Origin: Pseudonocardia sp. C8
GTDB taxonomy: Bacteria > Actinomycetota > Actinomycetes > Mycobacteriales > Pseudonocardiaceae
Length of the DNA stretch: 64,000 bases
Assembly: GCF_014267175.1 (NCBI RefSeq)
Contig: NZ_JACMTR010000002.1
Location: forward strand, 3,063,501 to 3,127,500
Direction: 5' to 3'
Positions within the stretch are counted from its first letter, which is position 1. Each line of letters starts with the position of its first letter. Below the pieces are notes generated by a model that worked only from the letters and a program-made list of their open reading frames with translations, made no database searches and was not told the DNA's origin. Both the position numbers and the translations under genes were made by a program. Below, in pieces: positions 1 to 64,000 of the stretch.

Positions 1-153
1 CACTACCGCGATCTCCTTCTCGACATCGGCCCCGACCCCGACGAGATCGTCGCGACGACCCGGCGGACCGCAGCGGAGACGGCGCGGCGGGCGTACGTGC
101 TGACGGACCGGGTACTCGCCGCGGCGATGCAGGACGCGGGCCGCCCGGCATGA
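1..153 (+). CDS. C-terminal end of an unidentified protein (cut by window edge)
   Basis: The frame is open from the first base to a TGA and gives 50 residues ending DAGRPA. The segment is mostly predicted helix with Arg and Ala runs (TARRAYVLTD). I see no motif that names a family. Codon use (strong G/C at third positions) fits real coding sequence. The next gene starts about 150 bases downstream. Confidence 0.5.
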   Translation, partial: HYRDLLLDIGPDPDEIVATTRRTAAETARRAYVLTDRVLAAAMQDAGRPA

Positions 154-307
154 GGTTCCGCGCCGACCGATGAGGTCCGGGCAGGGGGGCAGTCCCTACC
201 TGTGACCGGCGGGGTACGCCGGGGGTCCGCCCGATGGCAGGGCGGACCCCTCCGGCGGATCGTCGACGGTCCCAGGTAGACGACCCGGACCCGAAGGAGC
301 GACGACG

Positions 308-559
308 ATGTCCACCACCACTGTTCTCCCCCGTTCCACCGGCCGTGACCGTGCGCTGCTCCGGGCCGTCGCCGCGGGCCGGTGCACCGTCAACGACGAC
401 GCCTGCCACTCGCTGGCGATCGACGGTGTGTGCTTCTGCGACCAGTTCGCCGCGGTGCGCCTGGCCGGTGCCGGTCTCGTCGAGCCGGCGGGCCGGGCCC
501 GAGGCCCGAGACCACTCCGGCTGACCGACACCGGACGGTCGTTGCTGGCCGCCGCGTGA
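308..559 (+). CDS. Small cysteine-containing protein, winged-helix-like
   Basis: An 83-residue protein starts at an ATG preceded by AAGGAG at 294-299, a good ribosome site. Four cysteines cluster near residues 25-45 (TVNDDACH, GVCFCDQF). The C-terminal half (AGLVEPAG, then LRLTDTGRSLL) resembles the second helix and wing of a winged-helix DNA-binding fold. That resemblance is only at pattern level. Small proteins of this kind are common hypotheticals in actinomycetes. It stands alone, with the repeat array directly downstream. Function unknown; a regulator or metal-binding protein is possible. Confidence 0.7.
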   Translation: MSTTTVLPRSTGRDRALLRAVAAGRCTVNDDACHSLAIDGVCFCDQFAAVRLAGAGLVEPAGRARGPRPLRLTDTGRSLLAAA

Positions 560-615
560 GCCGGGCACCGCCGGGGCGCCCGAATCGCACGATCCGGCCC
601 TCGCCGCGCACGAGC

Positions 616-1123
616 GTGCTGACCGTACGGACCGGGCGCCGGTGAGCGGCACGACTCCGCCCCCGGCAGGTCGACACCGTGCTGATCGACTCGAACCGCC
701 CGATGACCCGCACGAAGCTGCCCTCGGCCGGGCACCATCGCGCTGATCGACTGCGCGCCGCCCCCCGAGTCGCACGAATCCGCCCCCGCCCCGGCAACAG
801 CGTGCTGATCGACGACGCCGGTACCCGCGAGCTGCACGAATTCGCCCTCGCCGCGGCACGATCGTGCTGATCGACCACGCGCCACCCGACGACACGCACG
901 AATCCGCCCCCGTCCGGGCACAATCGCGCTGATCGACTGCGCGCCGCCCGCCGAGTCGCACGAATCCGCCCCCGCCCCGGCAACAACGTGCAGATCGACC
1001 ACGCGCCGCCCGACGACTCGCACGAATCCGCCGTCGCCCGGGCCGGATCGTGCTGATCGACCGCACACCACCCGACGATCAGCACGAATCCGCCCCCGCG
1101 ACGGCACGATCGCGCTGATCGAC
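616..1123. repeat. Tandem array of 62-bp repeats, non-coding
   Basis: The core GYGCTGATCGAC occurs at 616 (diverged), 679, 740, 802, 864, 926, 988, 1050 and 1112. The steps are 63, 61 and then 62 bases each time. Each unit also carries a second core, GCACGAATCCGCCCCCG, about 20 bases after the first. Degenerate half units flank the array (about 587-615 and after 1123). Units at 740 and 926 are nearly identical (60 of 62). The period is not a multiple of three, so no reading frame is kept from unit to unit, which argues against coding. The stretch 560-1213 holds no convincing gene. Confidence 0.85.
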
Positions 1124-1213
1124 CACGCCGTCGACGGCGAGGCCTGCACCGCGACCCGCCGAGAACCCGCGCGGGTGTGGCGCCGGCGGCTCCGGGCAGG
1201 CACGGTCACACCC

Positions 1214-1972
1214 ATGACCCCGGTTGCGTCCACTCCCGACCCGATGTTCACCGCCGACGCCGTCGGCGGCTGGCTGCAGCTGCCCTCCCCCGCGGTCGCC
1301 GAGGTCGTCGGCTCGGTCGGCTTCGACGTCGTCTGCGTCGACACCCAGCACGGGCTGATCGGCGACGACACCACCCTGGGCATGCTGCAGGCCCTCACAG
1401 CCACGGGGACGCGGTCGCTGGTCCGCGTGCCCGGGCACGGTGCGGAGCCGATCGGCCGGGCCCTCGACCGGGGCGCCGACGGCGTGATCGTCCCGCTGGT
1501 CGACACCGCCGAGCAGGCCGCGGCCGCCGTCGCCGCGTGCCGGTACCCGCCGGACGGCCACCGCAGCTTCGGACCCGTCCGGCCGTCCTGGCTGGGCCGC
1601 GACCTGCTCGCCGGCGGGCGGTGCGTCGTGATGGTGGAGACGGTCGCGGCCGTCGCGAACCTGGCGGAGATCCTCGCCGTGGACGGCCTCGACGCGGTGT
1701 TCATCGGCCCGTCGGATCTCGCCCTGGCGCACGGGTTCCCGCTCAGCGCGCAGGACCCGGACGGACCCCGCGCGGACGAGTACGGCGAGCTGGTCGGCGG
1801 GATCACCGGCCGGTGCGCGGCCGCGGGCGTCCCGGTCGGGATCTACTGCAACTCCCCCGCGCACGCCCGGCGGTTCCGCGAGCTCGGCTGCACGTTCACG
1901 ATGCTGGGCGCCGAGCAGGCGATCCTGCGGGCCGCGCTCGCCGAGCAGCTGGCCCGGGCCCGGGCCGGCTGA
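1214..1972 (+). CDS. HpcH/HpaI-type aldolase (class II pyruvate aldolase)
   Basis: A 252-residue protein of the HpcH/HpaI aldolase/citrate lyase family, which splits or joins 2-keto-3-deoxy acids with a divalent metal. Visible family marks are the catalytic His in VDTQHG (His46), the pyruvate-binding Arg in LVRVP, the metal Glu in VMVETVAAV and the Asp in FIGPSDLALA. The length matches the family. I chose the ATG at 1214; a GTG at 1175 would add 13 basic residues outside the conserved part. It is a single gene that converges on meaB with a 42-base gap. The exact substrate cannot be told from sequence. Confidence 0.88.
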   Translation: MTPVASTPDPMFTADAVGGWLQLPSPAVAEVVGSVGFDVVCVDTQHGLIGDDTTLGMLQALTATGTRSLVRVPGHGAEPIGRALDRGADGVIVPLVDTAEQAAAAVAACRYPPDGHRSFGPVRPSWLGRDLLAGGRCVVMVETVAAVANLAEILAVDGLDAVFIGPSDLALAHGFPLSAQDPDGPRADEYGELVGGITGRCAAAGVPVGIYCNSPAHARRFRELGCTFTMLGAEQAILRAALAEQLARARAG

Positions 1973-2014
1973 CGCAAGGACGGTGCCCGGACGGACCCCG
2001 CCGGCCGGGTGCGC

Positions 2015-2998
2015 CTACCGCAGGACGTCGAGGATGGTCTGGGCCGCCAGGGTCGGGGTCAGCCGCCCGTGCCGGACCTCCTCGGTCAGCCCCGGCAGCT
2101 TCTCCGCCAGCCCCGGGTCCTGCAGCAGCCGGTCCATCAGCCGGTCCCGGACCATCTGCCACATCCAGTCGACCTGCTGGTCGGCCCGCCGGGTCGCGAG
2201 CTCCCCGGCCTTGTCGAGGGCCTCGCGGTGCTCGGTGACCTTCGCCCAGACCTTGTCCAGCCCCATCCCGGTCTGCCCGGAGCAGGACAGCACCGGGGTG
2301 CGCCAGTTCGCCGACGGCGGCGTCATCATGTGCAGCGCCCCGGCGAGCTCGCGGGCGGCGGCCCGGGCGTCCCGCTCGTACGGGCCGTCGGCCTTGTTGA
2401 CGGCGACGACGTCGGCCAGCTCGAGGATCCCCTTCTTGATCCCCTGCAGCGAGTCGCCGGTGCGGGCGATGGTGAGGAACAGGAACGTGTCGACCATCCC
2501 GGCGACCGTCGTCTCGGACTGGCCGACGCCGACGGTCTCGACCAGCACGACGTCGTAGCCGGCGGCCTCCATCAACACCATCGTCTCCCGGGTGCGGCGG
2601 GCGACCCCGCCGAGCGTCCCGGCCGACGGGGAGGGCCGGACGAAGGCGTCCGGGTCGACGGCCAGCTTCGGCATGCGGGTCTTATCGCCCAGGATCGAGC
2701 CGCGGGTCCGGGTGGACGACGGGTCGACGGCCAGCACCGCCACCCGGTGCCCCTGCCCGGTGAGCCGGGTGCCCATCGCCTCGATGAACGTCGACTTCCC
2801 CACCCCCGGCACGCCGGAGATGCCCACCCGGACCGCCTGCCCCGCGCGCGGGCTCAGCTCGAGCAGCAGCTCCTGGGCGGCCCGCTGGTGGTCGGGCCGG
2901 CTCGACTCGACGAGCGTGATCGCCCGCGCCAGCAGGGTGCGGTCGCCGGCCAGGACACCGCGGGCGAGCTCCACGGGGTCGGGGACGCGCGGGGCCAT
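2015..2998 (-). CDS. meaB: Methylmalonyl-CoA mutase-associated GTPase MeaB
   Basis: A 327-residue G3E-family GTPase that escorts adenosylcobalamin to methylmalonyl-CoA mutase and protects the enzyme from inactivation. GTPase motifs are clear: Walker A SGVPGVGKST, the VDPSS switch, VETVGVGQSE and the guanine-specificity motif VNKADG. The ATG at 2998 has GGAGGT six bases upstream. A longer frame exists, but it runs back into the palindrome and lacks conservation marks. It lies downstream of mutA-mutB on the same strand, 132 bases after mutB, with the 51-bp palindrome at 3067-3117 between them. Confidence 0.95.
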   Translation of the reverse strand: MAPRVPDPVELARGVLAGDRTLLARAITLVESSRPDHQRAAQELLLELSPRAGQAVRVGISGVPGVGKSTFIEAMGTRLTGQGHRVAVLAVDPSSTRTRGSILGDKTRMPKLAVDPDAFVRPSPSAGTLGGVARRTRETMVLMEAAGYDVVLVETVGVGQSETTVAGMVDTFLFLTIARTGDSLQGIKKGILELADVVAVNKADGPYERDARAAARELAGALHMMTPPSANWRTPVLSCSGQTGMGLDKVWAKVTEHREALDKAGELATRRADQQVDWMWQMVRDRLMDRLLQDPGLAEKLPGLTEEVRHGRLTPTLAAQTILDVLR

Positions 2999-3066
2999 CA
3001 GGACCTCCGGTTCTCGAGGTGCGGACACGGCGGCACCAGCGTGCGACCCTCCCCGCACCAGCTTGC

Positions 3067-3117
3067 CACTCATGGAGCATTGGTCCCGTCGCACAGGACC
3101 AAAGCTCCATGAGTGGA
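3067..3117. repeat. 51-bp palindromic element, copy 1
   Basis: Two 21-base arms (3067-3087 and 3097-3117) pair with one mismatch around a 9-base loop CGTCGCACA. It lies between mutB and meaB. The same element, with the loop in reverse complement, occurs at 19918-19968. It could be a REP-like repeat, an attenuator inside the mut operon, or both. There is no T-run, so it is not a classic terminator. Confidence 0.85.
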
Positions 3118-3130
3118 AATGGGGGCGCGA

Positions 3131-5335
3131 TCAGTCCGCGAAGACGCTGCCGGGCTCCGGGGCCGGGTCGCCGTGACCCAGCTCGGCCGACAGCTTCCCG
3201 AGCAGGTCGACCGCCGCCTCGGCGATCACCGTGCCGGGCGGGAACACCGCGGCGGCGCCCATCTCCAGCAGCTCGGGCACGTCGGCCGGCGGGATGACAC
3301 CGCCGACGACGACCATGATGTCCTCGCGCCCCAGCGCGGCGAGCTCGCGGCGCAGCTCCGGGACCAGCGTGAGGTGCCCGGCGGCCAGCGAGCTAGCGCC
3401 GATCACGTGCACGTCGGACTCGACGGCCTGCTTCGCGACCTCGGCCGGGGTCTGGAACAGCGGGCCGACGTCGACGTCGAAGCCGATGTCGGCGAACGCC
3501 GTCGCGATGACCTTCTGGCCGCGGTCGTGGCCGTCCTGGCCCATCTTCGCGACCAGGATCCGCGGCTGGCGGCCCTCGGCCCCGGCGAACTCGGCGACGA
3601 GCTCGCGGGCACGGTCGATCGCCGGGTTCTTCCCGGCCTCCTTCGAGTACACACCGGAGATGATGCGGATCTGGCCGGCGTGGCGCCCGAAGACCTTCTC
3701 CAGCGCGTCGGAGATCTCCCCGACCGTGGCCTTGCTGCGGGCCGCGTCGACGGCCAGGGCGAGCAGGTTCTCGTCGAACCCGCGCGCCGTGCCCTCGGCG
3801 ATCTTCTCCGCGGCGCCGGTGAGCGCGCGCAGCGACGCGTCGACGGCGCGGTCGTCGCGCTCGGCCCGCAGCTTCTGCAGCTTCTCCAGCTGTTCGCGGC
3901 GCACGCCGGCGTTGTCGACCTTGAGCACGTCGATCTGCTCGTCGGTGTCGACCACGTACTTGTTGACGCCGATCACCGGCTGGCGGCCGGAGTCGATCCG
4001 GGCCTGGGTGCGGGCCGCGGCCTCCTCGACGCGCATCTTGGGGATGCCGGCGTCGATGGCCTGCGCCATGCCGCCGGCCTTCTCGACCTCGTCGATGTGG
4101 GCCCAGGCCCGCCGGGCCAGGTCGTAGGTGAGCCGCTCGACGTAGTACGAGCCGCCCCACGGGTCGACGACGCCGGTGGTGCCGGACTCCTGCTGGAGCA
4201 GGAGCTGGGTGTTCCGCGCGATCCGCGCCGAGAAGTCGGTGGGCAGCGCGAGCGCCTCGTCGAGGGCGTTCGTGTGCAGCGACTGGGTGTGCCCCTGGGT
4301 CGCGGCCATCGCCTCGACGCAGGTGCGGACGACGTTGTTGTAGACGTCCTGCGCGGTCAGCGACCAGCCGGAGGTCTGCGAGTGCGTCCGCAACGACAGC
4401 GACTTGGCGTTCTGCGGCTCGAACCGGTTCACGAGCTTCGACCAGAGCAGGCGCGCGGCCCGCATCTTGGCGACCTCCATGAAGAAGTTCATGCCGATCG
4501 CCCAGAAGAAGCTCAGCCGCGGGGCGAACGTGTCGATGTCCAGCCCGGCGTCCACCCCGGCCCGCAGGTACTCCACGCCGTCGGCGAGGGTGTAGGCGAG
4601 CTCCAGGTCGTTGGTCGCCCCCGCCTCCTGGATGTGGTAGCCGGAGATCGAGATCGAGTTGAACTTCGGCATCTTCGCGCTGGTGAAGCCGAAGATGTCC
4701 GAGATGATCTGCATCGACGGCTGCGGCGGGTAGATGTAGGTGTTGCGGACCATGAACTCCTTCAGAATGTCGTTCTGAATGGTCCCGGTCAGCTTCTCCG
4801 GCGCGACGCCCTGCTCCTCGGCCGCGACGATGTACAGCGCGAGCACCGGCAGGACGGCCCCGTTCATCGTCATCGACACCGACATCCGGTCCAGCGGGAT
4901 GCCGTCGAACAGCTGGCGCATGTCCAGGATGGAGTCGATCGCGACACCGGCCATGCCGACGTCGCCCGCCACCCGCGGGTGGTCGGAGTCGTAGCCGCGG
5001 TGGGTGGCCAGGTCGAAGGCGATCGACAGGCCCTTCTGCCCGGCGGCCAGGTTGCGCCGGTAGAACGCGTTCGACTCGGCCGCCGTGGAGAAGCCGGCGT
5101 ACTGCCGGACCGTCCACGGCTGGTTGGTGTACATCGTCGGGTACGGCCCGCGCAGGTACGGCGTCAGGCCCGGGTAGGTGTTCAGGAAGTCGAGGCCGTC
5201 GAGATCCTGCGCGGTGTAGAGCGGCTTGACGCCGATGCCCTCGGGGGCGTCCCAGGTGGGCGCGGTGCCGTTCCAGGCGGACGACGGCGCGGTGGCCGCG
5301 TCCAGGGGCACCGAGGTGAAGTCGGGAATGGTCAC
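3131..5335 (-). CDS. mutB: Methylmalonyl-CoA mutase, large (catalytic) subunit
   Basis: A 734-residue catalytic subunit of adenosylcobalamin-dependent methylmalonyl-CoA mutase, which interconverts (R)-methylmalonyl-CoA and succinyl-CoA. The N-terminal TIM barrel includes [11 protein letters not shown] and [11 protein letters not shown]. The C-terminal cobalamin-binding domain has the DxHxxG signature in GQDGHDRG (about residue 600), with the lower-ligand histidine. The length is normal for the family. The GTG start at 5335 overlaps the mutA stop (GTGA), so translation is probably coupled. It is the middle gene of mutA-mutB-meaB and serves propionate, odd-chain and branched-chain metabolism and possibly methylmalonyl-CoA extender-unit supply. 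Confidence 0.97.
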
Positions 5336-7233
5336 TTCGACCCCTCCAGGGCGGTGTAGACGTCGTCGATGACGGCGAGCGCGTCGCACCCGGCGAACAG
5401 GTACCCGTCCACGCCAGGCACCTCCCCCTTCGGCTTGCCCGCCAGCAGGATGCGGGTCGCCCCCGCCGCGCGCAGCGCGGCCGCGGCGTCGGCGGCCCGC
5501 TCCTCGTAGAGCGCGTCCGACGAGCACAGCACGACCACCCGCGTCGCGGCACCGCCGAACGCGTCGGCGACCTCCTGCACGGTCTCGGTCGGGCCCGCGT
5601 CGACGGCGTCGATCCCGCCGGCGCCGAGCAGGTTGCGGGTGAACCCGGCCCGCGCGGTGTACACGGCGAGCGGTCCGAGCGTCGCGAGGAACACCGTGGG
5701 GCGGGTGCCCTCGGCCTGCAGGACGGCGTCGGAGCGGTCCCGGTAGGCCTCGTAGGCCTCGGCCGGCCGGTAGAGCGGCAGCCCGCCGCGCTCGACGGGC
5801 GGGAGCGGCTCCCGGGGCACCGGCTTCTCGTGCAGGTCGGGGAACTCGGAGACCCCGGTCAGCGGCGCCTTGCGGCGGGCCACGTCGGTCTCCCGCCGCG
5901 CCCGCACCTCGGCCACCTCGCGGTCCACCAGGCCGGAGTCGAGCGCGGCGACCGCGCCGCCGGCGCCCTCGACCGTCTGGAAGAACGCCCACGCGGCCCG
6001 TGCGAGGTCGTCGGTGAGGTGCTCGACGTACCAGGAGCCGCCGCCGGGGTCGATCACCCGCGCCAGGTGCGACTCCTCGATCAGCAGGCTCTGGGTGTTG
6101 CGCGCGATCCGCCGGGAGAACGGCTCGGAGGCGCCCAGCGCGGCGTCGAACGGCGGCACGGTCACCGCGTCGGCCCCGCCGACGCCCGCGGCGAAGCCGG
6201 CGACGGTGCCGCGCAGCATGTTCACCCACGGGTCACGCCGGGTGAACAGGGCCTCGGGGACGACGGCGTGCTGGCGCTGCGGCACGTCGGTGACGCCGCT
6301 GGCCTCCAGCACCCGCGCCCAGAGCCGGCGCGCGGCCCGCAGCTTCGCGATCGTCGGGAACTGCTCGGGGGTGGCGGCGTAGCGGAACTCGAGCACCCGC
6401 GCCGCGGACGGGGCGTCCATCCCGGCGCCGGTCAGCTCCCGCAGGTAGGCGACCCCGGCGGCGAGCGACCAGCCGAGCTCCTGGGCGTCCGAACCGCCGG
6501 CCTCGCGGATCACGCTCGCGTCCACGGTGACCGCGGTGAGCTTCGGGTAGGTCCCGGCGACCCGCTGCGCGAGCTCGACCACGCTCGCCACGTCCGGGCC
6601 GGTGCCGGTGCGGGCACGCACCCCGATCGGGTCGAGGCCGAGCGCGCCGAGCAGCGCCGAGTCCAGGACCCCGTGCCGGCCGGCGAGGTCGAGGTAGGCG
6701 GCCCCGGCATCGGCGGCGTCGGAGCCGGCGTCCAGGGCGACCCCGGCCAGGTCCAGGTGGACGCCGTCCAGGGCCGTACCGAGGGCGTCGACCGGGATCC
6801 CGCCCTCGCCGACCCGCAGCCAGACCGAGCCGACCCCGCATTCCAGGTCGGCCAGGATCGTCTCCCGGACCGAGGCCGGGTCGGTGCCGGTGTGCCGCTG
6901 GCGGACCTCCCAGCCGTCGGGCACGTGGCCGTCGGTGAGCGGGCCCCGGGTGAACGGCCACGCCCCGGGCACCCCGGTGTCCGGGAGCCCCTCGACGTCG
7001 TCGGCCGTGTACAGCGGGGCCACCCGGATCCCGTCCACCGTGGTCCGGGTGAGGGTCTCCACCCCGGCGCCGAGCGCGGCGTCCTCGCCGATCCGGCCGG
7101 ACCTGCGCACCACCCCGTCCACGGCGGCGAGCCATTGCTCGCGGGTCACCGGGTCGAACTCTCCTGCGAGTACCAGGTGGTCCGGTTCCACCGGCCCGTC
7201 CGTGGCGCCACCGCTACCGCCGCTGTCGGTCAT
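5332..7233 (-). CDS. mutA: Methylmalonyl-CoA mutase, small subunit
   Basis: A 633-residue subunit homologous to MutB that forms the inactive half of the heterodimer. It keeps the barrel pattern ([17 protein letters not shown] entry, [30 protein letters not shown]). In the C-terminal domain the cobalamin DxHxxG motif is absent, as is normal for the small subunit. The ATG at 7233 has GGAGAG upstream; extending upstream adds only an Arg/Pro-rich piece. It is the first gene of the mut operon, with its promoter presumably in the 443-base gap shared with the divergent synthetase gene. Confidence 0.95.
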
Positions 7234-7676
7234 CCGTTCCGCTCTCCTCACCGGCCCCCGGGGCGGCCCTCGTTGCCCGCCCGGCACCGCCGTCGTGACG
7301 TCGCCGAGGTCCCGCGGAGTCTAGTGATCGGCTGCCGTTCCGGGCAGGGTCTGTGGCGAGGTGCGCACGGTGTGTGACACGCCGACCGGTGGCGCCCGTG
7401 GGCCGCGTCACCGGACTCCGTGAGGTGTGCAGGCACCCCCGTCCGCCCCGCACCTCGCTCCCCCGTTCGCAGCAGCCGCCCACGCCGAACCGGGTGTTTC
7501 TCCGAGTCGGACACCTACTCCACGTAACCAACAGCCCCTCTTCCCGGTTATGTCGGCGTAACACGAACGTGTTGCCCCGTCGAAAATCCGGGTACGCCAT
7601 CGAGCGTTCCGGCCGGTGCGGCTCCCCCGCTCCCCGATCCCCGGCCAGGGCACCGTTGTAAGGAGAGTGACGCCAC
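7234..7676. other. Intergenic region between divergent mutA and the NRPS-like gene
   Basis: This 443-base gap holds no gene I can support; short open frames here lack ribosome sites and overlap each other. It must carry the promoters for mutA (leftward) and for the synthetase (rightward). It is visibly less G+C-rich around 7480-7600. A hyphenated palindrome, AACACG-AA-CGTGTT at 7560-7573, is a candidate operator. AGGAG at 7661-7665 is the ribosome site for the GTG at 7677. Confidence 0.6.
7560..7573. promoter_or_regulatory. Candidate operator palindrome upstream of the NRPS-like gene
   Basis: AACACG and CGTGTT form perfect 6-base arms around AA, about 100 bases before the start of the synthetase gene and 330 before mutA. 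The size fits a dimeric repressor site. No regulator gene is adjacent, so the binder is unknown. Confidence 0.35.
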
Positions 7677-10600
7677 GTGACGATGTCGCCGTCGCGCGCG
7701 GGCGGGCCGGGGCTCGCCCCGGTCCCGGCCGGGCGCCCGGTCCGGTACCCGGACCGGCTGCACCGGTTCTTCGAGGCCACCGTGGCCCGGACCCCGCACG
7801 CGGTCGCGGTGCAGGACGGCGCGCTGGAGCTGACCTACGCCGAGCTGGACGCGCGCGCCGCCCAGCTGGCCCGGTACCTGCAGGCCCACGGGGCCGGGCC
7901 GGGACGGCGGATCGGCATCCTGCTGCACCGCAGCTGGCGGACCTACGCGGTCCTGCTCGCGGTGCTGAAGACCGGGGCCGCGTTCGTCCCGATCGACCCG
8001 GCCGCGCCACCGGACCGGGTCGGCTACATCCGGGACGACGCCGGCCTGGACCTGCTGGTCACGACGTCCGACCTGGCGGCGGACCTGCCACCCGGCGGCC
8101 TGGTCCAGCTCGACCTCTGCGTGGACGAGGTGTCCCGGCTGCCCCGGCACCCCCTGGAACCGGTGCCGCCGCACGCCGACCCGCTGGCCTACATCATCTA
8201 CACCTCCGGGTCGAGCGGCCGGCCCAAGGGCGTCGCCGTCGCGCACCCCAGCATCTGCAACTTCGTGCACGTGATCACCCAGGTGTACGACGTCCGGCCG
8301 CACGACCGCGTCTACCAGGGGATGACGATCTCGTTCGACTTCTCGATCGAGGAGATCTGGCCGACGTTCGCCGCCGGGGCGACGCTCGTCGTCGGGCCGA
8401 CCGACTCCCGGCGGATCGGCGCCGAGCTGGGCGACTTCCTCGCCGGCACCGGGGTCACCGTGCTGTGCTGCGTGCCGACCCTGCTGGCGACCATCCCGCG
8501 CGAGCTGCCCGCGCTGCGCACCCTGCTCGTGGGCGGCGAGGCCTGCCCGGCCGGGCTGGTCGAGCGCTGGGCGCGGCCCGGCCGCCGGATGCTCAACACC
8601 TACGGCCCCACCGAGGCCACCGTGACCGCGACCTGGGGTGAGCTCGTCCCGGGGCGCCCGGTGACGATCGGCCGGCCGGTCCCGACCTACTCGGTGGTGA
8701 TCCTCGACGACGCGCTGCGCGAGGTCCCCCGTGGCGAGGTCGGCGAGATCTGCATCGGCGGGCCGGGCGTCGCGCTCGGCTACGTCAACCTGCCGGAGAA
8801 GACCGCGGACCGGTTCGTCCGGCACCCGGCCGCTCCGCCGAACGGGGACGGCCGGCTCTACCGCACCGGTGATCTCGGCCGGATCGACGAGCACGGCGAG
8901 ATCGTCTACCTGGGCCGCGCCGACGACGAGGTCAAGATCCGTGGCCACCGGGTCGACCTGGGCGAGATCGAGTCCGTCGCCCTGGAGCGCGCCGACGTCG
9001 AGAGCGCGGTCGCGGCCCTGTCGAAGTCGGACGACGGTGCCGGCGAGGAGCTCGCCGTCTACGTGGTGCCCGCCGGCACAGCAGGCCCGGTCGACCGGTC
9101 CGGCCTGCACGAGCTGCTGCGGACCCGGCTGCCCGAGTACATGGTCCCCGGCTACGTCGAGGTCCTCGACCGGCTGCCGATGATGCCCAGCGGCAAGGTC
9201 GACCGCCCGAAGCTGCCCGCCCCGTCCGGCCCCCGGATCGTCGTGGCCGGCGGACCCGTGGTGGGACCGGCCACAGGGCTGGAGACGCGGGTGCGGGACG
9301 TGCTCGCCGAGGCGCTGGCCCTCGAACCCGGGCAGGTGTCGGTCGAGGCCGACTTCTTCACCGAGCTGGGCGGTCACTCGCTGCTCGCCGCCCGCGTCGT
9401 GACGCTGCTGCGGGAGCGCGGTGTGGGGCGCACCCCGGCGGTGCGGGACCTCTACGAGCACGCCACGGTGCGCGGCCTGGCCGGGGCACTGGACCCGGCG
9501 GCCGGCGGGAGCTCCGACGCGGTGCCGCCGCCCCCGCGGCCGGCGCCGCTGCGGCACTCCCGCCGCCGCTACAGCCTGGCCGGGTCGGCGCAGGCGGCGG
9601 CGCTGTTCGTGCTGATGCTGACCATGACGTTGCCGGCGGCCGCGGTCTACGCCTGGCACGACGGCCGGGTCGCCCCGGACGTGCTGGCCCAGCTCGCCGT
9701 CGGCGCCACCGCGATCTTCCTGCTGCTGCGCTGGGTGCTCGCGCCGCTCGCGGTGCGCGCGCTCGGCGCGGAGGTGCGGCCCGGCCGGTACCGGATGTGG
9801 GGCCGGGTGCACCTGCGGTTGTGGGCGGCGGACCTGCTGCTGTCGCTGTCCCCGCTGCCGGTGCTGTCCGGCAGCCCGCTCGCGCCGGGTTACCTGCGGC
9901 TGCTCGGCGCGCGGGTCGGCCGCGACGTGCATCTCGGCACGTCGGTGCTGTCCCTGCCGCGGATGCTGCAGGTCGGCGACGGCGCCACGATCGGCTACGG
10001 CGCCGCGCTGCGGCCGTGGACGGCCGCCGATGGCTGGGTGACGGTCGCCCCGGTCGCGGTCGGCGCCGGTGCCCACGTCGGGGCCAGCGCCGTCGTCGAG
10101 CCGGGCGCGGTGATCGGCGCCGACGCCGTCGTCGGGGAGCAGTCGGCGGTCGCCGCCGAGCAGGTGATCCCCCGCGGCGACCAGTGGGCGGGCTCGCCCT
10201 GCGTGCCGGACAGCGCCGACCCGGCGGTGGGCGAGCTGACCGAGCGCGGCCCCGCGCCGTCGTGGACCCGGGCCCAGCTGGCGGCCGCGGCCGGCGGGGT
10301 CGCCGCCTGCGAGCTGGTCGCGCTGGCGTCGCTGGTGCCGGCGGTGCTGCTGGTGTGGACGTCGCTGCTGGTCTTCGGGGACGGCCCGGCGCTCGCGGTC
10401 GCGGTCGCGGCCGGACCGGTGTTCGTGCTGACGGTCTGCGTGCTCGTCGCGGCCGGCCGGTGGGCGGTGGCTCCCCGGACCGGGCCCGGCGTGTTCCCGG
10501 CCCGCTCCGCGCTCGGGCTGCGGAAGTGGTTCGGCGACAAGCTCCTCGAGATGAGCCTGGCCTACACCAACTCGCTGTACTCGACCCTGTACACGGTCGG

Positions 10601-11945
10601 CTGGCTGCGGCTGCTCGGCGCCCGGGTCGGGCGCGGCGCCGAGGTCTCCACCGCCTCGCACATCGACCCGGAGATGCTCACGATCTCCCCCGGCAGCTTC
10701 GTCGCGGACATGGCGAGCGTGGGCAGCGCGACCTTCCACAACGGCTGGATGGTGCGGCGCCCCACCCTGGTCGGGCGGCGGGCGTTCGTCGGGAACGCCG
10801 CGGTCGTCCCGGCCGGGTCGACGCTCGGCGCCGAGTCGCTGATCGGCGTGGCGACCGTGCCCCCGGCGTCGGGGGTGCCGGACGACACCACGTGGCTCGG
10901 TTCGCCGGCGATGAACCTGCCGGTGCGCCAGGACTCCGGGGAGCAGCCGGAGAGCCTGACGTTCCGGCCGTCCCGGCTCCGGGTCGCGGAGCGCCTGGGC
11001 ATCGAGTTCCTGCGGGCGACCCTGCCCGCCTCGGTGATCTCGGTGTCGCTCTACCTGTTCCTGCAGGCGCTCTCCGACGTCGCCCGGATCTCCCCGGCGT
11101 GGGCCGTGGTCCTCGCCGCGCCGGCGCTGGCGTTCGGCACCGCGCTGCTCCTGGTCGTGCTCGTCGCCGCCGTGAAATGGCTGGTCGTCGGCACCTACCG
11201 GCCGCGGGTCGAGCCGCTCTGGAGCCGGTTCGTGCGCCGCTCGGAGTTCGTCACCGGGCTGTACGAGGCCGCCGCGGTGCCGGGGCTGCTGATGATGCTG
11301 TCCGGGACGCCGATGCTCCCGCCGATGCTGCGGCTGATGGGCGCCCGGGTCGGGCACCGCACCTGCGTGTCCACCACCTACCTGACCGAGTTCGACCTGG
11401 TCGAGATCGGCGACGACGCCGTCGTCGGCCGGGACGTGTCGCTGCAGACCCACCTGTTCGAGGACCGGGTCATGAAGATGGCGACGGTCCGCATCGAGCG
11501 TGGCGCGAGCGTCGGCGACCGGGCGATCGTGCTCTACGACGCCGCCGTCGGACCCGGGGCGCGGCTCGAACCGCTGTCGCTGGTGATGAAGGGCGAGCAC
11601 CTTCCCGCCGGCAGCCGGTGGCGGGGCATCACCGCACAGCCGGTGGTGGACGCGCCGGCCCCGGCCGGATCGGAGGACCTCACCCAGCGGCTCGACGCGA
11701 TCGACCCGGAACGGACGCAGGTCCTGACCCCGGTCGGCCCGGGCGCGGACCCGGGCCGCACGGTGCGGCTCCGCTCGGTGCAGGCGACCCGCTCGTCGCC
11801 CCGGCTCCCGGCGCCGTCCGGGGCGGGCCGGCACCGGATCCCCGGCCCGCGCGGCTTCGGCCGGGCCCGGTTCGGGCGCGGTCTGGTGCGGACGCCCGCA
11901 GGTCCGCCCGCCCGGCCGGCCGCGAACCGGGGGGACGAGCGGTGA
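7677..11945 (+). CDS. Pls/PosA-family NRPS-like synthetase (A-T-membrane-beta-helix)
   Basis: A 1422-residue single-module synthetase. Residues 1-510 are an adenylation domain: YTSGSSGRPKG (A3), FDFSIEEIW (A4, with the Asp that binds an amino-acid amino group), NTYGPTEATVTATWG (A5), YRTGDLGRID (A7), and the lysine motif in PSGKVDRPKLP (A10). Residue 568 is the phosphopantetheine Ser in LGGHSLLAA. Membrane helices start near 635. Three left-handed beta-helix acyltransferase-like modules follow, each opening with LxGARVG (about residues 743, 979 and 1219). This matches the layout of poly-lysine synthetase Pls: A, T, six membrane segments, three C-terminal modules. The product is probably an isopeptide-linked oligo- or poly-amino acid; the amino acid is not known. 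The GTG start has AGGAG 11 bases upstream. Confidence 0.92.
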   Translation: MTMSPSRAGGPGLAPVPAGRPVRYPDRLHRFFEATVARTPHAVAVQDGALELTYAELDARAAQLARYLQAHGAGPGRRIGILLHRSWRTYAVLLAVLKTGAAFVPIDPAAPPDRVGYIRDDAGLDLLVTTSDLAADLPPGGLVQLDLCVDEVSRLPRHPLEPVPPHADPLAYIIYTSGSSGRPKGVAVAHPSICNFVHVITQVYDVRPHDRVYQGMTISFDFSIEEIWPTFAAGATLVVGPTDSRRIGAELGDFLAGTGVTVLCCVPTLLATIPRELPALRTLLVGGEACPAGLVERWARPGRRMLNTYGPTEATVTATWGELVPGRPVTIGRPVPTYSVVILDDALREVPRGEVGEICIGGPGVALGYVNLPEKTADRFVRHPAAPPNGDGRLYRTGDLGRIDEHGEIVYLGRADDEVKIRGHRVDLGEIESVALERADVESAVAALSKSDDGAGEELAVYVVPAGTAGPVDRSGLHELLRTRLPEYMVPGYVEVLDRLPMMPSGKVDRPKLPAPSGPRIVVAGGPVVGPATGLETRVRDVLAEALALEPGQVSVEADFFTELGGHSLLAARVVTLLRERGVGRTPAVRDLYEHATVRGLAGALDPAAGGSSDAVPPPPRPAPLRHSRRRYSLAGSAQAAALFVLMLTMTLPAAAVYAWHDGRVAPDVLAQLAVGATAIFLLLRWVLAPLAVRALGAEVRPGRYRMWGRVHLRLWAADLLLSLSPLPVLSGSPLAPGYLRLLGARVGRDVHLGTSVLSLPRMLQVGDGATIGYGAALRPWTAADGWVTVAPVAVGAGAHVGASAVVEPGAVIGADAVVGEQSAVAAEQVIPRGDQWAGSPCVPDSADPAVGELTERGPAPSWTRAQLAAAAGGVAACELVALASLVPAVLLVWTSLLVFGDGPALAVAVAAGPVFVLTVCVLVAAGRWAVAPRTGPGVFPARSALGLRKWFGDKLLEMSLAYTNSLYSTLYTVGWLRLLGARVGRGAEVSTASHIDPEMLTISPGSFVADMASVGSATFHNGWMVRRPTLVGRRAFVGNAAVVPAGSTLGAESLIGVATVPPASGVPDDTTWLGSPAMNLPVRQDSGEQPESLTFRPSRLRVAERLGIEFLRATLPASVISVSLYLFLQALSDVARISPAWAVVLAAPALAFGTALLLVVLVAAVKWLVVGTYRPRVEPLWSRFVRRSEFVTGLYEAAAVPGLLMMLSGTPMLPPMLRLMGARVGHRTCVSTTYLTEFDLVEIGDDAVVGRDVSLQTHLFEDRVMKMATVRIERGASVGDRAIVLYDAAVGPGARLEPLSLVMKGEHLPAGSRWRGITAQPVVDAPAPAGSEDLTQRLDAIDPERTQVLTPVGPGADPGRTVRLRSVQATRSSPRLPAPSGAGRHRIPGPRGFGRARFGRGLVRTPAGPPARPAANRGDER

Positions 11946-12646
11946 GGCTTCCGGCCCTGCTCGGCCGGTTCCGGGCCGCACCGGCGCGCGGCGACGGCCC
12001 GCTCGCGCTGGTCCACCGCGGCCCGGCGACCGTGCCCGGGTGCCCGGAAGCGGTGGCGGCGCTGCTGGCGTCGTCGCGGCACGGGTTCGACGTCCGGTTC
12101 GTCGGTCCGCGCGAGCGGCTGCGGCCGACCCCGGCGGTCCTGTCCGCGGCCACGCTGTACGCCCAGCCGGGCGGCGGCACCCTCGAGGACGCGTGGCCGC
12201 ACGTCCGGCGGCACCGCGGGCCGATCCGCGACCTGGTCGCCGCCGGCGGCCGCTACCTGGGCTTCTGCCTCGGCGGCTACCTCGCCGGTGCCACGCCCGG
12301 GTTCGGCCTGCTGCCCGGCGACACCGACCGCTGGATCGACACCCGCGGCGCCACCGTCACCCACGACGGCGACGCCCTGGTCCGCGTCGACTGGTGCGGG
12401 GCCGAGCGCACGCTCTACTTCCAGGACGGCCCCCGGTTCCTGCTCGACCCCGGCGCCGCCGGCACCGTCCTGGCCCGTTACCCCGACCACGAGGTCGCCG
12501 CCGCCGTGACGCCGTTCGGCGCCGGCCGGGTCGGCGTGGTCGGCCCGCACCCCGAGGCCGGCGCGGACTGGTTCGCCGACGCCGGTCTCCCCCGGGCCGA
12601 CGCCCGCGACCTCGGCCTCCGACTGATCGACGAGGTGATGGCGTGA
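11942..12646 (+). CDS. BPL-N domain (amidotransferase-like) protein
   Basis: A 234-residue protein resembling the N-terminal domain of biotin-protein ligase, a class I glutamine amidotransferase-like fold. Marks are VHRGPATVPGCPEAV at the N-terminus, YAQPGGGTLEDAW, and the nucleophile-elbow-like LGFCLGGYLAG with a Cys. The GTG start at 11942 overlaps the synthetase stop (GTGA), so the two are co-translated. Its role is unknown; the context suggests trimming, capping or amidating the synthetase product. I know the family but not the activity. Confidence 0.8.
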   Translation: MRLPALLGRFRAAPARGDGPLALVHRGPATVPGCPEAVAALLASSRHGFDVRFVGPRERLRPTPAVLSAATLYAQPGGGTLEDAWPHVRRHRGPIRDLVAAGGRYLGFCLGGYLAGATPGFGLLPGDTDRWIDTRGATVTHDGDALVRVDWCGAERTLYFQDGPRFLLDPGAAGTVLARYPDHEVAAAVTPFGAGRVGVVGPHPEAGADWFADAGLPRADARDLGLRLIDEVMA

Positions 12647-13944
12647 ACCCACCGCTCCCCGCCCCCCGCCGGCCCCGGCTGCTCGGCGTCGACGCCGCCC
12701 GCGGTCTCGGGCTGTTCGGGATCATCGCCGTGCACGCGCTCCTCGAGACCACCGACGACGGCGTGCCCACCGCCGCCTACCTGGTCTTCGGCGGCCGCTC
12801 CGCGGCGTTGTTCGCGGTGCTCGCCGGGGTGTCGCTGGCGTTCCTGACCGGCCGTGCCCGGGTGCGGCCCGGCCCCGAGCTGGCCTCGGCTGCGGCGATG
12901 CTCGCGACGCGTGCCGGGATGCTGCTGCTCCTGGCCCTGGCGCTGAGCTGGACCGACCCGTCGATCGCCACGCTGATCCTGCCGTACTACGCCGTCGCGT
13001 TCGTCCTCGCGATCCCGCTGGTCGCGCTGCCGAACCGGCTGCTCGCGCCGCTGGCCGTGCTGCTCGGCCTCGGCGTCCCGGTGCTGTCGCACCTGGTGCG
13101 GCCGTTCCTGCCGGCCCCGGCGCTGGGCAACCCGGGACCGGTGGACCTGCTCACCGACCCGCTCGGGCTGCTGTCCGAGCTGACGGTCACGGGTGCCTAC
13201 CCGGCGGTGGTGTGGCTGGCCTACCTGGCCGTCGGGATCGGCGTCGGGCGGCTGCGGCTGACCTCGGCACGCACCGCGGCGACCCTGCTCGGCGGCGGCG
13301 TCGCGGCCGCGCTGGCCGCGACCGGGATGTCGATGTGGCTGCTCGGACCCGCCGGCGGGTACGCGGCGATCGCGGCGGCGAGCCCGCCCGGCCTGCTGGA
13401 ATCCGCACCGACGATCGCCGACGTCGTCGCCGGCACCCCGAACGGGGTCACGCCGGCCACCACCTGGTGGTGGCTGGCAACGGTCGCGCCGCACTCCGGG
13501 ACGCCGTTCGACATCGTGCAGACCACCGGGTCCGCGCTCGCCGTGCTCGGCGCGATGCTGCTGCTCGCCGGGGTCGGTGCGCCGCGCGCCGCGCGGGCGC
13601 TGCGCGTCGTGCTGTGGCCGCTGGCCGCGGCGGGGTCGATGACCCTCACCTTCTACGTGGCCTCGATCCTGTTCATGAACTCCCCGTTCGACACGTTCGG
13701 GCCGGTGGAGGGCTACCTCTGGCAGGTCGGGTTCGCGCTGGCGGCCGGTGTCGCCTGGCGCCGCGCGGTCGGCCGGGGCCCGCTCGAGACCCTGGTCTCG
13801 GCGCCGGCGCACGCGGTCCGGGACCGGATGCGGAGCCGCCACCACCGCCGGCGACACGGGCCGGGTGGCCCCCGCGGACCGGTCGTCCCGGCGCCTCGCA
13901 GCCCCGGCGCCGAGCCGGGCTCGGTCCGCAGCCGCTCACGCTGA
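12643..13944 (+). CDS. Membrane protein, DUF1624/DUF418-like acyltransferase, copy 1
   Basis: A 433-residue polytopic membrane protein. It opens with LLGVDAARGLGLFGIIAVHAL, the first helix typical of the heparan-alpha-glucosaminide N-acetyltransferase (DUF1624) and DUF418 families, with the conserved His. About ten hydrophobic segments follow, ending at a basic cytoplasmic tail rich in Arg and His. The GTG at 12643 overlaps the previous stop by four bases, so it belongs to the same operon. It is a close paralogue of the next gene (long shared stretches such as LSWTDPSIATLILPYYAVAF and SILFMNSP). A possible role is transmembrane acyl transfer to, or export of, the synthetase product. Confidence 0.85.
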   Translation: MNPPLPAPRRPRLLGVDAARGLGLFGIIAVHALLETTDDGVPTAAYLVFGGRSAALFAVLAGVSLAFLTGRARVRPGPELASAAAMLATRAGMLLLLALALSWTDPSIATLILPYYAVAFVLAIPLVALPNRLLAPLAVLLGLGVPVLSHLVRPFLPAPALGNPGPVDLLTDPLGLLSELTVTGAYPAVVWLAYLAVGIGVGRLRLTSARTAATLLGGGVAAALAATGMSMWLLGPAGGYAAIAAASPPGLLESAPTIADVVAGTPNGVTPATTWWWLATVAPHSGTPFDIVQTTGSALAVLGAMLLLAGVGAPRAARALRVVLWPLAAAGSMTLTFYVASILFMNSPFDTFGPVEGYLWQVGFALAAGVAWRRAVGRGPLETLVSAPAHAVRDRMRSRHHRRRHGPGGPRGPVVPAPRSPGAEPGSVRSRSR

Positions 13945-14068
13945 GTGACGTCGGTCCGCGGCACGGTGGCCGCGCCGGGCACGGAGATCCGGTGGCGCAG
14001 ACCGCACGCTCCGTGGCGCTGAGCCGACGACCCGGTTGGTCCGTACGGGGACGACTTGGCCGCTCATT

Positions 14069-14085
14069 GGCGCGAATGCCGCGCC
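14069..14085. terminator. Short hairpin after the first DUF1624-like gene
   Basis: GGCGCG-AATGC-CGCGCC lies in the 222-base gap between the paralogues. No T-run follows. It could be a weak terminator or simply a G+C-rich palindrome. The gap also holds a possible promoter for the second copy (TTGAGT at 14096, TACGCT at 14121, with a longish 19-base spacer). Confidence 0.3.
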
Positions 14086-14166
14086 GAACGACACGTTGAG
14101 TGATCATACTACGCCATAGGTACGCTGGTCGCGTGACCCGAGTGGACGCCCGGACCGATCACAGGT

Positions 14167-15819
14167 GTGACGCGCGGGTGGATCCGAGCCCCGGTCCCGC
14201 CCGGCGTCCCGTCGCCGCCGGCTCGTGGCCGTCACCGGACCGTGCGGGCGACGGAACGTGACGGTTCCGAGGTGAGCCGTCCCGTCCCGCTCCCGCACCG
14301 TCCCGGCCCCGGGCACCCGCCTCCCGGTCCCGCCCGGCCCGGGCCCGGCCCGGATCCCGAGACCGCGCGCATCCCGGTCCTCGCACGGGACCGCCGGCCG
14401 TACACCGCGTCGGATGCCGGCCCGCCGGGCCCGCCGGTCGCCGGCGCGCCGCCGGTTGCCGGGCCGCCGCCGGTTGCCGACGAGCGCGTCGCACAGGATC
14501 GCCGGGCACCGCACAGGTTCGCCGCGCGCCGCACAAGCCCGGACCTGTGCGACGAGCCCCCAACCTGTGCGGCGCCGGGGCGATCCGGCGCGGAGCCGCC
14601 GAGCCCACCCGCATCGCCGGCCCGGCTGCACGGCGTGGACGCCACCCGCGGCCTGGCGCTGTTCGGGATCATCGCCGTGCACGCGCTCGTCATGGCCACC
14701 GACGACGGCACCGTCACGCTGACCTACCTGGTCCTCGGCGGTCGCTCCGCGGCGCTGTTCGCGGTGCTCGCCGGCGTGTCGTTCGCGTTCATGACCGGTC
14801 GCGCCCGGGTCCGGCCGGGCCCCGGCCTCGCCACGACGGCGGCGATGCTCGCCACCCGCGCCGGTGTCCTGCTGCTGCTGAGCCTGGCGCTGAGCTGGAC
14901 CGACCCGTCGATCGCGACGCTGATCCTGCCGTACTACGCGGTCGCGTTCCTGCTCGCGATCCCGCTCGTCGCGCTGCCCACCGGGGTGCTGGCCCCGCTG
15001 GCCGTCGCGCTGTGCGTGGGCGTGCCGGTCCTCTCGCACCTGGTGCGGCCGTTCCTGCCGGCACCGGACCTGGCGCATCCCTCGCTCGCCGACCTCGTCA
15101 CCGATCCGCTGGGCGTGCTGTCCGGGCTGGGGCTGACCGGTGCCTATCCGGCGGTGGTGTGGGTGGCCTACCTGGCCGTCGGGCTCACCGTGGGACGGCT
15201 GCGGCTGTCGTCACGGCGCACCGCGGCGGCACTGCTGGCCGGCGGGGCGGCCGCCGCGCTCGCCGCGACCGGGGTGTCGATGTGGCTGCTCGGCCCCGGT
15301 GGGGGTTACGCGGCGATCGCCGCGGCGGGCCCGCCGGAGGTGCTCCGCACCGCGCCGACGGTCCCCGACGCGGTCACCGCCTACCCCAGCGGCGTCGCCC
15401 CGACCACGACGTGGTGGTGGCTGGCGACCGTCGCGCCGCACTCGGCCACCCCGCTCGACGTCGTCCAGACCACCGGGTCGGCGCTGGCCGTGCTCGGGGC
15501 GGTGCTGCTGCTCGCCGGGATCACCGCCCGCGGCGCATCGACGGTGCTCGGGCACCTCCTGCGCCCGCTCGCGGCGGCCGGGTCGATGACGCTGACCCTC
15601 TACGTCGGCTCGATCCTGTTCATGAACTCCCCGCTGGACGACTTCGGCCCGCTCGAGGGCTACCTGTGGCAGGTGGGCGCCGCCCTCGTGATCGGGGTGG
15701 CCTGGCGCCGAGCCGTCGGCCGCGGACCGCTGGAGTCGCTGGTCTCCGCTCCCGCCCACGCGGTCCGGGACCGGCTCCGGCACGGCCACCATCGGGGTGG
15801 CGGCACCGGCGCCCGGTGA
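14167..15819 (+). CDS. Membrane protein, DUF1624/DUF418-like acyltransferase, copy 2
   Basis: A paralogue of the preceding gene. The conserved membrane part begins at LHGVDATRGLALFG (near 14630) and follows copy 1 almost helix by helix. The reading frame extends upstream as about 155 residues of Pro/Gly/Arg-rich sequence with no fold visible. In-frame starts are GTG at 14167 (used here) and GTG at 14272; neither has a good ribosome site. That extension also contains a 20-bp-periodic repeat (14487-14572), so part of it may not be protein. A short out-of-frame GTG reading, 14133-14261, could be a leader peptide. The tandem copy suggests either two related substrates or a heterodimer. Confidence 0.75.
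   Translation: MTRGWIRAPVPPGVPSPPARGRHRTVRATERDGSEVSRPVPLPHRPGPGHPPPGPARPGPGPDPETARIPVLARDRRPYTASDAGPPGPPVAGAPPVAGPPPVADERVAQDRRAPHRFAARRTSPDLCDEPPTCAAPGRSGAEPPSPPASPARLHGVDATRGLALFGIIAVHALVMATDDGTVTLTYLVLGGRSAALFAVLAGVSFAFMTGRARVRPGPGLATTAAMLATRAGVLLLLSLALSWTDPSIATLILPYYAVAFLLAIPLVALPTGVLAPLAVALCVGVPVLSHLVRPFLPAPDLAHPSLADLVTDPLGVLSGLGLTGAYPAVVWVAYLAVGLTVGRLRLSSRRTAAALLAGGAAAALAATGVSMWLLGPGGGYAAIAAAGPPEVLRTAPTVPDAVTAYPSGVAPTTTWWWLATVAPHSATPLDVVQTTGSALAVLGAVLLLAGITARGASTVLGHLLRPLAAAGSMTLTLYVGSILFMNSPLDDFGPLEGYLWQVGAALVIGVAWRRAVGRGPLESLVSAPAHAVRDRLRHGHHRGGGTGAR
14487..14572. repeat. 20-bp-spaced CGCACAGG half-sites in both orientations
   Basis: CGCACAGG occurs at 14490 and 14510, with a variant at 14530. 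Its reverse complement occurs at 14544 and 14564. Spacing within each orientation is exactly 20 bases. Two perfect 11-bp inverted pairs result (14487-14497 with 14544-14554, and 14509-14519 with 14562-14572), and they interleave. The layout resembles a regulator-binding array more than coding sequence. Confidence 0.6.
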
Positions 15820-15849
15820 GTCGTCCGCTCGGCGGCGGGATCCGGTGGC

Positions 15850-15855
15850 TAGCCT
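15850..15855 (+). promoter_or_regulatory. -10 box for a near-leaderless transcript of the M1 peptidase gene
   Basis: TAGCCT lies 8 bases before the ATG at 15864, a spacing that puts the transcript start at or next to the start codon. No convincing -35 is visible. No ribosome site precedes the ATG, which fits leaderless expression. Confidence 0.4.
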
Positions 15856-15863
15856 GGGAAACC

Positions 15864-17306
15864 ATGATCGGCCTGGCCTGGCGGTACCGGGCGCCCGCTG
15901 CCGTGGTGGTCGTCCTGGCGGTCCTGGGGGGCTGCGCGGCCGGTGTCCCGCAGGAGGACCGGGCGGAGCCGTGGCCGCAGCGCCCGGTGGTCGACGCGAG
16001 CGTCGACATGGCGCCGGACCTCTCGTCGGCGACCGGCCGGCAGACCGTGCGGTTCACCCCGGACGCCCCCGTCTGCGAGCTCGTCTTCCGGCTCTGGACC
16101 AACCGGCCCACCGTCGTCTCCGGCGGCGGGTCCGCGGAGGTCACCGGGGCGGCGGTCGACGGCGCCCCCGTCGTCCCGCGCAGCCGGCAGGCGGGCGCAC
16201 CCGACGGTGCCCCCGGGACGCTGGTCGAGCTGCCGCTGCGGGCGTGCGTCGACGCCGGCACCCCGGTCACCGCCGAGCTGGCCTTCCGGATCACCCTCGG
16301 TGACGACTCCACGGAGCGGATCGGGCGCTCCCCCGCCGCCGGGACCGCGTGGCTCGGCACCCCGCTCCCGGTGCTGGCGTGGGTCCGCGGCCGCGGCTGG
16401 GTCCGCGAACCGGCCGTGCGGATGCCCGGCGAGACGGTCGCCGCCGAGGACTACCGCTTGAGCTCGCTCGCCGTGACCACGGCCGGCGACCAGCAGGTCG
16501 TCGGGGTCGGCACCGCCACCGGGACGCACGCCCCGGCGCCCGGGCGGCTCACCCGCACCTTCACCGCCGACGCCGTCCGCGACGTGGCGTTCGCCGTCGG
16601 CGCCTACCGGATCGCCGAGAGCACCGTCGGCTCGACCCGGGTGCACGTCGCGGTCCCGGTGCGCGGTCGCGCCGGCGCCCGGAACCCCGAGGAGGAGCTG
16701 CGCGGGTCGGCACGGGACTGGGAACGTGCGGTCGCCGAGTACCTGCCGAGGCTGGAGGCCCTGCTCGGGCCCTACCCCTATCCCGACCTGTGGCTGACCG
16801 TCGTCCCCACGCTGAGCGACGGCGTCGAGTTCCCCACCCACCTGCAGTTCGGAGACGTCCGCGACGGCTCACGCGGGCCGCTCGCGGCGCACGAGCTCGC
16901 GCACATGTGGTTCTACGCGCTGGTGGGCAACGACCAGGCCCGCGATCCGTGGCTGGACGAGTCGTTCGCGACGTGGGCGCAGGCGGTCACCGCCGGGCAG
17001 GGCGACTCCTACCGCCTCGACGAACACTCCGTGGCCGAGGACGGCGCCATCGGCGACCCGATGGCGGTCTGGGACCGCCGGGGCGGGTTCGGCGGCTACG
17101 TCGACGGGGTCTACGACCAGGGGGCCGCCGTCCTGCTGGAGGGACGCCGGCGGGACGGCGTGGAGCGGTTCGACGCCGCGATGCGCGCGTACGTGGCCGC
17201 GCACGCGCACCGGGTGGCGGCGCCGTCCGACGTCGAGCGGGCCTTCGCCGACCTGCCCGGAACCGTCGACCTGCTGCGGGCCCACGGCGCGTTCGCCCGG
17301 GACTGA
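15864..17306 (+). CDS. M1-family metallopeptidase lipoprotein
   Basis: A 480-residue exported gluzincin. The N-terminus has a membrane segment ending in the lipobox LGGC (Cys near residue 23), so it is probably lipid-anchored outside the membrane. Zinc ligands are visible in HELAH (His343, His347) and in WLDESFA (Glu366), giving the HExxH-18-E spacing of family M1. It is shorter than full aminopeptidase N (about 850 residues) because the C-terminal helical domain is missing. It sits at the end of the synthetase cluster. By analogy with the polymer-degrading zinc peptidase reported for poly-lysine producers, it may process or recycle the product; this is inference. Confidence 0.88.
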   Translation: MIGLAWRYRAPAAVVVVLAVLGGCAAGVPQEDRAEPWPQRPVVDASVDMAPDLSSATGRQTVRFTPDAPVCELVFRLWTNRPTVVSGGGSAEVTGAAVDGAPVVPRSRQAGAPDGAPGTLVELPLRACVDAGTPVTAELAFRITLGDDSTERIGRSPAAGTAWLGTPLPVLAWVRGRGWVREPAVRMPGETVAAEDYRLSSLAVTTAGDQQVVGVGTATGTHAPAPGRLTRTFTADAVRDVAFAVGAYRIAESTVGSTRVHVAVPVRGRAGARNPEEELRGSARDWERAVAEYLPRLEALLGPYPYPDLWLTVVPTLSDGVEFPTHLQFGDVRDGSRGPLAAHELAHMWFYALVGNDQARDPWLDESFATWAQAVTAGQGDSYRLDEHSVAEDGAIGDPMAVWDRRGGFGGYVDGVYDQGAAVLLEGRRRDGVERFDAAMRAYVAAHAHRVAAPSDVERAFADLPGTVDLLRAHGAFARD

Positions 17307-17363
17307 GAAGGGCACCGAGCGACCCGGGTGTCGGTTCCCACGCCGCCCCGTCCCCCATCGATC

Positions 17364-17396
17364 TTCTACTTGCGGTAGAACTACTACTGGACGTAG
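17364..17396. promoter_or_regulatory. Double CTAC-N5-GTAG operator upstream of cydA
   Basis: Two palindromes, CTAC-TTGCG-GTAG (17366-17378, extended to TTCTAC/GTAGAA) and CTAC-TGGAC-GTAG (17384-17396), lie 18 bp centre to centre in a notably A/T-richer stretch just before cydA. The pattern suits two dimers of a small winged-helix repressor binding side by side. BlaI/CopY-type regulators recognise similar TAC/GTA palindromes, but the binder here is not known. Confidence 0.6.
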
Positions 17397-17420
17397 AACT
17401 TCGCGGAGGGCGGTGCCGGA

Positions 17421-18833
17421 ATGGACGCGCTGGACCTGGCACGCTGGCAGTTCGGGATCACGACGATCTACCACTTCCTGTTCGTGCCGCTGACCATCGG
17501 CCTGTCGGTGATCGTGGCGTCGCTGCAGACCGCGTGGTTCCGCACCGGCCGGGACGAGTACCTGCGGGCCACGACGTTCTTCGGCAAGCTCTTCCTGATC
17601 AACTTCGCGATGGGCGTCGTCACCGGGATCGTCCAGGAGTTCCAGTTCGGGATGAACTGGAGCGCCTACTCCACCTTCGTCGGTGACGTCTTCGGGGCGC
17701 CGCTGGCGATGGAGGCGCTCGTCGCGTTCTTCCTCGAGTCCACCTTCATCGGCCTGTGGATCTTCGGCTGGGACCGGCTGCGCCGCGGCGTCCACCTGGC
17801 CTGCATCTGGGCCGCGGCCCTCGGCTCGAACCTGTCGGCGTACTTCATCCTCGCGGCGAACGCCTGGATGCGGAACCCGGTCGGCTACGAGGTCGACCCG
17901 GCCACCGGCCGGGCCCGGCTCACCGACATCGGCGCCGTCCTGACCAACCCGCAGGCCTGGTCGACCTACCTGCACGTCGTCACGGCCGCGTTCGTCATCG
18001 CCGGCCTGTTCGTGGCCGCGGTGAGCGCCTGGAAGCTGATGCCGCGCACCCGGGCACCGCACGCCGGCGAGCGGGAGCTGTTCCGGAAGAGCCTGCGCGC
18101 CGGGTTCCTGGTCACGGCGGTCGCCGGCGTGCTGCTCGTCGCCTCCGGTGACCACCAGGCGAAGCTCGCCGCCACCTACGAGCCGATGAAGCTCGCCTCG
18201 GCCGAGGCGCTCTGGCAGACCGAGGAGTCCGCCGGGTTCTCGCTGTTCGCGGTCGGCGACATCCACGGCAGCCGCAACCACATCAACATCCAGATCCCGG
18301 GGGTGCTCAGCTTCCTCGCCACCGGCGACCCGTGGGGGCCGGTGCAGGGCATCGAGAACGTCCAGGCCCAGTACGAGGCCCTGTACGGCCCCGGGGACTA
18401 CCGGCCGAACATCGCCGTCCTGTACTGGTCGTTCCGCCTGATGATGGGGCTCGGGCTGGCCGGGGTGGCGATCGCCGTCGCCGGGCTGTGGCTGACCCGC
18501 CGCGGGCGCGTGCCGGACCGCCCGTGGATGTACCGGATCGTCGTCGCGGCCCTGCCCGCCGCCCTGGCCGGCAACATCTGCGGCTGGGTGCTCACCGAGA
18601 TGGGCCGCCAGCCCTGGACGGTGCGCGGCGAGCTGCTCACCGCGGCCAGCGTCTCGCCCGGCGTGAGCCTCGGCCAGGTGGCGTTCTCGCTCGCCGCGTT
18701 CACCGCGCTCTACGGCGTGCTCGCGATCGTCGAGGCCGGGCTGCTGTTCCGGTACGTGCAGGCCGGCCCGAGCGCGCCGCGGCCGGACGAACCCGCGTCC
18801 GACGACCGCCCCGACCCGGCCTTCAGCTACTAG
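17421..18833 (+). CDS. cydA: Cytochrome bd ubiquinol/menaquinol oxidase subunit I
   Basis: A 470-residue membrane subunit carrying hemes b558, b595 and d of the high-affinity terminal oxidase. Seen are the heme ligand His18 (IYHFLF), His185 (YLHVVTAAF), Met394 followed by GRQPW at the quinol side, and the proton-path Glu pair in EALVAFFLES. The Q-loop is short, as in actinobacterial enzymes. The ATG has a GGAGGG run upstream (17405). It is first of cydA-cydB-cydD-cydC. The double palindrome upstream suggests repression lifted under low oxygen or respiratory stress. Confidence 0.97.
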   Translation: MDALDLARWQFGITTIYHFLFVPLTIGLSVIVASLQTAWFRTGRDEYLRATTFFGKLFLINFAMGVVTGIVQEFQFGMNWSAYSTFVGDVFGAPLAMEALVAFFLESTFIGLWIFGWDRLRRGVHLACIWAAALGSNLSAYFILAANAWMRNPVGYEVDPATGRARLTDIGAVLTNPQAWSTYLHVVTAAFVIAGLFVAAVSAWKLMPRTRAPHAGERELFRKSLRAGFLVTAVAGVLLVASGDHQAKLAATYEPMKLASAEALWQTEESAGFSLFAVGDIHGSRNHINIQIPGVLSFLATGDPWGPVQGIENVQAQYEALYGPGDYRPNIAVLYWSFRLMMGLGLAGVAIAVAGLWLTRRGRVPDRPWMYRIVVAALPAALAGNICGWVLTEMGRQPWTVRGELLTAASVSPGVSLGQVAFSLAAFTALYGVLAIVEAGLLFRYVQAGPSAPRPDEPASDDRPDPAFSY

Positions 18834-18842
18834 GAGCCCGTC

Positions 18843-19898
18843 ATGGACCTGCCCACGATCTGGTTCGTCGCGGTCGCCGTCCTCTGGACCGGCTACCTCG
18901 TGCTGGAGGGGTTCGACTTCGGCATCGGCATGCTCCTGCGGGTGCTCGGCCGGTCCGAGGAGGACCGCGAGGTCACGCTCGGGGCCATCGGCCCGGTGTG
19001 GGACGGCAACGAGGTCTGGCTCATCACCGCCGTCGGTGCCATGTTCGCCGCCTTCCCCGCCTGGTACGCGGCCACCTTCTCCGGCTTCTACCTGCCGGTG
19101 CTGCTCGTGCTGCTGGCGCTGATCGTCCGCGGTGTCGGCCTGGAGTACCGGCACAAGCGCGACGACCCGGCGTGGAAGCTCCGGTGGGACGTCGCCATCG
19201 GGGTCGGCTCGCTGGTGCCCGCGTTCGTGTGGGGCACGGTGCTGGCCGGCCTCGTCCGCGGCCTGCCGACGCGGGTGACGGCCCCCGGCCACGGCGGCGG
19301 CACGGTCGTCACCGCCTCGCTCGGCGACCTGTTCGGCGGCTACGCGCTGCTCGGCGGCCTGACCACCACGGCCCTGTTCCTGCTGCACGGCGCGGTGTTC
19401 CTGGCGTTGAAGACCGACGGCCCGGTCCGGTACCGGGCGCGCCGGTTCGCGGTGCGGGCGGCGCTCCCGGTGCTGCTGGTGACGGCCGCGTTCCTGACCG
19501 CCACGCTGGCCCTGCGCGATCCGTCCTGGACCACCCCGGTGGCCTGGGCGTCCGGGCTGGCGCTGGTGATCGCCGGGTTCGCCCTGCTCCTCGGCCGCGA
19601 GGGCTGGGCGTTCACCGCCACCGCCACGGCGGTCGGCGGGCTGTCGGTCGTCCTGTTCGGGCAGCTCTTCCCCGAGCTGCTCGTCTCGACGACCGACCCG
19701 GCGCACACGCTGACGGTGACGAACGCGGCGTCCGCGCCGTACACGCTCACCGTGATGTCCTGGGTCGCGGGGGTGTTCCTCCCGCTGGTCCTGGTGTACC
19801 AGGCCTGGAGCTACTGGGTCTTCCGCAAGCGGCTCGGCGGCGAGCGCGTCGAGCCGGCCGCGGCGGCCGACGCCCCGGCGGACCCGGCACCGCGATGA
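18843..19898 (+). CDS. cydB: Cytochrome bd oxidase subunit II
   Basis: A 351-residue partner of CydA with about eight membrane segments. It begins with the family signature IWFVAVAVLWTGYLVLEGFD and keeps the GPVWDGNEVWL block. The ATG is nine bases after the cydA stop and has AGGAG just before it. The stop at 19896-19898 overlaps an ATG (ATGA) that opens the cydD frame. Confidence 0.96.
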   Translation: MDLPTIWFVAVAVLWTGYLVLEGFDFGIGMLLRVLGRSEEDREVTLGAIGPVWDGNEVWLITAVGAMFAAFPAWYAATFSGFYLPVLLVLLALIVRGVGLEYRHKRDDPAWKLRWDVAIGVGSLVPAFVWGTVLAGLVRGLPTRVTAPGHGGGTVVTASLGDLFGGYALLGGLTTTALFLLHGAVFLALKTDGPVRYRARRFAVRAALPVLLVTAAFLTATLALRDPSWTTPVAWASGLALVIAGFALLLGREGWAFTATATAVGGLSVVLFGQLFPELLVSTTDPAHTLTVTNAASAPYTLTVMSWVAGVFLPLVLVYQAWSYWVFRKRLGGERVEPAAAADAPADPAPR

Positions 19899-21676
19899 TC
19901 CCCGCCTCACCCCCGTCGGACTCATGGAGCTTTGGTCCTGTGCGACGGGACCAAAGCTCCATGAGTCCCACGACCGGGGGGCCGCCGGTCGACCCGCGGC
20001 TGTTCCGGGCCGCGAGCGCGGTGCGGACCCAGCTGCTGGTCGCGGCGGCCTGCGGCGTCGCGGCGACCGGGCTGATCCTGGCCCAGGCCTGGCTGGTGTC
20101 CCGGGTGGTCGCCGGCGTCACCTCGACCACTGCGGCCGCGCTGCTGCCGCTGGTCGCCGGGGTGGCCGCGGTGGCGCTCGCCCGGGCGCTGCTGTCCTAC
20201 GGCGCCGAGTGGGCGGCGCTGCGCAGTGCCGCCCGTGCCAAGTCCCAGCTGCGGATGCGGCTGGTCCGCCGGCTGGCCGCCGCACCACCGGACCCGGCCC
20301 GCTCCACCGGCGAGCTCGTCACCCTCGCGACCCGCGGCCTCGACGCCCTCGACGACTACTTCGCCCGCTACCTGCCCCAGCTGGTGCTCGCGGTGCTGGT
20401 CCCGGTCGCGGTGCTGGTCGTCGTCGCCGACGCCGACTGGATCTCCGCCGTCGTCGTCGGGGTCACGCTGCCGCTGATCCCGCTGTTCATGGCACTGGTC
20501 GGGATGCACACCCGGGCCCGCACCGAGTGGCAGTGGCACCTGCTGTCCCGGCTGGGCGGGCACTTCCTCGACGTCGTGCAGGGCCTGCCGACGCTCGCCC
20601 TGTTCCGCCGGGCGACCGTGGTGGCCGAGAAGGTCCGCGACACCACCGACGAGCACCGCCACGCCACGATGGGGACGCTGCGGGTGGCGTTCCTCTCGGC
20701 GTTCGTGCTCGAGCTGCTCGCCACCCTGGCGGTCGCCCTGGTCGCCGTCGAGGTCGGGCTGCGGCTGCTCTACGGCGGCCTGGACTACCCGACGGCGCTG
20801 TTCGTGCTGATCCTGGCCCCGGAGGCGTACCTGCCGCTGCGCGAGGTCGGTGCCCGGTTCCACGCGAGCATGGAGGGCGTCGCCGCCGCCCGGCAGGTGT
20901 TCACCGAGCTGGACCGGCCGGTCGGCGGCGCGGCCGGGGGCACGACGCCGCCGCCGGTCCCCGACCCGGCCGGCCGCGCCCTGCTGGTGGACGGGCTGCG
21001 GGTCCGCCATCCCGGCGCGTCCGGCGAGGCGCTGTCCGGGTTGTCGCTGGCCGTGCGGCCCGGCGAGTCGGTGCTGCTGCGCGGGCCGTCCGGGTCCGGC
21101 AAGTCGACGTTGCTGGGCGTGCTCCTCGGCGTCGTCGCCCCCACCGGCGGGACGGTCCGCATCCCCGACCGGGACGGCGAACCGGCGGACCTCGCCGAGC
21201 TCGACCTCGACGCGTGGCGGCGCGGCATCGCCTGGGTCCCCCAGCAGCCGCACCTGTTCGCCGGGTCGGTCGCCGACAACGTCCGGCTCGGTGACCCGGA
21301 CGCCTCCGACGCCGCCGTGCACGCCGCGGCCCGGCGGTCCGGGCTGGACGCCGTCGTCGCGCGGCTGCCGCGCGGCTGGGACACCCCGCTCGGTGAGGGC
21401 GGGGCCCGGCTGTCGTCCGGTGAACGGCAGCGGGTGGCCCTGGCCAGGGCGTTCCTGCGGGACGCCCCGCTGGTGCTGCTCGACGAGCCCACCGCGCACC
21501 TCGACCCGGACTCGGCGGCAGCGGTCCGCGCCGCGGCCGCGGACCTGCTGCGCGGGCGGACCGCGCTCGTCGTCGCGCACGACGCCGGGTGGGCCGAGCA
21601 CACCGACCGCACCGTGCACGTCGTGGACGGCGTGGTGCCCGCCGACCCCGCCACCCGCGAGGAGGCGTTCCGATGA
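19895..21676 (+). CDS. cydD: Heterodimeric ABC transporter subunit CydD
   Basis: An ABC half-transporter of up to 593 residues: six membrane helices, then a nucleotide-binding domain with Walker A GPSGSGKST, Q-loop VPQQPHLF, signature LSSGERQRVALARA and Walker B VLLDEPTAHLD. CydDC acts in cytochrome bd assembly, exporting thiols or, in recent views, handling heme. The start is unclear. ATG 19895 overlaps the cydB stop (coupled translation) but makes the 51-bp palindrome code for about 17 N-terminal residues. ATG 19961 lies inside the palindrome's right arm and has no ribosome site. The palindrome length (51) keeps the frame, so the first choice is possible. Confidence 0.9.
   Translation: MIPASPPSDSWSFGPVRRDQSSMSPTTGGPPVDPRLFRAASAVRTQLLVAAACGVAATGLILAQAWLVSRVVAGVTSTTAAALLPLVAGVAAVALARALLSYGAEWAALRSAARAKSQLRMRLVRRLAAAPPDPARSTGELVTLATRGLDALDDYFARYLPQLVLAVLVPVAVLVVVADADWISAVVVGVTLPLIPLFMALVGMHTRARTEWQWHLLSRLGGHFLDVVQGLPTLALFRRATVVAEKVRDTTDEHRHATMGTLRVAFLSAFVLELLATLAVALVAVEVGLRLLYGGLDYPTALFVLILAPEAYLPLREVGARFHASMEGVAAARQVFTELDRPVGGAAGGTTPPPVPDPAGRALLVDGLRVRHPGASGEALSGLSLAVRPGESVLLRGPSGSGKSTLLGVLLGVVAPTGGTVRIPDRDGEPADLAELDLDAWRRGIAWVPQQPHLFAGSVADNVRLGDPDASDAAVHAAARRSGLDAVVARLPRGWDTPLGEGGARLSSGERQRVALARAFLRDAPLVLLDEPTAHLDPDSAAAVRAAAADLLRGRTALVVAHDAGWAEHTDRTVHVVDGVVPADPATREEAFR
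19918..19968. repeat. 51-bp palindromic element, copy 2 (at the cydD start)
   Basis: Perfect 21-base arms (19918-19938 and 19948-19968) surround a 9-base loop TGTGCGACG. The loop is the exact reverse complement of the loop of copy 1 at 3067-3117, and the inner 18 bases of the arms are shared. So the same element sits here in the opposite orientation. Its right arm holds an ATG in frame with cydD. Confidence 0.9.
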
Positions 21677-23382
21677 GACCGGCCGGACCCTGGTCGCTCG
21701 CCCGCACCGTGCTGCGCCGGCGGGCCCGCGGGATCGCGGCCGGCGCCCTGCTCGGGGCGCTGGCCACCGCCTGCGGGGCCGGGCTGCTGTCGCTGGCCGC
21801 GTGGCTGCTGGCCACGGCCGCCGAGCACCCGCCGGTGACGGCGCTGTCGGTCGCGGTCGTCCTCACCCGGGCGCTGGGCGTGGGCCGCGGCGTCGCCCGT
21901 TACGCCGAACGCCTGGTCGGGCACGACGCCGCGCTGCGCGCGCTCGCGGACCTCCGCAACCGGGTGTACGCCCGGCTGGCCGCCACCGAGCCCGTCCGCC
22001 GGTTCCGGTCGGGCGACCTGGTGTCCCGGCTGGTCAGCGACACCGACTCGGTCCAGGACCTGGTCGTGCGGGGTGTGCTCCCGATGGTCGCCGCCGCGCT
22101 GGTGGGCTCCGGTGCGGTGCTGCTGGCGACCGTGCTGCTGGTGCCCGGCGGCGCGCTGCTCGCGGCCGGGCTGCTGCTCGCCGGGCTCGCCGTCCCGGCG
22201 CTCGCCGCGGCCCTGTCCCACCGCCCGGCCGCCCGCGCCGCCCGGGCCAGGGCGCGGCTGTCGACCGGGCTGGTCGACCTCCTCGACGGGGCGCCCGACC
22301 TGCTGGCCTACGGCGCCACCGGCCGGGCGGTGCGTGCCGTGGAGCGCGCCGACGACGCGCTGACCCGCACCGCGCGCCGGGACGCCGCGCTGCTCGGGCT
22401 GGGCGCCGGGTCGGGGGCGCTGCTCGCCGGCCTCACCCTCGCCGGGACGCTGCTGCTCGGCGTCGCCGCGGTCGACGCCGGCACCCTGGACGCGGTCCCG
22501 ATGGCCGTGCTGGTGCTCACCGCGCTGGCCGCCTTCGAGATCGTCGCGCCGCTGCCGGCCGCCGCCGCGAAGCTCGCCGGCGTCCGCGCCGGGCTGGCCC
22601 GCCTGGTGCCGGTGCTGACGGCGGCGCCGTCGGTAGCGCACCGCGACCCCGGCCCCGGTCCGCTGCCCGCCCGGGGCGACCTGCGGATCCGCGGCCTGAC
22701 CGCGGCCTACCCCGAGCCGGACGGCGGCCCGGGCCGGACGGTGCTCGCCGGCCTCGACCTCGACGTCGCCGAGGGCGAGCACGTCGCCGTGGTCGGCGCG
22801 AGCGGCTCGGGCAAGTCGACGCTGGCCGCGGTGCTGTTCCGGTTCCTCGACCCGGTCGCCGGGTCGGTCACGCTCGGCGGCCGGGAGCTGGCCACCCGAC
22901 CGCCGGACGAGGTGCGGCGGGTCGTGTCCGGGGTCCCGGCCGACCCGCACGTGTTCGACTCGACCGTCCGGGAGAACCTGCGCCTCGCGGCGCCGGACGC
23001 CACGGACGCCGACCTGTCGGCGGTGCTGCGCCGGGTCGGGCTGGCCGGGCTCGGTCTCGACGCCGAGGTCGGCGCGCACGGTGCCCGGCTCTCCGGCGGG
23101 ATGCGCCGCCGGCTGGCGGTGGCCCGCGCCCTGCTGGTCGACCCGGCCGTCCTCGTCCTCGACGAGCCGACCGCGCACCTCGACGCGGACACCCGTGACA
23201 CCGTGCTGGACGACCTGCTGGCCGCCGCCGCGGGCCGCTCGGTCGTGCTCATCACCCACGACCCGGCCGTCCTCGACCGGGTCGACGCCGTCCACACGCT
23301 GCGGGACGGGCGCCTCCACCGCCGAGCCGGGGCGGGTCACCGCGCCGGCACGGGACCGTCCTACGCTGCTCCGAACGCCTGA
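21673..23382 (+). CDS. cydC: Heterodimeric ABC transporter subunit CydC
   Basis: A 569-residue second half of the CydDC exporter: six membrane helices and a nucleotide-binding domain with Walker [11 protein letters not shown] and Walker B VLVLDEPTAHLD. The ATG overlaps the cydD stop (ATGA). The Q-loop Gln is not seen (VPADPHVF, where CydD has VPQQPHLF), and the signature reads LSGGMRRRLAVARA in place of LSGGQRQR. The two ATP sites of the dimer are therefore probably unequal, as in many heterodimeric exporters. It is the last gene of the cyd operon. Confidence 0.94.
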   Translation: MRPAGPWSLARTVLRRRARGIAAGALLGALATACGAGLLSLAAWLLATAAEHPPVTALSVAVVLTRALGVGRGVARYAERLVGHDAALRALADLRNRVYARLAATEPVRRFRSGDLVSRLVSDTDSVQDLVVRGVLPMVAAALVGSGAVLLATVLLVPGGALLAAGLLLAGLAVPALAAALSHRPAARAARARARLSTGLVDLLDGAPDLLAYGATGRAVRAVERADDALTRTARRDAALLGLGAGSGALLAGLTLAGTLLLGVAAVDAGTLDAVPMAVLVLTALAAFEIVAPLPAAAAKLAGVRAGLARLVPVLTAAPSVAHRDPGPGPLPARGDLRIRGLTAAYPEPDGGPGRTVLAGLDLDVAEGEHVAVVGASGSGKSTLAAVLFRFLDPVAGSVTLGGRELATRPPDEVRRVVSGVPADPHVFDSTVRENLRLAAPDATDADLSAVLRRVGLAGLGLDAEVGAHGARLSGGMRRRLAVARALLVDPAVLVLDEPTAHLDADTRDTVLDDLLAAAAGRSVVLITHDPAVLDRVDAVHTLRDGRLHRRAGAGHRAGTGPSYAAPNA

Positions 23383-23516
23383 GGCACGCCGGCCGCGCCG
23401 CTCTCAGGTGGATCACAGGAGCTCGCTGCCACGCTGGGCCCCGGCCGTCCGCGACCCGTCGTCGCGGTGGCCGCCGACCGTGTCAGCGACCGTGCCAGAA
23501 CGTGAGGTCCCCACCC

Positions 23517-24941
23517 GTGCGAGCGTCACGCCGTCCCTCCCCGAGGACGTCCCCGCGGCGGCTGTTGCCGTCCCCGGCGTCCCGCCCGGTCCCGCGCCGG
23601 GTGTCCGCGCTGGCCGTGCTGCTGGCCGGCCTGCTGGCCGTGGTGTCGTGCACCTCGGGCGGGACGGGTGAGGCGCCGCCGTCGGCGCTGGAGGCCTCGG
23701 CCCGCGCCGTCGACCTGGAGTCCGGCTGGACCTGGGAGCAGCAGCCCGGCCCGATGGAGCTGGGTGTCACCCACACCCAGAACAGCCTGGACGACACCGA
23801 GCCGGCCGCGGCCCGGCAGCGCGGCTCGGAGATCCTGTCCAGCCTGGGCCAGGAGTACCAGAACCACCACCTCATGGGCTTCGGGACGCTCAATCCGGAG
23901 CCGTCGCCGGGCCAGTTCGACTGGGGCTCGCTGGACCGCCGGATGCAGCTCACCGAGGAGACCGGCGGCAAGGCCATGCTCACGCTGTGCTGCGGCCCGG
24001 ACTGGATGAAGGGCGGCCCGCCCGGCGTCACGGACTGGGAGAAGCTGGAACGCCAGATCAAGCCGGAGTTCTTCGACGACTACGCGAACCTCGCCCGGGA
24101 GGCCGTGCAGCGCTACCCGCAGGTCGACCGGGTCCTCGTGTGGAACGAGCTCAAGGGCTTCTACCACCAGGACGAGAACCGCTGGGACTACGAGGGCTAC
24201 ACCGACCTGTACAACCAGGTCTACCGGGCGGTGAAGTCGGTCCGGCCGGACATCCAGGTCGGCGGCCCGTACGTGGTCATGAGCAGCGTCCCGCCGGACT
24301 CGCCGGACGCCTCGGAGATCCGCGGGCCGTGGGGCGCGCTGGACCGGCGCCCGCTCGACGTCCTCGAGTACTGGCTGGCCCACAACGTCGGCGCGGACTT
24401 CATCACCGTCGACGGCTCCACCACCAACCGCGGCCAGCAGGACGCGATCTCCCCGGTCGACGTGGGTGCGCAGAAGTTCGCGGTGATCGACCAGTGGATC
24501 CGGGAGCGGACCCCGCTGCCGATCTGGTGGGCGGAGTTCTACGCGAACGTCCCGGCCGATGCCCAGGCCGGCTACGACTCGCCGGCCAGCGCCGTCTCCA
24601 CGCTGGCCGTCATCGGGGCGATGGCCCGCTCCGGCTCGCAGGGAGCGCTGCTGTGGGGCCCGGAGGGCAGCGACTCGCTGGAGTACTCGTCGCTGTGGAG
24701 CCCGGCCACCGAGGAGGACGGCGGCCGGCCGACCCCGCTCACCGACGCGTGGCGCTGGCTGGTGCCGAGGCTGCGGGAGGGCACGGTGGAGATCGGCCGG
24801 GCGCAGGGCTCGACGCTCGGCGCGTTCCGGGCCGAGGACGGCTCGATGCTGATGGTGAACCTCAGCGAGGACCCGGTGCCGGTCCCCGGCCAGCAGCCGA
24901 TCCCCGGCTGGGCCGTCATCCCGGTCGACAGCTCCGGCTGA
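23517..24941 (+). CDS. Secreted glycoside hydrolase-like lipoprotein (TIM-barrel, GH39-like)
   Basis: A 474-residue exported protein. An Arg-rich start is followed by a membrane segment and a lipobox-like VVSC near residue 43. The barrel shows clan A marks: the Asn-Glu acid/base pair in VLVWNELKGFYH and a likely nucleophile Glu in PIWWAEFYAN. The length and LNPEPSPGQFDWGSLD resemble beta-xylosidase-like GH39 and related families. The substrate is unknown. GTG 23517 has GAGGT eight bases upstream and is preferred over GTG 23502. Single gene, convergent with the reductase gene downstream. Confidence 0.75.
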   Translation: MRASRRPSPRTSPRRLLPSPASRPVPRRVSALAVLLAGLLAVVSCTSGGTGEAPPSALEASARAVDLESGWTWEQQPGPMELGVTHTQNSLDDTEPAAARQRGSEILSSLGQEYQNHHLMGFGTLNPEPSPGQFDWGSLDRRMQLTEETGGKAMLTLCCGPDWMKGGPPGVTDWEKLERQIKPEFFDDYANLAREAVQRYPQVDRVLVWNELKGFYHQDENRWDYEGYTDLYNQVYRAVKSVRPDIQVGGPYVVMSSVPPDSPDASEIRGPWGALDRRPLDVLEYWLAHNVGADFITVDGSTTNRGQQDAISPVDVGAQKFAVIDQWIRERTPLPIWWAEFYANVPADAQAGYDSPASAVSTLAVIGAMARSGSQGALLWGPEGSDSLEYSSLWSPATEEDGGRPTPLTDAWRWLVPRLREGTVEIGRAQGSTLGAFRAEDGSMLMVNLSEDPVPVPGQQPIPGWAVIPVDSSG

Positions 24942-24950
24942 CGCGGGGCG

Positions 24951-24979
24951 GGCCGGCCCGGGACCACCGGGGCCGGCCC
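24951..24979. terminator. G+C-rich hairpin between convergent genes
   Basis: GGCCGGCCC and GGGCCGGCC arms lie in the 70-base gap between the hydrolase stop (24941) and the reductase stop (25012). No T-run; it could serve both genes. Confidence 0.45.
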
Positions 24980-25011
24980 ACCCGGCGGGCACCGCAGGAG
25001 CGGGGCCGCTG

Positions 25012-25770
25012 TCAGGTCTTCGGGCCGCCGGCCACGTAGATGACCTGTCCGCTGACGAACGACGACCGCTCGTCGACGAAGAACGACACCATCTGCGCGA
25101 TGTCCTCGGGTGCACCCGCGCGCTGCACCGGGATCTCCTTGGCCCGCATCGTCTTGAACTCCTCCCAGTCGACGCCGAGCCGCTCCGCGGTCGCCTTGGT
25201 CATCTCGGAGGCGATGAAGCCGGGGGCGATGCAGTTCGCGGTGATGCCGAACTTGCCCAGCTCGATGGCCAGGGTCTTGGTGAAGCCCTGCAGCCCGGCC
25301 TTGGCCGCGGAGTAGTTCGCCTGGCCGCGGTTGCCCAGCGCCGAGGTGGACGACAGGTTGACCACCCGGCCCCAGTGGGCGTCGACCATGTGCTTCTGCA
25401 CGGCACGGGTCATCAGGAACGACCCGCGCAGGTGCACGCCCATGACCGCGTCCCAGTCGTCCTCGGTCATCTTGAAGAGCAGGTTGTCCTTGGTGATGCC
25501 GGCGTTGTTGACCAGGATCGTCGGGGCGCCGAGCGACTCGGTCACCGCGCCGACCGCGGCCTCGACCGCCGCGGCGTCGGCGACGTCCGCGCCGAACGCC
25601 CGCGCCGTGCCACCGGCGCCCTCGATGGCCTCCACGGTCGGCTTCGCCGCCGACTCCTCCAGGTCCAGCACGGCCACCTTGTGCCCGTCGGCCGCCAGCC
25701 GGATCGCGGTGGCCGCGCCGATCCCGCGTGCTCCCCCGGTGACGATGGCGGTCCTCTGCTGCTGGGTCAT
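25012..25770 (-). CDS. FabG-type short-chain dehydrogenase/reductase
   Basis: A 252-residue SDR with the nucleotide motif TGGARGIG, the NNAG block (LVNNAGITKDNL) and the catalytic Ser and YSAAK set (LSSTSALGNRGQANYSAAK). FNNAG/TKDN spacing and VIYVAGGPKT at the C-terminus match 3-oxoacyl-ACP/acetoacetyl-CoA reductases used in fatty acid or polyhydroxyalkanoate synthesis. The ATG at 25770 has GAGGAGAG upstream. It is alone here, divergent from the methyltransferase gene with a 213-base gap. No neighbour fixes its substrate. Confidence 0.9.
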   Translation of the reverse strand: MTQQQRTAIVTGGARGIGAATAIRLAADGHKVAVLDLEESAAKPTVEAIEGAGGTARAFGADVADAAAVEAAVGAVTESLGAPTILVNNAGITKDNLLFKMTEDDWDAVMGVHLRGSFLMTRAVQKHMVDAHWGRVVNLSSTSALGNRGQANYSAAKAGLQGFTKTLAIELGKFGITANCIAPGFIASEMTKATAERLGVDWEEFKTMRAKEIPVQRAGAPEDIAQMVSFFVDERSSFVSGQVIYVAGGPKT

Positions 25771-25983
25771 GTCTCTCCTCGCGTCCTCGGTCATCGCCGG
25801 TGAAACCGGTGCGGCACCACCGCCGGTGACGAGGGGTCGTCCCAGCACGGCGGCGCCGCCGTGATCGATCGTGTCACCCCGCACCCGCCGATGGGCAGGC
25901 ATCTGTGCGTGATTGGTCACCCCGGAAGGGTGAGCCCGTCCACTACCGTCGAAGCATCCGTTCCCGACCAGGAAGGTGCTTCT

Positions 25984-26739
25984 ATGGCCGTCGAGCGTTC
26001 CGAACCGCCCTACCGGCTCGCCCTGCCCCAACCCACCGAGTCCGTCGAGCAGGACATGGAGTACTGCGTCCTGGACACCGGCGACGGCTGGACGGAGTAC
26101 CGGTTCCACGACTACGCCGAGCTCTACAAGGTCCCGGGCCTGTACGAGCGGCTGTTCTACGACATCCTGCAGTGCCAGTCCCCGCCGGTCGTGTGCGACC
26201 TGCTCGCCGAGCAGCTGGCCGCGGAACGGATCGACCCGGCCGGCATCCGGGTGCTCGACGTCGGCGCCGGCAACGGCATCGTCGGCGAGGAGCTGCGCGC
26301 CCGCGGGATCGGCAAGGTCGTCGGCGTCGACATCATCCCGGAGGCCCGGGACGCCGCCGAGCGGGACCGTCCCGGCATCTACGCCGACTACCATGTGATC
26401 GACCTCACCGCCCTGGACGGGGACCGGGCCTCGGCCATCGCCTCCGGCGGCTTCGACGCGCTGACCTGCGTCGCCGCGCTCGGCTTCGGGGACATCCCGC
26501 CGGAGGCGTTCCGGGCCGCGCTGGACATGGTCGCGGTGGACGGCTTCGTGGCCATCACCCTGCGTGACGATTTCCTGTCCGACGACGACACCAGCGGTTT
26601 CGCCGGCCTGATCCGGTCGCTGCTGGAGACCGGGGAGCTCGAGCAGCTGGGCTCCACCGTCTACCGACACCGGCTCGCGACCTCCCGCGACCCGCTGCTG
26701 TACCGGGCCGTCGTGGCCCGCAAGCGCCGCCCGCGCTAG
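25984..26739 (+). CDS. Class I SAM-dependent methyltransferase
   Basis: A 251-residue methyltransferase. Motif I is VLDVGAGNGIVG, followed by an acidic strand end VVGVDIIPEA and a DALTCVAALGFGDIP block at motif IV. The ATG has AGGAAGG about nine bases upstream. It ends in a basic tail (ARKRRPR). A strong hairpin follows. The methyl acceptor cannot be predicted. Confidence 0.85.
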   Translation: MAVERSEPPYRLALPQPTESVEQDMEYCVLDTGDGWTEYRFHDYAELYKVPGLYERLFYDILQCQSPPVVCDLLAEQLAAERIDPAGIRVLDVGAGNGIVGEELRARGIGKVVGVDIIPEARDAAERDRPGIYADYHVIDLTALDGDRASAIASGGFDALTCVAALGFGDIPPEAFRAALDMVAVDGFVAITLRDDFLSDDDTSGFAGLIRSLLETGELEQLGSTVYRHRLATSRDPLLYRAVVARKRRPR

Positions 26740-26746
26740 GACCGGA

Positions 26747-26786
26747 GCGCCCGCGTCGGCTGCACCGGCGCCGCCGACGCGGGCGC
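26747..26786 (+). terminator. Hairpin terminator after the methyltransferase gene
   Basis: GCGCCCGCGTCGGC (26747-26760) pairs perfectly over 14 bases with 26773-26786 around a 12-base loop. It starts 8 bases after the stop codon, a typical place. No T-run. Confidence 0.7.
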
Positions 26787-26795
26787 CTGCGCTTG

Positions 26796-26823
26796 TTGCG
26801 GTGAGGCAAGGCTGGGCTAAGGT
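26796..26823 (+). promoter_or_regulatory. Iron-box promoter of the solute-binding lipoprotein gene
   Basis: A -35 TTGCGG (26796-26801) and -10 TAAGGT (26818-26823) are 16 bases apart. The GTG start is 6 bases further on, so the transcript is probably leaderless. Bases 26802-26820 match the IdeR/DmdR iron-box consensus TTAGGTTAGGCTAACCTAA at 13 of 19 positions by my count. The site covers the -10, so iron-loaded repressor would block transcription. Confidence 0.6.
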
Positions 26824-26829
26824 CCGGTC

Positions 26830-27807
26830 GTGCTGAGAAAGCTCCTCCCGCTGCTGGTCCTGACCGGCCTGCTCGCCGCCTGCTCCTCCCCCGCACCGGA
26901 CACCGGCCCGGCCGGCACCGGGGAGGGCCCCTATCCGGTCCGCATCGACCACGCCTTCGGGAGCACCGAGATCCCGCGACGCCCGCAGCGCGTCGTCGCG
27001 CTGGGCGTCACCGACGTCGACCCGGTCGTGGCGCTCGGCGTCACCCCGGTCGCCGCCGGGTCATACCCCTTCTACGCGCAGACCCACGGCCTCGGCCCGT
27101 GGGCCCGCGGCCTCGTGCAGGGCCCGCCCCCGCAGGTCCTGACCGGCGACCCGAAGCCGGAGCAGATCGCGGCGCTCGACCCGGACGTGATCATCGCGGT
27201 CAGCGCGGGGATCGACCAGGCGATGTACGACCAGCTCTCGGCGATCGCGCCGGTCGTGGCCCGGCCGGCCGGGACGATCCCCTACGGCGTGCCGCGCAGC
27301 GACCAGATGCGCTCCGTCGCGACCGCCCTCGGCGAGCCCCAGCGGGGCGAGGAGCTGGTCCGGAAGGCCGACGCCGCCTTCGCCGACGCGGTCGCGGCGC
27401 ACCCGGAGTTCCGCGGGAAGACCGGGGCGACCGTGCTGCCGTTCGACGGCAAGTACGGCGCCTACACCCCCGCCGACTCCCGCGGGCAGTTCATGGCCGG
27501 CCTCGGCTTCGTCCAGCCGCCGGAGATCGCCCGGCGCGACACCGGCGAGCGGTTCTACGTCGAGGTGGCCGCCGAGCAGGCCGGCCTGCTCGACGGCGAC
27601 GCCCTGGTCATGCTGGCCGACGAGGGCGCGCGGAGGTCCCAGATCGACACCGACCCGGTGCTGCGGCAGGTCCCGGTCGTCGCGGAGGGCCGGATGATCG
27701 TGCCGGACACCGACACCCGCGGCGCGATGACCTACAACAGCGTGCTCTCCGCGCCGTACGCCCTGGAGCGCCTGGTCCCGCAGCTCGCGGCGGCCGTGCG
27801 CCGCTGA
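26830..27807 (+). CDS. Iron-siderophore-type ABC solute-binding lipoprotein
   Basis: A 325-residue FecB/FepB-type binding protein. The signal peptide ends in the lipobox LLAACSS. The body follows the type III binding-protein pattern: RIDHAFGSTEIPRRPQRVVALG at the start, PDVIIAVSAGID, and a long linking helix. An iron box overlaps its promoter, which supports uptake of ferric siderophore or heme under iron limitation. No permease or ATPase gene is adjacent, so it must work with a transporter encoded elsewhere. Confidence 0.88.
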   Translation: MLRKLLPLLVLTGLLAACSSPAPDTGPAGTGEGPYPVRIDHAFGSTEIPRRPQRVVALGVTDVDPVVALGVTPVAAGSYPFYAQTHGLGPWARGLVQGPPPQVLTGDPKPEQIAALDPDVIIAVSAGIDQAMYDQLSAIAPVVARPAGTIPYGVPRSDQMRSVATALGEPQRGEELVRKADAAFADAVAAHPEFRGKTGATVLPFDGKYGAYTPADSRGQFMAGLGFVQPPEIARRDTGERFYVEVAAEQAGLLDGDALVMLADEGARRSQIDTDPVLRQVPVVAEGRMIVPDTDTRGAMTYNSVLSAPYALERLVPQLAAAVRR

Positions 27808-27812
27808 CGGCC

Positions 27813-27818
27813 TAGGGT
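27813..27818 (+). promoter_or_regulatory. -10 box for leaderless SDR gene
   Basis: TAGGGT lies 8 bases before the ATG at 27827, with no ribosome site between. No clear -35 is seen. Confidence 0.4.
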
Positions 27819-27826
27819 CACCGGGT

Positions 27827-28588
27827 ATGAGCGTGATGGAGCGATTCCGACTGGACGGCAAGGTCGCCGTCGTCACCGGGGCCTCGGCCGGGCTGGGCGT
27901 GGCGTTCGCCACGGCACTGGCCGAGGCGGGGGCCGACGTGGTGCTCGGTGCCCGCCGCACCGACCGGCTCGCCGACACGGTCGCGCTGGTCGAGGCGGCC
28001 GGGCGGCGGGCCGTCGCCGTCGCCACCGACGTGGCCCTGCCCGAGGACTGCCGCGCGCTCGCCCATGCGGCGCTCGGCGAGTTCGGCCGGATCGACGTGC
28101 TGGTGAACAACGCGGGGATCGGCACCGCCGTCCCGGCGCTGAAGGAGACCCCCGAGGAGTTCACCCGGGTCATCGACGTCAACCTCAACGGCAGCTACTG
28201 GATGGCCCAGGCCTGTGCGACGCACATGGAGCCGGGCTCGAGCATCGTCAACATCTCCAGCGTGCTGGGGCTGACGACGGCGTCGCTGCCGCAGGCGGCC
28301 TACTCGGCCTCCAAGGCCGGGATCATCGGGCTCACCCGGGACCTCGCCCAGCAGTGGGCCACCCGCAAGGGGATCCGGGTCAACGCGATCGCGCCCGGAT
28401 TCTTCGCCTCGGAGATGACCGACCAGTACCAGCCCGGCTACCTCGACCGGATGATCGAGCGGGTCCCGATGGCGCGCAAGGGTGACCCGGAGGAGCTGGC
28501 CGCCACGGTCGTCTTCCTCGCGTCACCGGCCGGCGGGTACGTGACCGGGCAGACCTTCGCGGTCGACGGCGGGCTGACGATCACCTGA
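27827..28588 (+). CDS. Short-chain dehydrogenase/reductase
   Basis: A 253-residue classical SDR: cofactor motif TGASAGLG, VLVNNAGIG, catalytic Ser (NISSVLGL) and YSASK, and a C-terminal GQTFAVDGGLTIT. The Arg pair in GARRTDRL suggests NADP(H) preference. The pattern resembles gluconate-5-dehydrogenase/FabG-like enzymes, but the substrate is not determined. A leaderless-type -10 precedes it and a strong palindrome follows its stop. Confidence 0.88.
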   Translation: MSVMERFRLDGKVAVVTGASAGLGVAFATALAEAGADVVLGARRTDRLADTVALVEAAGRRAVAVATDVALPEDCRALAHAALGEFGRIDVLVNNAGIGTAVPALKETPEEFTRVIDVNLNGSYWMAQACATHMEPGSSIVNISSVLGLTTASLPQAAYSASKAGIIGLTRDLAQQWATRKGIRVNAIAPGFFASEMTDQYQPGYLDRMIERVPMARKGDPEELAATVVFLASPAGGYVTGQTFAVDGGLTIT

Positions 28589-28622
28589 CCGGTCGGGTTC
28601 CGGCGCGCCGGAACGGCCGGTC
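28587..28622 (+). terminator. Hairpin terminator after the SDR gene
   Basis: A perfect 18-bp palindrome (28597-28614) is nested in an outer GACCGG/CCGGTC pair (28587-28592 and 28617-28622). It ends just before the -10 of the hemerythrin gene. Confidence 0.65.
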
Positions 28623-28627
28623 CGTCC

Positions 28628-28633
28628 TACGCT
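28628..28633 (+). promoter_or_regulatory. -10 box of the hemerythrin-encapsulin operon
   Basis: TACGCT lies 7 bases before the GTG at 28641. No ribosome site is present, so the transcript is probably leaderless. The -35 region is occupied by the upstream hairpin. Confidence 0.45.
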
Positions 28634-28640
28634 GCGCTCC

Positions 28641-29222
28641 GTGCCCGACATCACGACGCTGATCCTCGACGACCACGCGTGGTTCCGGAGACGGTTCGCG
28701 GAGCTCGACGAGCTCCAGGCCCGCCCGGACGCCGACCCGCGCGAGCTGAGCCGGGTGTGGCGGCCGCTCGCGGACCGGCTCGACGTGCACGCGATCGCCG
28801 AGGAGAAGATCTTCTACCCGCAGCTGCTGAAGCAGGGCGAGAACCCCCAGGACGAGACCCTCGACGCGATCGGCGACCACAACGAGATCCGGGACGGGGT
28901 GGCCGAGGCCGAGCGCAACCCCGTCGGGTCCCAGGGCTGGTGGGACGGCGTGTGGTCCGCCCGGCGCGCCAACGACGAGCACATGGCCGAGGAGGAGAAC
29001 GAGGGCCTCGCCGACTTCCGCCAGCACGCGCCCTCCGGCCTGCGCGAGTCGCTCGGCCGCCAGTTCCAGGAGTTCATGGACACCCATCCCACCCCCGAGG
29101 GCCTCGACAACACCGACAAGGACCCGGAGGTCTACGTGCGGACGATCGAGGCCCGGATCGACCCCGCCTCCGCCTCGACGACCGGGCTCGGCATCGGCGA
29201 CCTGAAGGGACACGACCAGTGA
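28641..29222 (+). CDS. Hemerythrin-domain encapsulin cargo protein
   Basis: A 193-residue di-iron hemerythrin-like protein. Metal ligands appear in helix motifs LDDHAWF, LDVHAIAEEKIFYP, IGDHNEI and NDEHMAEEE. After a linker the protein ends in GLGIGDLKGHDQ, which fits the known targeting peptide (core LGIGSLKG) that docks cargo inside family 1 encapsulins. The next gene is the shell protein, overlapping by four bases. Such hemerythrin cargos are linked to protection against oxidative or nitrosative stress. The GTG start fits a leaderless transcript. Confidence 0.92.
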   Translation: MPDITTLILDDHAWFRRRFAELDELQARPDADPRELSRVWRPLADRLDVHAIAEEKIFYPQLLKQGENPQDETLDAIGDHNEIRDGVAEAERNPVGSQGWWDGVWSARRANDEHMAEEENEGLADFRQHAPSGLRESLGRQFQEFMDTHPTPEGLDNTDKDPEVYVRTIEARIDPASASTTGLGIGDLKGHDQ

Positions 29223-30040
29223 CCGTGCACGACCACCTGCTCCGCGCCCAGGCTCCGATCCCGGCCGCAGCCTGGGCGGCGATCGACGACGAGGCCCGCG
29301 AGCGGCTCACCCCGCTGCTGGCCGGTCGCCGGCTCACCGACTGGGGCGGCGCGGCCGGCTGGTCGGCTTCGTCGGTGTCGCTGGGCCGGGCGACCCGGCT
29401 CGGCGGCCCGCCGCCCGGGGTCGACGCGGCCGGCGCCACGGCCCGGTTGCGCCGGGTCCAGCCGCTGGCCGAGTTCCGGGTGCCGTTCACGGTGTCCCGC
29501 GACGAGATCGACGACATCGAGCGCGGCGCCCAGGACCCCGAGCTCGACGACCTCGACCGCGCCGCCCGGCAGGCCGCCTCGATCGAGAACCGGGCGCTGT
29601 TCCACGGCTGGCCGGACGCGCAGATCACCGGCATCGCCGAGGCGTCGCCGTACGAGGCACTGTCCCTCGGTGACGACACCGACCGCTACCCGGGCGTCGT
29701 CGCGCGGGCGGTGGACGTGCTGCGCCGGGCCGGCATCGAGGGCCCGTTCGCGCTGGCCGTCGCCCCGGAGGGCTTCACCCGGATCGCCGAGACCGCCGAG
29801 CACGGCGGCTACCCGCTGTTCGACCACCTGACCCGCATCCTCGGCGGCCGGATCCTGCGGGCACCCGGCCTGGACGGCGCGCTGGTGGTGTCCCAGCGCG
29901 GCGGCGACTTCGTGCTCGACGTCGGCCAGGACCTCGCGATCGGCTACTCCTCGCACGACGCGGACACGGTGCACCTCTACCTGGAGGAGTCGTTCACGTT
30001 CCGGGTCACCGAGGCGGACGCCGCGGTGGTCGTGCGCTGA
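29219..30040 (+). CDS. Family 1 encapsulin shell protein
   Basis: A 273-residue HK97-fold shell protein of the linocin M18/encapsulin family. Marks are the N-terminal helix AAWAAIDDEARERLTPLLAG, the P-domain block VSRDEIDDIERG, and the C-terminal LDVGQDLAIGYSSHD and EESFTFRV. The GTG overlaps the cargo stop (GTGA), so cargo and shell are co-translated. Family knowledge gives a 60-subunit nanocompartment in the cytoplasm. A palindrome with terminator character follows. Confidence 0.94.
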   Translation: MTVHDHLLRAQAPIPAAAWAAIDDEARERLTPLLAGRRLTDWGGAAGWSASSVSLGRATRLGGPPPGVDAAGATARLRRVQPLAEFRVPFTVSRDEIDDIERGAQDPELDDLDRAARQAASIENRALFHGWPDAQITGIAEASPYEALSLGDDTDRYPGVVARAVDVLRRAGIEGPFALAVAPEGFTRIAETAEHGGYPLFDHLTRILGGRILRAPGLDGALVVSQRGGDFVLDVGQDLAIGYSSHDADTVHLYLEESFTFRVTEADAAVVVR

Positions 30041-30047
30041 CGCGCCC

Positions 30048-30087
30048 GTGAGTGGTTATCGGGGCCAGAGCCCTGATAACCACTCAC
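30048..30087. terminator. Palindrome between convergent encapsulin and antiporter genes
   Basis: 18-base arms at 30048-30065 and 30070-30087 pair fully apart from one G-T pair around the loop CAGA. The right arm overlaps the antiporter stop codon. It can end transcripts from both sides. Its outer TGAGTGG resembles the edge of the 51-bp element at 3067. Confidence 0.65.
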
Positions 30088-31679
30088 GAGCGCGCGAGCG
30101 CCGTGCGCATGTCCAGCCGCTGCAGGACGCGGTCGGCGGCGTGCGGGTCGACCCCCGGCTCCCGGCGCGCGGCGAGGACCTCGACGCGGGCGGCCGCGAG
30201 CGCCGACGCGTGGGCCTCGGCGACCTGCCCACGCACCGTCCGGAGGGCGGCGATCCGCTGTCGTTCCTCCTCCGAGGGCGTCTCCCCGGACAGCACCGAC
30301 TCCAGGCGGGCGAGCCGCTCGCGCATTGCCGTGCCGACCTCCTCGGGCAGGTCCCGGACCGACCGCTCGAACTCCAGGGTCGCGAGGGCGGCCCGCCGGG
30401 CCCGCAGCACGATCTCCCGCTCGGCCCGCGCCTCGGCGCCGGCCTCGTCGTCGACGCCGAGGGCGCGGACCAGCGCCGGCAGCGTGAACCCGGGCACGAG
30501 CAGCGTCACGACCAGCACGGACACCGCGATGAGCACGATCTCGGCACGGTGCGGGAACGGGGTCCCGGCCGACGTCGTCGCCGGCAGGGACAGCGCCAGC
30601 GCCAGGGTCGCGAGGCCGCGCATGCCGCACCAGGACAGCAGCAGCACCTCGGGCCCGGTCCGCGGTGCGGCAGTGCGGTCGGCGGAGCGCCGCACCACCC
30701 GCCAGGCGACGGTCATCCACACGACGCGCACCGCGACGACGACCGAACACACGATCCCGGCGTGCCCGAGCATGCGCGGCAGATCGTCCCCCGCGGCGGT
30801 GACGACCTGCCGCAGGTCGAGCCCGATCAACCCGAACGCCAGCCCGGTGACCAGCAGCTCGACCACGTTCCACAGCGAGGTCTGGGTGAGTCGCTCGACG
30901 GACTCGTCGGCGTCCGTGCCGGCCCGCAGCTGCAGCGCGAGCACGACGACCGCGACGACCCCGGACGCGTGGACCTCCTCGGCGGCGAGGTAGGTGGCGA
31001 ACGGCAGCACCAGGGTCAGCGCGCTGCGCCCGGTCGTGTCGGTGACCCGGCCGAGCACGGTGCGGGCCAGCCAGGCCACCGCCAGGCCGATGAGCACGGC
31101 TCCAGCGGCCCCCGCGACGAACCGGACGCCGAGCCCGAGCGGGCTGAGCTCGTCGCCGGAGACGGTCGCGAGCACCGCCGCCTGGAAGATCACCAGAGCG
31201 GTGGCGTCGTTGAACAGTCCCTCGCTCTGCAGCACCGACACCAGCCGCCGCGGGACCGGCACCTGGCCTGCGACGGCCTCGACGGCCACCGGGTCCGGTG
31301 GCGCGACCATCGCCCCGAGCGCGACCGCCGCGGTCACCGCGATGCCCGGGATCAGCAGCCAGACCGCCCCGGCGACGACGGCGGTGGTGGCCAGCACCAG
31401 CCCGATCGCGAGCAGGGCGATCGTGCGCCACCGAGCACGGAACAGGGCCCACGACGTCCGCTGCGCGGTCGCGAACAGCAGCGGCGGCAGGAACAGTGGC
31501 AGGATGAGCTCGGGCTCGAGGGTGAACGCGTCCGGCAGGCCGGGCAGCAGCGCGACCCCGGCGCCGAACACGACCATCAGGGCCGGCCACGGCAGGCGCA
31601 GCCGCTCCCCCACGCCGACCAGCACGACGGCGGCCAGCATCAGGCCGACGACCACCAGCAGCATCCCCACCCGCACCAC
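30084..31679 (-). CDS. CPA1-family cation/proton antiporter
   Basis: A 531-residue Na+/H+ antiporter-like protein with about twelve membrane helices (to about residue 400) and a charged cytoplasmic tail rich in Arg and Glu. The ion-site motifs are APPDPVAV (where many relatives have TDP) and [11 protein letters not shown] (the conserved ND pair). GTG 31679 is the longest start; ATG 31664, five codons on, is equally likely. It converges on the encapsulin operon and is divergent from the PEBP gene by 89 bases. Confidence 0.9.
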
Positions 31680-31768
31680 CCACCCGGCTCGTCGTCCCCG
31701 GCACGGGACGGCGGGGCATGCCAGGATCGGGCCGTACCCCGCAAGCCCCGACGAGGAGGTCGTCCACA

Positions 31769-32302
31769 GTGTCCCGCAATCCGTACGACGAGCTGCCCCC
31801 GGTCCCGTCGTTCACCGTGTCCAGCGAGGACGTCACCGACGGCGCAGCGCTCGCCACGCCGCAGCTGTCCGGCATCTTCGGCGCCGGCGGCGAGGACCGC
31901 TCCCCGCAGCTGTCCTGGTCCGGCGCGCCGGAGGACACCCAGTCCTATGTGGTCACCTGCTACGACCCGGACGCCCCGACCGTGTCCGGGTTCTGGCACT
32001 GGGCGGTGTTCAACCTCCCGGCATCGGTGACGTCGCTGCCCGCCGGGGCCGGTGACGAGACCGGTTCCGGGCTGCCCGAGGGCGCCGTGCAGCTGCCGAA
32101 CGACGCCGGCCTGGCCCGCTACCTGGGCGCCGCCCCGCCGCCCGGGCACGGCCCGCACCGGTACTACTTCGTGGTGCACGCCGTCGACGTGCCGTCGCTG
32201 GACATCCCGGCCACGTCGACGCCGGCGTTCCTGGCGTTCAACCTGTTCGGGCACACCCTCGGGCGCGCGATGCTCGTCGGGACGCACGCGAACCTGAGCT
32301 GA
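31769..32302 (+). CDS. YbhB/YbcL-family (PEBP-like) protein
   Basis: A 177-residue protein of the phosphatidylethanolamine-binding/Raf kinase inhibitor-like family. Family marks are [10 protein letters not shown], the binding-pocket CYDPDAPT and [10 protein letters not shown], and [16 protein letters not shown] 31769 has GAGGAGGT eight bases upstream, a strong ribosome site. The bacterial function is poorly known; ligand binding is presumed. The next gene begins 11 bases on. Confidence 0.9.
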
Positions 32303-32313
32303 CCGCCCGCGCC

Positions 32314-33354
32314 GTGGACGCCGACGCCGTCGCCGAACGGCTCTACCGGATCCCGCCCGACGAGTTCGTCGCCGCGCGGGACGAGGCGGTCGCCGAGGCC
32401 CGCGCGGCCGGGGACCGGGATGCCGCCAAGGCGATCGGCGCGTGCAAGCGGCCGACCCGCGCCGCCTGGCTGACGAACCTGCTCGTCGGGGCGGCGCCCG
32501 ACGAGGTCGAGGGGTTCCTGTCGCTGGCCGGGCCGCTCGCGGACGCCCAGCGCTCGCTCGACGGCCCGGCCCTGCGGCAGGTGTCGGCGCAGCGGAACAA
32601 GCTGGTCGGGGCGCTGTCCCGGCGAGCGGCGCAGCTGGGCCGGGAGGCCGGGCAGCGGGTCGACTCCGGCCTGGAACGCGAGGTCCGCGGCGTCCTGGAG
32701 TCGGCGCTGGCCGACGACGAGCTGGCCGAGCAGGTGCGGTCCGGCCGGCTGGTGCGGTTCGAGCGGCACAGCGGCTTCGGGACGTTCGGCGCCGGCGAGA
32801 CCGGCACCGGTACCCGTCCGCGGGGAGCCCGGCGCCCGGGCACCCCGGCACCGGCCGGGTCCACCGGTGCGGACGACGAGCCCACCGGCGCGGCACCGGA
32901 CGACGAGCCCGCGGACGGCCGCCGCGGGGCGGCCGGCGAGCTCGACGGGAAGCGCCGCGAGGCGGACCGGCGAGCACGGGACCAGCGGGCCGCCGAGCGG
33001 CGCGAGCGGGAGCGTGCTGCCGCCGAGCAGCGTGAACGCGAGCGCCGGGAGCGCGAGCTCGCCGCGGCCGAGGACCGGCTGGAACGGGCCCGGCTCGCAG
33101 CCCACGACGCGGCCCGGGAGCGCGACGACACCCGGGAACGCGCGGACGCCGCGGCCGAACGCCGCGACGACGCGCACCGCCGGGTCGAGGAGCTGCGCGC
33201 GGAGCTCGACCGGGCCCGCTCCGAGGCGACCGACGCGGACCGTGCGCTGCGGTCCGCGGAACGCGAGGCGGGCGACGCCGCCCGGCGCGCCCGCCAGGCC
33301 GACGCCGAGGTCACCCGCGCCGAGCGGGCCCTCGAGGACGCCCGGGACACCTGA
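32314..33354 (+). CDS. Unknown protein with long charged coiled coil
   Basis: A 346-residue protein with no enzyme motif. Residues 1-150 form a compact helical part (YRIPPDEFVAARDEAVAEAR, KRPTRAAWLTNLLVG) seen in hypothetical actinobacterial proteins. A Gly/Pro/Asp linker follows (about 165-205). Residues 210-346 are almost only Arg, Glu, Ala, Asp and Gln in heptad-like order, a long single helix or coiled coil. The GTG is used because the frame is continuous from 32314. It probably shares a transcript with the PEBP gene. A structural or scaffolding role is a guess. Confidence 0.75.
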   Translation: MDADAVAERLYRIPPDEFVAARDEAVAEARAAGDRDAAKAIGACKRPTRAAWLTNLLVGAAPDEVEGFLSLAGPLADAQRSLDGPALRQVSAQRNKLVGALSRRAAQLGREAGQRVDSGLEREVRGVLESALADDELAEQVRSGRLVRFERHSGFGTFGAGETGTGTRPRGARRPGTPAPAGSTGADDEPTGAAPDDEPADGRRGAAGELDGKRREADRRARDQRAAERRERERAAAEQRERERRERELAAAEDRLERARLAAHDAARERDDTRERADAAAERRDDAHRRVEELRAELDRARSEATDADRALRSAEREAGDAARRARQADAEVTRAERALEDARDT

Positions 33355-33410
33355 CCCCGCTCATCTCCGCCACGCAGCCCGGCCTGCTCCGGCGGGCTCG
33401 ACGCGCCGCG

Positions 33411-33488
33411 CCCTGCAGACGCTCACCGAACCCGGCGACGCTCACCCGATCACGCGAGCACCTCCGGGTTGCGTGAGCGCCTGCAGGG
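33411..33488. repeat. 78-bp imperfect hairpin
   Basis: Arms of about 25 bases (33411-33435 and 33464-33488) match at 22 positions. The outer ends are CCCTGCAG and CTGCAGGG. The loop also contains GCTCAC and GCGAGC words. It may act as a terminator for the coiled-coil gene or be a repeat element. Confidence 0.6.
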
Positions 33489-33546
33489 AAGGGGTGTGTG
33501 ACGCGGCCGAGTCCGGGCGAGCCCGTGGTTCGGGCCCCACCCCTCC

Positions 33547-33610
33547 CCGCCGAGATGCACGCCCAGCGTTCGACGAAGATCGACAATTCGCGCTCGGCTG
33601 CACCTCGGCG
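33547..33610. repeat. 64-bp palindromic repeat, copy A
   Basis: Ends CCGAGATGCA and TGCACCTCGG face each other around an asymmetric centre containing AAGATCGACAATTCGCGCT. A related copy lies inverted at 54985-55047. Confidence 0.65.
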
Positions 33611-33724
33611 ATTGTCCCGAGCAGCCGCGGGCCGGAGAGTCGTTCGCTCGGAGCAACGACCGTGGCCGGTCTCACCGCGACGCGCTGCGCGGGCCGGATC
33701 TACGCTCGGTCCCGTGATCCGACG

Positions 33725-34813
33725 GTGACGGCGTACGGGCGCCTGCGGAACGTCCGCTGGTGGCGGTGGTTGCTGCTCGCCGTCCTCACCGCGGGCGCCA
33801 CCGCCGCGCTGGCCGTCCTCGACGTGCCGTCGCCCGCGCTGTTCGCCGGGCTGTTCGTGGCCACCGCCGTGGCACTCGCCGGGCTCGGACCGGCCCGGGT
33901 CGCCCGGCCCGCCACCGCGGGCGGCCAGGCGGTGATCGGCGTCGTCATCGGGTTGCTGGCCCGGCCGGAGACCCTCGCGACGGTGGCCACCCAGTGGATC
34001 CCGGTGCTGCTCATCAGCCTCGGGACGCTGCTGGTCAGCATGGCTGCCGGGCTGCTCATGGGCCTGCAGCGCGGGGTCACCCCGCTGACCGGGATGCTCG
34101 CGCAGACCGCGGGCGGCGCGTCCGGGCTGGTCGCGATCAGCCGCGAGCTGGGCGGCGACGAGCGCACGGTCGCGGTGATCCAGTACCTGCGGGTCGGCCT
34201 GGTGACGGCGACGATGCCGGTGGTCGCCGCGCTCGCCTACGGCGCGCAGCACACCGTCCCGGCGGACCTCGCGCCGCCCGGACCGGGCGCCCCCTGGTGG
34301 GCCGGGCTCGCGGTGACCGCGGTGTGCGCCGCGATCGGCATCCCGCTCGGCCGGGTCGCGCGGATCCCCGCGCCCGCGCTGCTGGGCCCGATGGCCGTCG
34401 CCCTGGTCCTGAGCCTGACCGGGCTGACCGCCGACGCCGCCGTCCCGGTCCCGGTGGTCGACGTGGCCTACGCGGTCATCGGCTGGCAGGCGGGCCTGCG
34501 CTACACCCGCGCGGCCCTCGGCACGGTCGTCCGGCTGCTCCCGCTCGCCACGGCGCTGATCCTGGCCGTGGTCGCCCTGTGCGCCGGGCTGGGGCTGCTG
34601 CTGTCGCACTTCACCGGGATGACCCTGCTGGAGGGCTACCTCGCGACGACGCCCGGCGGGGTGTACGCGGTGCTGGCGACCGCGATCTCCTCCGGGGTGG
34701 ACGTCACCTCGGTGGTCGCCGTGCAGGTGCTGCGGGTGATCCTCATGCTGCTGGTGGCGCCGTGGATCGCCCGGTTCGTGGGACGGCGGCTCGGCGCGGA
34801 GCCGGCCAGGTAG
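33725..34813 (+). CDS. AbrB-family membrane protein
   Basis: A 362-residue membrane protein of the AbrB family (once named putative ammonia monooxygenase). It has two repeated five-helix halves; the duplicated marks are LLARPETLATVATQWIPVLL, QTAGGASGLVAISRELG, and LATTPGGVYAVLATAISSG. The family is thought to transport an unknown solute. The GTG at 33725 lies 18 bases after TACGCT. It is not the AbrB DNA-binding protein. It is followed 63 bases later by pgm. Confidence 0.85.
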   Translation: MTAYGRLRNVRWWRWLLLAVLTAGATAALAVLDVPSPALFAGLFVATAVALAGLGPARVARPATAGGQAVIGVVIGLLARPETLATVATQWIPVLLISLGTLLVSMAAGLLMGLQRGVTPLTGMLAQTAGGASGLVAISRELGGDERTVAVIQYLRVGLVTATMPVVAALAYGAQHTVPADLAPPGPGAPWWAGLAVTAVCAAIGIPLGRVARIPAPALLGPMAVALVLSLTGLTADAAVPVPVVDVAYAVIGWQAGLRYTRAALGTVVRLLPLATALILAVVALCAGLGLLLSHFTGMTLLEGYLATTPGGVYAVLATAISSGVDVTSVVAVQVLRVILMLLVAPWIARFVGRRLGAEPAR

Positions 34814-34876
34814 GTGCGGCCACGCCCCCCGTACGGCAGGCTGTGCACGATCGATCCGGACGGAAGGAACCGCTGC

Positions 34877-36520
34877 ATGTCCGTGCACCAGCGCGCCGGC
34901 ACCCCGGCCCGCCCCGAGGACCTCGTCGACGTCGACGCGCTGCTCGCCGCGTACTCCGAGGTGCACCCCGACCCGAAGGTCGACGTCCAGCGGGTCGCGT
35001 TCGGCACGTCCGGCCACCGGGGCTCGGCGTTCCTGTCCACCTTCAACGACGACCACATCGCGGCCACGAGCCAGGCCATCGTCGAGTACCGGGCCGCGCA
35101 GGGCACCGACGGGCCGCTGTTCCTGGGCCGGGACTCGCACGCGCTGTCCGAGCCGGCCTGGCTGACCGCGGCCGAGGTGTTCGCCGCGAACGGAGTCGAG
35201 CTCATGATCGACTCCCGGGACGGGCTGACCCCCACCCCGGCGATCTCGCACGCCATCCTGGTCACCAACGCCGGGCGCAGCGCCCACCTGGCCGACGGCG
35301 TCGTCGTCACCCCGTCGCACAACCCGCCCGCCGACGGCGGGTTCAAGTACAACCCGCCGGACGGCGGCCCGGCCGGCACCGAGGCGACGTCGTGGATCGC
35401 GGACCGGGCCAACGAGCTGCTGGAGGCGGGGCTGAAGGGCGTGCGGCGCCGGTCGTTCGACACGGCCGCCGCCGGGCGCTACGACTACCTCGGCGAGTAC
35501 GTGGCCCAGCTCGACCAGGTGCTGGACATGGCGGCGATCCGCGACGCGGGCGTCACGATCGGCGCGGACCCGCTCGGCGGCGCGTCGGTCGACTACTGGG
35601 GCGCGATCGCGGAGCGCTACGGCCTCGACCTGACCGTGGTGAACCCGGCCGTCGACCCGGCGTTCGCGTTCATGACCCTGGACTGGGACGGCAAGATCCG
35701 GATGGACTGCTCGTCGCCGTACGCGATGGCGTCGCTGCGGGAACGGATGGCGAGCGACCCCTCTCCCTTCCGGATCGCCACCGGCAACGACGCCGACGCC
35801 GACCGGCACGGCATCGTCACCGCCGACGGCGGCCTGATGAACCCGAACCACTACCTCGCCGTCGCGATCGGCTACCTCTACGCCCACCGTCCGGGCTGGC
35901 CGGCCACGGCCGGCGTCGGGAAGACCGCCGTCAGCTCGTCGATGATCGACCTGGTGGCCGCGGACCTCGGCCGGACGCTGGTCGAGGTGCCGGTCGGGTT
36001 CAAGTGGTTCGTGCCCGGCCTGCGGTCCGGCGAGATCGGGTTCGGCGGCGAGGAGAGCGCGGGGGCGTCGTTCCTGCGCCGCGACGGCGCGCCGTGGAGC
36101 ACCGACAAGGACGGGCTGCTGCTCGCCCTGCTCGCCTCCGAGATCACCGCGGTCACCGGGCGCACGCCCACCGAGCACTACCGGGAGCTCACCGCACGGT
36201 TCGGCGCCCCCGCCTACGCCCGCACCGACGTCGCCTGCTCGCGCGACGACAAGGCCGCCCTGTCCAAGCTCGACGCGTCGGCGGTGACGGCGACCGAGCT
36301 GGCCGGCGACCCGATCACGGCGAAGCTGACCCGGGCGCCGGGCAACGACGCCCCGATCGGCGGCCTCAAGGTCGTCACCGAGGCGGGCTGGTTCGCGGCC
36401 CGGCCGTCCGGCACCGAGGACGTCTACAAGGTCTACGCCGAGAGCTTCCGCGGCGGCGAGCACCTGGCCCTCATCCAGGCGGAGGCACGTGACGTGGTCG
36501 CCGCCGCGCTGCGTTCCTGA
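34877..36520 (+). CDS. pgm: Phosphoglucomutase (alpha-D-glucose phosphate-specific)
   Basis: A 547-residue enzyme that interconverts glucose 1-phosphate and glucose 6-phosphate. The phosphoserine loop is TPSHNPP (Ser147), the metal loop is [10 protein letters not shown], the sugar loop [10 protein letters not shown], and the phosphate-binding C-terminal domain has [15 protein letters not shown]. The length equals the bacterial Pgm type. The ATG has GGAAGGAA upstream. The polyphosphate glucokinase gene begins 31 bases later, so glucose 6-phosphate formation and use are linked in one unit. Confidence 0.96.
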
Positions 36521-36551
36521 ATCCCCCGTTCCCGAGAGAGGACCCTGCTCC

Positions 36552-37310
36552 GTGAGCACGAAGCACGACCTGGGTTTCGGCATCGACATCGGCGGCTCCG
36601 GCATCAAGGGGGCCCCGGTCGACCTGCAGAAGGGCAAGCTGGCCGAGGACCGCGTGCGGATCCCGACCCCGCAGCCGTCGACGCCGGAGGCGGTCGCGGA
36701 GACCGTGCGGCAGATCCTCGACGAGTTCGGCTGGACCGGCCCGTTCGGCTGCACGTTCCCCGCCGTCGTCCAGCACGGCGTGACCCGCACCGCGGCGAAT
36801 GTCGACCCCTCCTGGATCGACCGCGACGCCGCCGGAGTGCTGCGCAAGGTCACCGGGCGGGACGCGCTGCTCGTCAACGACGCGGACGCCGCCGGGGTCG
36901 CCGAGGTCGAGTTCGGCGCCGCCGGGCGACGCTCCGGGGTGGTGCTGCTGGCGACCCTCGGCACGGGCATCGGGTCCGCCCTGATCGTGGACGGCCACCT
37001 CGTGCCGAACACCGAGCTCGGTCACCTCGAGCTGGACGGCCACGACGCCGAGACCCGCGCCGCGGACTCCGCCCGGGAACGCGAGGACCTCGGCTGGCCG
37101 GAGTGGGGCGAGCGCCTGACCCGCTACTTCACCCACGTCGAGAACCTGCTGTGGCCGGACCTGATCGTGGTCGGCGGCGGGGTCAGCAAGAAGTTCGCCA
37201 AGTGGTCGCCGTACGTGAAGACCCGCACGCGGATGATCCCCGCGACGCTGCTGAACGAGGCGGGGATCATCGGCGCGGCGCTTCTCGCGCACCGGGGTGA
37301 GCGCCGGTAG
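36552..37310 (+). CDS. ppgK: Polyphosphate/ATP glucokinase
   Basis: A 252-residue ROK-family kinase that phosphorylates glucose with polyphosphate or ATP, typical of actinobacteria. The phosphate motif is GIDIGGSGIKGAPVD, the second is LGTGIGSALIVDG, and the glucose site is NTELGHLELDG. The ROK zinc-binding cysteine motif is absent, as in PpgK. The GTG has AGAGGA upstream. It lies downstream of pgm and converges on the reductase gene with a 7-base gap. Confidence 0.95.
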   Translation: MSTKHDLGFGIDIGGSGIKGAPVDLQKGKLAEDRVRIPTPQPSTPEAVAETVRQILDEFGWTGPFGCTFPAVVQHGVTRTAANVDPSWIDRDAAGVLRKVTGRDALLVNDADAAGVAEVEFGAAGRRSGVVLLATLGTGIGSALIVDGHLVPNTELGHLELDGHDAETRAADSAREREDLGWPEWGERLTRYFTHVENLLWPDLIVVGGGVSKKFAKWSPYVKTRTRMIPATLLNEAGIIGAALLAHRGERR

Positions 37311-37317
37311 GCGGCTC

Positions 37318-37863
37318 TCAGGTGATCGGCGGCCCGTAGGTCATCCGGACGACGCCGTTCTCGTACGCCTCGGTCTCCACCAGCCGCAGCGGGATCCGCT
37401 GGCCCTCGGTGAACAGCTTCAGCCCGGAGCCCAGCGCGATCGGGTAGACGAACAGGTTCAGCGTGTCGACCAGGCCGTCGGCGAGCATCGCCCGGACCAG
37501 GGTCGCGCTGCCGCTGACGTAGATGCCGCCGTCGGTGTCGTCCTTGAGCTGCTGGATCCGCTTCGGGTCGTACGGCCCCAGTACCGTCGAGTTCTCCCAC
37601 TCCAGCGGATCGGCCAGTGTGGACGTCACGACGTGCTTGGGCGCCCCGTTGAAGAACGCTCCCCCGGACTCGACGTCGTGCCCGCGGGCCGACCACGCCG
37701 GGTAGAACCCCTCGTAGGTGGTGCGGCCCAGCAGGATCGCCTGGTCGCAGAGCTTGCCGATGGCCTCACCCATACCCTCGGTGAAGCCGAACTCCGCGGT
37801 CCAGGTCGGCTCCTCGATGACGCCGTCGAGGCTCATGAACTCGTGGACGTCGATCGTGCCCAT
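37318..37863 (-). CDS. Dihydrofolate reductase-like (RibD C-terminal) protein
   Basis: A 181-residue DHFR-fold reductase. Marks are FMSLDGVIEEP near the start, LLGRTTYEGF, and the NADPH-side YVSGSATLVRAMLADGLVD. The C-terminus has GLKLFTEGQ. These proteins are abundant in actinobacteria and their substrates are mostly unknown; a true folate role is unlikely. The ATG at 37863 has GGAG upstream. It follows the mannitol-type dehydrogenase on the same strand after 93 bases. Confidence 0.88.
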   Translation of the reverse strand: MGTIDVHEFMSLDGVIEEPTWTAEFGFTEGMGEAIGKLCDQAILLGRTTYEGFYPAWSARGHDVESGGAFFNGAPKHVVTSTLADPLEWENSTVLGPYDPKRIQQLKDDTDGGIYVSGSATLVRAMLADGLVDTLNLFVYPIALGSGLKLFTEGQRIPLRLVETEAYENGVVRMTYGPPIT

Positions 37864-37956
37864 GGTGTCTCCTCTGTTCTTCCGGGGTGGAGGTCTACGG
37901 TTCCGACCGCCCGGGTACGCGGAAATCATCGGCCGCCCGCTCGGGCCCGGGCCGGT

Positions 37957-39426
37957 TCAGGCGAGGCCGGCCACCGTCGCGGCGGCGCCCCGCGCGTACA
38001 GCGACTCCAGCGCGTGCCGGTACGCGCCGGCGAACCGCTCGTCCTCGGCGAGGTCGCCGAACACCGGCCGGTGGCGCAGGAACGCCAGCGGCTCGGTGCG
38101 CTCGCGCCGGGCCAGCGGGGTGAGCTCGGCGGCGAGCCGGTCCTGCTGCGGGACGGGCTCGCCCTGCTCGTCGGTGCCCTCGGCGTACCGGCACCACCCG
38201 GCGACGACGGCGGCCGCCCGGTCCACCGGCCCGCCCGCGGCCAGCTGCTCCCGCACCACCGGCAACAGGAAGATCGAGATCCGGTCGGAGCTGCCGTAGT
38301 TGATCCGCATCAGGGTGTCGGCGACGCCCGGGTTGGCGAACCGCTCCAGCAGCGTGTCCTTGTACGCGTCGAGGTCGATACCGGGCACCGGGCGCAGCGT
38401 CGGCGTGGCCTCGTCGTCCATGTAGCCGCGCAGGAACGCCGCGAACGCTGGGTCCCGGGCGACCTCGTGCACGTAGCGGTGCCCGGCGAGGTAACCGAGG
38501 TAGCCCAGCGCCTGGTGGGTGGCGTTGAGCAGGCGCAGCTTCATGAACTCGTAGGGCACGACGTCGTCGACGAGCTGGACCCCGACCCGCTCGAACTCCG
38601 GGCGGCCCGCGGCGAAGTCGTCCTCGAGCACCCACTGGGAGAACGGCTCGCAGACGACCGGCCAGCCGTCGCGCAGGCCGAACCGCTCGGCCAGCGCCTC
38701 CCGGTCGGCGTCCGCCGTGGCCGGGGTGATCCGGTCCACCATGGAGTTCGGGAAGGTGACGTTCGCGGCGACCCAGGGGCCGAGCTCGGGGTCGCGCAGC
38801 TGGGCGACCCCGGTGACCACCCGGCGGGCCACGTCGCCGTTGCCCTGCATGTTGTCGCAGCTCATGATCGTCAGCGGTCCCGTGCCCCGGTCGCGGCGCC
38901 GGGCCAGGCCCTCGACGACCAGCCCGAACGCGCCGGTCGGGCGGTCCGCGGCGAGGTCGGCCCGGATCCCGGGGAACTCCGGGTCGAACTCGCCGGTCTT
39001 CTGGTCGATCGCGTAGCCGCCCTCGGTGATCGTGAGCGAGACGATCCGGGTGTCCGGGTGCGCGATCCGCTCGATCACCGCCTCCGGGTCGTCGGGCGCG
39101 TACAGGTAGTCCACGAGGGACCCGACCACACGCGGCGCCAGTGACCCGTCGGCCTCCTTGCGGACCAGTGTGTACAGCCCGTCCTGGGCGCGCAGGACGT
39201 CGCGCATCCGGTCGTCCGAGGCGAGCACGCCGACGCCGCAGATGCCCCAGTCCCGGGCCTCGCCCGCCGTGAGCAGCGCGTCGACGTACATCGCCAGGTG
39301 GGCCCGGTGGAACCCGCCGACTCCGATGTGGACGATCCCGGTCCGGACGCCGGACCGGTCGTAGCCGGGGACGTCCACCCCCGGCACGCCCTCGCTCCAG
39401 ATCGTGGCCTCGTCCAGCGAGCGCAT
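37957..39426 (-). CDS. Mannitol dehydrogenase/fructuronate reductase-family protein
   Basis: A 489-residue polyol-specific long-chain dehydrogenase. The nucleotide motif is HIGVGGFHRAHLA, the catalytic Lys region is FMKLRLLNATHQALGYLG, and the site block is NVTFPNSMVDRITP. Members oxidise mannitol, arabinitol or similar polyols, or reduce fructuronate. The order of conserved blocks fits mannitol 2-dehydrogenase best, but the substrate is not settled. The ATG at 39426 is preferred to GTG 39435. It is divergent from the XRE-TetR regulator, 193 bases away. Confidence 0.9.
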   Translation of the reverse strand: MRSLDEATIWSEGVPGVDVPGYDRSGVRTGIVHIGVGGFHRAHLAMYVDALLTAGEARDWGICGVGVLASDDRMRDVLRAQDGLYTLVRKEADGSLAPRVVGSLVDYLYAPDDPEAVIERIAHPDTRIVSLTITEGGYAIDQKTGEFDPEFPGIRADLAADRPTGAFGLVVEGLARRRDRGTGPLTIMSCDNMQGNGDVARRVVTGVAQLRDPELGPWVAANVTFPNSMVDRITPATADADREALAERFGLRDGWPVVCEPFSQWVLEDDFAAGRPEFERVGVQLVDDVVPYEFMKLRLLNATHQALGYLGYLAGHRYVHEVARDPAFAAFLRGYMDDEATPTLRPVPGIDLDAYKDTLLERFANPGVADTLMRINYGSSDRISIFLLPVVREQLAAGGPVDRAAAVVAGWCRYAEGTDEQGEPVPQQDRLAAELTPLARRERTEPLAFLRHRPVFGDLAEDERFAGAYRHALESLYARGAAATVAGLA

Positions 39427-39582
39427 GGTTCCCACTTCCCGGGTTCGGCTCCGTCGGCGCGGACAACGCGACCGACCCTACCGCGCCGGAGGTCCCCCGT
39501 GCCGACCTCGGCCGCAAGCTGAACGGCGCGCCGGTCAGTAATCGCAAGCATGCCTGTGCACTGGGGTTTTCCGGAACGATCC

Positions 39583-39612
39583 TTGCGATCAGCGCAAGTC
39601 CGCCCTTAAGGT
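39583..39612 (+). promoter_or_regulatory. Promoter and operator of the XRE-TetR/carnitine operon
   Basis: A -35 TTGCGA (39583-39588) and -10 TAAGGT (39607-39612) are 18 bases apart; the ATG follows 7 bases later. The -35 is part of a palindrome TTGCGATCAGCGCAA (39583-39597). ATCGCAAG at 39541-39548 pairs with CTTGCGAT at 39582-39589. These are good candidate sites for autoregulation by the TetR-type product. Confidence 0.6.
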
Positions 39613-39619
39613 CCCCGCC

Positions 39620-40528
39620 ATGACCGCTCCCCCTCCGGCCCCGCCCGGCGACGACGCCGTCGCCGCCCGGGTGCGCGAGCTGCTGGACCGGGACGGGTGG
39701 ACCCAGCGCCGGTTCGCCGCGGCCATCGGGCTCGACGAGACGAAGCTGTCGAAGTCGCTCGCCGGCCGCCGCCGGTTCGCCGCGGGCGAGCTGGTCGCGA
39801 TCGCCGACGTCACCGGCGAGACGGTGAACCGGCTGCTGCACGGCCGCGACGACGCGCGCACCCACACCGCCGTGCCGGGCGGCTCGGCCGCGCCGCGCAG
39901 CACGGCCGCGCCGCAGGGGTCCCGCGAGACACGGCGCCGGATCCTCGAGGCGGCCTGGGTCCTGATCGCCGACCGCGGATACCACCGGGTGCGGACCTCG
40001 GACGTCGCCCGGGCCTGCGGGACCAGCCCGGCCACCATCCACTACCACTTCCCGAGCCGGTCGGCCCTGCTCGACGAGGCGTTGCGGCACAACGTGAAGC
40101 TCGCCTTCGACCGGCAGGTCGCCGAGCTCGGGGAGATCGCCGACCCGCACGTGCGGCTGCTGCGGCTGATCGACCTGCAGCTGCCGGAGGGCGAGCTGCT
40201 GCGCCGCGAGTGGTCGATCTGGATCCAGGTCTGGGCCGAGTCGGCGATCGACCCCACCCGGCGCGGGCTGTACTGGGACTCCTACGACCGCTGGTACCGC
40301 AGCGTGGCCATGACCCTGGCCGACGGCGCCCGGACCGGCGTGTTCGTCCCCGGGGCCGAGGCGCTCGCCCGCCCGCTCACCGCGCTCGTCGACGGCCTCG
40401 GCATCCAGGTCATGGCCGGGACGCCCGGCGCCGCCTGCGCCGAGATGCGCGCGGTGCTGCACGACTACATCGACCGGGCCGTGCTCGGCGGTCCGGGAAC
40501 CACCACCGACCGGACGGAGACCGGATGA
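39620..40528 (+). CDS. XRE-TetR fusion transcriptional regulator
   Basis: A 302-residue regulator with two DNA-binding parts. Residues 15-72 look like a lambda-repressor/XRE helix-turn-helix ([20 protein letters not shown]). After a Ser/Ala/Pro linker, residues 103-300 form a TetR protein ([18 protein letters not shown], then [21 protein letters not shown]). It is the first gene of the carnitine-type operon, and its stop overlaps the next ATG. It is probably an autoregulated repressor with a carnitine-pathway ligand; this is inference from position. A leaderless promoter with palindromes precedes it. Confidence 0.9.
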
Positions 40529-41418
40529 ACCGTGACGTCATCATCACCTGCGCGGTGACCGGAGCCGGGGACACCCCGGGCCGGAGCCCGCACGTGCCCG
40601 TCACCCCGGCGGCGATCGCTGCCGACGCGATCGCCGCGGCCCGCGCGGGCGCCGCCGTCGTGCACATCCACGTGCGCGACCCCGAGACCGGCGACCCGTC
40701 CCGGGCCGTCGAGCTCTACCGCGACACGGTCACCCGCATCCGGGACGCGGGCGTCGACGTCGTGCTGAACCTGACCGCCGGCATGGGCGGCGACCTGGTG
40801 ATCGATGCCGAGGACCCGCTGAAGCCGGTCGACGGCACCGACCTGGTCAACGCCCTCGAGCGGCTCCCGCACGTCGAGGAGCTGCTCCCGGACATCTGCA
40901 CGCTCGACTGCGGCTCGCTGAACTTCGGCGAGGGCAACCAGCTCTACGTGTCCACACCGGACATGTTGCGGACCGGGGCGAAGCGCGTGCAGGAGCTCGG
41001 CGTGAAGCCCGAGCTGGAGATCTTCGACACCGGCCAGCTGTGGTTCGCGTCCACGATGGTCGACGAGGGCCTGATCGACGCCCCGCCGCTGTTCCAGCTG
41101 TGCATGGGCATCCCGTACGGCGCCCCGGCAGACCCCGGCGTGCTGGCCGCGATGGTGAACCTGCTGCCCGCGGGCGCCAACTTCGCGTCGTTCGCGATCG
41201 GCCGCGACCAGCTGCCGTGGGTGGCGCAGTCGATGCTGCTCGGCGGGCACGTCCGGGTCGGGCTGGAGGACAACCTCTACCTCTCCCGCGGGGTGAAGGC
41301 CACCAACGAGCAGCTGACCGAGCGCGCGGTGCAGATCGTGCAGGATCTCGGCGGCACGGTCGCGACGCCGGACCGCGCGCGCGAGATCCTCGGGCTGGCG
41401 GAGCGGGCCGATGGCTGA
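40525..41418 (+). CDS. BKACE-family enzyme, likely 3-dehydrocarnitine cleavage
   Basis: A 297-residue beta-keto acid cleavage enzyme (DUF849). Zinc ligands are seen in VVHIHVRD (His47, His49) and [11 protein letters not shown]. These enzymes use acetyl-CoA to cleave a beta-keto acid. The [19 protein letters not shown] start and the next gene (carnitine dehydrogenase) point to 3-dehydrocarnitine plus acetyl-CoA giving betainyl-CoA and acetoacetate. The ATG overlaps the regulator stop (ATGA). The substrate is inferred from context; the enzyme family is firm. Confidence 0.9.
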
Positions 41419-42400
41419 GCGCGGCGGGACCGGCGCGCCGGCGGGCCTCCCGCCGGTGTCCTCGATCGGCACGGTGGCGTGCATCGGCGCCGGGGTCATC
41501 GGGGCCGGATGGGCGGCGTACTACCTGGCCCGCGGGCTGCGGGTGCGGGCCTGGGACCCGGCTCCCGACGCCGCGGAGAGGCTGCGCCGGGTGGTCGACG
41601 CGGCCTGGCCCGCGCTCACCGAGCTCGGCCTCGCCGACGGCGCGGACCGCGACGCCCTGACCGTGCACCCGACCGTCGCCGAGGCCGTCGCGGGCGCCGG
41701 GTTCGTCCAGGAGAGCGCCCCGGAGGACCTGGCGCTCAAGCGGTCGCTGCTCGCCGAGCTGGCCGCCGAGACCGGGCCGGACGTCGTGGTCGCGTCGTCG
41801 ACCTCGGGGTTCCCGATGACCGACATGGCCACCGATGCCGGCGACGGTTCCCGGCTGGTGGTCGGGCACCCGTTCAACCCGCCGTACCTGATCCCGCTGG
41901 TCGAGGTCGTCGGCGGGGAGCGGAGCGCGCCGTGGGCGGTGGCCCGGGCCGCGGAGTTCTACCGCCACGCCGGCAAGTCGGTGATCGAGATGGAGCGGGA
42001 GCTGCCCGGGTTCATCGCGAACCGGCTGCAGGAGGCGATCTGGCGCGAGGCGCTGCACATGGTCGCCGCCGGCGAGGCCACCCCCGAGGAGATCGACCGC
42101 TCGATCACCGACGGGCCCGGCCTGCGCTGGCCGGTGCACGGTCCGTGCCTGACCTTCCACCTCGCGGGCGGCGAGGGCGGGATGGCGCACATGCTGGACC
42201 ACTTCGGACCGTCGTTGAAGGCACCGTGGACCCGGCTGGACGCGCCCGAGCTGACGCCCGCCCTGCGCGACGACATGGTCGCCGGGGCCGAGGTCAGCGC
42301 CGGCGGCCGGCCGATGGCCGAGCTCGTCGCCGAGCGGGACCGGGCGGTGATCGCCGTCCGGCGTGCGGTCGAGGCGGCGCGCGCGGCAGGGCGCCCGTGA
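41411..42400 (+). CDS. lcdH: L-carnitine 3-dehydrogenase
   Basis: A 329-residue NAD-dependent enzyme of the 3-hydroxyacyl-CoA dehydrogenase superfamily that oxidises carnitine to 3-dehydrocarnitine. The Rossmann motif is [10 protein letters not shown] (residues 25-34). Catalytic marks are [10 protein letters not shown] and [15 protein letters not shown]. The C-terminal part [19 protein letters not shown] and [11 protein letters not shown] follows the carnitine dehydrogenase pattern rather than that of acyl-CoA dehydrogenases. It overlaps the BKACE gene by 8 bases and the thioesterase gene by 4. Confidence 0.88.
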
Positions 42401-42858
42401 CCCCGCTGCGGCACCACGACGTCGTCCGCCCGGAGTGGATCGACTACAACGGGCACCTCTCCGAGCCCTACTACGTGCTGGTGTTCGGGGACGCGACGAC
42501 CACCCTCATGGACCACGCCGGGATGGGTGAGCGCTACCGGTCGGAGACCGGGTGCTCGCTGTACACGGTCGAGGCGCACGTGCGCTACCTGCACGAGGTC
42601 GGCCCGGACGCCGCGCTCGAGGTGCGCACCCGGGTGCTGGGCCGGGACGCCAAGCGGCTGCGGCTCTGGCACGAGCTCCACGCCGAGGGCCGGCTCGTGG
42701 CCACCGAGGAGCTCATGTGCCTGCACGTCGGCCCGGACGGCACCCGGCCTTTCCCGGACGGCGTCGCCGGAACGCTCGACGCGCTGGCCGCCAGCACGTC
42801 CGGCCCGGCCCCCGACCACGCCGGCCGGGCGATCCGCGACCTGGGTCCGGGACGGTGA
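42397..42858 (+). CDS. Hotdog thioesterase, likely betainyl-CoA thioesterase
   Basis: A 153-residue single hotdog domain. The catalytic segment RPEWIDYNGHLSEPYY (Asp16) and TRVLGRDAKRLRL match 4-hydroxybenzoyl-CoA-type thioesterases. In carnitine loci this gene releases glycine betaine from betainyl-CoA. It starts at a GTG overlapping the dehydrogenase stop, so the three enzymes are made together. Activity is inferred from neighbours. Confidence 0.85.
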   Translation: MTPLRHHDVVRPEWIDYNGHLSEPYYVLVFGDATTTLMDHAGMGERYRSETGCSLYTVEAHVRYLHEVGPDAALEVRTRVLGRDAKRLRLWHELHAEGRLVATEELMCLHVGPDGTRPFPDGVAGTLDALAASTSGPAPDHAGRAIRDLGPGR

Positions 42859-42933
42859 TGCGCCGGCCCCCGAGCTGAGTCCCGTTCGCGGTCCCGGTCC
42901 TGGCCGGGGCCCTGCTCCGAGGAGACACCTTTC

Positions 42934-44484
42934 ATGATGAGCCCGACAGCGACGTCGTTCTCACGGCGCCGCCTGCTCGGCGGAGCGGCCGGCCTGGCCG
43001 CCGCGGCGTTCCTCACCGGCTGCGGCGGCCCCGCCGCGGCCCGGGACGCCGGCCCGCCGCGCCGCGGCGGAGTCCTGCGCGTCGGGGTGACCGGGGGCGG
43101 CGCCTCCGACACCCTCGACCCGCACAGCCCGGCGACCAACCCGGACATCGCCCGCACCCTCAGCCTGTACGAACCGCTGCTGCACTGGGACGACGCCTAC
43201 ACCCTGCAGCCCGCCGTCGCCGAGGCCGTCCGCCCGGAACCGGGTGCCCGCGCCTGGACCGCGACCATCCGGGCCGGGATCACCTTCCACGACGGCCGCC
43301 CGGTCACCCCGGACGACGTCGTCGCGACCTTCGCCCGGATCACCGACCCGGACGACCCCAAGTCCGGGGCCTCGCAGTTCGGGATCCTCGACCGGGTCGT
43401 CGTGGCCGGCGACCGGCAGGTCCGCTTCGAGCTGACCGAGCCGTCTCCGGTGTTCGACCAGTACCTGGCCGAGTACTCGTGCGGCATCGTGCCCGCGGAC
43501 TTCGACGTGTCCCGCCCGGTCGGCACCGGCGCGTTCCGGTTCGAGTCGTTCACCGCGGGCCAGCAGAGCGCGTTCGTCCGCCACGACGGCTACTGGCGGC
43601 CCGGCCAGCCCCACCTCGACCGGCTCGAGCTGATCAACTTCGCCGAGGACGACGCCCGCATCAACGCGCTGCTCTCCGGCCAGGTCGACGCGATCGACCA
43701 GGTCCCGCTGTCGCTCACCGAGGTCGTCGGGTCCTACGAGTCGGTGCGGCTGCTCACCTCGGAGACCGGGTCGTGGCTGCCGTTCACCATGCGGGTCGAC
43801 GTCGCGCCGTTCGACGACGTCCGCGTCCGCCAGGCGCTGCGGCTGATCGCCGGCCGCGACGAGATGCTGAACCAGGTGCTGTCCGGCCTGGGTGCCCGCG
43901 CGGTCGACCTCTACGCCCGCTACGACCCCCAGTACCTGGCCCCGCAGCGCGAGCAGGACCTCGAACGGGCCCGCGACCTGCTGTCGGCGGCCGGGCGGCC
44001 GAACCTCGCGCTCGAGCTGGTCACCTCCCCGATCCAGGCCGGCACGGTCGAGGCCGCCCAGGTGTTCGCCACCCAGGCGCGTGCGGCCGGCGTCGAGATC
44101 GGCCTGCGCCGGGTCGACACCTCGACCTTCTTCTCCGACCAGTACCTGCAGTGGGAGTTCGCGCAGAGCTTCTGGAACACCCGCAACTACCTCCCGCAGG
44201 CGTCGTCGTCCTCGATGCCGGACTCGCCGTTCAACGAGACGCACTGGGAGGACGCCGAGTACCAGGCCGTCGTCCGCCGGGCCCGCTCCGAGCTGGACCC
44301 GGCCGTGCGGGCCCGGCTGGTCCGGCAGGCCCAGCAGATCGAGTTCGACCGGGGCGGCTACCTCATCTGGGGCTTCCCGGACCGGGTCGACGCCCACCAG
44401 GCCTACGTCGGCGGGCTCGTCCCCAACCGGACCGGGCTGTCGCTGTCCGGCTACGAGTTCCGGAAGGCGTGGGTGAACGCATGA
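42934..44484 (+). CDS. ABC importer solute-binding lipoprotein (family 5, peptide/opine type)
   Basis: A 516-residue SBP family 5 protein. The N-terminus has a twin-arginine pattern SRRRLLGG and a lipobox FLTGC, so it is a Tat-exported lipoprotein. Family marks are LYEPLLHWDD, GITFHDGRPVTPDDVV and a C-terminal EFDRGGYLIWGFPD. GAGGAG precedes the ATG. It lies 75 bases after the carnitine enzymes and starts a four-gene importer set. Family 5 binders take peptides, opines or other amphoteric molecules; here the ligand may be carnitine-related. Confidence 0.92.
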   Translation: MMSPTATSFSRRRLLGGAAGLAAAAFLTGCGGPAAARDAGPPRRGGVLRVGVTGGGASDTLDPHSPATNPDIARTLSLYEPLLHWDDAYTLQPAVAEAVRPEPGARAWTATIRAGITFHDGRPVTPDDVVATFARITDPDDPKSGASQFGILDRVVVAGDRQVRFELTEPSPVFDQYLAEYSCGIVPADFDVSRPVGTGAFRFESFTAGQQSAFVRHDGYWRPGQPHLDRLELINFAEDDARINALLSGQVDAIDQVPLSLTEVVGSYESVRLLTSETGSWLPFTMRVDVAPFDDVRVRQALRLIAGRDEMLNQVLSGLGARAVDLYARYDPQYLAPQREQDLERARDLLSAAGRPNLALELVTSPIQAGTVEAAQVFATQARAAGVEIGLRRVDTSTFFSDQYLQWEFAQSFWNTRNYLPQASSSSMPDSPFNETHWEDAEYQAVVRRARSELDPAVRARLVRQAQQIEFDRGGYLIWGFPDRVDAHQAYVGGLVPNRTGLSLSGYEFRKAWVNA

Positions 44485-45452
44485 ACCTGCTCACCAAGCT
44501 CATCCTCCGGCGCCTCGCGGTGTCGGTGCTGGTCCTGCTCGTCGTCTCGCTGCTGATCTTCGCCGCGACGCTGCTGCTCCCCGGCGACCCGGCCCGCGCC
44601 ATCCTCGGCCAGCAGGCCACCCCGGAACGCGTCGCCGCGCTCACCGAGCAGCTGGGCCTCGACCGTCCGGCCTGGGAGCGCTACCTGTCCTGGCTCGGCG
44701 GCGTCCTCACCGGCGACCTCGGATACTCCGCCGCCACCCAGGGCCCGGTGGCGGAACTGCTCGGCGGACGGGTCACCGCGTCCGCACTGCTGCTCGTCCT
44801 CACCGCGGTGATCTCGACACCGGTCGCGCTCGCCCTGGGGACCTGGGCCGCGGTACGCCGGGCCACCCGGACCGACTCGGCGCTGTCCGGGGCCAGCCTG
44901 GTGCTGGCCGCGCTGCCCGAGTTCGTGATCGGTGTGCTGCTCGTGGTGCTGTTCGCGACCTCGGTGGTCCGGATCCTGCCCTCGGTGACGATCGCCCGGC
45001 CCGGTGAGCCGGTGTGGGCGCGGCCCGAGCAGCTGGTGCTGCCGGTGCTCACGCTCGCCCTGGTCGTCGTCCCCTACGTCATCCGGATGACCCGGGCGAC
45101 GCTGTCCGAGTCGCTCGACGCCGGCTTCGTCGAGATGGCCCGGCTCAAGGGCCTGCCCGAGCGGACCGTGCTGTTCCGGCACGCCGTGCCGCACACGATC
45201 GGGCCGGTCGCCCAGGTCATCGCGCTGCAGCTGGCGTGGCTGGCCGGGGGCGTCGTCGTCGTGGAGTTCCTGTTCCGCTACCCCGGCATCGGGCAGGCGC
45301 TGATCGACGCCGTCGCCAACCGGGACGTCCAGGTGGTGCAGGCGATCACGCTGATCATCGCGGCGTTCTACGTGCTGGTGAACCTGGCCGCGGACGTCGC
45401 GGGGATCCTCGCCGACCCGCGGATCCGTCACTCGGGAGGGATGTCCGCATGA
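44481..45452 (+). CDS. ABC importer permease, DppB type
   Basis: A 323-residue inner-membrane permease with six helices. The N-terminal segment RRLAVSVLVLLVVSLLIF and LLPGDPAR with GLDRPAWERYLSWL are typical of DppB/OppB. The EAA loop is MARLKGLPERTVLFRHAVPH. The ATG overlaps the binding-protein stop, and the stop overlaps the next ATG. Confidence 0.94.
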   Translation: MNLLTKLILRRLAVSVLVLLVVSLLIFAATLLLPGDPARAILGQQATPERVAALTEQLGLDRPAWERYLSWLGGVLTGDLGYSAATQGPVAELLGGRVTASALLLVLTAVISTPVALALGTWAAVRRATRTDSALSGASLVLAALPEFVIGVLLVVLFATSVVRILPSVTIARPGEPVWARPEQLVLPVLTLALVVVPYVIRMTRATLSESLDAGFVEMARLKGLPERTVLFRHAVPHTIGPVAQVIALQLAWLAGGVVVVEFLFRYPGIGQALIDAVANRDVQVVQAITLIIAAFYVLVNLAADVAGILADPRIRHSGGMSA

Positions 45453-46306
45453 GCGCACCCACCGTGCCCTCGGGGCTGCTGACGCGGACCTTCCGCCGGC
45501 GCCAGGCCCGGATCGGCGCCGTACTGACCCTGGTCGTCGTCGCGGTCGCGCTGCTCGGGCCGGTGCTCGGCCCGGCGCTGACCGGCTACGGCGTCGACGA
45601 CTTCGCCGGCCGCCCGTTCCGGGCCGACGGCCTCGCCGGCACCGACGACCTGGGCCGCGACGTGCTCACCCGGTTCCTCGCCGGCGGCGGCCCGGTGCTG
45701 CTGTACGCGCTGGCCGCGACCGCCATCGGCATCGTCGGCGGCGCGGTTGCCGGGATGCTCGCCGGGTACTCGGGCGGCCGCCTCGACACGCTGATCATGC
45801 GGGGCGGGGACGTGCTGCTGTCGTTCCCGCAGCTCGTGCTCGCGTTGCTGGCGGTGGCCGTGCTCGGCTCGTCCGGCTGGCTGCTGGTGCTGGTCATCGG
45901 CATCACCCACATCCCCCGGGTCGCCCGGGTCGCCCGGCAGGCGACCCTCGCCGTCGCGACCCAGGACTACGTGCTCGCGGCCCGGATGTACGGCGTGCCG
46001 CGGCGGCGGATCCTCGCCACCGAGGTGCTGCCGAACATCACCGGACCGCTGATGGTGGAGCTCGGGCTGCGGCTGACGTACTCGATCGGCTACGTGGCCT
46101 CGCTGTCGTTCCTCGGCCTCGGCGTGCAGCCGCCGGCCGCGGACTGGGGCCTGCAGATCAACGAGAACCGGATCGCGCTGATCGTCGCGCCGTGGGGCGT
46201 GCTGCTGCCGGTGCTCGCGATCGCGGTGCTCACCGTCGGTACGAACATGATCACGGACGCGCTGGCGAAGGAGTCCGCGGACACCACCGGAGAGGCGGCG
46301 TCATGA
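45449..46306 (+). CDS. ABC importer permease, DppC type
   Basis: A 285-residue partner permease. Marks are GTDDLGRDVLTRFL after the first helix, the EAA loop AARMYGVPRRRILATEVLPN, and SFLGLGVQPPAADWG near the end. ATGA overlaps join it to both neighbours. Confidence 0.94.
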   Translation: MSAPTVPSGLLTRTFRRRQARIGAVLTLVVVAVALLGPVLGPALTGYGVDDFAGRPFRADGLAGTDDLGRDVLTRFLAGGGPVLLYALAATAIGIVGGAVAGMLAGYSGGRLDTLIMRGGDVLLSFPQLVLALLAVAVLGSSGWLLVLVIGITHIPRVARVARQATLAVATQDYVLAARMYGVPRRRILATEVLPNITGPLMVELGLRLTYSIGYVASLSFLGLGVQPPAADWGLQINENRIALIVAPWGVLLPVLAIAVLTVGTNMITDALAKESADTTGEAAS

Positions 46307-47880
46307 GCGACACGATCGAGTGCACCGGGCTGCGGGTGGCGACCACCGGCGGCCGGGAGGTGCTGCACGGGGTGGACTACGCCGTCGCGCCCGGCGAGAT
46401 CCTCGCCCTGGTCGGCGAGTCCGGATCGGGGAAGACGACGGCCGCGCTGGCCGCGCTCGGCCACTTCCGGACCGGGCTGGCGTGCACCGGAGGGACGATC
46501 ACCTTCCGCGGGCACACCGAGTCCCACGACGACCTGCTGGCGCTGCCCCCGGCGACACTGCGCGGGATCCGCGGCCGGCTGGTCTCCTACGTCCCGCAGG
46601 ATCCGGCGCTGTCACTGAACCCGCTGCTGCGCATCGGCACCCAGGTGTCCGAGGTGCTGGCCGCGCACGGCCACGAGGGGGTGGCCGAGGAGCGCGTCCG
46701 GGAGGTGCTGGCCGACGTCGGCCTGCCCACCGACGACGCGTTCCTGCGCCGCTACCCGCACCAGCTCTCCGGCGGGCAGCAGCAGCGGGTCGGGATCGCG
46801 GCCGCGTTCGCGAACCGGCCCGACGTCGTCGTCCTCGACGAGCCGACCACCGGGCTGGACGTCACCACCCAGGACCTGGTGCTGGAGACCGTGCGCCGGC
46901 TGGTCACCCGGTCCCGGACCGCGGCGCTCTACATCACCCACGACCTCGCGGTCGTCGCCGGGCTCGCGGACCGGGTCGCCGTGATGCAGGCCGGCGAGGT
47001 CGTGGAGACCGGGAGCGTGCAGCAGGTGCTGACCGCACCGGAGCACCCCTACACCCGGGCGCTGATCGCCGCCGTCCCCGACCTCGACAAGGCCGTCGAG
47101 CGGGGGCCGGCCCCGCCCGGCGACGGCACGCCGCTGCTGCGGGTGACCGGGGCCGGGAAGCGGTACGGGTCGAGGACGGTGCTCGACGGCGTCGACCTCG
47201 AGCTGTGGCCGGGCGAGTGCCTGATGCTGCTCGGCGAGTCCGGTTCCGGCAAGACCACGCTGGCCCGCGGCCTGTCCGGGCTGCTCGGCCTGGACACCGG
47301 CACGCTCACGCTCAAGGGCGAGGAGCTCGCCACACCGCGCAGCTACGCCCAGCTGCGCAGCGTGCAGTACGTGTTCCAGAGCCCGTTCGCCTCGCTCAAC
47401 CCGCGCCGCACGATCGGCAGCTCCCTGGAGGTGCCGTTGCGGCACCTCACCGACGCCGGGCCGGAGGCGCGCCGCGCGCGGGTGCTCGACATGCTCGGCC
47501 AGGTGCGGCTCGACGAATCGTTCGCCGGGCGCTACCCCGGCGGGCTCTCCGGCGGGGAACGCCAGCGGGCCGCCATCGCCCGGGCCCTCGTCACCGCCCC
47601 CGACGTGCTGGTCTGCGACGAGGTGACCTCGGCGCTGGACGTGTCGGTGCAGGCGTCGATCATCGAGCTGCTGGCGCTGGTGCGCCGCGAGCTCGGCACG
47701 GCGATGCTGTTCGTGACGCACAACATCGCGCTGGCCCGCGAGGTCGCCGACCGGATCGCGGTGCTGCAGGGCGGGCGGATCGTCGAGCAGGGCACCGTCT
47801 CCGAGGTGCTCGCGAACCCGCAGCACGACTACACCCGCCAGCTGCTGGAGCACACGCCGTCCATGGCGGCGGTGCGGTGA
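46303..47880 (+). CDS. ABC importer ATPase with two fused nucleotide-binding domains
   Basis: A 525-residue protein equal to DppD and DppF joined. Domain 1 has Walker A GESGSGKTTAAL and signature LSGGQQQRVGIAA; domain 2 has Walker A GESGSGKTTLARG and signature LSGGERQRAAIARA. Walker B and D-loops are intact in both (VVLDEPTTGLD; VCDEVTSALD). Such fusions are common in actinobacteria and make a complete ATPase dimer. The ATG overlaps the permease stop, and the stop overlaps the esterase GTG. Confidence 0.95.
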   Translation: MSDTIECTGLRVATTGGREVLHGVDYAVAPGEILALVGESGSGKTTAALAALGHFRTGLACTGGTITFRGHTESHDDLLALPPATLRGIRGRLVSYVPQDPALSLNPLLRIGTQVSEVLAAHGHEGVAEERVREVLADVGLPTDDAFLRRYPHQLSGGQQQRVGIAAAFANRPDVVVLDEPTTGLDVTTQDLVLETVRRLVTRSRTAALYITHDLAVVAGLADRVAVMQAGEVVETGSVQQVLTAPEHPYTRALIAAVPDLDKAVERGPAPPGDGTPLLRVTGAGKRYGSRTVLDGVDLELWPGECLMLLGESGSGKTTLARGLSGLLGLDTGTLTLKGEELATPRSYAQLRSVQYVFQSPFASLNPRRTIGSSLEVPLRHLTDAGPEARRARVLDMLGQVRLDESFAGRYPGGLSGGERQRAAIARALVTAPDVLVCDEVTSALDVSVQASIIELLALVRRELGTAMLFVTHNIALAREVADRIAVLQGGRIVEQGTVSEVLANPQHDYTRQLLEHTPSMAAVR

Positions 47881-49001
47881 GCGGGGACCCGCGGGGGACG
47901 GTGGCGCCGGGGTTCGGCGCGGTCGCCGACGCGTTCGCCGCCGTCCTCGCGGACACCCGGGGCGGGGCCGCGTTCTCCGTGGTCCGGGGCGGTGTGCCGC
48001 TGGTGGAGCTGCACGGCGGGCTCGCCGACCCGGACACCGGGCGACCGTGGGACGCGGACACCGTCGCGGTGCTGTTCTCCGGCACGAAGGGCCTGGCCGC
48101 GGCCGCCGCGGCGGACGTGCTCGACCCCGACCTGCCGGTCGCCCGGTACTGGCCGGAGTTCGCCGCGGCCGGCAAGGACACGGTGACGGTCGCGCAGGTG
48201 CTCGCGCACACCGCCGGGCTGCCCTACCTCGACCCGGATCCCGCACCCGGGTCCCCGGTGGACGACCGGGCCTCGGCGGCCGTGCTGGCCCGCCAGGCCC
48301 CGCTGTGGGAGCCCGGCAGCCGGGTCGCCTACCACGCCCTGACCTGGGGTCACCTGGTCGCCGAGCTGCTGGTCCGGGCCACCGGGCGGGACCCCCGCCG
48401 GGTCGTCGAGGACGTCGTCGCCCGGGTTCCCGGCGCCCGCGTGCACCTGGGCTCGGCACCCCTGCCGGCCCGGATCGTCCGCGCGCCCGGCTACCGGATC
48501 TCCACCTTCCTGCAGGACGATCCCGGACGCCGCCGGATCGTCGAGCGCATGTACCGGGCGCTGCTCGACGACACCGACACGGTCAACTCCCCGGCCTGGT
48601 ACCGGTCGGGCGCGCTGGCCGGTGCCGGGGTGGCCGGTGCCCCGGCGGTCGCCCGGTTCTACGCGGCGCTGGCCGACCCGGCGCGCTCCCCCGTCGCCGC
48701 TGCGGCGCTCGAGCGGGCCACCCGCCCGCACGCGGCCGGGCTCGACGCGATCAACGACCGGCCGCTGCGGTTCGGGCTGGGCTTCGAGCTGGCCGACCCG
48801 ATCGGCACCTACGGCCCGGAACCGGTCGCGTTCGGGCACAGCGGCGCCGGCGGCGGGCGGCACGGGACGTGGCCGGAGCGCGGGATCGGGTTCTCGTTCG
48901 TCACCAACGAGATGCGCGCCGAGGACGTCGACGACCGCGCGTCGACTCTCCTCGGCGCGCTGCACGCGTGCCTCGCGGGCACGCGCGTCCCTAGCTGGTG
49001 A
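47877..49001 (+). CDS. Serine hydrolase, class C beta-lactamase-like/family VIII esterase
   Basis: A 374-residue cytoplasmic-looking serine hydrolase. The nucleophile motif SGTK (Ser68, Lys71) is the SxxK of the family. A later Tyr in VAYHALTWGH and HSGAGG complete the site. No signal peptide is seen. The GTG overlaps the fused ATPase stop, so it belongs to the importer operon. A role in splitting an ester brought in by the importer, such as an acylcarnitine, is an attractive guess. Its 3' end overlaps the convergent TetR gene by 11 bases. A 69-bp stretch of it (48852-48920) is duplicated at 54846. Confidence 0.88.
   Translation: MSGDPRGTVAPGFGAVADAFAAVLADTRGGAAFSVVRGGVPLVELHGGLADPDTGRPWDADTVAVLFSGTKGLAAAAAADVLDPDLPVARYWPEFAAAGKDTVTVAQVLAHTAGLPYLDPDPAPGSPVDDRASAAVLARQAPLWEPGSRVAYHALTWGHLVAELLVRATGRDPRRVVEDVVARVPGARVHLGSAPLPARIVRAPGYRISTFLQDDPGRRRIVERMYRALLDDTDTVNSPAWYRSGALAGAGVAGAPAVARFYAALADPARSPVAAAALERATRPHAAGLDAINDRPLRFGLGFELADPIGTYGPEPVAFGHSGAGGGRHGTWPERGIGFSFVTNEMRAEDVDDRASTLLGALHACLAGTRVPSW
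48852..48920 (+). repeat. 69-bp direct repeat, left copy (inside the esterase gene)
   Basis: This piece of the esterase gene matches 54846-54914 at 65 of 69 positions by my alignment, in the same orientation. It brackets the lower-G+C island together with the right copy. Confidence 0.85.
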
Positions 49002-49560
49002 GGGACGCGGCGAGAAGCTCGACCGTGGCATCGATCCGCTCCGCGTCACCGGTGCTGAGGAAGTCCACGATGAGGCCGGTGAGCGCCGCCAGCATCAACG
49101 AAGCCATCAGCTCGGCTTCGTGACGGTCGCGGCCTTCGGAGACGAGCCATGTGGCGAAGTAGTCGGTCCAGTACGCCTGCAGATCCCGGCGCCTGGTTTC
49201 GGAGATCGCCGCCGTGTCGGCGGTCAGCATCGCCTCCATGTTCAGCCGCGGGAACGCGAACCGTTCCGGCTTCTCCCGCCACCAGCTCCACAGCGCTCTC
49301 AACGCCTCTGCGACGGTCAGTGCGGGGTGCTCGTCCCGCAGCTCGGTCAACATGTCCAACGTGGATGCGCGTGCGCGGCTCAGCGCCGCATCGATGAGCC
49401 CGTCCTTCGAACCGAACTGGTAGGAGATCGTGTTCGTGCTGACCCCGAGATAGGCAGCCAGCTTCCGCATCGAGAGCCCCGCGAGCCCGTGCTCGGCGAG
49501 GAAGGCGACGGCACAGTCGAGGACCTCGTCGGCACGGTCGGGATGAGCAGGCCGGCCCAT
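48991..49560 (-). CDS. TetR-family repressor of the island
   Basis: A 189-residue TetR protein. The DNA-binding part is LSMRKLAAYLGVSTNTISYQFGSKDGLIDA (recognition helix at residues 40-50). The rest is an alpha-helical ligand domain ending ELLAASLTS. ATG 49560 has AAGGGG just upstream; a longer start at 49602 adds 14 residues. It is divergent from the ABC importer operon and the inverted repeat 49648-49667 lies between them, so it likely controls that operon. Codon use is less G+C-biased than in the genes before it, as elsewhere in the island. Confidence 0.88.
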   Translation of the reverse strand: MGRPAHPDRADEVLDCAVAFLAEHGLAGLSMRKLAAYLGVSTNTISYQFGSKDGLIDAALSRARASTLDMLTELRDEHPALTVAEALRALWSWWREKPERFAFPRLNMEAMLTADTAAISETRRRDLQAYWTDYFATWLVSEGRDRHEAELMASLMLAALTGLIVDFLSTGDAERIDATVELLAASLTS

Positions 49561-49627
49561 GCACGCCCCTTCTTCCGTTGACGACCGATGGTAGCTGCAC
49601 ACCCCGGATCGGCCGGACGGTCACCTC

Positions 49628-49667
49628 TTGACCCCGCTTGGAACGATCGTTACGTTCGCTTGTAACG
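49628..49667 (+). promoter_or_regulatory. Promoter and TetR operator of the importer operon
   Basis: TTGACC (49628-49633) and TACGTT (49651-49656) with a 17-base spacer make a good promoter. The inverted repeat CGTTAC-N8-GTAACG (49648-49667) covers the -10. A second small palindrome AACGATCGTT lies at 49642-49651. A TetR repressor binding here would block the rightward operon. The leader is then about 115 bases long. Confidence 0.6.
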
Positions 49668-49777
49668 GTTGTCACGTATACGCCCGTCGGCCCGCGCCCA
49701 CGTGGGGCGACGCCGTGCCCCGCCCCACCGGCCACGGAGTCTCCGCCCGGTGATGACCGGCAGGAGGAGCAGTACCA

Positions 49778-51019
49778 GTGATCGAGATTCAGGAACTCAG
49801 CAGGGTGTTCGGACTCGGCGACGACGCAGCTCGACGCGCACTGGCCACCGAGAACCCGGTCGGCACCGTACGCGCCGCCGGAGGTCACCTCGCCGTGCAC
49901 GACGTGGACCTCACCATCGAGCGTGGCGAGCTGTTCGTGGTCATGGGGCTCTCGGGTTCGGGCAAGTCGACCCTGATCCGGATGCTCAACGGCCTCGTCC
50001 GGCCCACGACCGGCAGAGTCCGGATCGACGGCCAGGACCTGCTCACGTTGCGCGGGGCGGCGCTGCAGACGATGCGCAACCGAACGGTGAGCATGGTCTT
50101 CCAGAACTTCGGACTGCTGCCGCACAAGTCGGTCCGCGACAACGCCGGCTACGGGCTGTCGGTGCGCGGAGTCAACCGGCGCGAACGACGTGAGCGTGCG
50201 GACTGGGCGCTGGCAGAGGTCGGGCTCGCCGACTGGGGCGACCGATTTCCCGGCGAGCTTTCGGGCGGGATGCAACAGCGCGTCGGACTGGCTCGGGCGC
50301 TGGCCACGGACGCCGAGGTCCTGCTCATGGACGAGCCCTACAGCGCACTCGACCCCCTGATCCGCACCGAGATGCAGGACCTGCTGCTACGTCTGCAATC
50401 CGAGCTCCACCGGACGATCGTGTTCGTCACCCACGACCTCAACGAAGCGGTGAAACTGGGTGACCGGGTCATGGTGATGCGTGACGGGCGGTCGGCCCAG
50501 CTCGGGACGGCACTGGACATCATCAACGCCCCGGCAGACGGCTACATCCGTGACTTCACCGCCGGCATCGACCGGACGCGGGCACTCACCGCCGAGATGA
50601 TCCTGCGCGAGCCGCTGCTGAGCGCCCGGGTCGTCGAGCACCCGGAGGACGTCCTGGTCAGGCTGGAGAACGCCGAGGCGAACGGTGTGTTCGTCCTCGA
50701 CGACGATGGTGTCCTGCTGGGGATCGCCCGTGACGACACCCTCGCGCATGCCGTTCGGCACCGCGCGACCACCCTGCACCCGGCCCTCGTCGACGACTAC
50801 GAGACCGTGGCTCGGGACCGCCCGTTGACCGAGCTGTGCCGGCGAGTGGGGCAGTGGCCGGTCCCGCTCGCGGTCGTCGACGACCAGTACCGCCTCCTCG
50901 GTGTCGTCCCGCGGGCCGCACTCCTCGCCGCACTCGCCACGCCAGTCCCCGACATCGATGGTCGCGGGGGGTCCTCCGACGACCCGTGCGTGGCCCAGGA
51001 GGAGGCCGTCCGTGCCTGA
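49778..51019 (+). CDS. Glycine-betaine-type ABC importer ATPase with CBS domains
   Basis: A 413-residue ProV/OpuAA-type ATPase. The N-terminus is that of the quaternary-amine group ([14 protein letters not shown]). Walker [10 protein letters not shown] is at residues 57-65, signature [14 protein letters not shown], Walker [15 protein letters not shown]. Two CBS motifs follow (about 290-400, e.g. [18 protein letters not shown]), a usual osmosensing/regulatory part. GTG with AGGAGGAG upstream. The permease starts 8 bases before its stop. Substrate: a betaine-like compound by family, not proven. Confidence 0.93.
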
Positions 51020-51929
51020 GATCGATCTCGGATCCTTCGCAGCCGCTCTCGTCGACTGGATGCAGGACAGCCTCCAACCGCTGTTCGACACCGTGTCGAG
51101 CCTTGTATCGGCGCTGGTCGAGGTGGTCACCGCAGCGCTGGCAGGTCCCCCGGCGCTGGTCACGATCGCCGTTCTGGTGGCCCTCGCAGTTGCCACCCGT
51201 CGCCCTGCGTTCATCGGATACGCGGTCCTGTCGCTGCTGCTGATCAATGCGATGGGGTTGTGGACCGACGCCATGCACACACTCGCTCTCGTTCTCGTCG
51301 CCGCCGTCGTCGCGCTGATGATCGGCATACCCCTGGGGATCGTGACCGCATACAGCCGGACCGTCGCGTTCGTCGTGCGCCCGATGCTCGACCTTGCGCA
51401 GACGATGCCGGTCTTCGTCTACCTGATTCCTGCGGTGTTCCTGTTCGGCATCGGCGCGACACCAGGTGTGGTCGCCACCATCGTTTTCGCGGTCGCTCCG
51501 GCGGTTCGACTCACCGAGTTGGGCATTCGTGAAGTCGATCCCTCGGTGGTCGAGGCGGCCGTCTCCTTCGGTGCCGGTCGATGGCAGATCCTGACCGAGG
51601 TGCACCTGCCCCTCGCGATGCGATCGATCATGACCGGGGTCAACCAGGTGATCATGATGTCGCTCTCCATGGTCGTCATCGCCGGGATGGTCGGCGCCGA
51701 CGGTCTCGGCGAGCTCGTCGTCCAGGCGGTGTCGTCGCTGGATGTCGCCGGCGGCTTCCAGAGCGGCCTCGCCGTCGTCCTCCTCGCGATTTACCTGGAC
51801 CGGCTCTCCGGATCGGTCGCAACCTCACCTGGCGGTCGCCCCCGCGGCACCGTCGCCGGACTGCTCGGTCGCCGGGGCCCCACCACGACGCCGGACAAGC
51901 CCGGCACGACCTCGCCCGCTCCGGCCTGA
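51012..51929 (+). CDS. Glycine-betaine-type ABC importer permease
   Basis: A 305-residue ProW/OpuAB permease with about seven helices. Marks are IGIPLGIVTAYSR, LDLAQTMPVFVYLIPAVFLFG, VAPAVRLTELGIREV, and the EAA loop AAVSFGAGRWQILTEVHLPLA. The GTG at 51012 overlaps the ATPase stop by 8 bases and has GGAGG upstream. The C-terminus has a short Pro/Thr-rich tail. Confidence 0.93.
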   Translation: MPEIDLGSFAAALVDWMQDSLQPLFDTVSSLVSALVEVVTAALAGPPALVTIAVLVALAVATRRPAFIGYAVLSLLLINAMGLWTDAMHTLALVLVAAVVALMIGIPLGIVTAYSRTVAFVVRPMLDLAQTMPVFVYLIPAVFLFGIGATPGVVATIVFAVAPAVRLTELGIREVDPSVVEAAVSFGAGRWQILTEVHLPLAMRSIMTGVNQVIMMSLSMVVIAGMVGADGLGELVVQAVSSLDVAGGFQSGLAVVLLAIYLDRLSGSVATSPGGRPRGTVAGLLGRRGPTTTPDKPGTTSPAPA

Positions 51930-51959
51930 CCGCTTCCCCTGACGTTGAAAGGCATTCCC

Positions 51960-52850
51960 ATGACATGTCGTGCTTGGACCAGATCCGTCGCCCTCGCGCT
52001 CACCACCGTCCTTGCCGTTGTCCTCTCCGCGTGCGGGACAACGTCCTCGGCCGGCTCGACGGACAAGGAGATCACCCTCGGCCTGTTGAGCTGGGAGGAA
52101 TCGACTGCAGTCGGCAACGTCTGGGCCGTGCTACTGGAGAGCCGTGGCTATCAGGTCACCCTGCAGCAGGTCGACGCCGGCCCGGCGTTCGATGCAACGG
52201 CCCGGAGCCAGATCGACGTCCTGCTCGAAATGTGGCCGAACTACCATGCCGAGTACATGAAGAAGTACGAGGGAAAGATTGCCTCCCTCGGCCAGTGGTA
52301 CGAGCCGACAGACATCAACCTCACCGTTCCCGACTATGTCACGAATGTGAACTCCATCGCCGACCTCCGAGGCAAGGAGAGCGAGTTCGGTGATCGGATC
52401 GTCGGTATCGAGGCCGGCTCGACGACGATGAAGCTGCTTGCCGAGGATGTCGCGCCCGCATACGGCCTGACCGGCTACGATCTCGTCCAGAGCAGCACTC
52501 CCGCGATGCTCGCCGAGCTCCGGAAGGCCGTGGCCGAGCAACGACCGATCGTCGTGTCGCTGTGGAAGCCCCACTGGGCCTACGCCGAGCTGCCCCTGAA
52601 GTCGCTGGCCGACCCTCAGAAGAAGTTCGGCGGCGCCGGAACCATCGACACGGTCGCCGCCGTAGATTTCGCGAGGGAGAATCCTGACGTCGCCGAGATG
52701 TTCGGACGGTTCTCGCTCGACGAACAGCAACTGGCCGACCTCATGCTCTCACTGGAGAGGGCCGGCAAGGGCAATGAACGCGCCGGAGCCCAGGCCTGGA
52801 TCGACGCCAACCGGCAGCTGACAGATCGGTGGCTCGGCGCCGGACGGTGA
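51960..52850 (+). CDS. Glycine-betaine-type ABC solute-binding lipoprotein
   Basis: A 296-residue OpuAC/ProX-type binding protein. The signal peptide ends in the lipobox VLSACG. Body marks are ITLGLLSWEESTAVGNVW, DVLLEMWPNYHAEY (a Trp that could take part in a quaternary-ammonium cage) and SLWKPHWAYAELPLKSL, the family signature. ATG 51960 has GAAAGG before it; a TTG at 51945 would add 5 residues. The ligand may be a betaine or a sulfonium analogue. Confidence 0.93.
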   Translation: MTCRAWTRSVALALTTVLAVVLSACGTTSSAGSTDKEITLGLLSWEESTAVGNVWAVLLESRGYQVTLQQVDAGPAFDATARSQIDVLLEMWPNYHAEYMKKYEGKIASLGQWYEPTDINLTVPDYVTNVNSIADLRGKESEFGDRIVGIEAGSTTMKLLAEDVAPAYGLTGYDLVQSSTPAMLAELRKAVAEQRPIVVSLWKPHWAYAELPLKSLADPQKKFGGAGTIDTVAAVDFARENPDVAEMFGRFSLDEQQLADLMLSLERAGKGNERAGAQAWIDANRQLTDRWLGAGR

Positions 52851-52911
52851 GGCGGTCGACTCGCGATCGCCGACCCCGCATCAGCATCCTCAACGTGAAG
52901 ATCGGAGAGCC

Positions 52912-54264
52912 ATGCCCGAGAACCGTCCGCGTTCGGACCAGATGAGCCTCGGCATCGTCCTGTCGCCGACGACCGCGCACATCGCCGGCTGGCGGAGTCC
53001 CGACGCGGTGTCGAACGCCGGCGCGACGTTCGAATTCTTCCGGGAATCCGCGGCGACTGCCGAGCGGTCCGCATTCGACTTCGTCTTCCTCGCCGATGAG
53101 CTCTGCCCGCCCGACGCACCCGCAGAGGTCCTCAGCCTCGATCCGGTCATCTACCGGTACGAACCGATCACGCTCGCCTCGGCGCTGTCGGTCTGCACGA
53201 CGACGATCGGGATCGTGGTGACACAGACCACGACCTACAACGAGCCGTACCACCTGGCTCGGAAGCTTGCATCCATCGACAACCTCAGCAACGGCCGCAT
53301 CGGATGGAATCTCGTGACCTCGTACGTCGAGGCGGAGGCACGGAACTTCAGCCATGGCGAGCATGCCGAGTACACCGACCGGTACGCCCGGGCGGCCGAG
53401 TTCTTCGAGGTCGCCGCGGGCCTCTGGGACAGCTGGGACGACGACGCCTTCGTACTGGACAAGAGCACGGGCAGGTACTTCGACCCGACCAAGATGCACC
53501 CGCTCAACCACAAGGGGGACTACTTCTCCGTCGCCGGACCACTGAACGTGATCCGCTCCCCCCAGGGCAGACCGGTCCTCGTCCAGGCCGGGGCGTCCGA
53601 GCCCGGGCTCGATCTCGCAGCGCGATTCGCCGAGACCGCGTTCACGGCCCAGCAGAATCTCGCCTCGGGCCAGGCCTACTACCGTGATCTCAAGCAGCGC
53701 ATGCGGTCCTACGGGCGGCCTGACGACGCGCTTCGAGTCATCGCAGGCGTGTTCCCCGTCATCGGCGGGACCATCGCGGAGGCGGAGGCGAGGTACCGGG
53801 ACCTCCAAGAGCTCATTCTGCCGGAAATCGGGCTGACCCGGCTGTCCCAACTCCTGGGCTTCGATGTGACCGAGATGTCGCTCGACGAACCCCTGCCGAA
53901 CGAGATCCCCGAGACGAACAGCTACCAGAGCCGGCAGCGTCTCATCATCGAGATGGCCAGGCGGGACCGGCTGACTCTACGGGAACTCTACTTGCGGGTC
54001 GTGACGTCCTACGGGCACCGAACCGTTCTCGGCACCCCGGAGACGGTAGCCGACACGCTCGAGGAGTGGTTCGAGGCGCGAGCCGCCGACGGCTTCATGG
54101 TGATGGCACCGGTCATGCCGTCCGGGCTCGCCGAGTTCACCTCGGCAGTCGTCCCGGAACTCCGTCGCAGGGGGCTGTTCCGCGACGACTACTCCGGTGC
54201 GACCCTCCGGTCCCACCTCGGCCTCAGCCGACCCGAGCGCGGCGCACCGCTCGCCCAGCCATGA
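52912..54264 (+). CDS. Flavin-dependent monooxygenase, NtaA/SnaA/DszA group
   Basis: A 450-residue bacterial-luciferase-like monooxygenase using reduced FMN. Marks of the group are FFRESAATAERSAFDFVFLAD, LDPVIYRYEPITLASAL, SNGRIGWNLVTS, NFSHGEHAEYTDRYARAAEF and the loop PLNHKGDYFSVAGPLN. Known members attack C-N or C-S bonds in nitrilotriacetate, EDTA, dimethyl sulfide and dibenzothiophene sulfone. GGAGAG before the ATG. The reductase gene overlaps its stop. With the betaine-type importer it probably starts breakdown of an imported amine or sulfur compound. Confidence 0.92.
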   Translation: MPENRPRSDQMSLGIVLSPTTAHIAGWRSPDAVSNAGATFEFFRESAATAERSAFDFVFLADELCPPDAPAEVLSLDPVIYRYEPITLASALSVCTTTIGIVVTQTTTYNEPYHLARKLASIDNLSNGRIGWNLVTSYVEAEARNFSHGEHAEYTDRYARAAEFFEVAAGLWDSWDDDAFVLDKSTGRYFDPTKMHPLNHKGDYFSVAGPLNVIRSPQGRPVLVQAGASEPGLDLAARFAETAFTAQQNLASGQAYYRDLKQRMRSYGRPDDALRVIAGVFPVIGGTIAEAEARYRDLQELILPEIGLTRLSQLLGFDVTEMSLDEPLPNEIPETNSYQSRQRLIIEMARRDRLTLRELYLRVVTSYGHRTVLGTPETVADTLEEWFEARAADGFMVMAPVMPSGLAEFTSAVVPELRRRGLFRDDYSGATLRSHLGLSRPERGAPLAQP

Positions 54265-54842
54265 GTCCCGGCTCACTCGACCGGGCACGGCACCATCACG
54301 ACGCTGCACGGTCGGCGCGACGGCCGGCATCCGGAGGAGCCTCGGTGGTCGACCTCGACCCCCTGACCGGTGAACCCGAACAGCTCCGCAGCGCATACAG
54401 CTGCTTTCCCAGCGGTGTGACCGCCGTCTGCGCCTTGTCCGGGGGCCGGCCCAGGGGAATCGCTGCCAGCTCGTTCACCCCTGTCTCCCTGAACCCGCCG
54501 TTGGTCTCGGTGTGCGTGCAGAACACGTCAACGACGTGGCCACGGCTCCGCACGCTGCCCCGGTTGGGGGTGAGTGTGCTCGGTGCAGGCCAGGACACCA
54601 CCGCGACCCGGCTCGCAGCGAAGCATGGTGACCGGTTCGCAGACGTTCCATGGCAGGCAACCCCAGATGGTGGAGTGCTCGTGCACCAGGCGGTGCTCTG
54701 GCTCGACTGCTCGGTTCACTCGGAGGTCTCGGCCGGCGACCACATCGTGGCCCTGCTCCAGGTACACGGCTTGCGTTCCCACCCGGATCGGGTCCCGCTC
54801 GTGTTCCACGGCAGCCGGTTCCGCCAGCTGGTCGAGGTCTGA
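54261..54842 (+). CDS. Flavin reductase (monooxygenase partner)
   Basis: A 193-residue flavin reductase-like protein that supplies reduced FMN. Marks are FPSGVTAVCALSGGRPRGIA, SSFTPVSLNPPLVSVCVQ and LDCSVHSEVSAGDHIVALLQV. The ATG overlaps the monooxygenase stop (ATGA). The N-terminal 30 residues are variable and basic. Immediately after its stop comes the broken esterase fragment at 54846. Confidence 0.9.
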   Translation: MSPGSLDRARHHHDAARSARRPASGGASVVDLDPLTGEPEQLRSAYSCFPSGVTAVCALSGGRPRGIAASSFTPVSLNPPLVSVCVQNTSTTWPRLRTLPRLGVSVLGAGQDTTATRLAAKHGDRFADVPWQATPDGGVLVHQAVLWLDCSVHSEVSAGDHIVALLQVHGLRSHPDRVPLVFHGSRFRQLVEV

Positions 54843-54845
54843 TGT

Positions 54846-54914
54846 GGCGGGCGGCACGGGGCGCGGCCGGAGCGCGGGCTCGGGTTCTCGTTCGTCACCA
54901 ACGAGATGCCCGCC
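54846..54914 (+). pseudogene. Remnant of a serine hydrolase gene (right copy of the 69-bp repeat)
   Basis: In the esterase frame this stretch reads as GFSFVTNEM with flanking residues like those in the esterase C-terminus, then loses similarity after 54914. It matches 48852-48920 at 65 of 69 bases. No start or complete domain is present, so it is a remnant. Confidence 0.8.
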
Positions 54915-54984
54915 ACCGGTCGAACCGCTCCCGCCCGGCCGGGCGAAGGACGCTCGGCTCGGTTCGTCCGTGCCCGGAACGACC

Positions 54985-55047
54985 CCGCCGACATGCGGCC
55001 CAGCGCGAATGTCGATCTCTGCCGGACGCTCGGCTGCATCTCGGCGG
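54985..55047. repeat. 64-bp palindromic repeat, copy B (inverted)
   Basis: The reverse complement of this stretch aligns with 33547-33610, including CCGAGATGCA at one end and AGATCGACATTCGCGCT in the centre. It lies in the 242-base gap between the island and the nitroreductase gene. Confidence 0.65.
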
Positions 55048-55084
55048 GTCGGACGCGACCGTTCGACGGCGCGGCGGGGCGCGG

Positions 55085-55708
55085 TCAGGCGAAGCTCAGC
55101 ACCTCGGCGGAGTCCAGGCGGGGCAGGCGCTGCTGCCAGGCGTCGCCGGCCGGGTGCCCGAGGTTGACCACGAGCAGCACGGTGTGCCGCCCGCCGGGGA
55201 AGAACTCGCGCGTCACGGCGTCGGCGTCGAACCCGGCCATCGGGCCGGTGGCCAGGCCGTGCGCCCGGGCGGCGAGCAGGAAGTAGCCGGCCTGCAGGCT
55301 CCCGTTGAACCGGGCCATGCCGGCGCGGCCGTCCCGGCCCTGCTCCTCGAGGCTCTCCCGGAACCCGGGCTTGATCGGGAACGTCACCGGGACGTGCTCG
55401 TGGAAGTCCAGGTCCGCGGCCAGCAGCGCGACGGCCGGCGCGGCCTCGGACTTCGGCCGGTTGCCCTCGGCGAGCAGCGGCAGCAGCCGGTCCTTGCCCT
55501 CGCCGGTGCGCACGTAGGTCACGCGCAGCGGCTGGGTGTTGGCCGCGGTCGGCGGCCACTGGGCCAGCTCCCAGACCGAGCGGAGCGTCTCGTCGGTGAC
55601 GGGCTCGTCGGTGAACGTGTTCGCGGTGCGGGCCTCGGTGAACAGCGCGGCGCGGCCGGCGGCGTCGAGACGCGGCAGGCGCACGGGGGAAGCGGTCTGT
55701 GCGGTCAC
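55085..55708 (-). CDS. Nitroreductase-family protein, RutE/malonic semialdehyde reductase-like
   Basis: A 207-residue FMN oxidoreductase. TANTFTDEPVTDETLRSVWE, WPPTAANTQPLRVTYV and GYFLLAARAHGLATGPMAGFD follow the RutE/HadB pattern. These reduce malonic semialdehyde (in pyrimidine breakdown) or related compounds with NAD(P)H. The GTG at 55708 is used; I see no strong ribosome site. It lies 73 bases downstream of the epimerase gene and on its strand. Confidence 0.88.
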   Translation of the reverse strand: MTAQTASPVRLPRLDAAGRAALFTEARTANTFTDEPVTDETLRSVWELAQWPPTAANTQPLRVTYVRTGEGKDRLLPLLAEGNRPKSEAAPAVALLAADLDFHEHVPVTFPIKPGFRESLEEQGRDGRAGMARFNGSLQAGYFLLAARAHGLATGPMAGFDADAVTREFFPGGRHTVLLVVNLGHPAGDAWQQRLPRLDSAEVLSFA

Positions 55709-55746
55709 GTGATGCTGGAGCGTTCAACCACCCCGGGTGGATTCCC

Positions 55747-55760
55747 GGCACAGACGTGCC
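55747..55760 (-). terminator. Small hairpin after the epimerase gene
   Basis: GGCAC-AGAC-GTGCC lies between the epimerase stop and the nitroreductase start. A weak terminator at best. Confidence 0.3.
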
Positions 55761-55780
55761 GTTGATCACCCTGCTGCCGG

Positions 55781-56698
55781 TCACCCGGTGGCGCAGACGC
55801 CCCAGCGCAGCACCTCGGCCTCCCCCGGCACGAGCTCGACCAGGTCGGCGCCGGAGTTGAGCGCGTCCGGCGGGCAGGTCATCGGCTCGACGGCGACCGC
55901 CCGCGACACGACGACCGCACCGTCCGGACCCTGGCGCGGGAACTCCCCCGGGGTGAACACCTGCACCCAGCCGAACGCCGGCTCGGCCCACAGCTCGGTG
56001 CCGCCGCCGTCCGGGGCGGCGACCCGGTGCCGGACGAGGTCGTCGCCGTCACCGGGGACGCAGCCGCCGAACGCGCCGTCCAGCTCCAGACCGCCCAGCG
56101 GGGTCGACGCGAACGGTCGCTCCAGCGGCACCGCGGGCCCGTCCGGGAGCTGGTCGCGCAGCGGCAGCACGGTGCGGGCGGCGAGGGTCAGCTCCAGCTC
56201 GTCGGTGGGGACGTCACCGACCCGCAGGTACGGGTGGAACCCCAGCCCGAACGGGACCGGTGCGGCGCCGAGGTTCTCCACGACCGTCTCCACCGCGAGG
56301 CCGCCCGCGCCGACCGTGTAGGTGATCGTCACGCGGACCGGCTGCGGCCAGCCCGGCTGCACCGGGGCGACCGCGGTCAGCGTCACGTGGTCGCCGCCGC
56401 GGCCGGTGAGCGTCCACGGCACGTGGCGCAGCAGGCCGTGGATGGCGTTGCCGGCGTCCGGCTCGGAGAGCGCGAGCCGGTGCGTGGTGCCGCGGTGGCG
56501 CCAGCGGCCACCGCGGACCCGGTTCGGCCACGGCGCGAGCACCGCGCCGGAGCCCTTCGGGGGCCGGGCCGTGGGCGGGTGCGGTTCCAGGCGCACCCGG
56601 CCGCCCTGGGCGAAGCCGGCGAGACCGCCGCCGACCTCGTCGACGTCGGCCCGGGCATCCCCGCTGACGATCACGAACCGCTCACCGCAGGCGTCCAT
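55781..56698 (-). CDS. Aldose 1-epimerase-family protein
   Basis: A 305-residue galactose mutarotase-like protein. Catalytic marks are NAIHGLLRHVPWTL (His), FGLGFHPYLRVG (second His) and a C-terminal VEPMTCPPDALNSG with Glu near VELVPGEAE. It interconverts the anomers of a hexose or hexose phosphate. The ATG at 56698 follows the ATPase gene by 28 bases on the same strand. The neighbours do not fix the sugar. Confidence 0.88.
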   Translation of the reverse strand: MDACGERFVIVSGDARADVDEVGGGLAGFAQGGRVRLEPHPPTARPPKGSGAVLAPWPNRVRGGRWRHRGTTHRLALSEPDAGNAIHGLLRHVPWTLTGRGGDHVTLTAVAPVQPGWPQPVRVTITYTVGAGGLAVETVVENLGAAPVPFGLGFHPYLRVGDVPTDELELTLAARTVLPLRDQLPDGPAVPLERPFASTPLGGLELDGAFGGCVPGDGDDLVRHRVAAPDGGGTELWAEPAFGWVQVFTPGEFPRQGPDGAVVVSRAVAVEPMTCPPDALNSGADLVELVPGEAEVLRWGVCATG

Positions 56699-56726
56699 AC
56701 GCGCAGTCTGCTGCAGCCGGGCCCGC

Positions 56727-59700
56727 TCACCCCGCCAGGGGGGTCGCCCGGGCGGCCTCGGCGTCCAGGACGGCGTCGACCGGGGTGGGCGGGCCCAGCT
56801 CGGTGACCGTGAAGTCGACCCCGGTGCCGCGGGCCAGGCCGACCACGTGCTCGTGATGGGTGAACAGCAGGACCTGCTGGGTGGCCGCCAGCTCGGCGAG
56901 CACACTGATCGCGGCCGGGGCCCGCTCGTCGTCGAAGGTCATCAGCACGTCGTCGAGCACCACCGGAACCGGCGGCAGCCCGGCCGCGGCCCGGTCGGCC
57001 TGCAGCTGCTCGATCCCGGCCAGCCGCAGCGCCAGGTGCACCTGGTCCGCGGTGCCCTCGGACAGCTTCCGCGGCGGCAGCTCCTCGCCGTCACCGCGGA
57101 CCGCGACCAGGCTCCTGGCTCCGGCTGCCGACCGCCCGTCCACCTCGGACGGCGGCCGGAGCGCCACGAACCGGCCACCGGTCAGCCGCTCCAGCAGCGT
57201 CCCGGCCCGGACCAGCAGCGGGGACGCGTGGCTGCGCTCGTAGGCCTCCAGCTCCCGGCGCAGGATCTCCCGCTGCAGGTGCAGCACCAGGTAGCGCTCG
57301 GCCGCCTCGGCGACGCCGGCCAGCTCCTCCTGGGCACGGGCGTGCAGCTCGGCGGCGCCCTCGGTCTCCTCCAGCTCGCGGCGCCGGGCCCGCAGCCCGC
57401 CGAGCTGCTCGCGGATCGCGTCCTGCTCGGCGCCCAGCTCCCGCTCGCGCGCCTCGGCGCGCGCAAGGGCCTCGGCCAGCGCACCCGGCTCGGTGTCCGG
57501 TGCGGCGGCGACGAGCTCGTCGGCGTCCAGGTCGGGGGCGGCCGCCGCGAGCAGGCGGGACTGCTCGGCGATCCGGGCGTCCAGGTCGGCAACGGTGGCG
57601 CCGCGCTCGGCCGCGGCCTCCAGCCCGCCCGGTTCCATCGCCTCGGTCAGCGCCAGCTCGACGGCGAGCCGGTCCAGCACCGCGCCGGCCGCGGCGACGT
57701 CCCGGGCCGCGCGGGCCGCGGCGTCCTCCGCGGCCGCAATGCCGTCGTCGAGGTGCCCGGCCGACACCGCGGCCTTGGTCACCTCGCGGACCCGGTCGGC
57801 CAGCTCCCCGAGCCGGTCGGCGGACGCGGTGCCGGTCGGCGCCTTCGGCAGGTGCCGCTCGACCAGCGCGGTCACGGCCCGCCGGTGCGCGTTCACGGCC
57901 CGTTCGAGGCGCCGCGCCTCGGCGTCGTCCTGGCGGGCGGTCGCCCCGGCCTGCTGGGCGTCGGCGACGGTGTCGCGGCGGGTGTCCCATCCGGACGGTT
58001 CCAGATCGGTGGGCAGCCCGGCGCCGCGCAGCGCGAACCGCCAGCGCGAGCGCGCCAGGTCCCGCTCGTGCCGCGCGGCGTCGGCCGCCCCGCCGGCCCG
58101 CTCGGCCTCGCTGCGCAGCCGGGCCAGCAGCACCCGGCGGTCGCGGGCGTGCTCGGCCTCGGTGGCGAGGTCGGCGGCGGCGACCAGCAGCACGTCCAGC
58201 GGCGCCCCGTCCCGCGGACGCCCGGCCGCGGCCAGCGCGGCCGCGAGCGCACGTTCCTGCTCGTCGGCCTGGTCACGCAGCCGGGCCAGCCGCTCGTCGG
58301 CCCGGGCGACCTCGTCCTGCGCGCGGGCGGCGTCGGTGAGGGCGGTGACGACCGCGTCGGCGTCGTCCGCGTCCGGGACGGCGACGCCGTGCGAGCGCCA
58401 CAGCGTCGCCCAGGCCGCCCCGGCCTCCGCGGCCCGGGACCGGGCCTCCTCGACCGCGGACGTCGCACCGCCCGACCGGGCCACCGCCTCCTCCAGCTCG
58501 GCCTCGCGGTGCGCGAGCTCGGCGACCCGGTCCGCGGAGGCGATCATGTCGTCGGCGACCCGGTCGGCGGCGGCGACGGCGGCCGCGACCCGCGCGGCGG
58601 CGTCCCCGAACCCCGCGGCGGCGTGTCCCGGCCCGGCAGGAGCGGCTTCCGGTCCGGCAGCGGCCTCCCGTGACCCGGCGGCGGCATCCCCCGGCCGCAC
58701 GGCCGCGTCACCGGCTCGCGCGGCGAGCAGCTCCGCCACTGCGGCGTCCCGCTCGGCGCGGGCGGCGGCCAGGGCGTCCGGGCCGACCGGGCGGCCGCGG
58801 CCCGCGACCCCGTCCCGGGCCGACCGGGCCCGGTGCTCGCGCTCGGCGGCGTCGGCGGCCGCGCGCTCGGCGGCGCGGAGATCCTGCTCGGCGGCGCGCA
58901 GCGCGGTCCGCAGCGCACGCACCTCGCGCACCGGGGGCGCCAGCACGGCCCCGTCGCCGCCCGGGTCGCGGCCCGGGTCACCCGCGCCGCGGTAGCCGGC
59001 CGCGGCCAGCGCCTCGGAGCGGCGGGCCAGCGCCGCGTCCCGCTCGACGACGGCCGCCCGGCACAGCGCCGCCGCCGACCCCTCGGCCTCGATCGCACGG
59101 CGGACCTCGGCGACCCGGCCGACCCGCTCGGCGTCGAGCCCGCCCGGCACGTCGGCGGCCTCCCGGACCTCGGCGAGCGCCTCGGCGTGCAGCCGCTCGG
59201 CCCGCTCGGCCTCGACCTCCGCGTCGTGCAACCGGCGGGCGATCTCGTCGAGGTCGCGGGCCCGGTCGGTGGGCAGGTGGACGGCGGCGAGCCGCTCGTC
59301 GGCGCTGCGCCCGTCCTCGGCGACGAGCTCGGCGAGCGCGGACTCGGCACGCCGGTGCAGCTCGGCGGCGTCGGCCCGCAGCCGGGCGGCCCGCTCCGCG
59401 TCGGCCCGGCGGGCCTGCGCTGCGGACTCCAGCTCCCGGATCCGGGTGGCGTCGGCCAGCAGGTCCTCGTCGAGGTCGAGCTCGGCGCGGCGGGCGCGCA
59501 GCTCGTCGGCGCGGGCCCGGTGCTCGTCACGCTGCTGCTCAGCGGCCGCCCGGTCGGCGGTCGCGCGGGTGTACTCGGCCAGCGACCCGGCGTCGAGCGC
59601 GGCGCCGGTGGCGCACAGCGCCGCCCGCTCGGCCCGCAGGGTGGCCAGCTCGTGGGCCGGTTCCTGGGCCCGGACGGCCTGCCGGGCGCGGTCGGCGTCC

Positions 59701-60377
59701 TCGGCGGCGGTGCGCCGGGTCCGGGTGAGCTCGGCGGCCCGCCGTTCCAGGCGGCCGATCTCGTCGGCGAGCGCGGTCACCTCACCGGCCCGCGCGGTGC
59801 GGTCGGCGGCGGCCTGCTCGGCGTCGGTGAACCGGGCGAACGCGGCCCGCACCTCGACCGACTTGCTGCCCCGGTGCTCCTTGTAGAGCGCGTCGGCCTC
59901 GGCGTCGAGGGCGGCGATCAGGGCGCGGGCGTCGCGGCCGCTGCGGGCGGTGAACACCAGCTCGGCGAGGTCGCCGCCGCCGGCGCAGAGGGTGCGGCCG
60001 CCGGCGCGGAGCTGCTCGTGGCCGAGCCCGAACCCCTCGCGCCACCGCCGTCGGGCCTCGGCCCCGCCGGTCCCCCACGGGGCCTCGACGGCCCGCCCGT
60101 CGTCGTCGTGCAGCCCGCGGGTGGTCCGGCGCAGGGTCCGCGGGCCGTCCGGGCCCTCGACCGAGGCGGCGACGGCGAGCCGGGCCGGGCTGAACGCGTA
60201 GGCGTGCTGCGCCGGCCGCGGCATCCCCCAGAGCAGGTCGGACAGCGCGTCGAGCAGGGTCGACTTCCCGGCCTCGTTCGGCCCGGAGACGATCGTCAGG
60301 CCCGGGCCGAGTGCCAGCGACCGGTCCTCGTAGCTGCCGTAGCGTTCCAGGACGAGCGAGCGCAGGCGCCCGTTCAC
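56727..60377 (-). CDS. SbcC/YhaN-like AAA ATPase with long coiled coil
   Basis: A 1216-residue SMC-type ATPase. Walker A is GPNEAGKS at residues 32-39. The middle is some 900 residues of Ala/Arg/Glu-rich coiled coil. The C-terminal part holds the signature KLSEGTADQVHLALRLAG and Walker B VVLDDVLMTFDDERAP with a His switch LFTHHEH. The NEAGKS form and short zinc-hook-free centre look more like YhaN than classical SbcC. The GTG overlaps the nuclease stop, so the two form a complex for processing DNA ends. Confidence 0.92.
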   Translation of the reverse strand: MNGRLRSLVLERYGSYEDRSLALGPGLTIVSGPNEAGKSTLLDALSDLLWGMPRPAQHAYAFSPARLAVAASVEGPDGPRTLRRTTRGLHDDDGRAVEAPWGTGGAEARRRWREGFGLGHEQLRAGGRTLCAGGGDLAELVFTARSGRDARALIAALDAEADALYKEHRGSKSVEVRAAFARFTDAEQAAADRTARAGEVTALADEIGRLERRAAELTRTRRTAAEDADRARQAVRAQEPAHELATLRAERAALCATGAALDAGSLAEYTRATADRAAAEQQRDEHRARADELRARRAELDLDEDLLADATRIRELESAAQARRADAERAARLRADAAELHRRAESALAELVAEDGRSADERLAAVHLPTDRARDLDEIARRLHDAEVEAERAERLHAEALAEVREAADVPGGLDAERVGRVAEVRRAIEAEGSAAALCRAAVVERDAALARRSEALAAAGYRGAGDPGRDPGGDGAVLAPPVREVRALRTALRAAEQDLRAAERAAADAAEREHRARSARDGVAGRGRPVGPDALAAARAERDAAVAELLAARAGDAAVRPGDAAAGSREAAAGPEAAPAGPGHAAAGFGDAAARVAAAVAAADRVADDMIASADRVAELAHREAELEEAVARSGGATSAVEEARSRAAEAGAAWATLWRSHGVAVPDADDADAVVTALTDAARAQDEVARADERLARLRDQADEQERALAAALAAAGRPRDGAPLDVLLVAAADLATEAEHARDRRVLLARLRSEAERAGGAADAARHERDLARSRWRFALRGAGLPTDLEPSGWDTRRDTVADAQQAGATARQDDAEARRLERAVNAHRRAVTALVERHLPKAPTGTASADRLGELADRVREVTKAAVSAGHLDDGIAAAEDAAARAARDVAAAGAVLDRLAVELALTEAMEPGGLEAAAERGATVADLDARIAEQSRLLAAAAPDLDADELVAAAPDTEPGALAEALARAEARERELGAEQDAIREQLGGLRARRRELEETEGAAELHARAQEELAGVAEAAERYLVLHLQREILRRELEAYERSHASPLLVRAGTLLERLTGGRFVALRPPSEVDGRSAAGARSLVAVRGDGEELPPRKLSEGTADQVHLALRLAGIEQLQADRAAAGLPPVPVVLDDVLMTFDDERAPAAISVLAELAATQQVLLFTHHEHVVGLARGTGVDFTVTELGPPTPVDAVLDAEAARATPLAG

Positions 60378-61669
60378 GAGCCCTCCCCCGCCATCCGGGC
60401 CAGCAGCTGCTGCTCGGCCTGCCGGGCCAGCGCGGCCAGGCGCTCGTCGTCGCGCAGGTCCAGCAGGCCGGCCTCGCGCAGCCGACGCCCGAGCTCGCGG
60501 TCCAGGGGCGCGGCGAGCTCGCGGATCCGGCCGGGGTCGGCGGCGAGCCCGGCGGCGGCCGCCGAGACCGCGGCGCTCAGCTCGGGGTCGACGGCGAGCG
60601 CGTCGGACGGCGGGCGGGTCCGGTTGCGGATCTTCTCCAGCACCGCACCCGCGTTCGCGGCGGCCAGCTCCAGCTCGGTGCGAACCCGTTCCGTGTCGGT
60701 CAGCCCGGCCGCGGCCGGCCCCGCGCCGTGCAGCGTGACCTGCGCGACGACCGTGCGCGGCGCCGCCTGCCCGCACCGCTCCCGCACGGCGGCGGCGACG
60801 GCGTCGAACACCTCGTCGGCGTCGGCGAGCCCGGCGATGTCGACCTCGACCAGCTCCCAGCGGGCGACGTCGAGCTCGAGCGGGGTCAGCGCGGCCTGCC
60901 CGCCGGGCTCGACGTCGACCAGCAGCGCGCCCTTGGGGCCGCGCTCCTGGGGGTGGCGGCCCTGCAGGTTCCCGGAGAACGCGGCGGTGTGCTGGCCGTC
61001 GCACACCACCCGCTGCTCGTGCACGTGCCCGAGCGCGAAGTACTCGTAGCCGCAGCCGGACAGGTCCTCCGGGCGGCAGGGGGCGTAGGTGTCGTGCCGG
61101 TCGTCGCCCTGCACCGAGGTGTGGAGCATGCCGACGTTGACCAGCCCGGGGACCCGGTCCGGGTAGGCGGGCACCAGGTTCTCGCAGACGGCGCGGCGGG
61201 CGAAGCCCTGGCCGTGCACGGCCAGACCCAGGTCGTCGACGACCCGGGTCTCCGGGGCGTCCACGGACAGCCGGTGGGTGTTCGGGGGCAGCCGCAGCGA
61301 GCGGGTGATCTCGGACTGGGCGTCGTGGTTGCCGTTGATGAGGAAGACCGGGATGCCCTCGTCGTGCAGCCGGGCGAGCTGGCGGACGAAGAAGGCGCCG
61401 GTGGCGTAGTCCTTCCAGTCGCCGTCGTAGACGTCCCCGGCCAGCAGCAGCGCGTCCGCGCCCCGGTCGACGACCGCGTCGACCAGGTTCTCGCAGGCCC
61501 GCCGGGTCGCGGCGCGCAGCGATCCGGCCAGCTCGGAGTCGCCGAGCCGGGACAGCCCGCGCAGCGGGCTGTCCAGGTGCAGATCGGCGGCGTGCACCAG
61601 GCGCAAGTGGGGGCTCCGTGGGTCGGGGTCCGGGGAGGGCCCGAGTCTAGGAGAGGGCACCGACGACAT
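60374..61669 (-). CDS. SbcD/YhaO-like metallophosphoesterase nuclease
   Basis: A 431-residue Mre11/SbcD-family phosphoesterase. Metal motifs are HAADLHLDSP (DxH), LLAGDVYDG (GDxxD), NGNHDAQ (GNHD), GMLHTSV and GHVHEQR (GHxH). It works with the ATPase downstream on DNA double-strand ends. ATG 61669 gives an unstructured Pro/Asp-rich leader; TTG 61606, with GGAG upstream and TAGACT as a -10 at 61649-61644, is a likely real start. Confidence 0.92.
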   Translation of the reverse strand: MSSVPSPRLGPSPDPDPRSPHLRLVHAADLHLDSPLRGLSRLGDSELAGSLRAATRRACENLVDAVVDRGADALLLAGDVYDGDWKDYATGAFFVRQLARLHDEGIPVFLINGNHDAQSEITRSLRLPPNTHRLSVDAPETRVVDDLGLAVHGQGFARRAVCENLVPAYPDRVPGLVNVGMLHTSVQGDDRHDTYAPCRPEDLSGCGYEYFALGHVHEQRVVCDGQHTAAFSGNLQGRHPQERGPKGALLVDVEPGGQAALTPLELDVARWELVEVDIAGLADADEVFDAVAAAVRERCGQAAPRTVVAQVTLHGAGPAAAGLTDTERVRTELELAAANAGAVLEKIRNRTRPPSDALAVDPELSAAVSAAAAGLAADPGRIRELAAPLDRELGRRLREAGLLDLRDDERLAALARQAEQQLLARMAGEGS

Positions 61670-61690
61670 CGCGCAGGCCGGACCCGCGGG

Positions 61691-63004
61691 TCACCCGTCG
61701 TCGGGGCGGCCGTCCTCCTGGTAGACGTCCGGGATGCCGTCCCGGTCGGTGTCCCGGGTCTCGATCTCGGCGATCCGCCGGTAGTGCGCGTTGCGGAACC
61801 GCAGCAGGACCGTCGCCAGCAGCGCCGCCGTCAGGGACCCGACCAGCACGCCGACCTTCACGTGGTCGTCCTGGGGGGTGCCGGCGCCGAACGCCAGCTC
61901 CCCCACCAGCAGCGAGACGGTGAACCCGATCCCGGCCAGCTGGGCGATGCCGAGCAGGTCCCACCAGCTCACCTCGTCCGACAGCTGGGCGCGGGTGAAC
62001 CGCTGCACCAGCCAGGTCGAGCCCAGCACGCCGATCGCCTTGCCCAGCACGAGGCCCGCGATGATGCCCAGCGTCACCGAGTCGGCGAGGGTCTCGGCCA
62101 GGCCGCCGGCGTCGACGACCGAGACCCCGGCGGCGAAGAACGCGAAGATCGGCACCGCGACGCCGGTGGACACCGGTCGCCAGCGGTGCTCGAAGTGCTC
62201 GGCCATCGACACGCCGTGCACCGTGTGCCTGCCCAGCACGGGCACCGTGAAGCCGAGCAGCACCCCGGCCACGGTCGCGTGCACGCCGGACTCGTGCACC
62301 AGGAACCAGGTCACCGCGCCGAGCGGGAGCAGCAGCCACCAGGACCGGACGCCGCGCTGCACGGCGAGCCCGAACAGCGCCAGCGGGACCAGCGCGCCCA
62401 GCAGCGCCGGCAGGGACAGCTCGTCGGTGTAGAAGACCGCGATGACCGTGATCGCCAGCAGGTCGTCGACCACGGCCAGGGTGAGGAGGAACATCCGCAG
62501 CGCCGACGGCAGGCTGGTCCCGATCACCGCCAGCACGGCCACCGCGAACGCGATGTCGGTGGCCGTCGGGATGGCCCAGCCGACCAGCGTCTCCGGCCGG
62601 GACGCGTTGATCGCCACGTAGATCAGCGCCGGGGCGATCATCCCGCCGACGGCGGCGACGACCGGGAGCAGCGCCGTGCGCGGGTCCCGCAGGTCACCGG
62701 CGACGAACTCGCGTTTCAGCTCCAGCCCGACCACGAAGAAGAAGATCGCGAGCAGCCCGTCCGCGGCCCAGGTGGCAAGCGACAGGTCCAGGTGCAGGGC
62801 GCTCGGCCCGACCGTGAACCGGGCCAGGTCGAAGTAGGTCTCCCGCCACGGGGAGTTCGCGTACAGCAGCGCCAGCGCGGCCGCGACGACGAGGACCATG
62901 CCGCCGACCGTCTCGGTGCGCAGGATGTCGCCGACGACGCGCGCCTCGGGCCACGATCCGCGGGCGAGGAGGCGACGGCGGGGCGGGTTCGGGGAGGTGC
63001 TCAC
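61691..63004 (-). CDS. nhaA: Na+/H+ antiporter NhaA
   Basis: A 437-residue twelve-helix antiporter. The ion-site aspartates are visible: Asp150 in PTATDIAFA and Asp180-Asp181 in [10 protein letters not shown]. Other marks are [13 protein letters not shown] and the pH-sensing [16 protein letters not shown] start with GGAG upstream. The tail is unusual: [11 protein letters not shown] resembles a calcium-binding thrombospondin-3/dockerin loop. It is preceded by the eda hairpin and lies 21 bases before the SbcD-like gene. Confidence 0.95.
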
Positions 63005-63060
63005 GGATCTCCGGAAGGGTCGGGCGGGCAGGTGTCATCGCTCGCCGACCAGACTTCCCG

Positions 63061-63099
63061 GCACACCGGGGCGGATCTTATCGGCCGGCCCCGGTGTGC
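63061..63099 (-). terminator. Hairpin terminator of the edd-eda operon
   Basis: GCACACCGGGGC (63061-63072) and its perfect complement (63088-63099) surround a 15-base loop. It lies 22 bases after the eda stop in the gap before nhaA. No T-run on the minus strand. Confidence 0.65.
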
Positions 63100-63120
63100 G
63101 TCACCCGCGGGCGAGATCCG

Positions 63121-63747
63121 TCACGGGCGGGGGCCGAGCGCCGCGGCCGCGGCGGCGAGCTCCCGGATCCGGTCGACGTCACCGGCCGCGACCGTGTCGG
63201 CCGGGGTGAGCCAGGAGCCCCCCACACAGGCGACGTTCGGCAGCGCCAGGTAGTCCGGCGCGGTGTCCACGGTGATCCCGCCGGTCGGGCAGAACCGCAG
63301 GTCCGGCAGCGGCCCCGCGACCGACTTCAGGAACGGGCGCCCCCCGGCGGCCTCCGCCGGGAAGAACTTCAGGGCGCGGTGCCCGCGCTCCGCGACGGCC
63401 ATCATCTCCGAGATCGACGACGTGCCGGGCAGGAAGTCGAGCCCGGAGTCCTCCATCGCGTCCAGCAGCCGCGGCGTGGCGCCGGGGCTGACCAGGAACC
63501 GGGCGCCGGCCGCCACGGAGGCCTTCACGTCCTCCGGGGTGCGGACGGTTCCGGTCCCGACGACGGCGTCCGGCACCTCGGCGGCGATCCGGCGGACCGC
63601 CTCGGCGGCGGCCGGGGTCCGCAGGGTCACCTCGATGACCGGCAGGCCGCCGTCGACCAGCGCCCGGGCCACCGGCACCGCGCTCCCGGCGTCGGGCAGG
63701 ACGACGACCGGGACGACCGGGGCCAGGTCCAGCAGGTTCGTGCTCAT
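63121..63747 (-). CDS. eda: KDPG aldolase (2-dehydro-3-deoxyphosphogluconate aldolase)
   Basis: A 208-residue class I aldolase of the Entner-Doudoroff pathway that splits KDPG to pyruvate and glyceraldehyde 3-phosphate. The Schiff-base lysine is Lys127 in ALKFFPAEAAGG, the catalytic acid/base Glu39 in VIEVTLRTP, and the phosphate loop RFCPTGGI. GGAGAGAG lies before the ATG, which overlaps the edd stop (ATGA). Confidence 0.96.
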   Translation of the reverse strand: MSTNLLDLAPVVPVVVLPDAGSAVPVARALVDGGLPVIEVTLRTPAAAEAVRRIAAEVPDAVVGTGTVRTPEDVKASVAAGARFLVSPGATPRLLDAMEDSGLDFLPGTSSISEMMAVAERGHRALKFFPAEAAGGRPFLKSVAGPLPDLRFCPTGGITVDTAPDYLALPNVACVGGSWLTPADTVAAGDVDRIRELAAAAAALGPRP

Positions 63748-64000
63748 GCGTCTCTCTCCACTCCGGCGACGGTGGCGCCCCGGTCGGCCGGGCCGACCGC
63801 CGCGCGGAACGCCGTGAACAGTTCCCGGCCGGTGCCGAAGGTCGGCCCGGACGGCGTGTCGGGTACGGCCGGCTCGCGGGCGTCGAGCTCGTCGGCGTCC
63901 ACCAGCACCGACAGTGTGCCCGTGAGGGTGTCGAGCCGGATCGGGTCGCCGTCGCGCACCTTGCCCAGCGGACCGCCCCGGGCGGCCTCCGGCGTGACGT
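63744..64000 (-). CDS. edd: Phosphogluconate dehydratase, C-terminal part (cut by window edge)
   Basis: The last 85 residues of an IlvD/Edd-family dehydratase. GGPLGKVRDGDPIRLD and GRELFTAFRAAVGPADRGAT are typical of the Edd C-terminus, and the link to eda supports Edd rather than IlvD. The 5' part continues beyond the window. It forms an operon with eda by a 4-base overlap. Confidence 0.88.
   Translation of the reverse strand, partial: VTPEAARGGPLGKVRDGDPIRLDTLTGTLSVLVDADELDAREPAVPDTPSGPTFGTGRELFTAFRAAVGPADRGATVAGVERDA

Follow-up and report, generated by a model that had tools for sequence, protein, structure and literature searches.

How did six genes come to lie between the esterase and nitroreductase genes of an actinobacterial chromosome, with a 69-bp piece of that esterase repeated directly behind the last of them? 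We addressed this question within a 64-kb window (the whole stretch of DNA that was analysed) by examining base composition, gene content and the orthologous site in related genomes.

A Six-Gene Islet of Lowered G+C Content Follows the Esterase Gene

The islet extends from approximately 48974 to 54845 (5.87 kb) and is the lowest-G+C stretch of its length in the window, i.e., 67.3% G+C compared to a mean of 74.5% (sd 2.3) over all equal stretches. The minimum among 5871-base stretches starts at 48973, and G+C content returns to 76.6% over 54846-55084. Taken together with the limits of homology described below, these values place the foreign piece at approximately 48974-54845, with the repeated esterase fragment (hereafter the scar) on the native side. 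G+C content at third codon positions (GC3) ranges from 0.79 to 0.87 in the six islet genes, compared to 0.96-0.98 in five correctly framed neighbours. The original prediction of lower G+C content therefore holds both for overall composition, where the islet is the minimum of the window, and for codons, with GC3 lowered in all six genes; however, its sampled values of 34-35 of 60 bases (57%) overstate the average drop. It also placed the island at 48852..54914, which correctly captures the bracketing repeat, but the island proper begins at approximately 48974 rather than 48852. The dinucleotide signature of the islet is not extreme (9 of 59 windows are equally deviant), which counts against a foreign origin.

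Upstream lies an intact serine hydrolase gene (PF00144, here called the esterase; 47877..49001, + strand), recognised by its open reading frame, a family search and its relatives, with a GTG start at 47877 assigned from the overlap with the upstream stop codon. The islet opens with a gene on the opposite strand for a TetR-family regulator (48991..49560, - strand; reading frame extendable to 49602), identified from its reading frame and family search. The 3' end of the esterase gene now overlaps the 3' end of this convergent gene. Five closely packed + strand genes follow. They encode, in order, a ProV/OpuAA-type ABC ATPase (49778..51019; TIGR01186 above cut-off, with a weak C-terminal CBS match), a ProW/OpuAB-type permease (51012..51929; reading frame and family search), whose GTG start overlaps the ATPase stop, an OpuAC-type (PF04069) substrate-binding protein (51945..52850; family search and alignment), an NtaA/DmoA-family FMN-dependent monooxygenase (52912..54264), and a flavin reductase (PF01613; 54261..54842), the start of which overlaps the monooxygenase stop by 4 bases. 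An imperfect inverted repeat (49643..49672), with 11-nt arms 8 apart, lies between tetR and the operon and is a candidate operator by prediction. Beyond the islet, a nitroreductase-family protein is encoded on the - strand (55085..55708) and scores above the cut-off of a malonic semialdehyde reductase model.

Neither an integrase nor a transposase was detected among the nine proteins scanned from the esterase to the aldose epimerase, in agreement with the original description of six genes between the repeat copies without an integrase. No tRNA gene was found in the 64-kb window, and no Rfam match at E up to 1 over 47000-57000. As judged from these nine proteins and the window, the islet thus has none of the integrase, transposase or tRNA site by which an integrative element is defined.

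The Scar Is a Truncated Second Copy of the Esterase

The left copy of the repeat (48852..48920, + strand) is intact and coding. It recurs in the same orientation at 54846..54914 (+ strand), at a spacing of 5994, with 65 of its 69 nt identical. The second copy begins 3 bases past the flavin reductase stop codon (54840-54842), such that the alignment bears out the prediction of a duplicated esterase piece directly behind the last island gene. A search of the host genome (6.24 Mb) with the repeat, in which 40 of 405 candidates were scored, retrieved the second copy at E 8.1e-24 and the next-best place at E 4.9e-5. Both edges of the 69-bp copy are abrupt. To the right, the similarity of 54915-54964 to 48921-49000 is no better than that of shuffled sequences, of which 534 of 1000 scored as well. 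Upstream of the two copies, only 3 of 1000 shuffles were as good; however, 10 of 183 other esterase windows and 41 of 1156 other island windows match this similarity in strength, and we therefore did not count it as an extension. On the basis of these shuffle and control-window comparisons, a longer repeat on either side was rejected.

The Orthologous Site Is Empty in Related Genomes

Among 62 genomes of the genus, 11 others contain near full-length matches to the esterase (60-84% identity), and their surroundings were compared; a twelfth genome, G074, has a partial match (64% over half of the protein) and was left out. In six of the 11 (G043, G058, G059, G044, G066 and G042), the nitroreductase and then the aldose epimerase come directly after the esterase, i.e., the empty site by which the original prediction could be checked is present. 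The aldose epimerase stands directly behind the esterase in two (G057 and G065), and different content is found there in the remaining three (G001, G010 and G068); the contigs of G065 and G068 reach just 1.1 and 1.6 kb, approximately, beyond the esterase. No match at E 1e-8 to the TetR regulator, the OpuAC protein or the monooxygenase was found near the esterase in any of the 11, and G010 has a flavin reductase match (34%) approximately 10 kb away. In G001 (L031, approximately 10480-11869), translations at the 3' boundary of the esterase read as an AraC-type regulator-like and a dihydrofolate reductase-like frame, and no nitroreductase was found at that boundary. With other genes at this spot in G001, the 3' end of the esterase may be a place that takes up genes repeatedly.

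These comparisons resolve both junctions. In the alignment with G058, position 48973 of the window corresponds to locus base 8296 and position 55084 to locus base 8306. Homology to the relatives ends at approximately 48973, where nine of the 11 have a TGA stop codon as scored by eye (the exceptions being G044 and G068); the G058 protein ends in LHACL. The left junction is hence the native stop codon of the esterase, from which the reading frame continues into islet DNA (48974-49001). Through loss of this stop codon, the esterase is eight residues longer, with the additional residues encoded by the islet. At the right end, the relatives align again from the nitroreductase stop codon, or in G042 already from 55050 onward. 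The islet is an insertion absent from the orthologous site in relatives, and its two junction positions and shifted composition are likewise direct observations. Its acquisition is supported by the empty site in six of the 11 relatives together with a composition shift that starts and ends at the same points. The original prediction had proposed recombination within an esterase gene. This applies to the right junction, which lies in esterase sequence, but not to the left, which falls at the esterase's own stop codon; no donor molecule was identified.

Compared with the 11 relatives, the four differing sites of the 69 comprise one at which the intact copy is private, two at which the scar is private and one at which the relatives are mixed. 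Once private changes are removed, the copies differ at 0-1 of the 69 sites, whereas the nearest relatives still differ at no fewer than 4. The scar and the intact copy are each other's closest sequences; for comparison, the intact copy differs from G058 at 5 of 69 sites. The scar is thus most likely, as far as so few sites can tell, a copy of the esterase of the recipient lineage itself or of a very close donor, and this narrows the earlier suggestion of a remnant of either the donor or the recipient copy. Since the copies are closer together than either is to the relatives, the duplication would postdate the split from G043 and G058. Between the window and G043, 75 of 223 fourfold-degenerate sites differ in the esterase and 29 of 120 in the nitroreductase. 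Set against this divergence, the 2-3 changes in 69 non-coding bases suggest, as a rough comparison, that the duplication is younger than the split from G043.

No Near-Identical Donor Was Found Among the Genomes Searched

No near-identical donor of the islet was detected in the 62 genus genomes, the best 80 GTDB loci, the 120 proteins listed per search, or 397 genomes of the order (five candidates scored per genome). The binding protein shares at most 45% identity with the 119 other proteins listed and 44% with its best match across the 397 order genomes, again with five candidates scored in each; within the genus, matches at E 1e-25 or better occur in six of 61 other genomes, at no more than 40% identity. 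For the monooxygenase, the highest identity among the full-length genus matches listed is 48%; a partial match in G015 reaches 51%, and the closest of the 80 best GTDB loci 56%. The nearest named relatives of the flavin reductase, among the matches listed, are from Pseudonocardia (72% and 69% in separate searches), which is probably the genus of the host. Judging by this similarity, at least the flavin reductase gene may come from close by.

Insertion With Target Duplication Is the Favoured Route

Our best reading of the sequence is that the islet was inserted by illegitimate or homology-assisted recombination. As a whole, the locus is best explained by an insertion with a target duplication of approximately 122 bp, the right copy of which was later partly overwritten; we assign this reading a probability of roughly 0.55. 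In the ancestor, the esterase and nitroreductase genes would have been adjacent and convergent, with their stop codons close together. Approximately 5.9 kb of foreign DNA carrying a complete regulated cassette would then have been joined at the esterase stop codon on one side and, on the other, to a point 122 bp upstream within that gene, duplicating 48852-48973 around the insert. Such a join could have arisen through homology-assisted illegitimate recombination or through end joining at a break that was staggered or re-copied. The left copy would keep the esterase whole except for its changed C-terminus. The right copy, being useless, would decay, with its last 53 bp lost or overwritten when a stretch of approximately 140 bp came in that contains a palindromic repeat of the genus, and with 2-3 point changes accumulating in the remaining 69 bp.

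Several features of the locus bear on this sequence of events. The esterase up to its last codon, then the insert, then the esterase again from 122 bp back is the arrangement expected from duplicating 48852-48973. A second event is needed because the last 53 bases of the esterase are missing behind the scar, where 50 bp and the palindrome stand instead; a plain homologous exchange predicts those 53 bases at this point, and they are absent. The host genome encodes a Ku homologue (177.8 bits), which favours this reading. The need for an extra event counts against it, as do the small number of sites in 69 bp and the fact that no intermediate strain was seen. We infer that the islet arrived in one event, that 122 bp were duplicated, how the steps followed one another and that end joining took part. 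We rejected a target-site duplication made by a transposon, since 53 bp separate the end of the left copy from the islet edge and no transposase occurs among the nine proteins scanned. Moreover, target duplications generated by transposition are typically shorter than 69 bp.

Three other histories were weighed against this one. The islet could have been joined end to end, with its right side filled by short copied pieces of which the 69 bp would be one. The host's Ku homologue, the abrupt edges on both sides of the 69 bp and the three unrelated short pieces that stand side by side at the right junction would all suit such filling; even so, we regard it as unlikely, given that the scar, lying at the islet edge, has the orientation and order expected from a target duplication and that a search of the host genome, in which 40 of 107 candidates were scored, gave no convincing source of the 50-bp piece (54915..54964; best E 0.0014). 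A close relative that already carried the islet beside its esterase could also have passed on the block by ordinary homologous exchange. The near identity of the scar to the recipient gene is as expected of a close donor, yet across the 61 other genus genomes the nearest binding protein has 40% identity and the nearest full-length monooxygenase listed 48%, and the proposal merely shifts the question of origin to the donor; we consider it improbable.

It is least credible, and in our view very improbable, that the six genes were present in the ancestor of the genus and were lost by the relatives. Independent losses are possible, and five of the 11 relatives differ downstream of the esterase in any case. 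However, the six relatives with an esterase-nitroreductase junction have neither scar nor palindrome there, and in five of them a stop codon is present at the native point, whereas loss between direct repeats would leave a repeat behind. The atypical G+C content of the islet also speaks against this history.

Comparable gains of small segments and modules are known elsewhere. Homology-facilitated illegitimate recombination is a documented means of gaining such blocks in passages of PMC2884548 and PMC5361080. As in the small variable segments described there, the islet is a small accessory block between shared genes in which no integrase was seen; in those systems, one end is anchored by homology and the other is joined illegitimately. 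The Vibrio cases in these passages have the leftover 3' part of a displaced effector, or an immunity gene, downstream. In contrast, the anchor gene of the islet is whole, its leftover is a 69-bp internal piece, and its host is an actinobacterium with a Ku homologue. The six-gene islet of this soil actinobacterium looks like a known kind of event, namely an ordinary, well-resolved gene gain without a mobile element. It provides a nearly base-resolved case in which an actinobacterium gains a whole regulated pathway with no visible mobile element and with a scar of the target gene alongside.

The Cassette Probably Encodes Uptake and Oxygenation of a Betaine-Like Compound

On the basis of family assignments, the cassette probably imports a betaine-like (quaternary ammonium or sulfonium) compound under the control of TetR and oxygenates it in an FMNH2-dependent reaction that would probably cut a C-S or C-N bond. 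Our best guess is that TetR controls the operon by acting on the candidate operator between them. The monooxygenase has the hallmarks of an NtaA/DmoA two-component system: it scores 532.8 bits against TIGR03860, far above the cut-off of 279.7, and adjoins a PF01613 gene, as in other NtaA/DmoA/CmoJ-type FMN monooxygenases with flavin reductases. Its nearest solved relatives are MoxC and YtnJ (approximately 359 bits), and we take YtnJ to be CmoJ. Cleavage of a C-S bond by CmoJ is described in PMC10863075.

All three parts of an OpuA/ProU importer, namely an ATPase, a permease and a binding protein, are encoded. Scores exceed the cut-off of the ProV subfamily model for the ATPase and that of the OpuAC model for the binding protein; the permease lies below the choline and ProW equivalog cut-offs. 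In alignment, the binding protein keeps three tryptophans that correspond to those of OpuAC, which presumably line the betaine cage. Unlike OpuA/ProU importers, the islet couples a binding protein of such low identity (at most 45% to the 119 others listed) to a monooxygenase, and this link suggests a role in catabolism rather than osmoprotection. The permease also sets the islet apart from three related monooxygenase operons (L104, L109 and L125), in which the permeases most resemble SaoP, sulfonate and taurine models without reaching any of the cut-offs. L125 additionally carries a TauD-family dioxygenase; two further frames tried among these operons gave no family match.

An OpuA-type importer beside a monooxygenase was not found in the best 80 of 587 GTDB relatives, for which loci of up to 8 kb on each side of the monooxygenase were compared, some ending earlier at contig ends. 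In these 80 loci, a match to the OpuAC binding protein occurs once (28%, approximately 7 kb off), permease matches occur twice, and a match to the ABC ATPase lies within 3 kb in 35. The pairing was also not found in 16 loci chosen from top matches (eight by binding protein, five by flavin reductase and three by monooxygenase), with no monooxygenase match beside the eight importers chosen by binding protein. One monooxygenase locus, L256, has matches to the ABC ATPase (47%) and permease (32%) and none to the binding protein. A narrow literature search did not retrieve, among the papers listed, an FMN monooxygenase paired with a glycine betaine ABC transporter. We tentatively raise the possibility, without holding it to be the likelier outcome, of an undescribed catabolic module in which a betaine-type importer with an aromatic cage replaces the sulfonate-type importer and feeds a quaternary ammonium or sulfonium organosulfur compound to a CmoJ/NtaA-type monooxygenase. 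The locus points to a predicted enzyme-importer pairing, the substrate of which is accessible to simple binding and growth assays.

A Dispersed Palindromic Repeat Lies Behind the Scar

The 50-bp piece is followed by an imperfect palindrome (54965..55052, + strand) that belongs to a repeat dispersed in the genus. When 54915-55084 served as the query, at least 42 of the 62 genus genomes had matches at E up to 0.01, although many of these matches are weak and short; the host genome had at least 13, and some relatives carry many copies. These counts are lower bounds, with 13 candidates scored per genome in this initial pass. Twelve host copies and four loci of G043 and G058 were aligned. A core pattern, allowing up to 2 mismatches, is matched 26 times in the host genome (14 times on one strand and 12 on the other), compared to none for the reversed control, and at most 5 times in each of 24 other genomes (a set without G043, G058 and G054). 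The copy behind the scar fails this core pattern even at 3 mismatches, whereas 33578-33595 of the window matches it. Its predicted RNA fold stands out only slightly (z -2.07), with 7 of 200 shuffles folding equally well. Neither the palindrome of the window nor the scar is matched at this site in the six tight relatives. The dispersed palindrome, of approximately 85 bp, may be a REP-like element of the genus. In G043, the nearest relative, a copy is found just upstream of the esterase (contig C109:17716-17804; L072).
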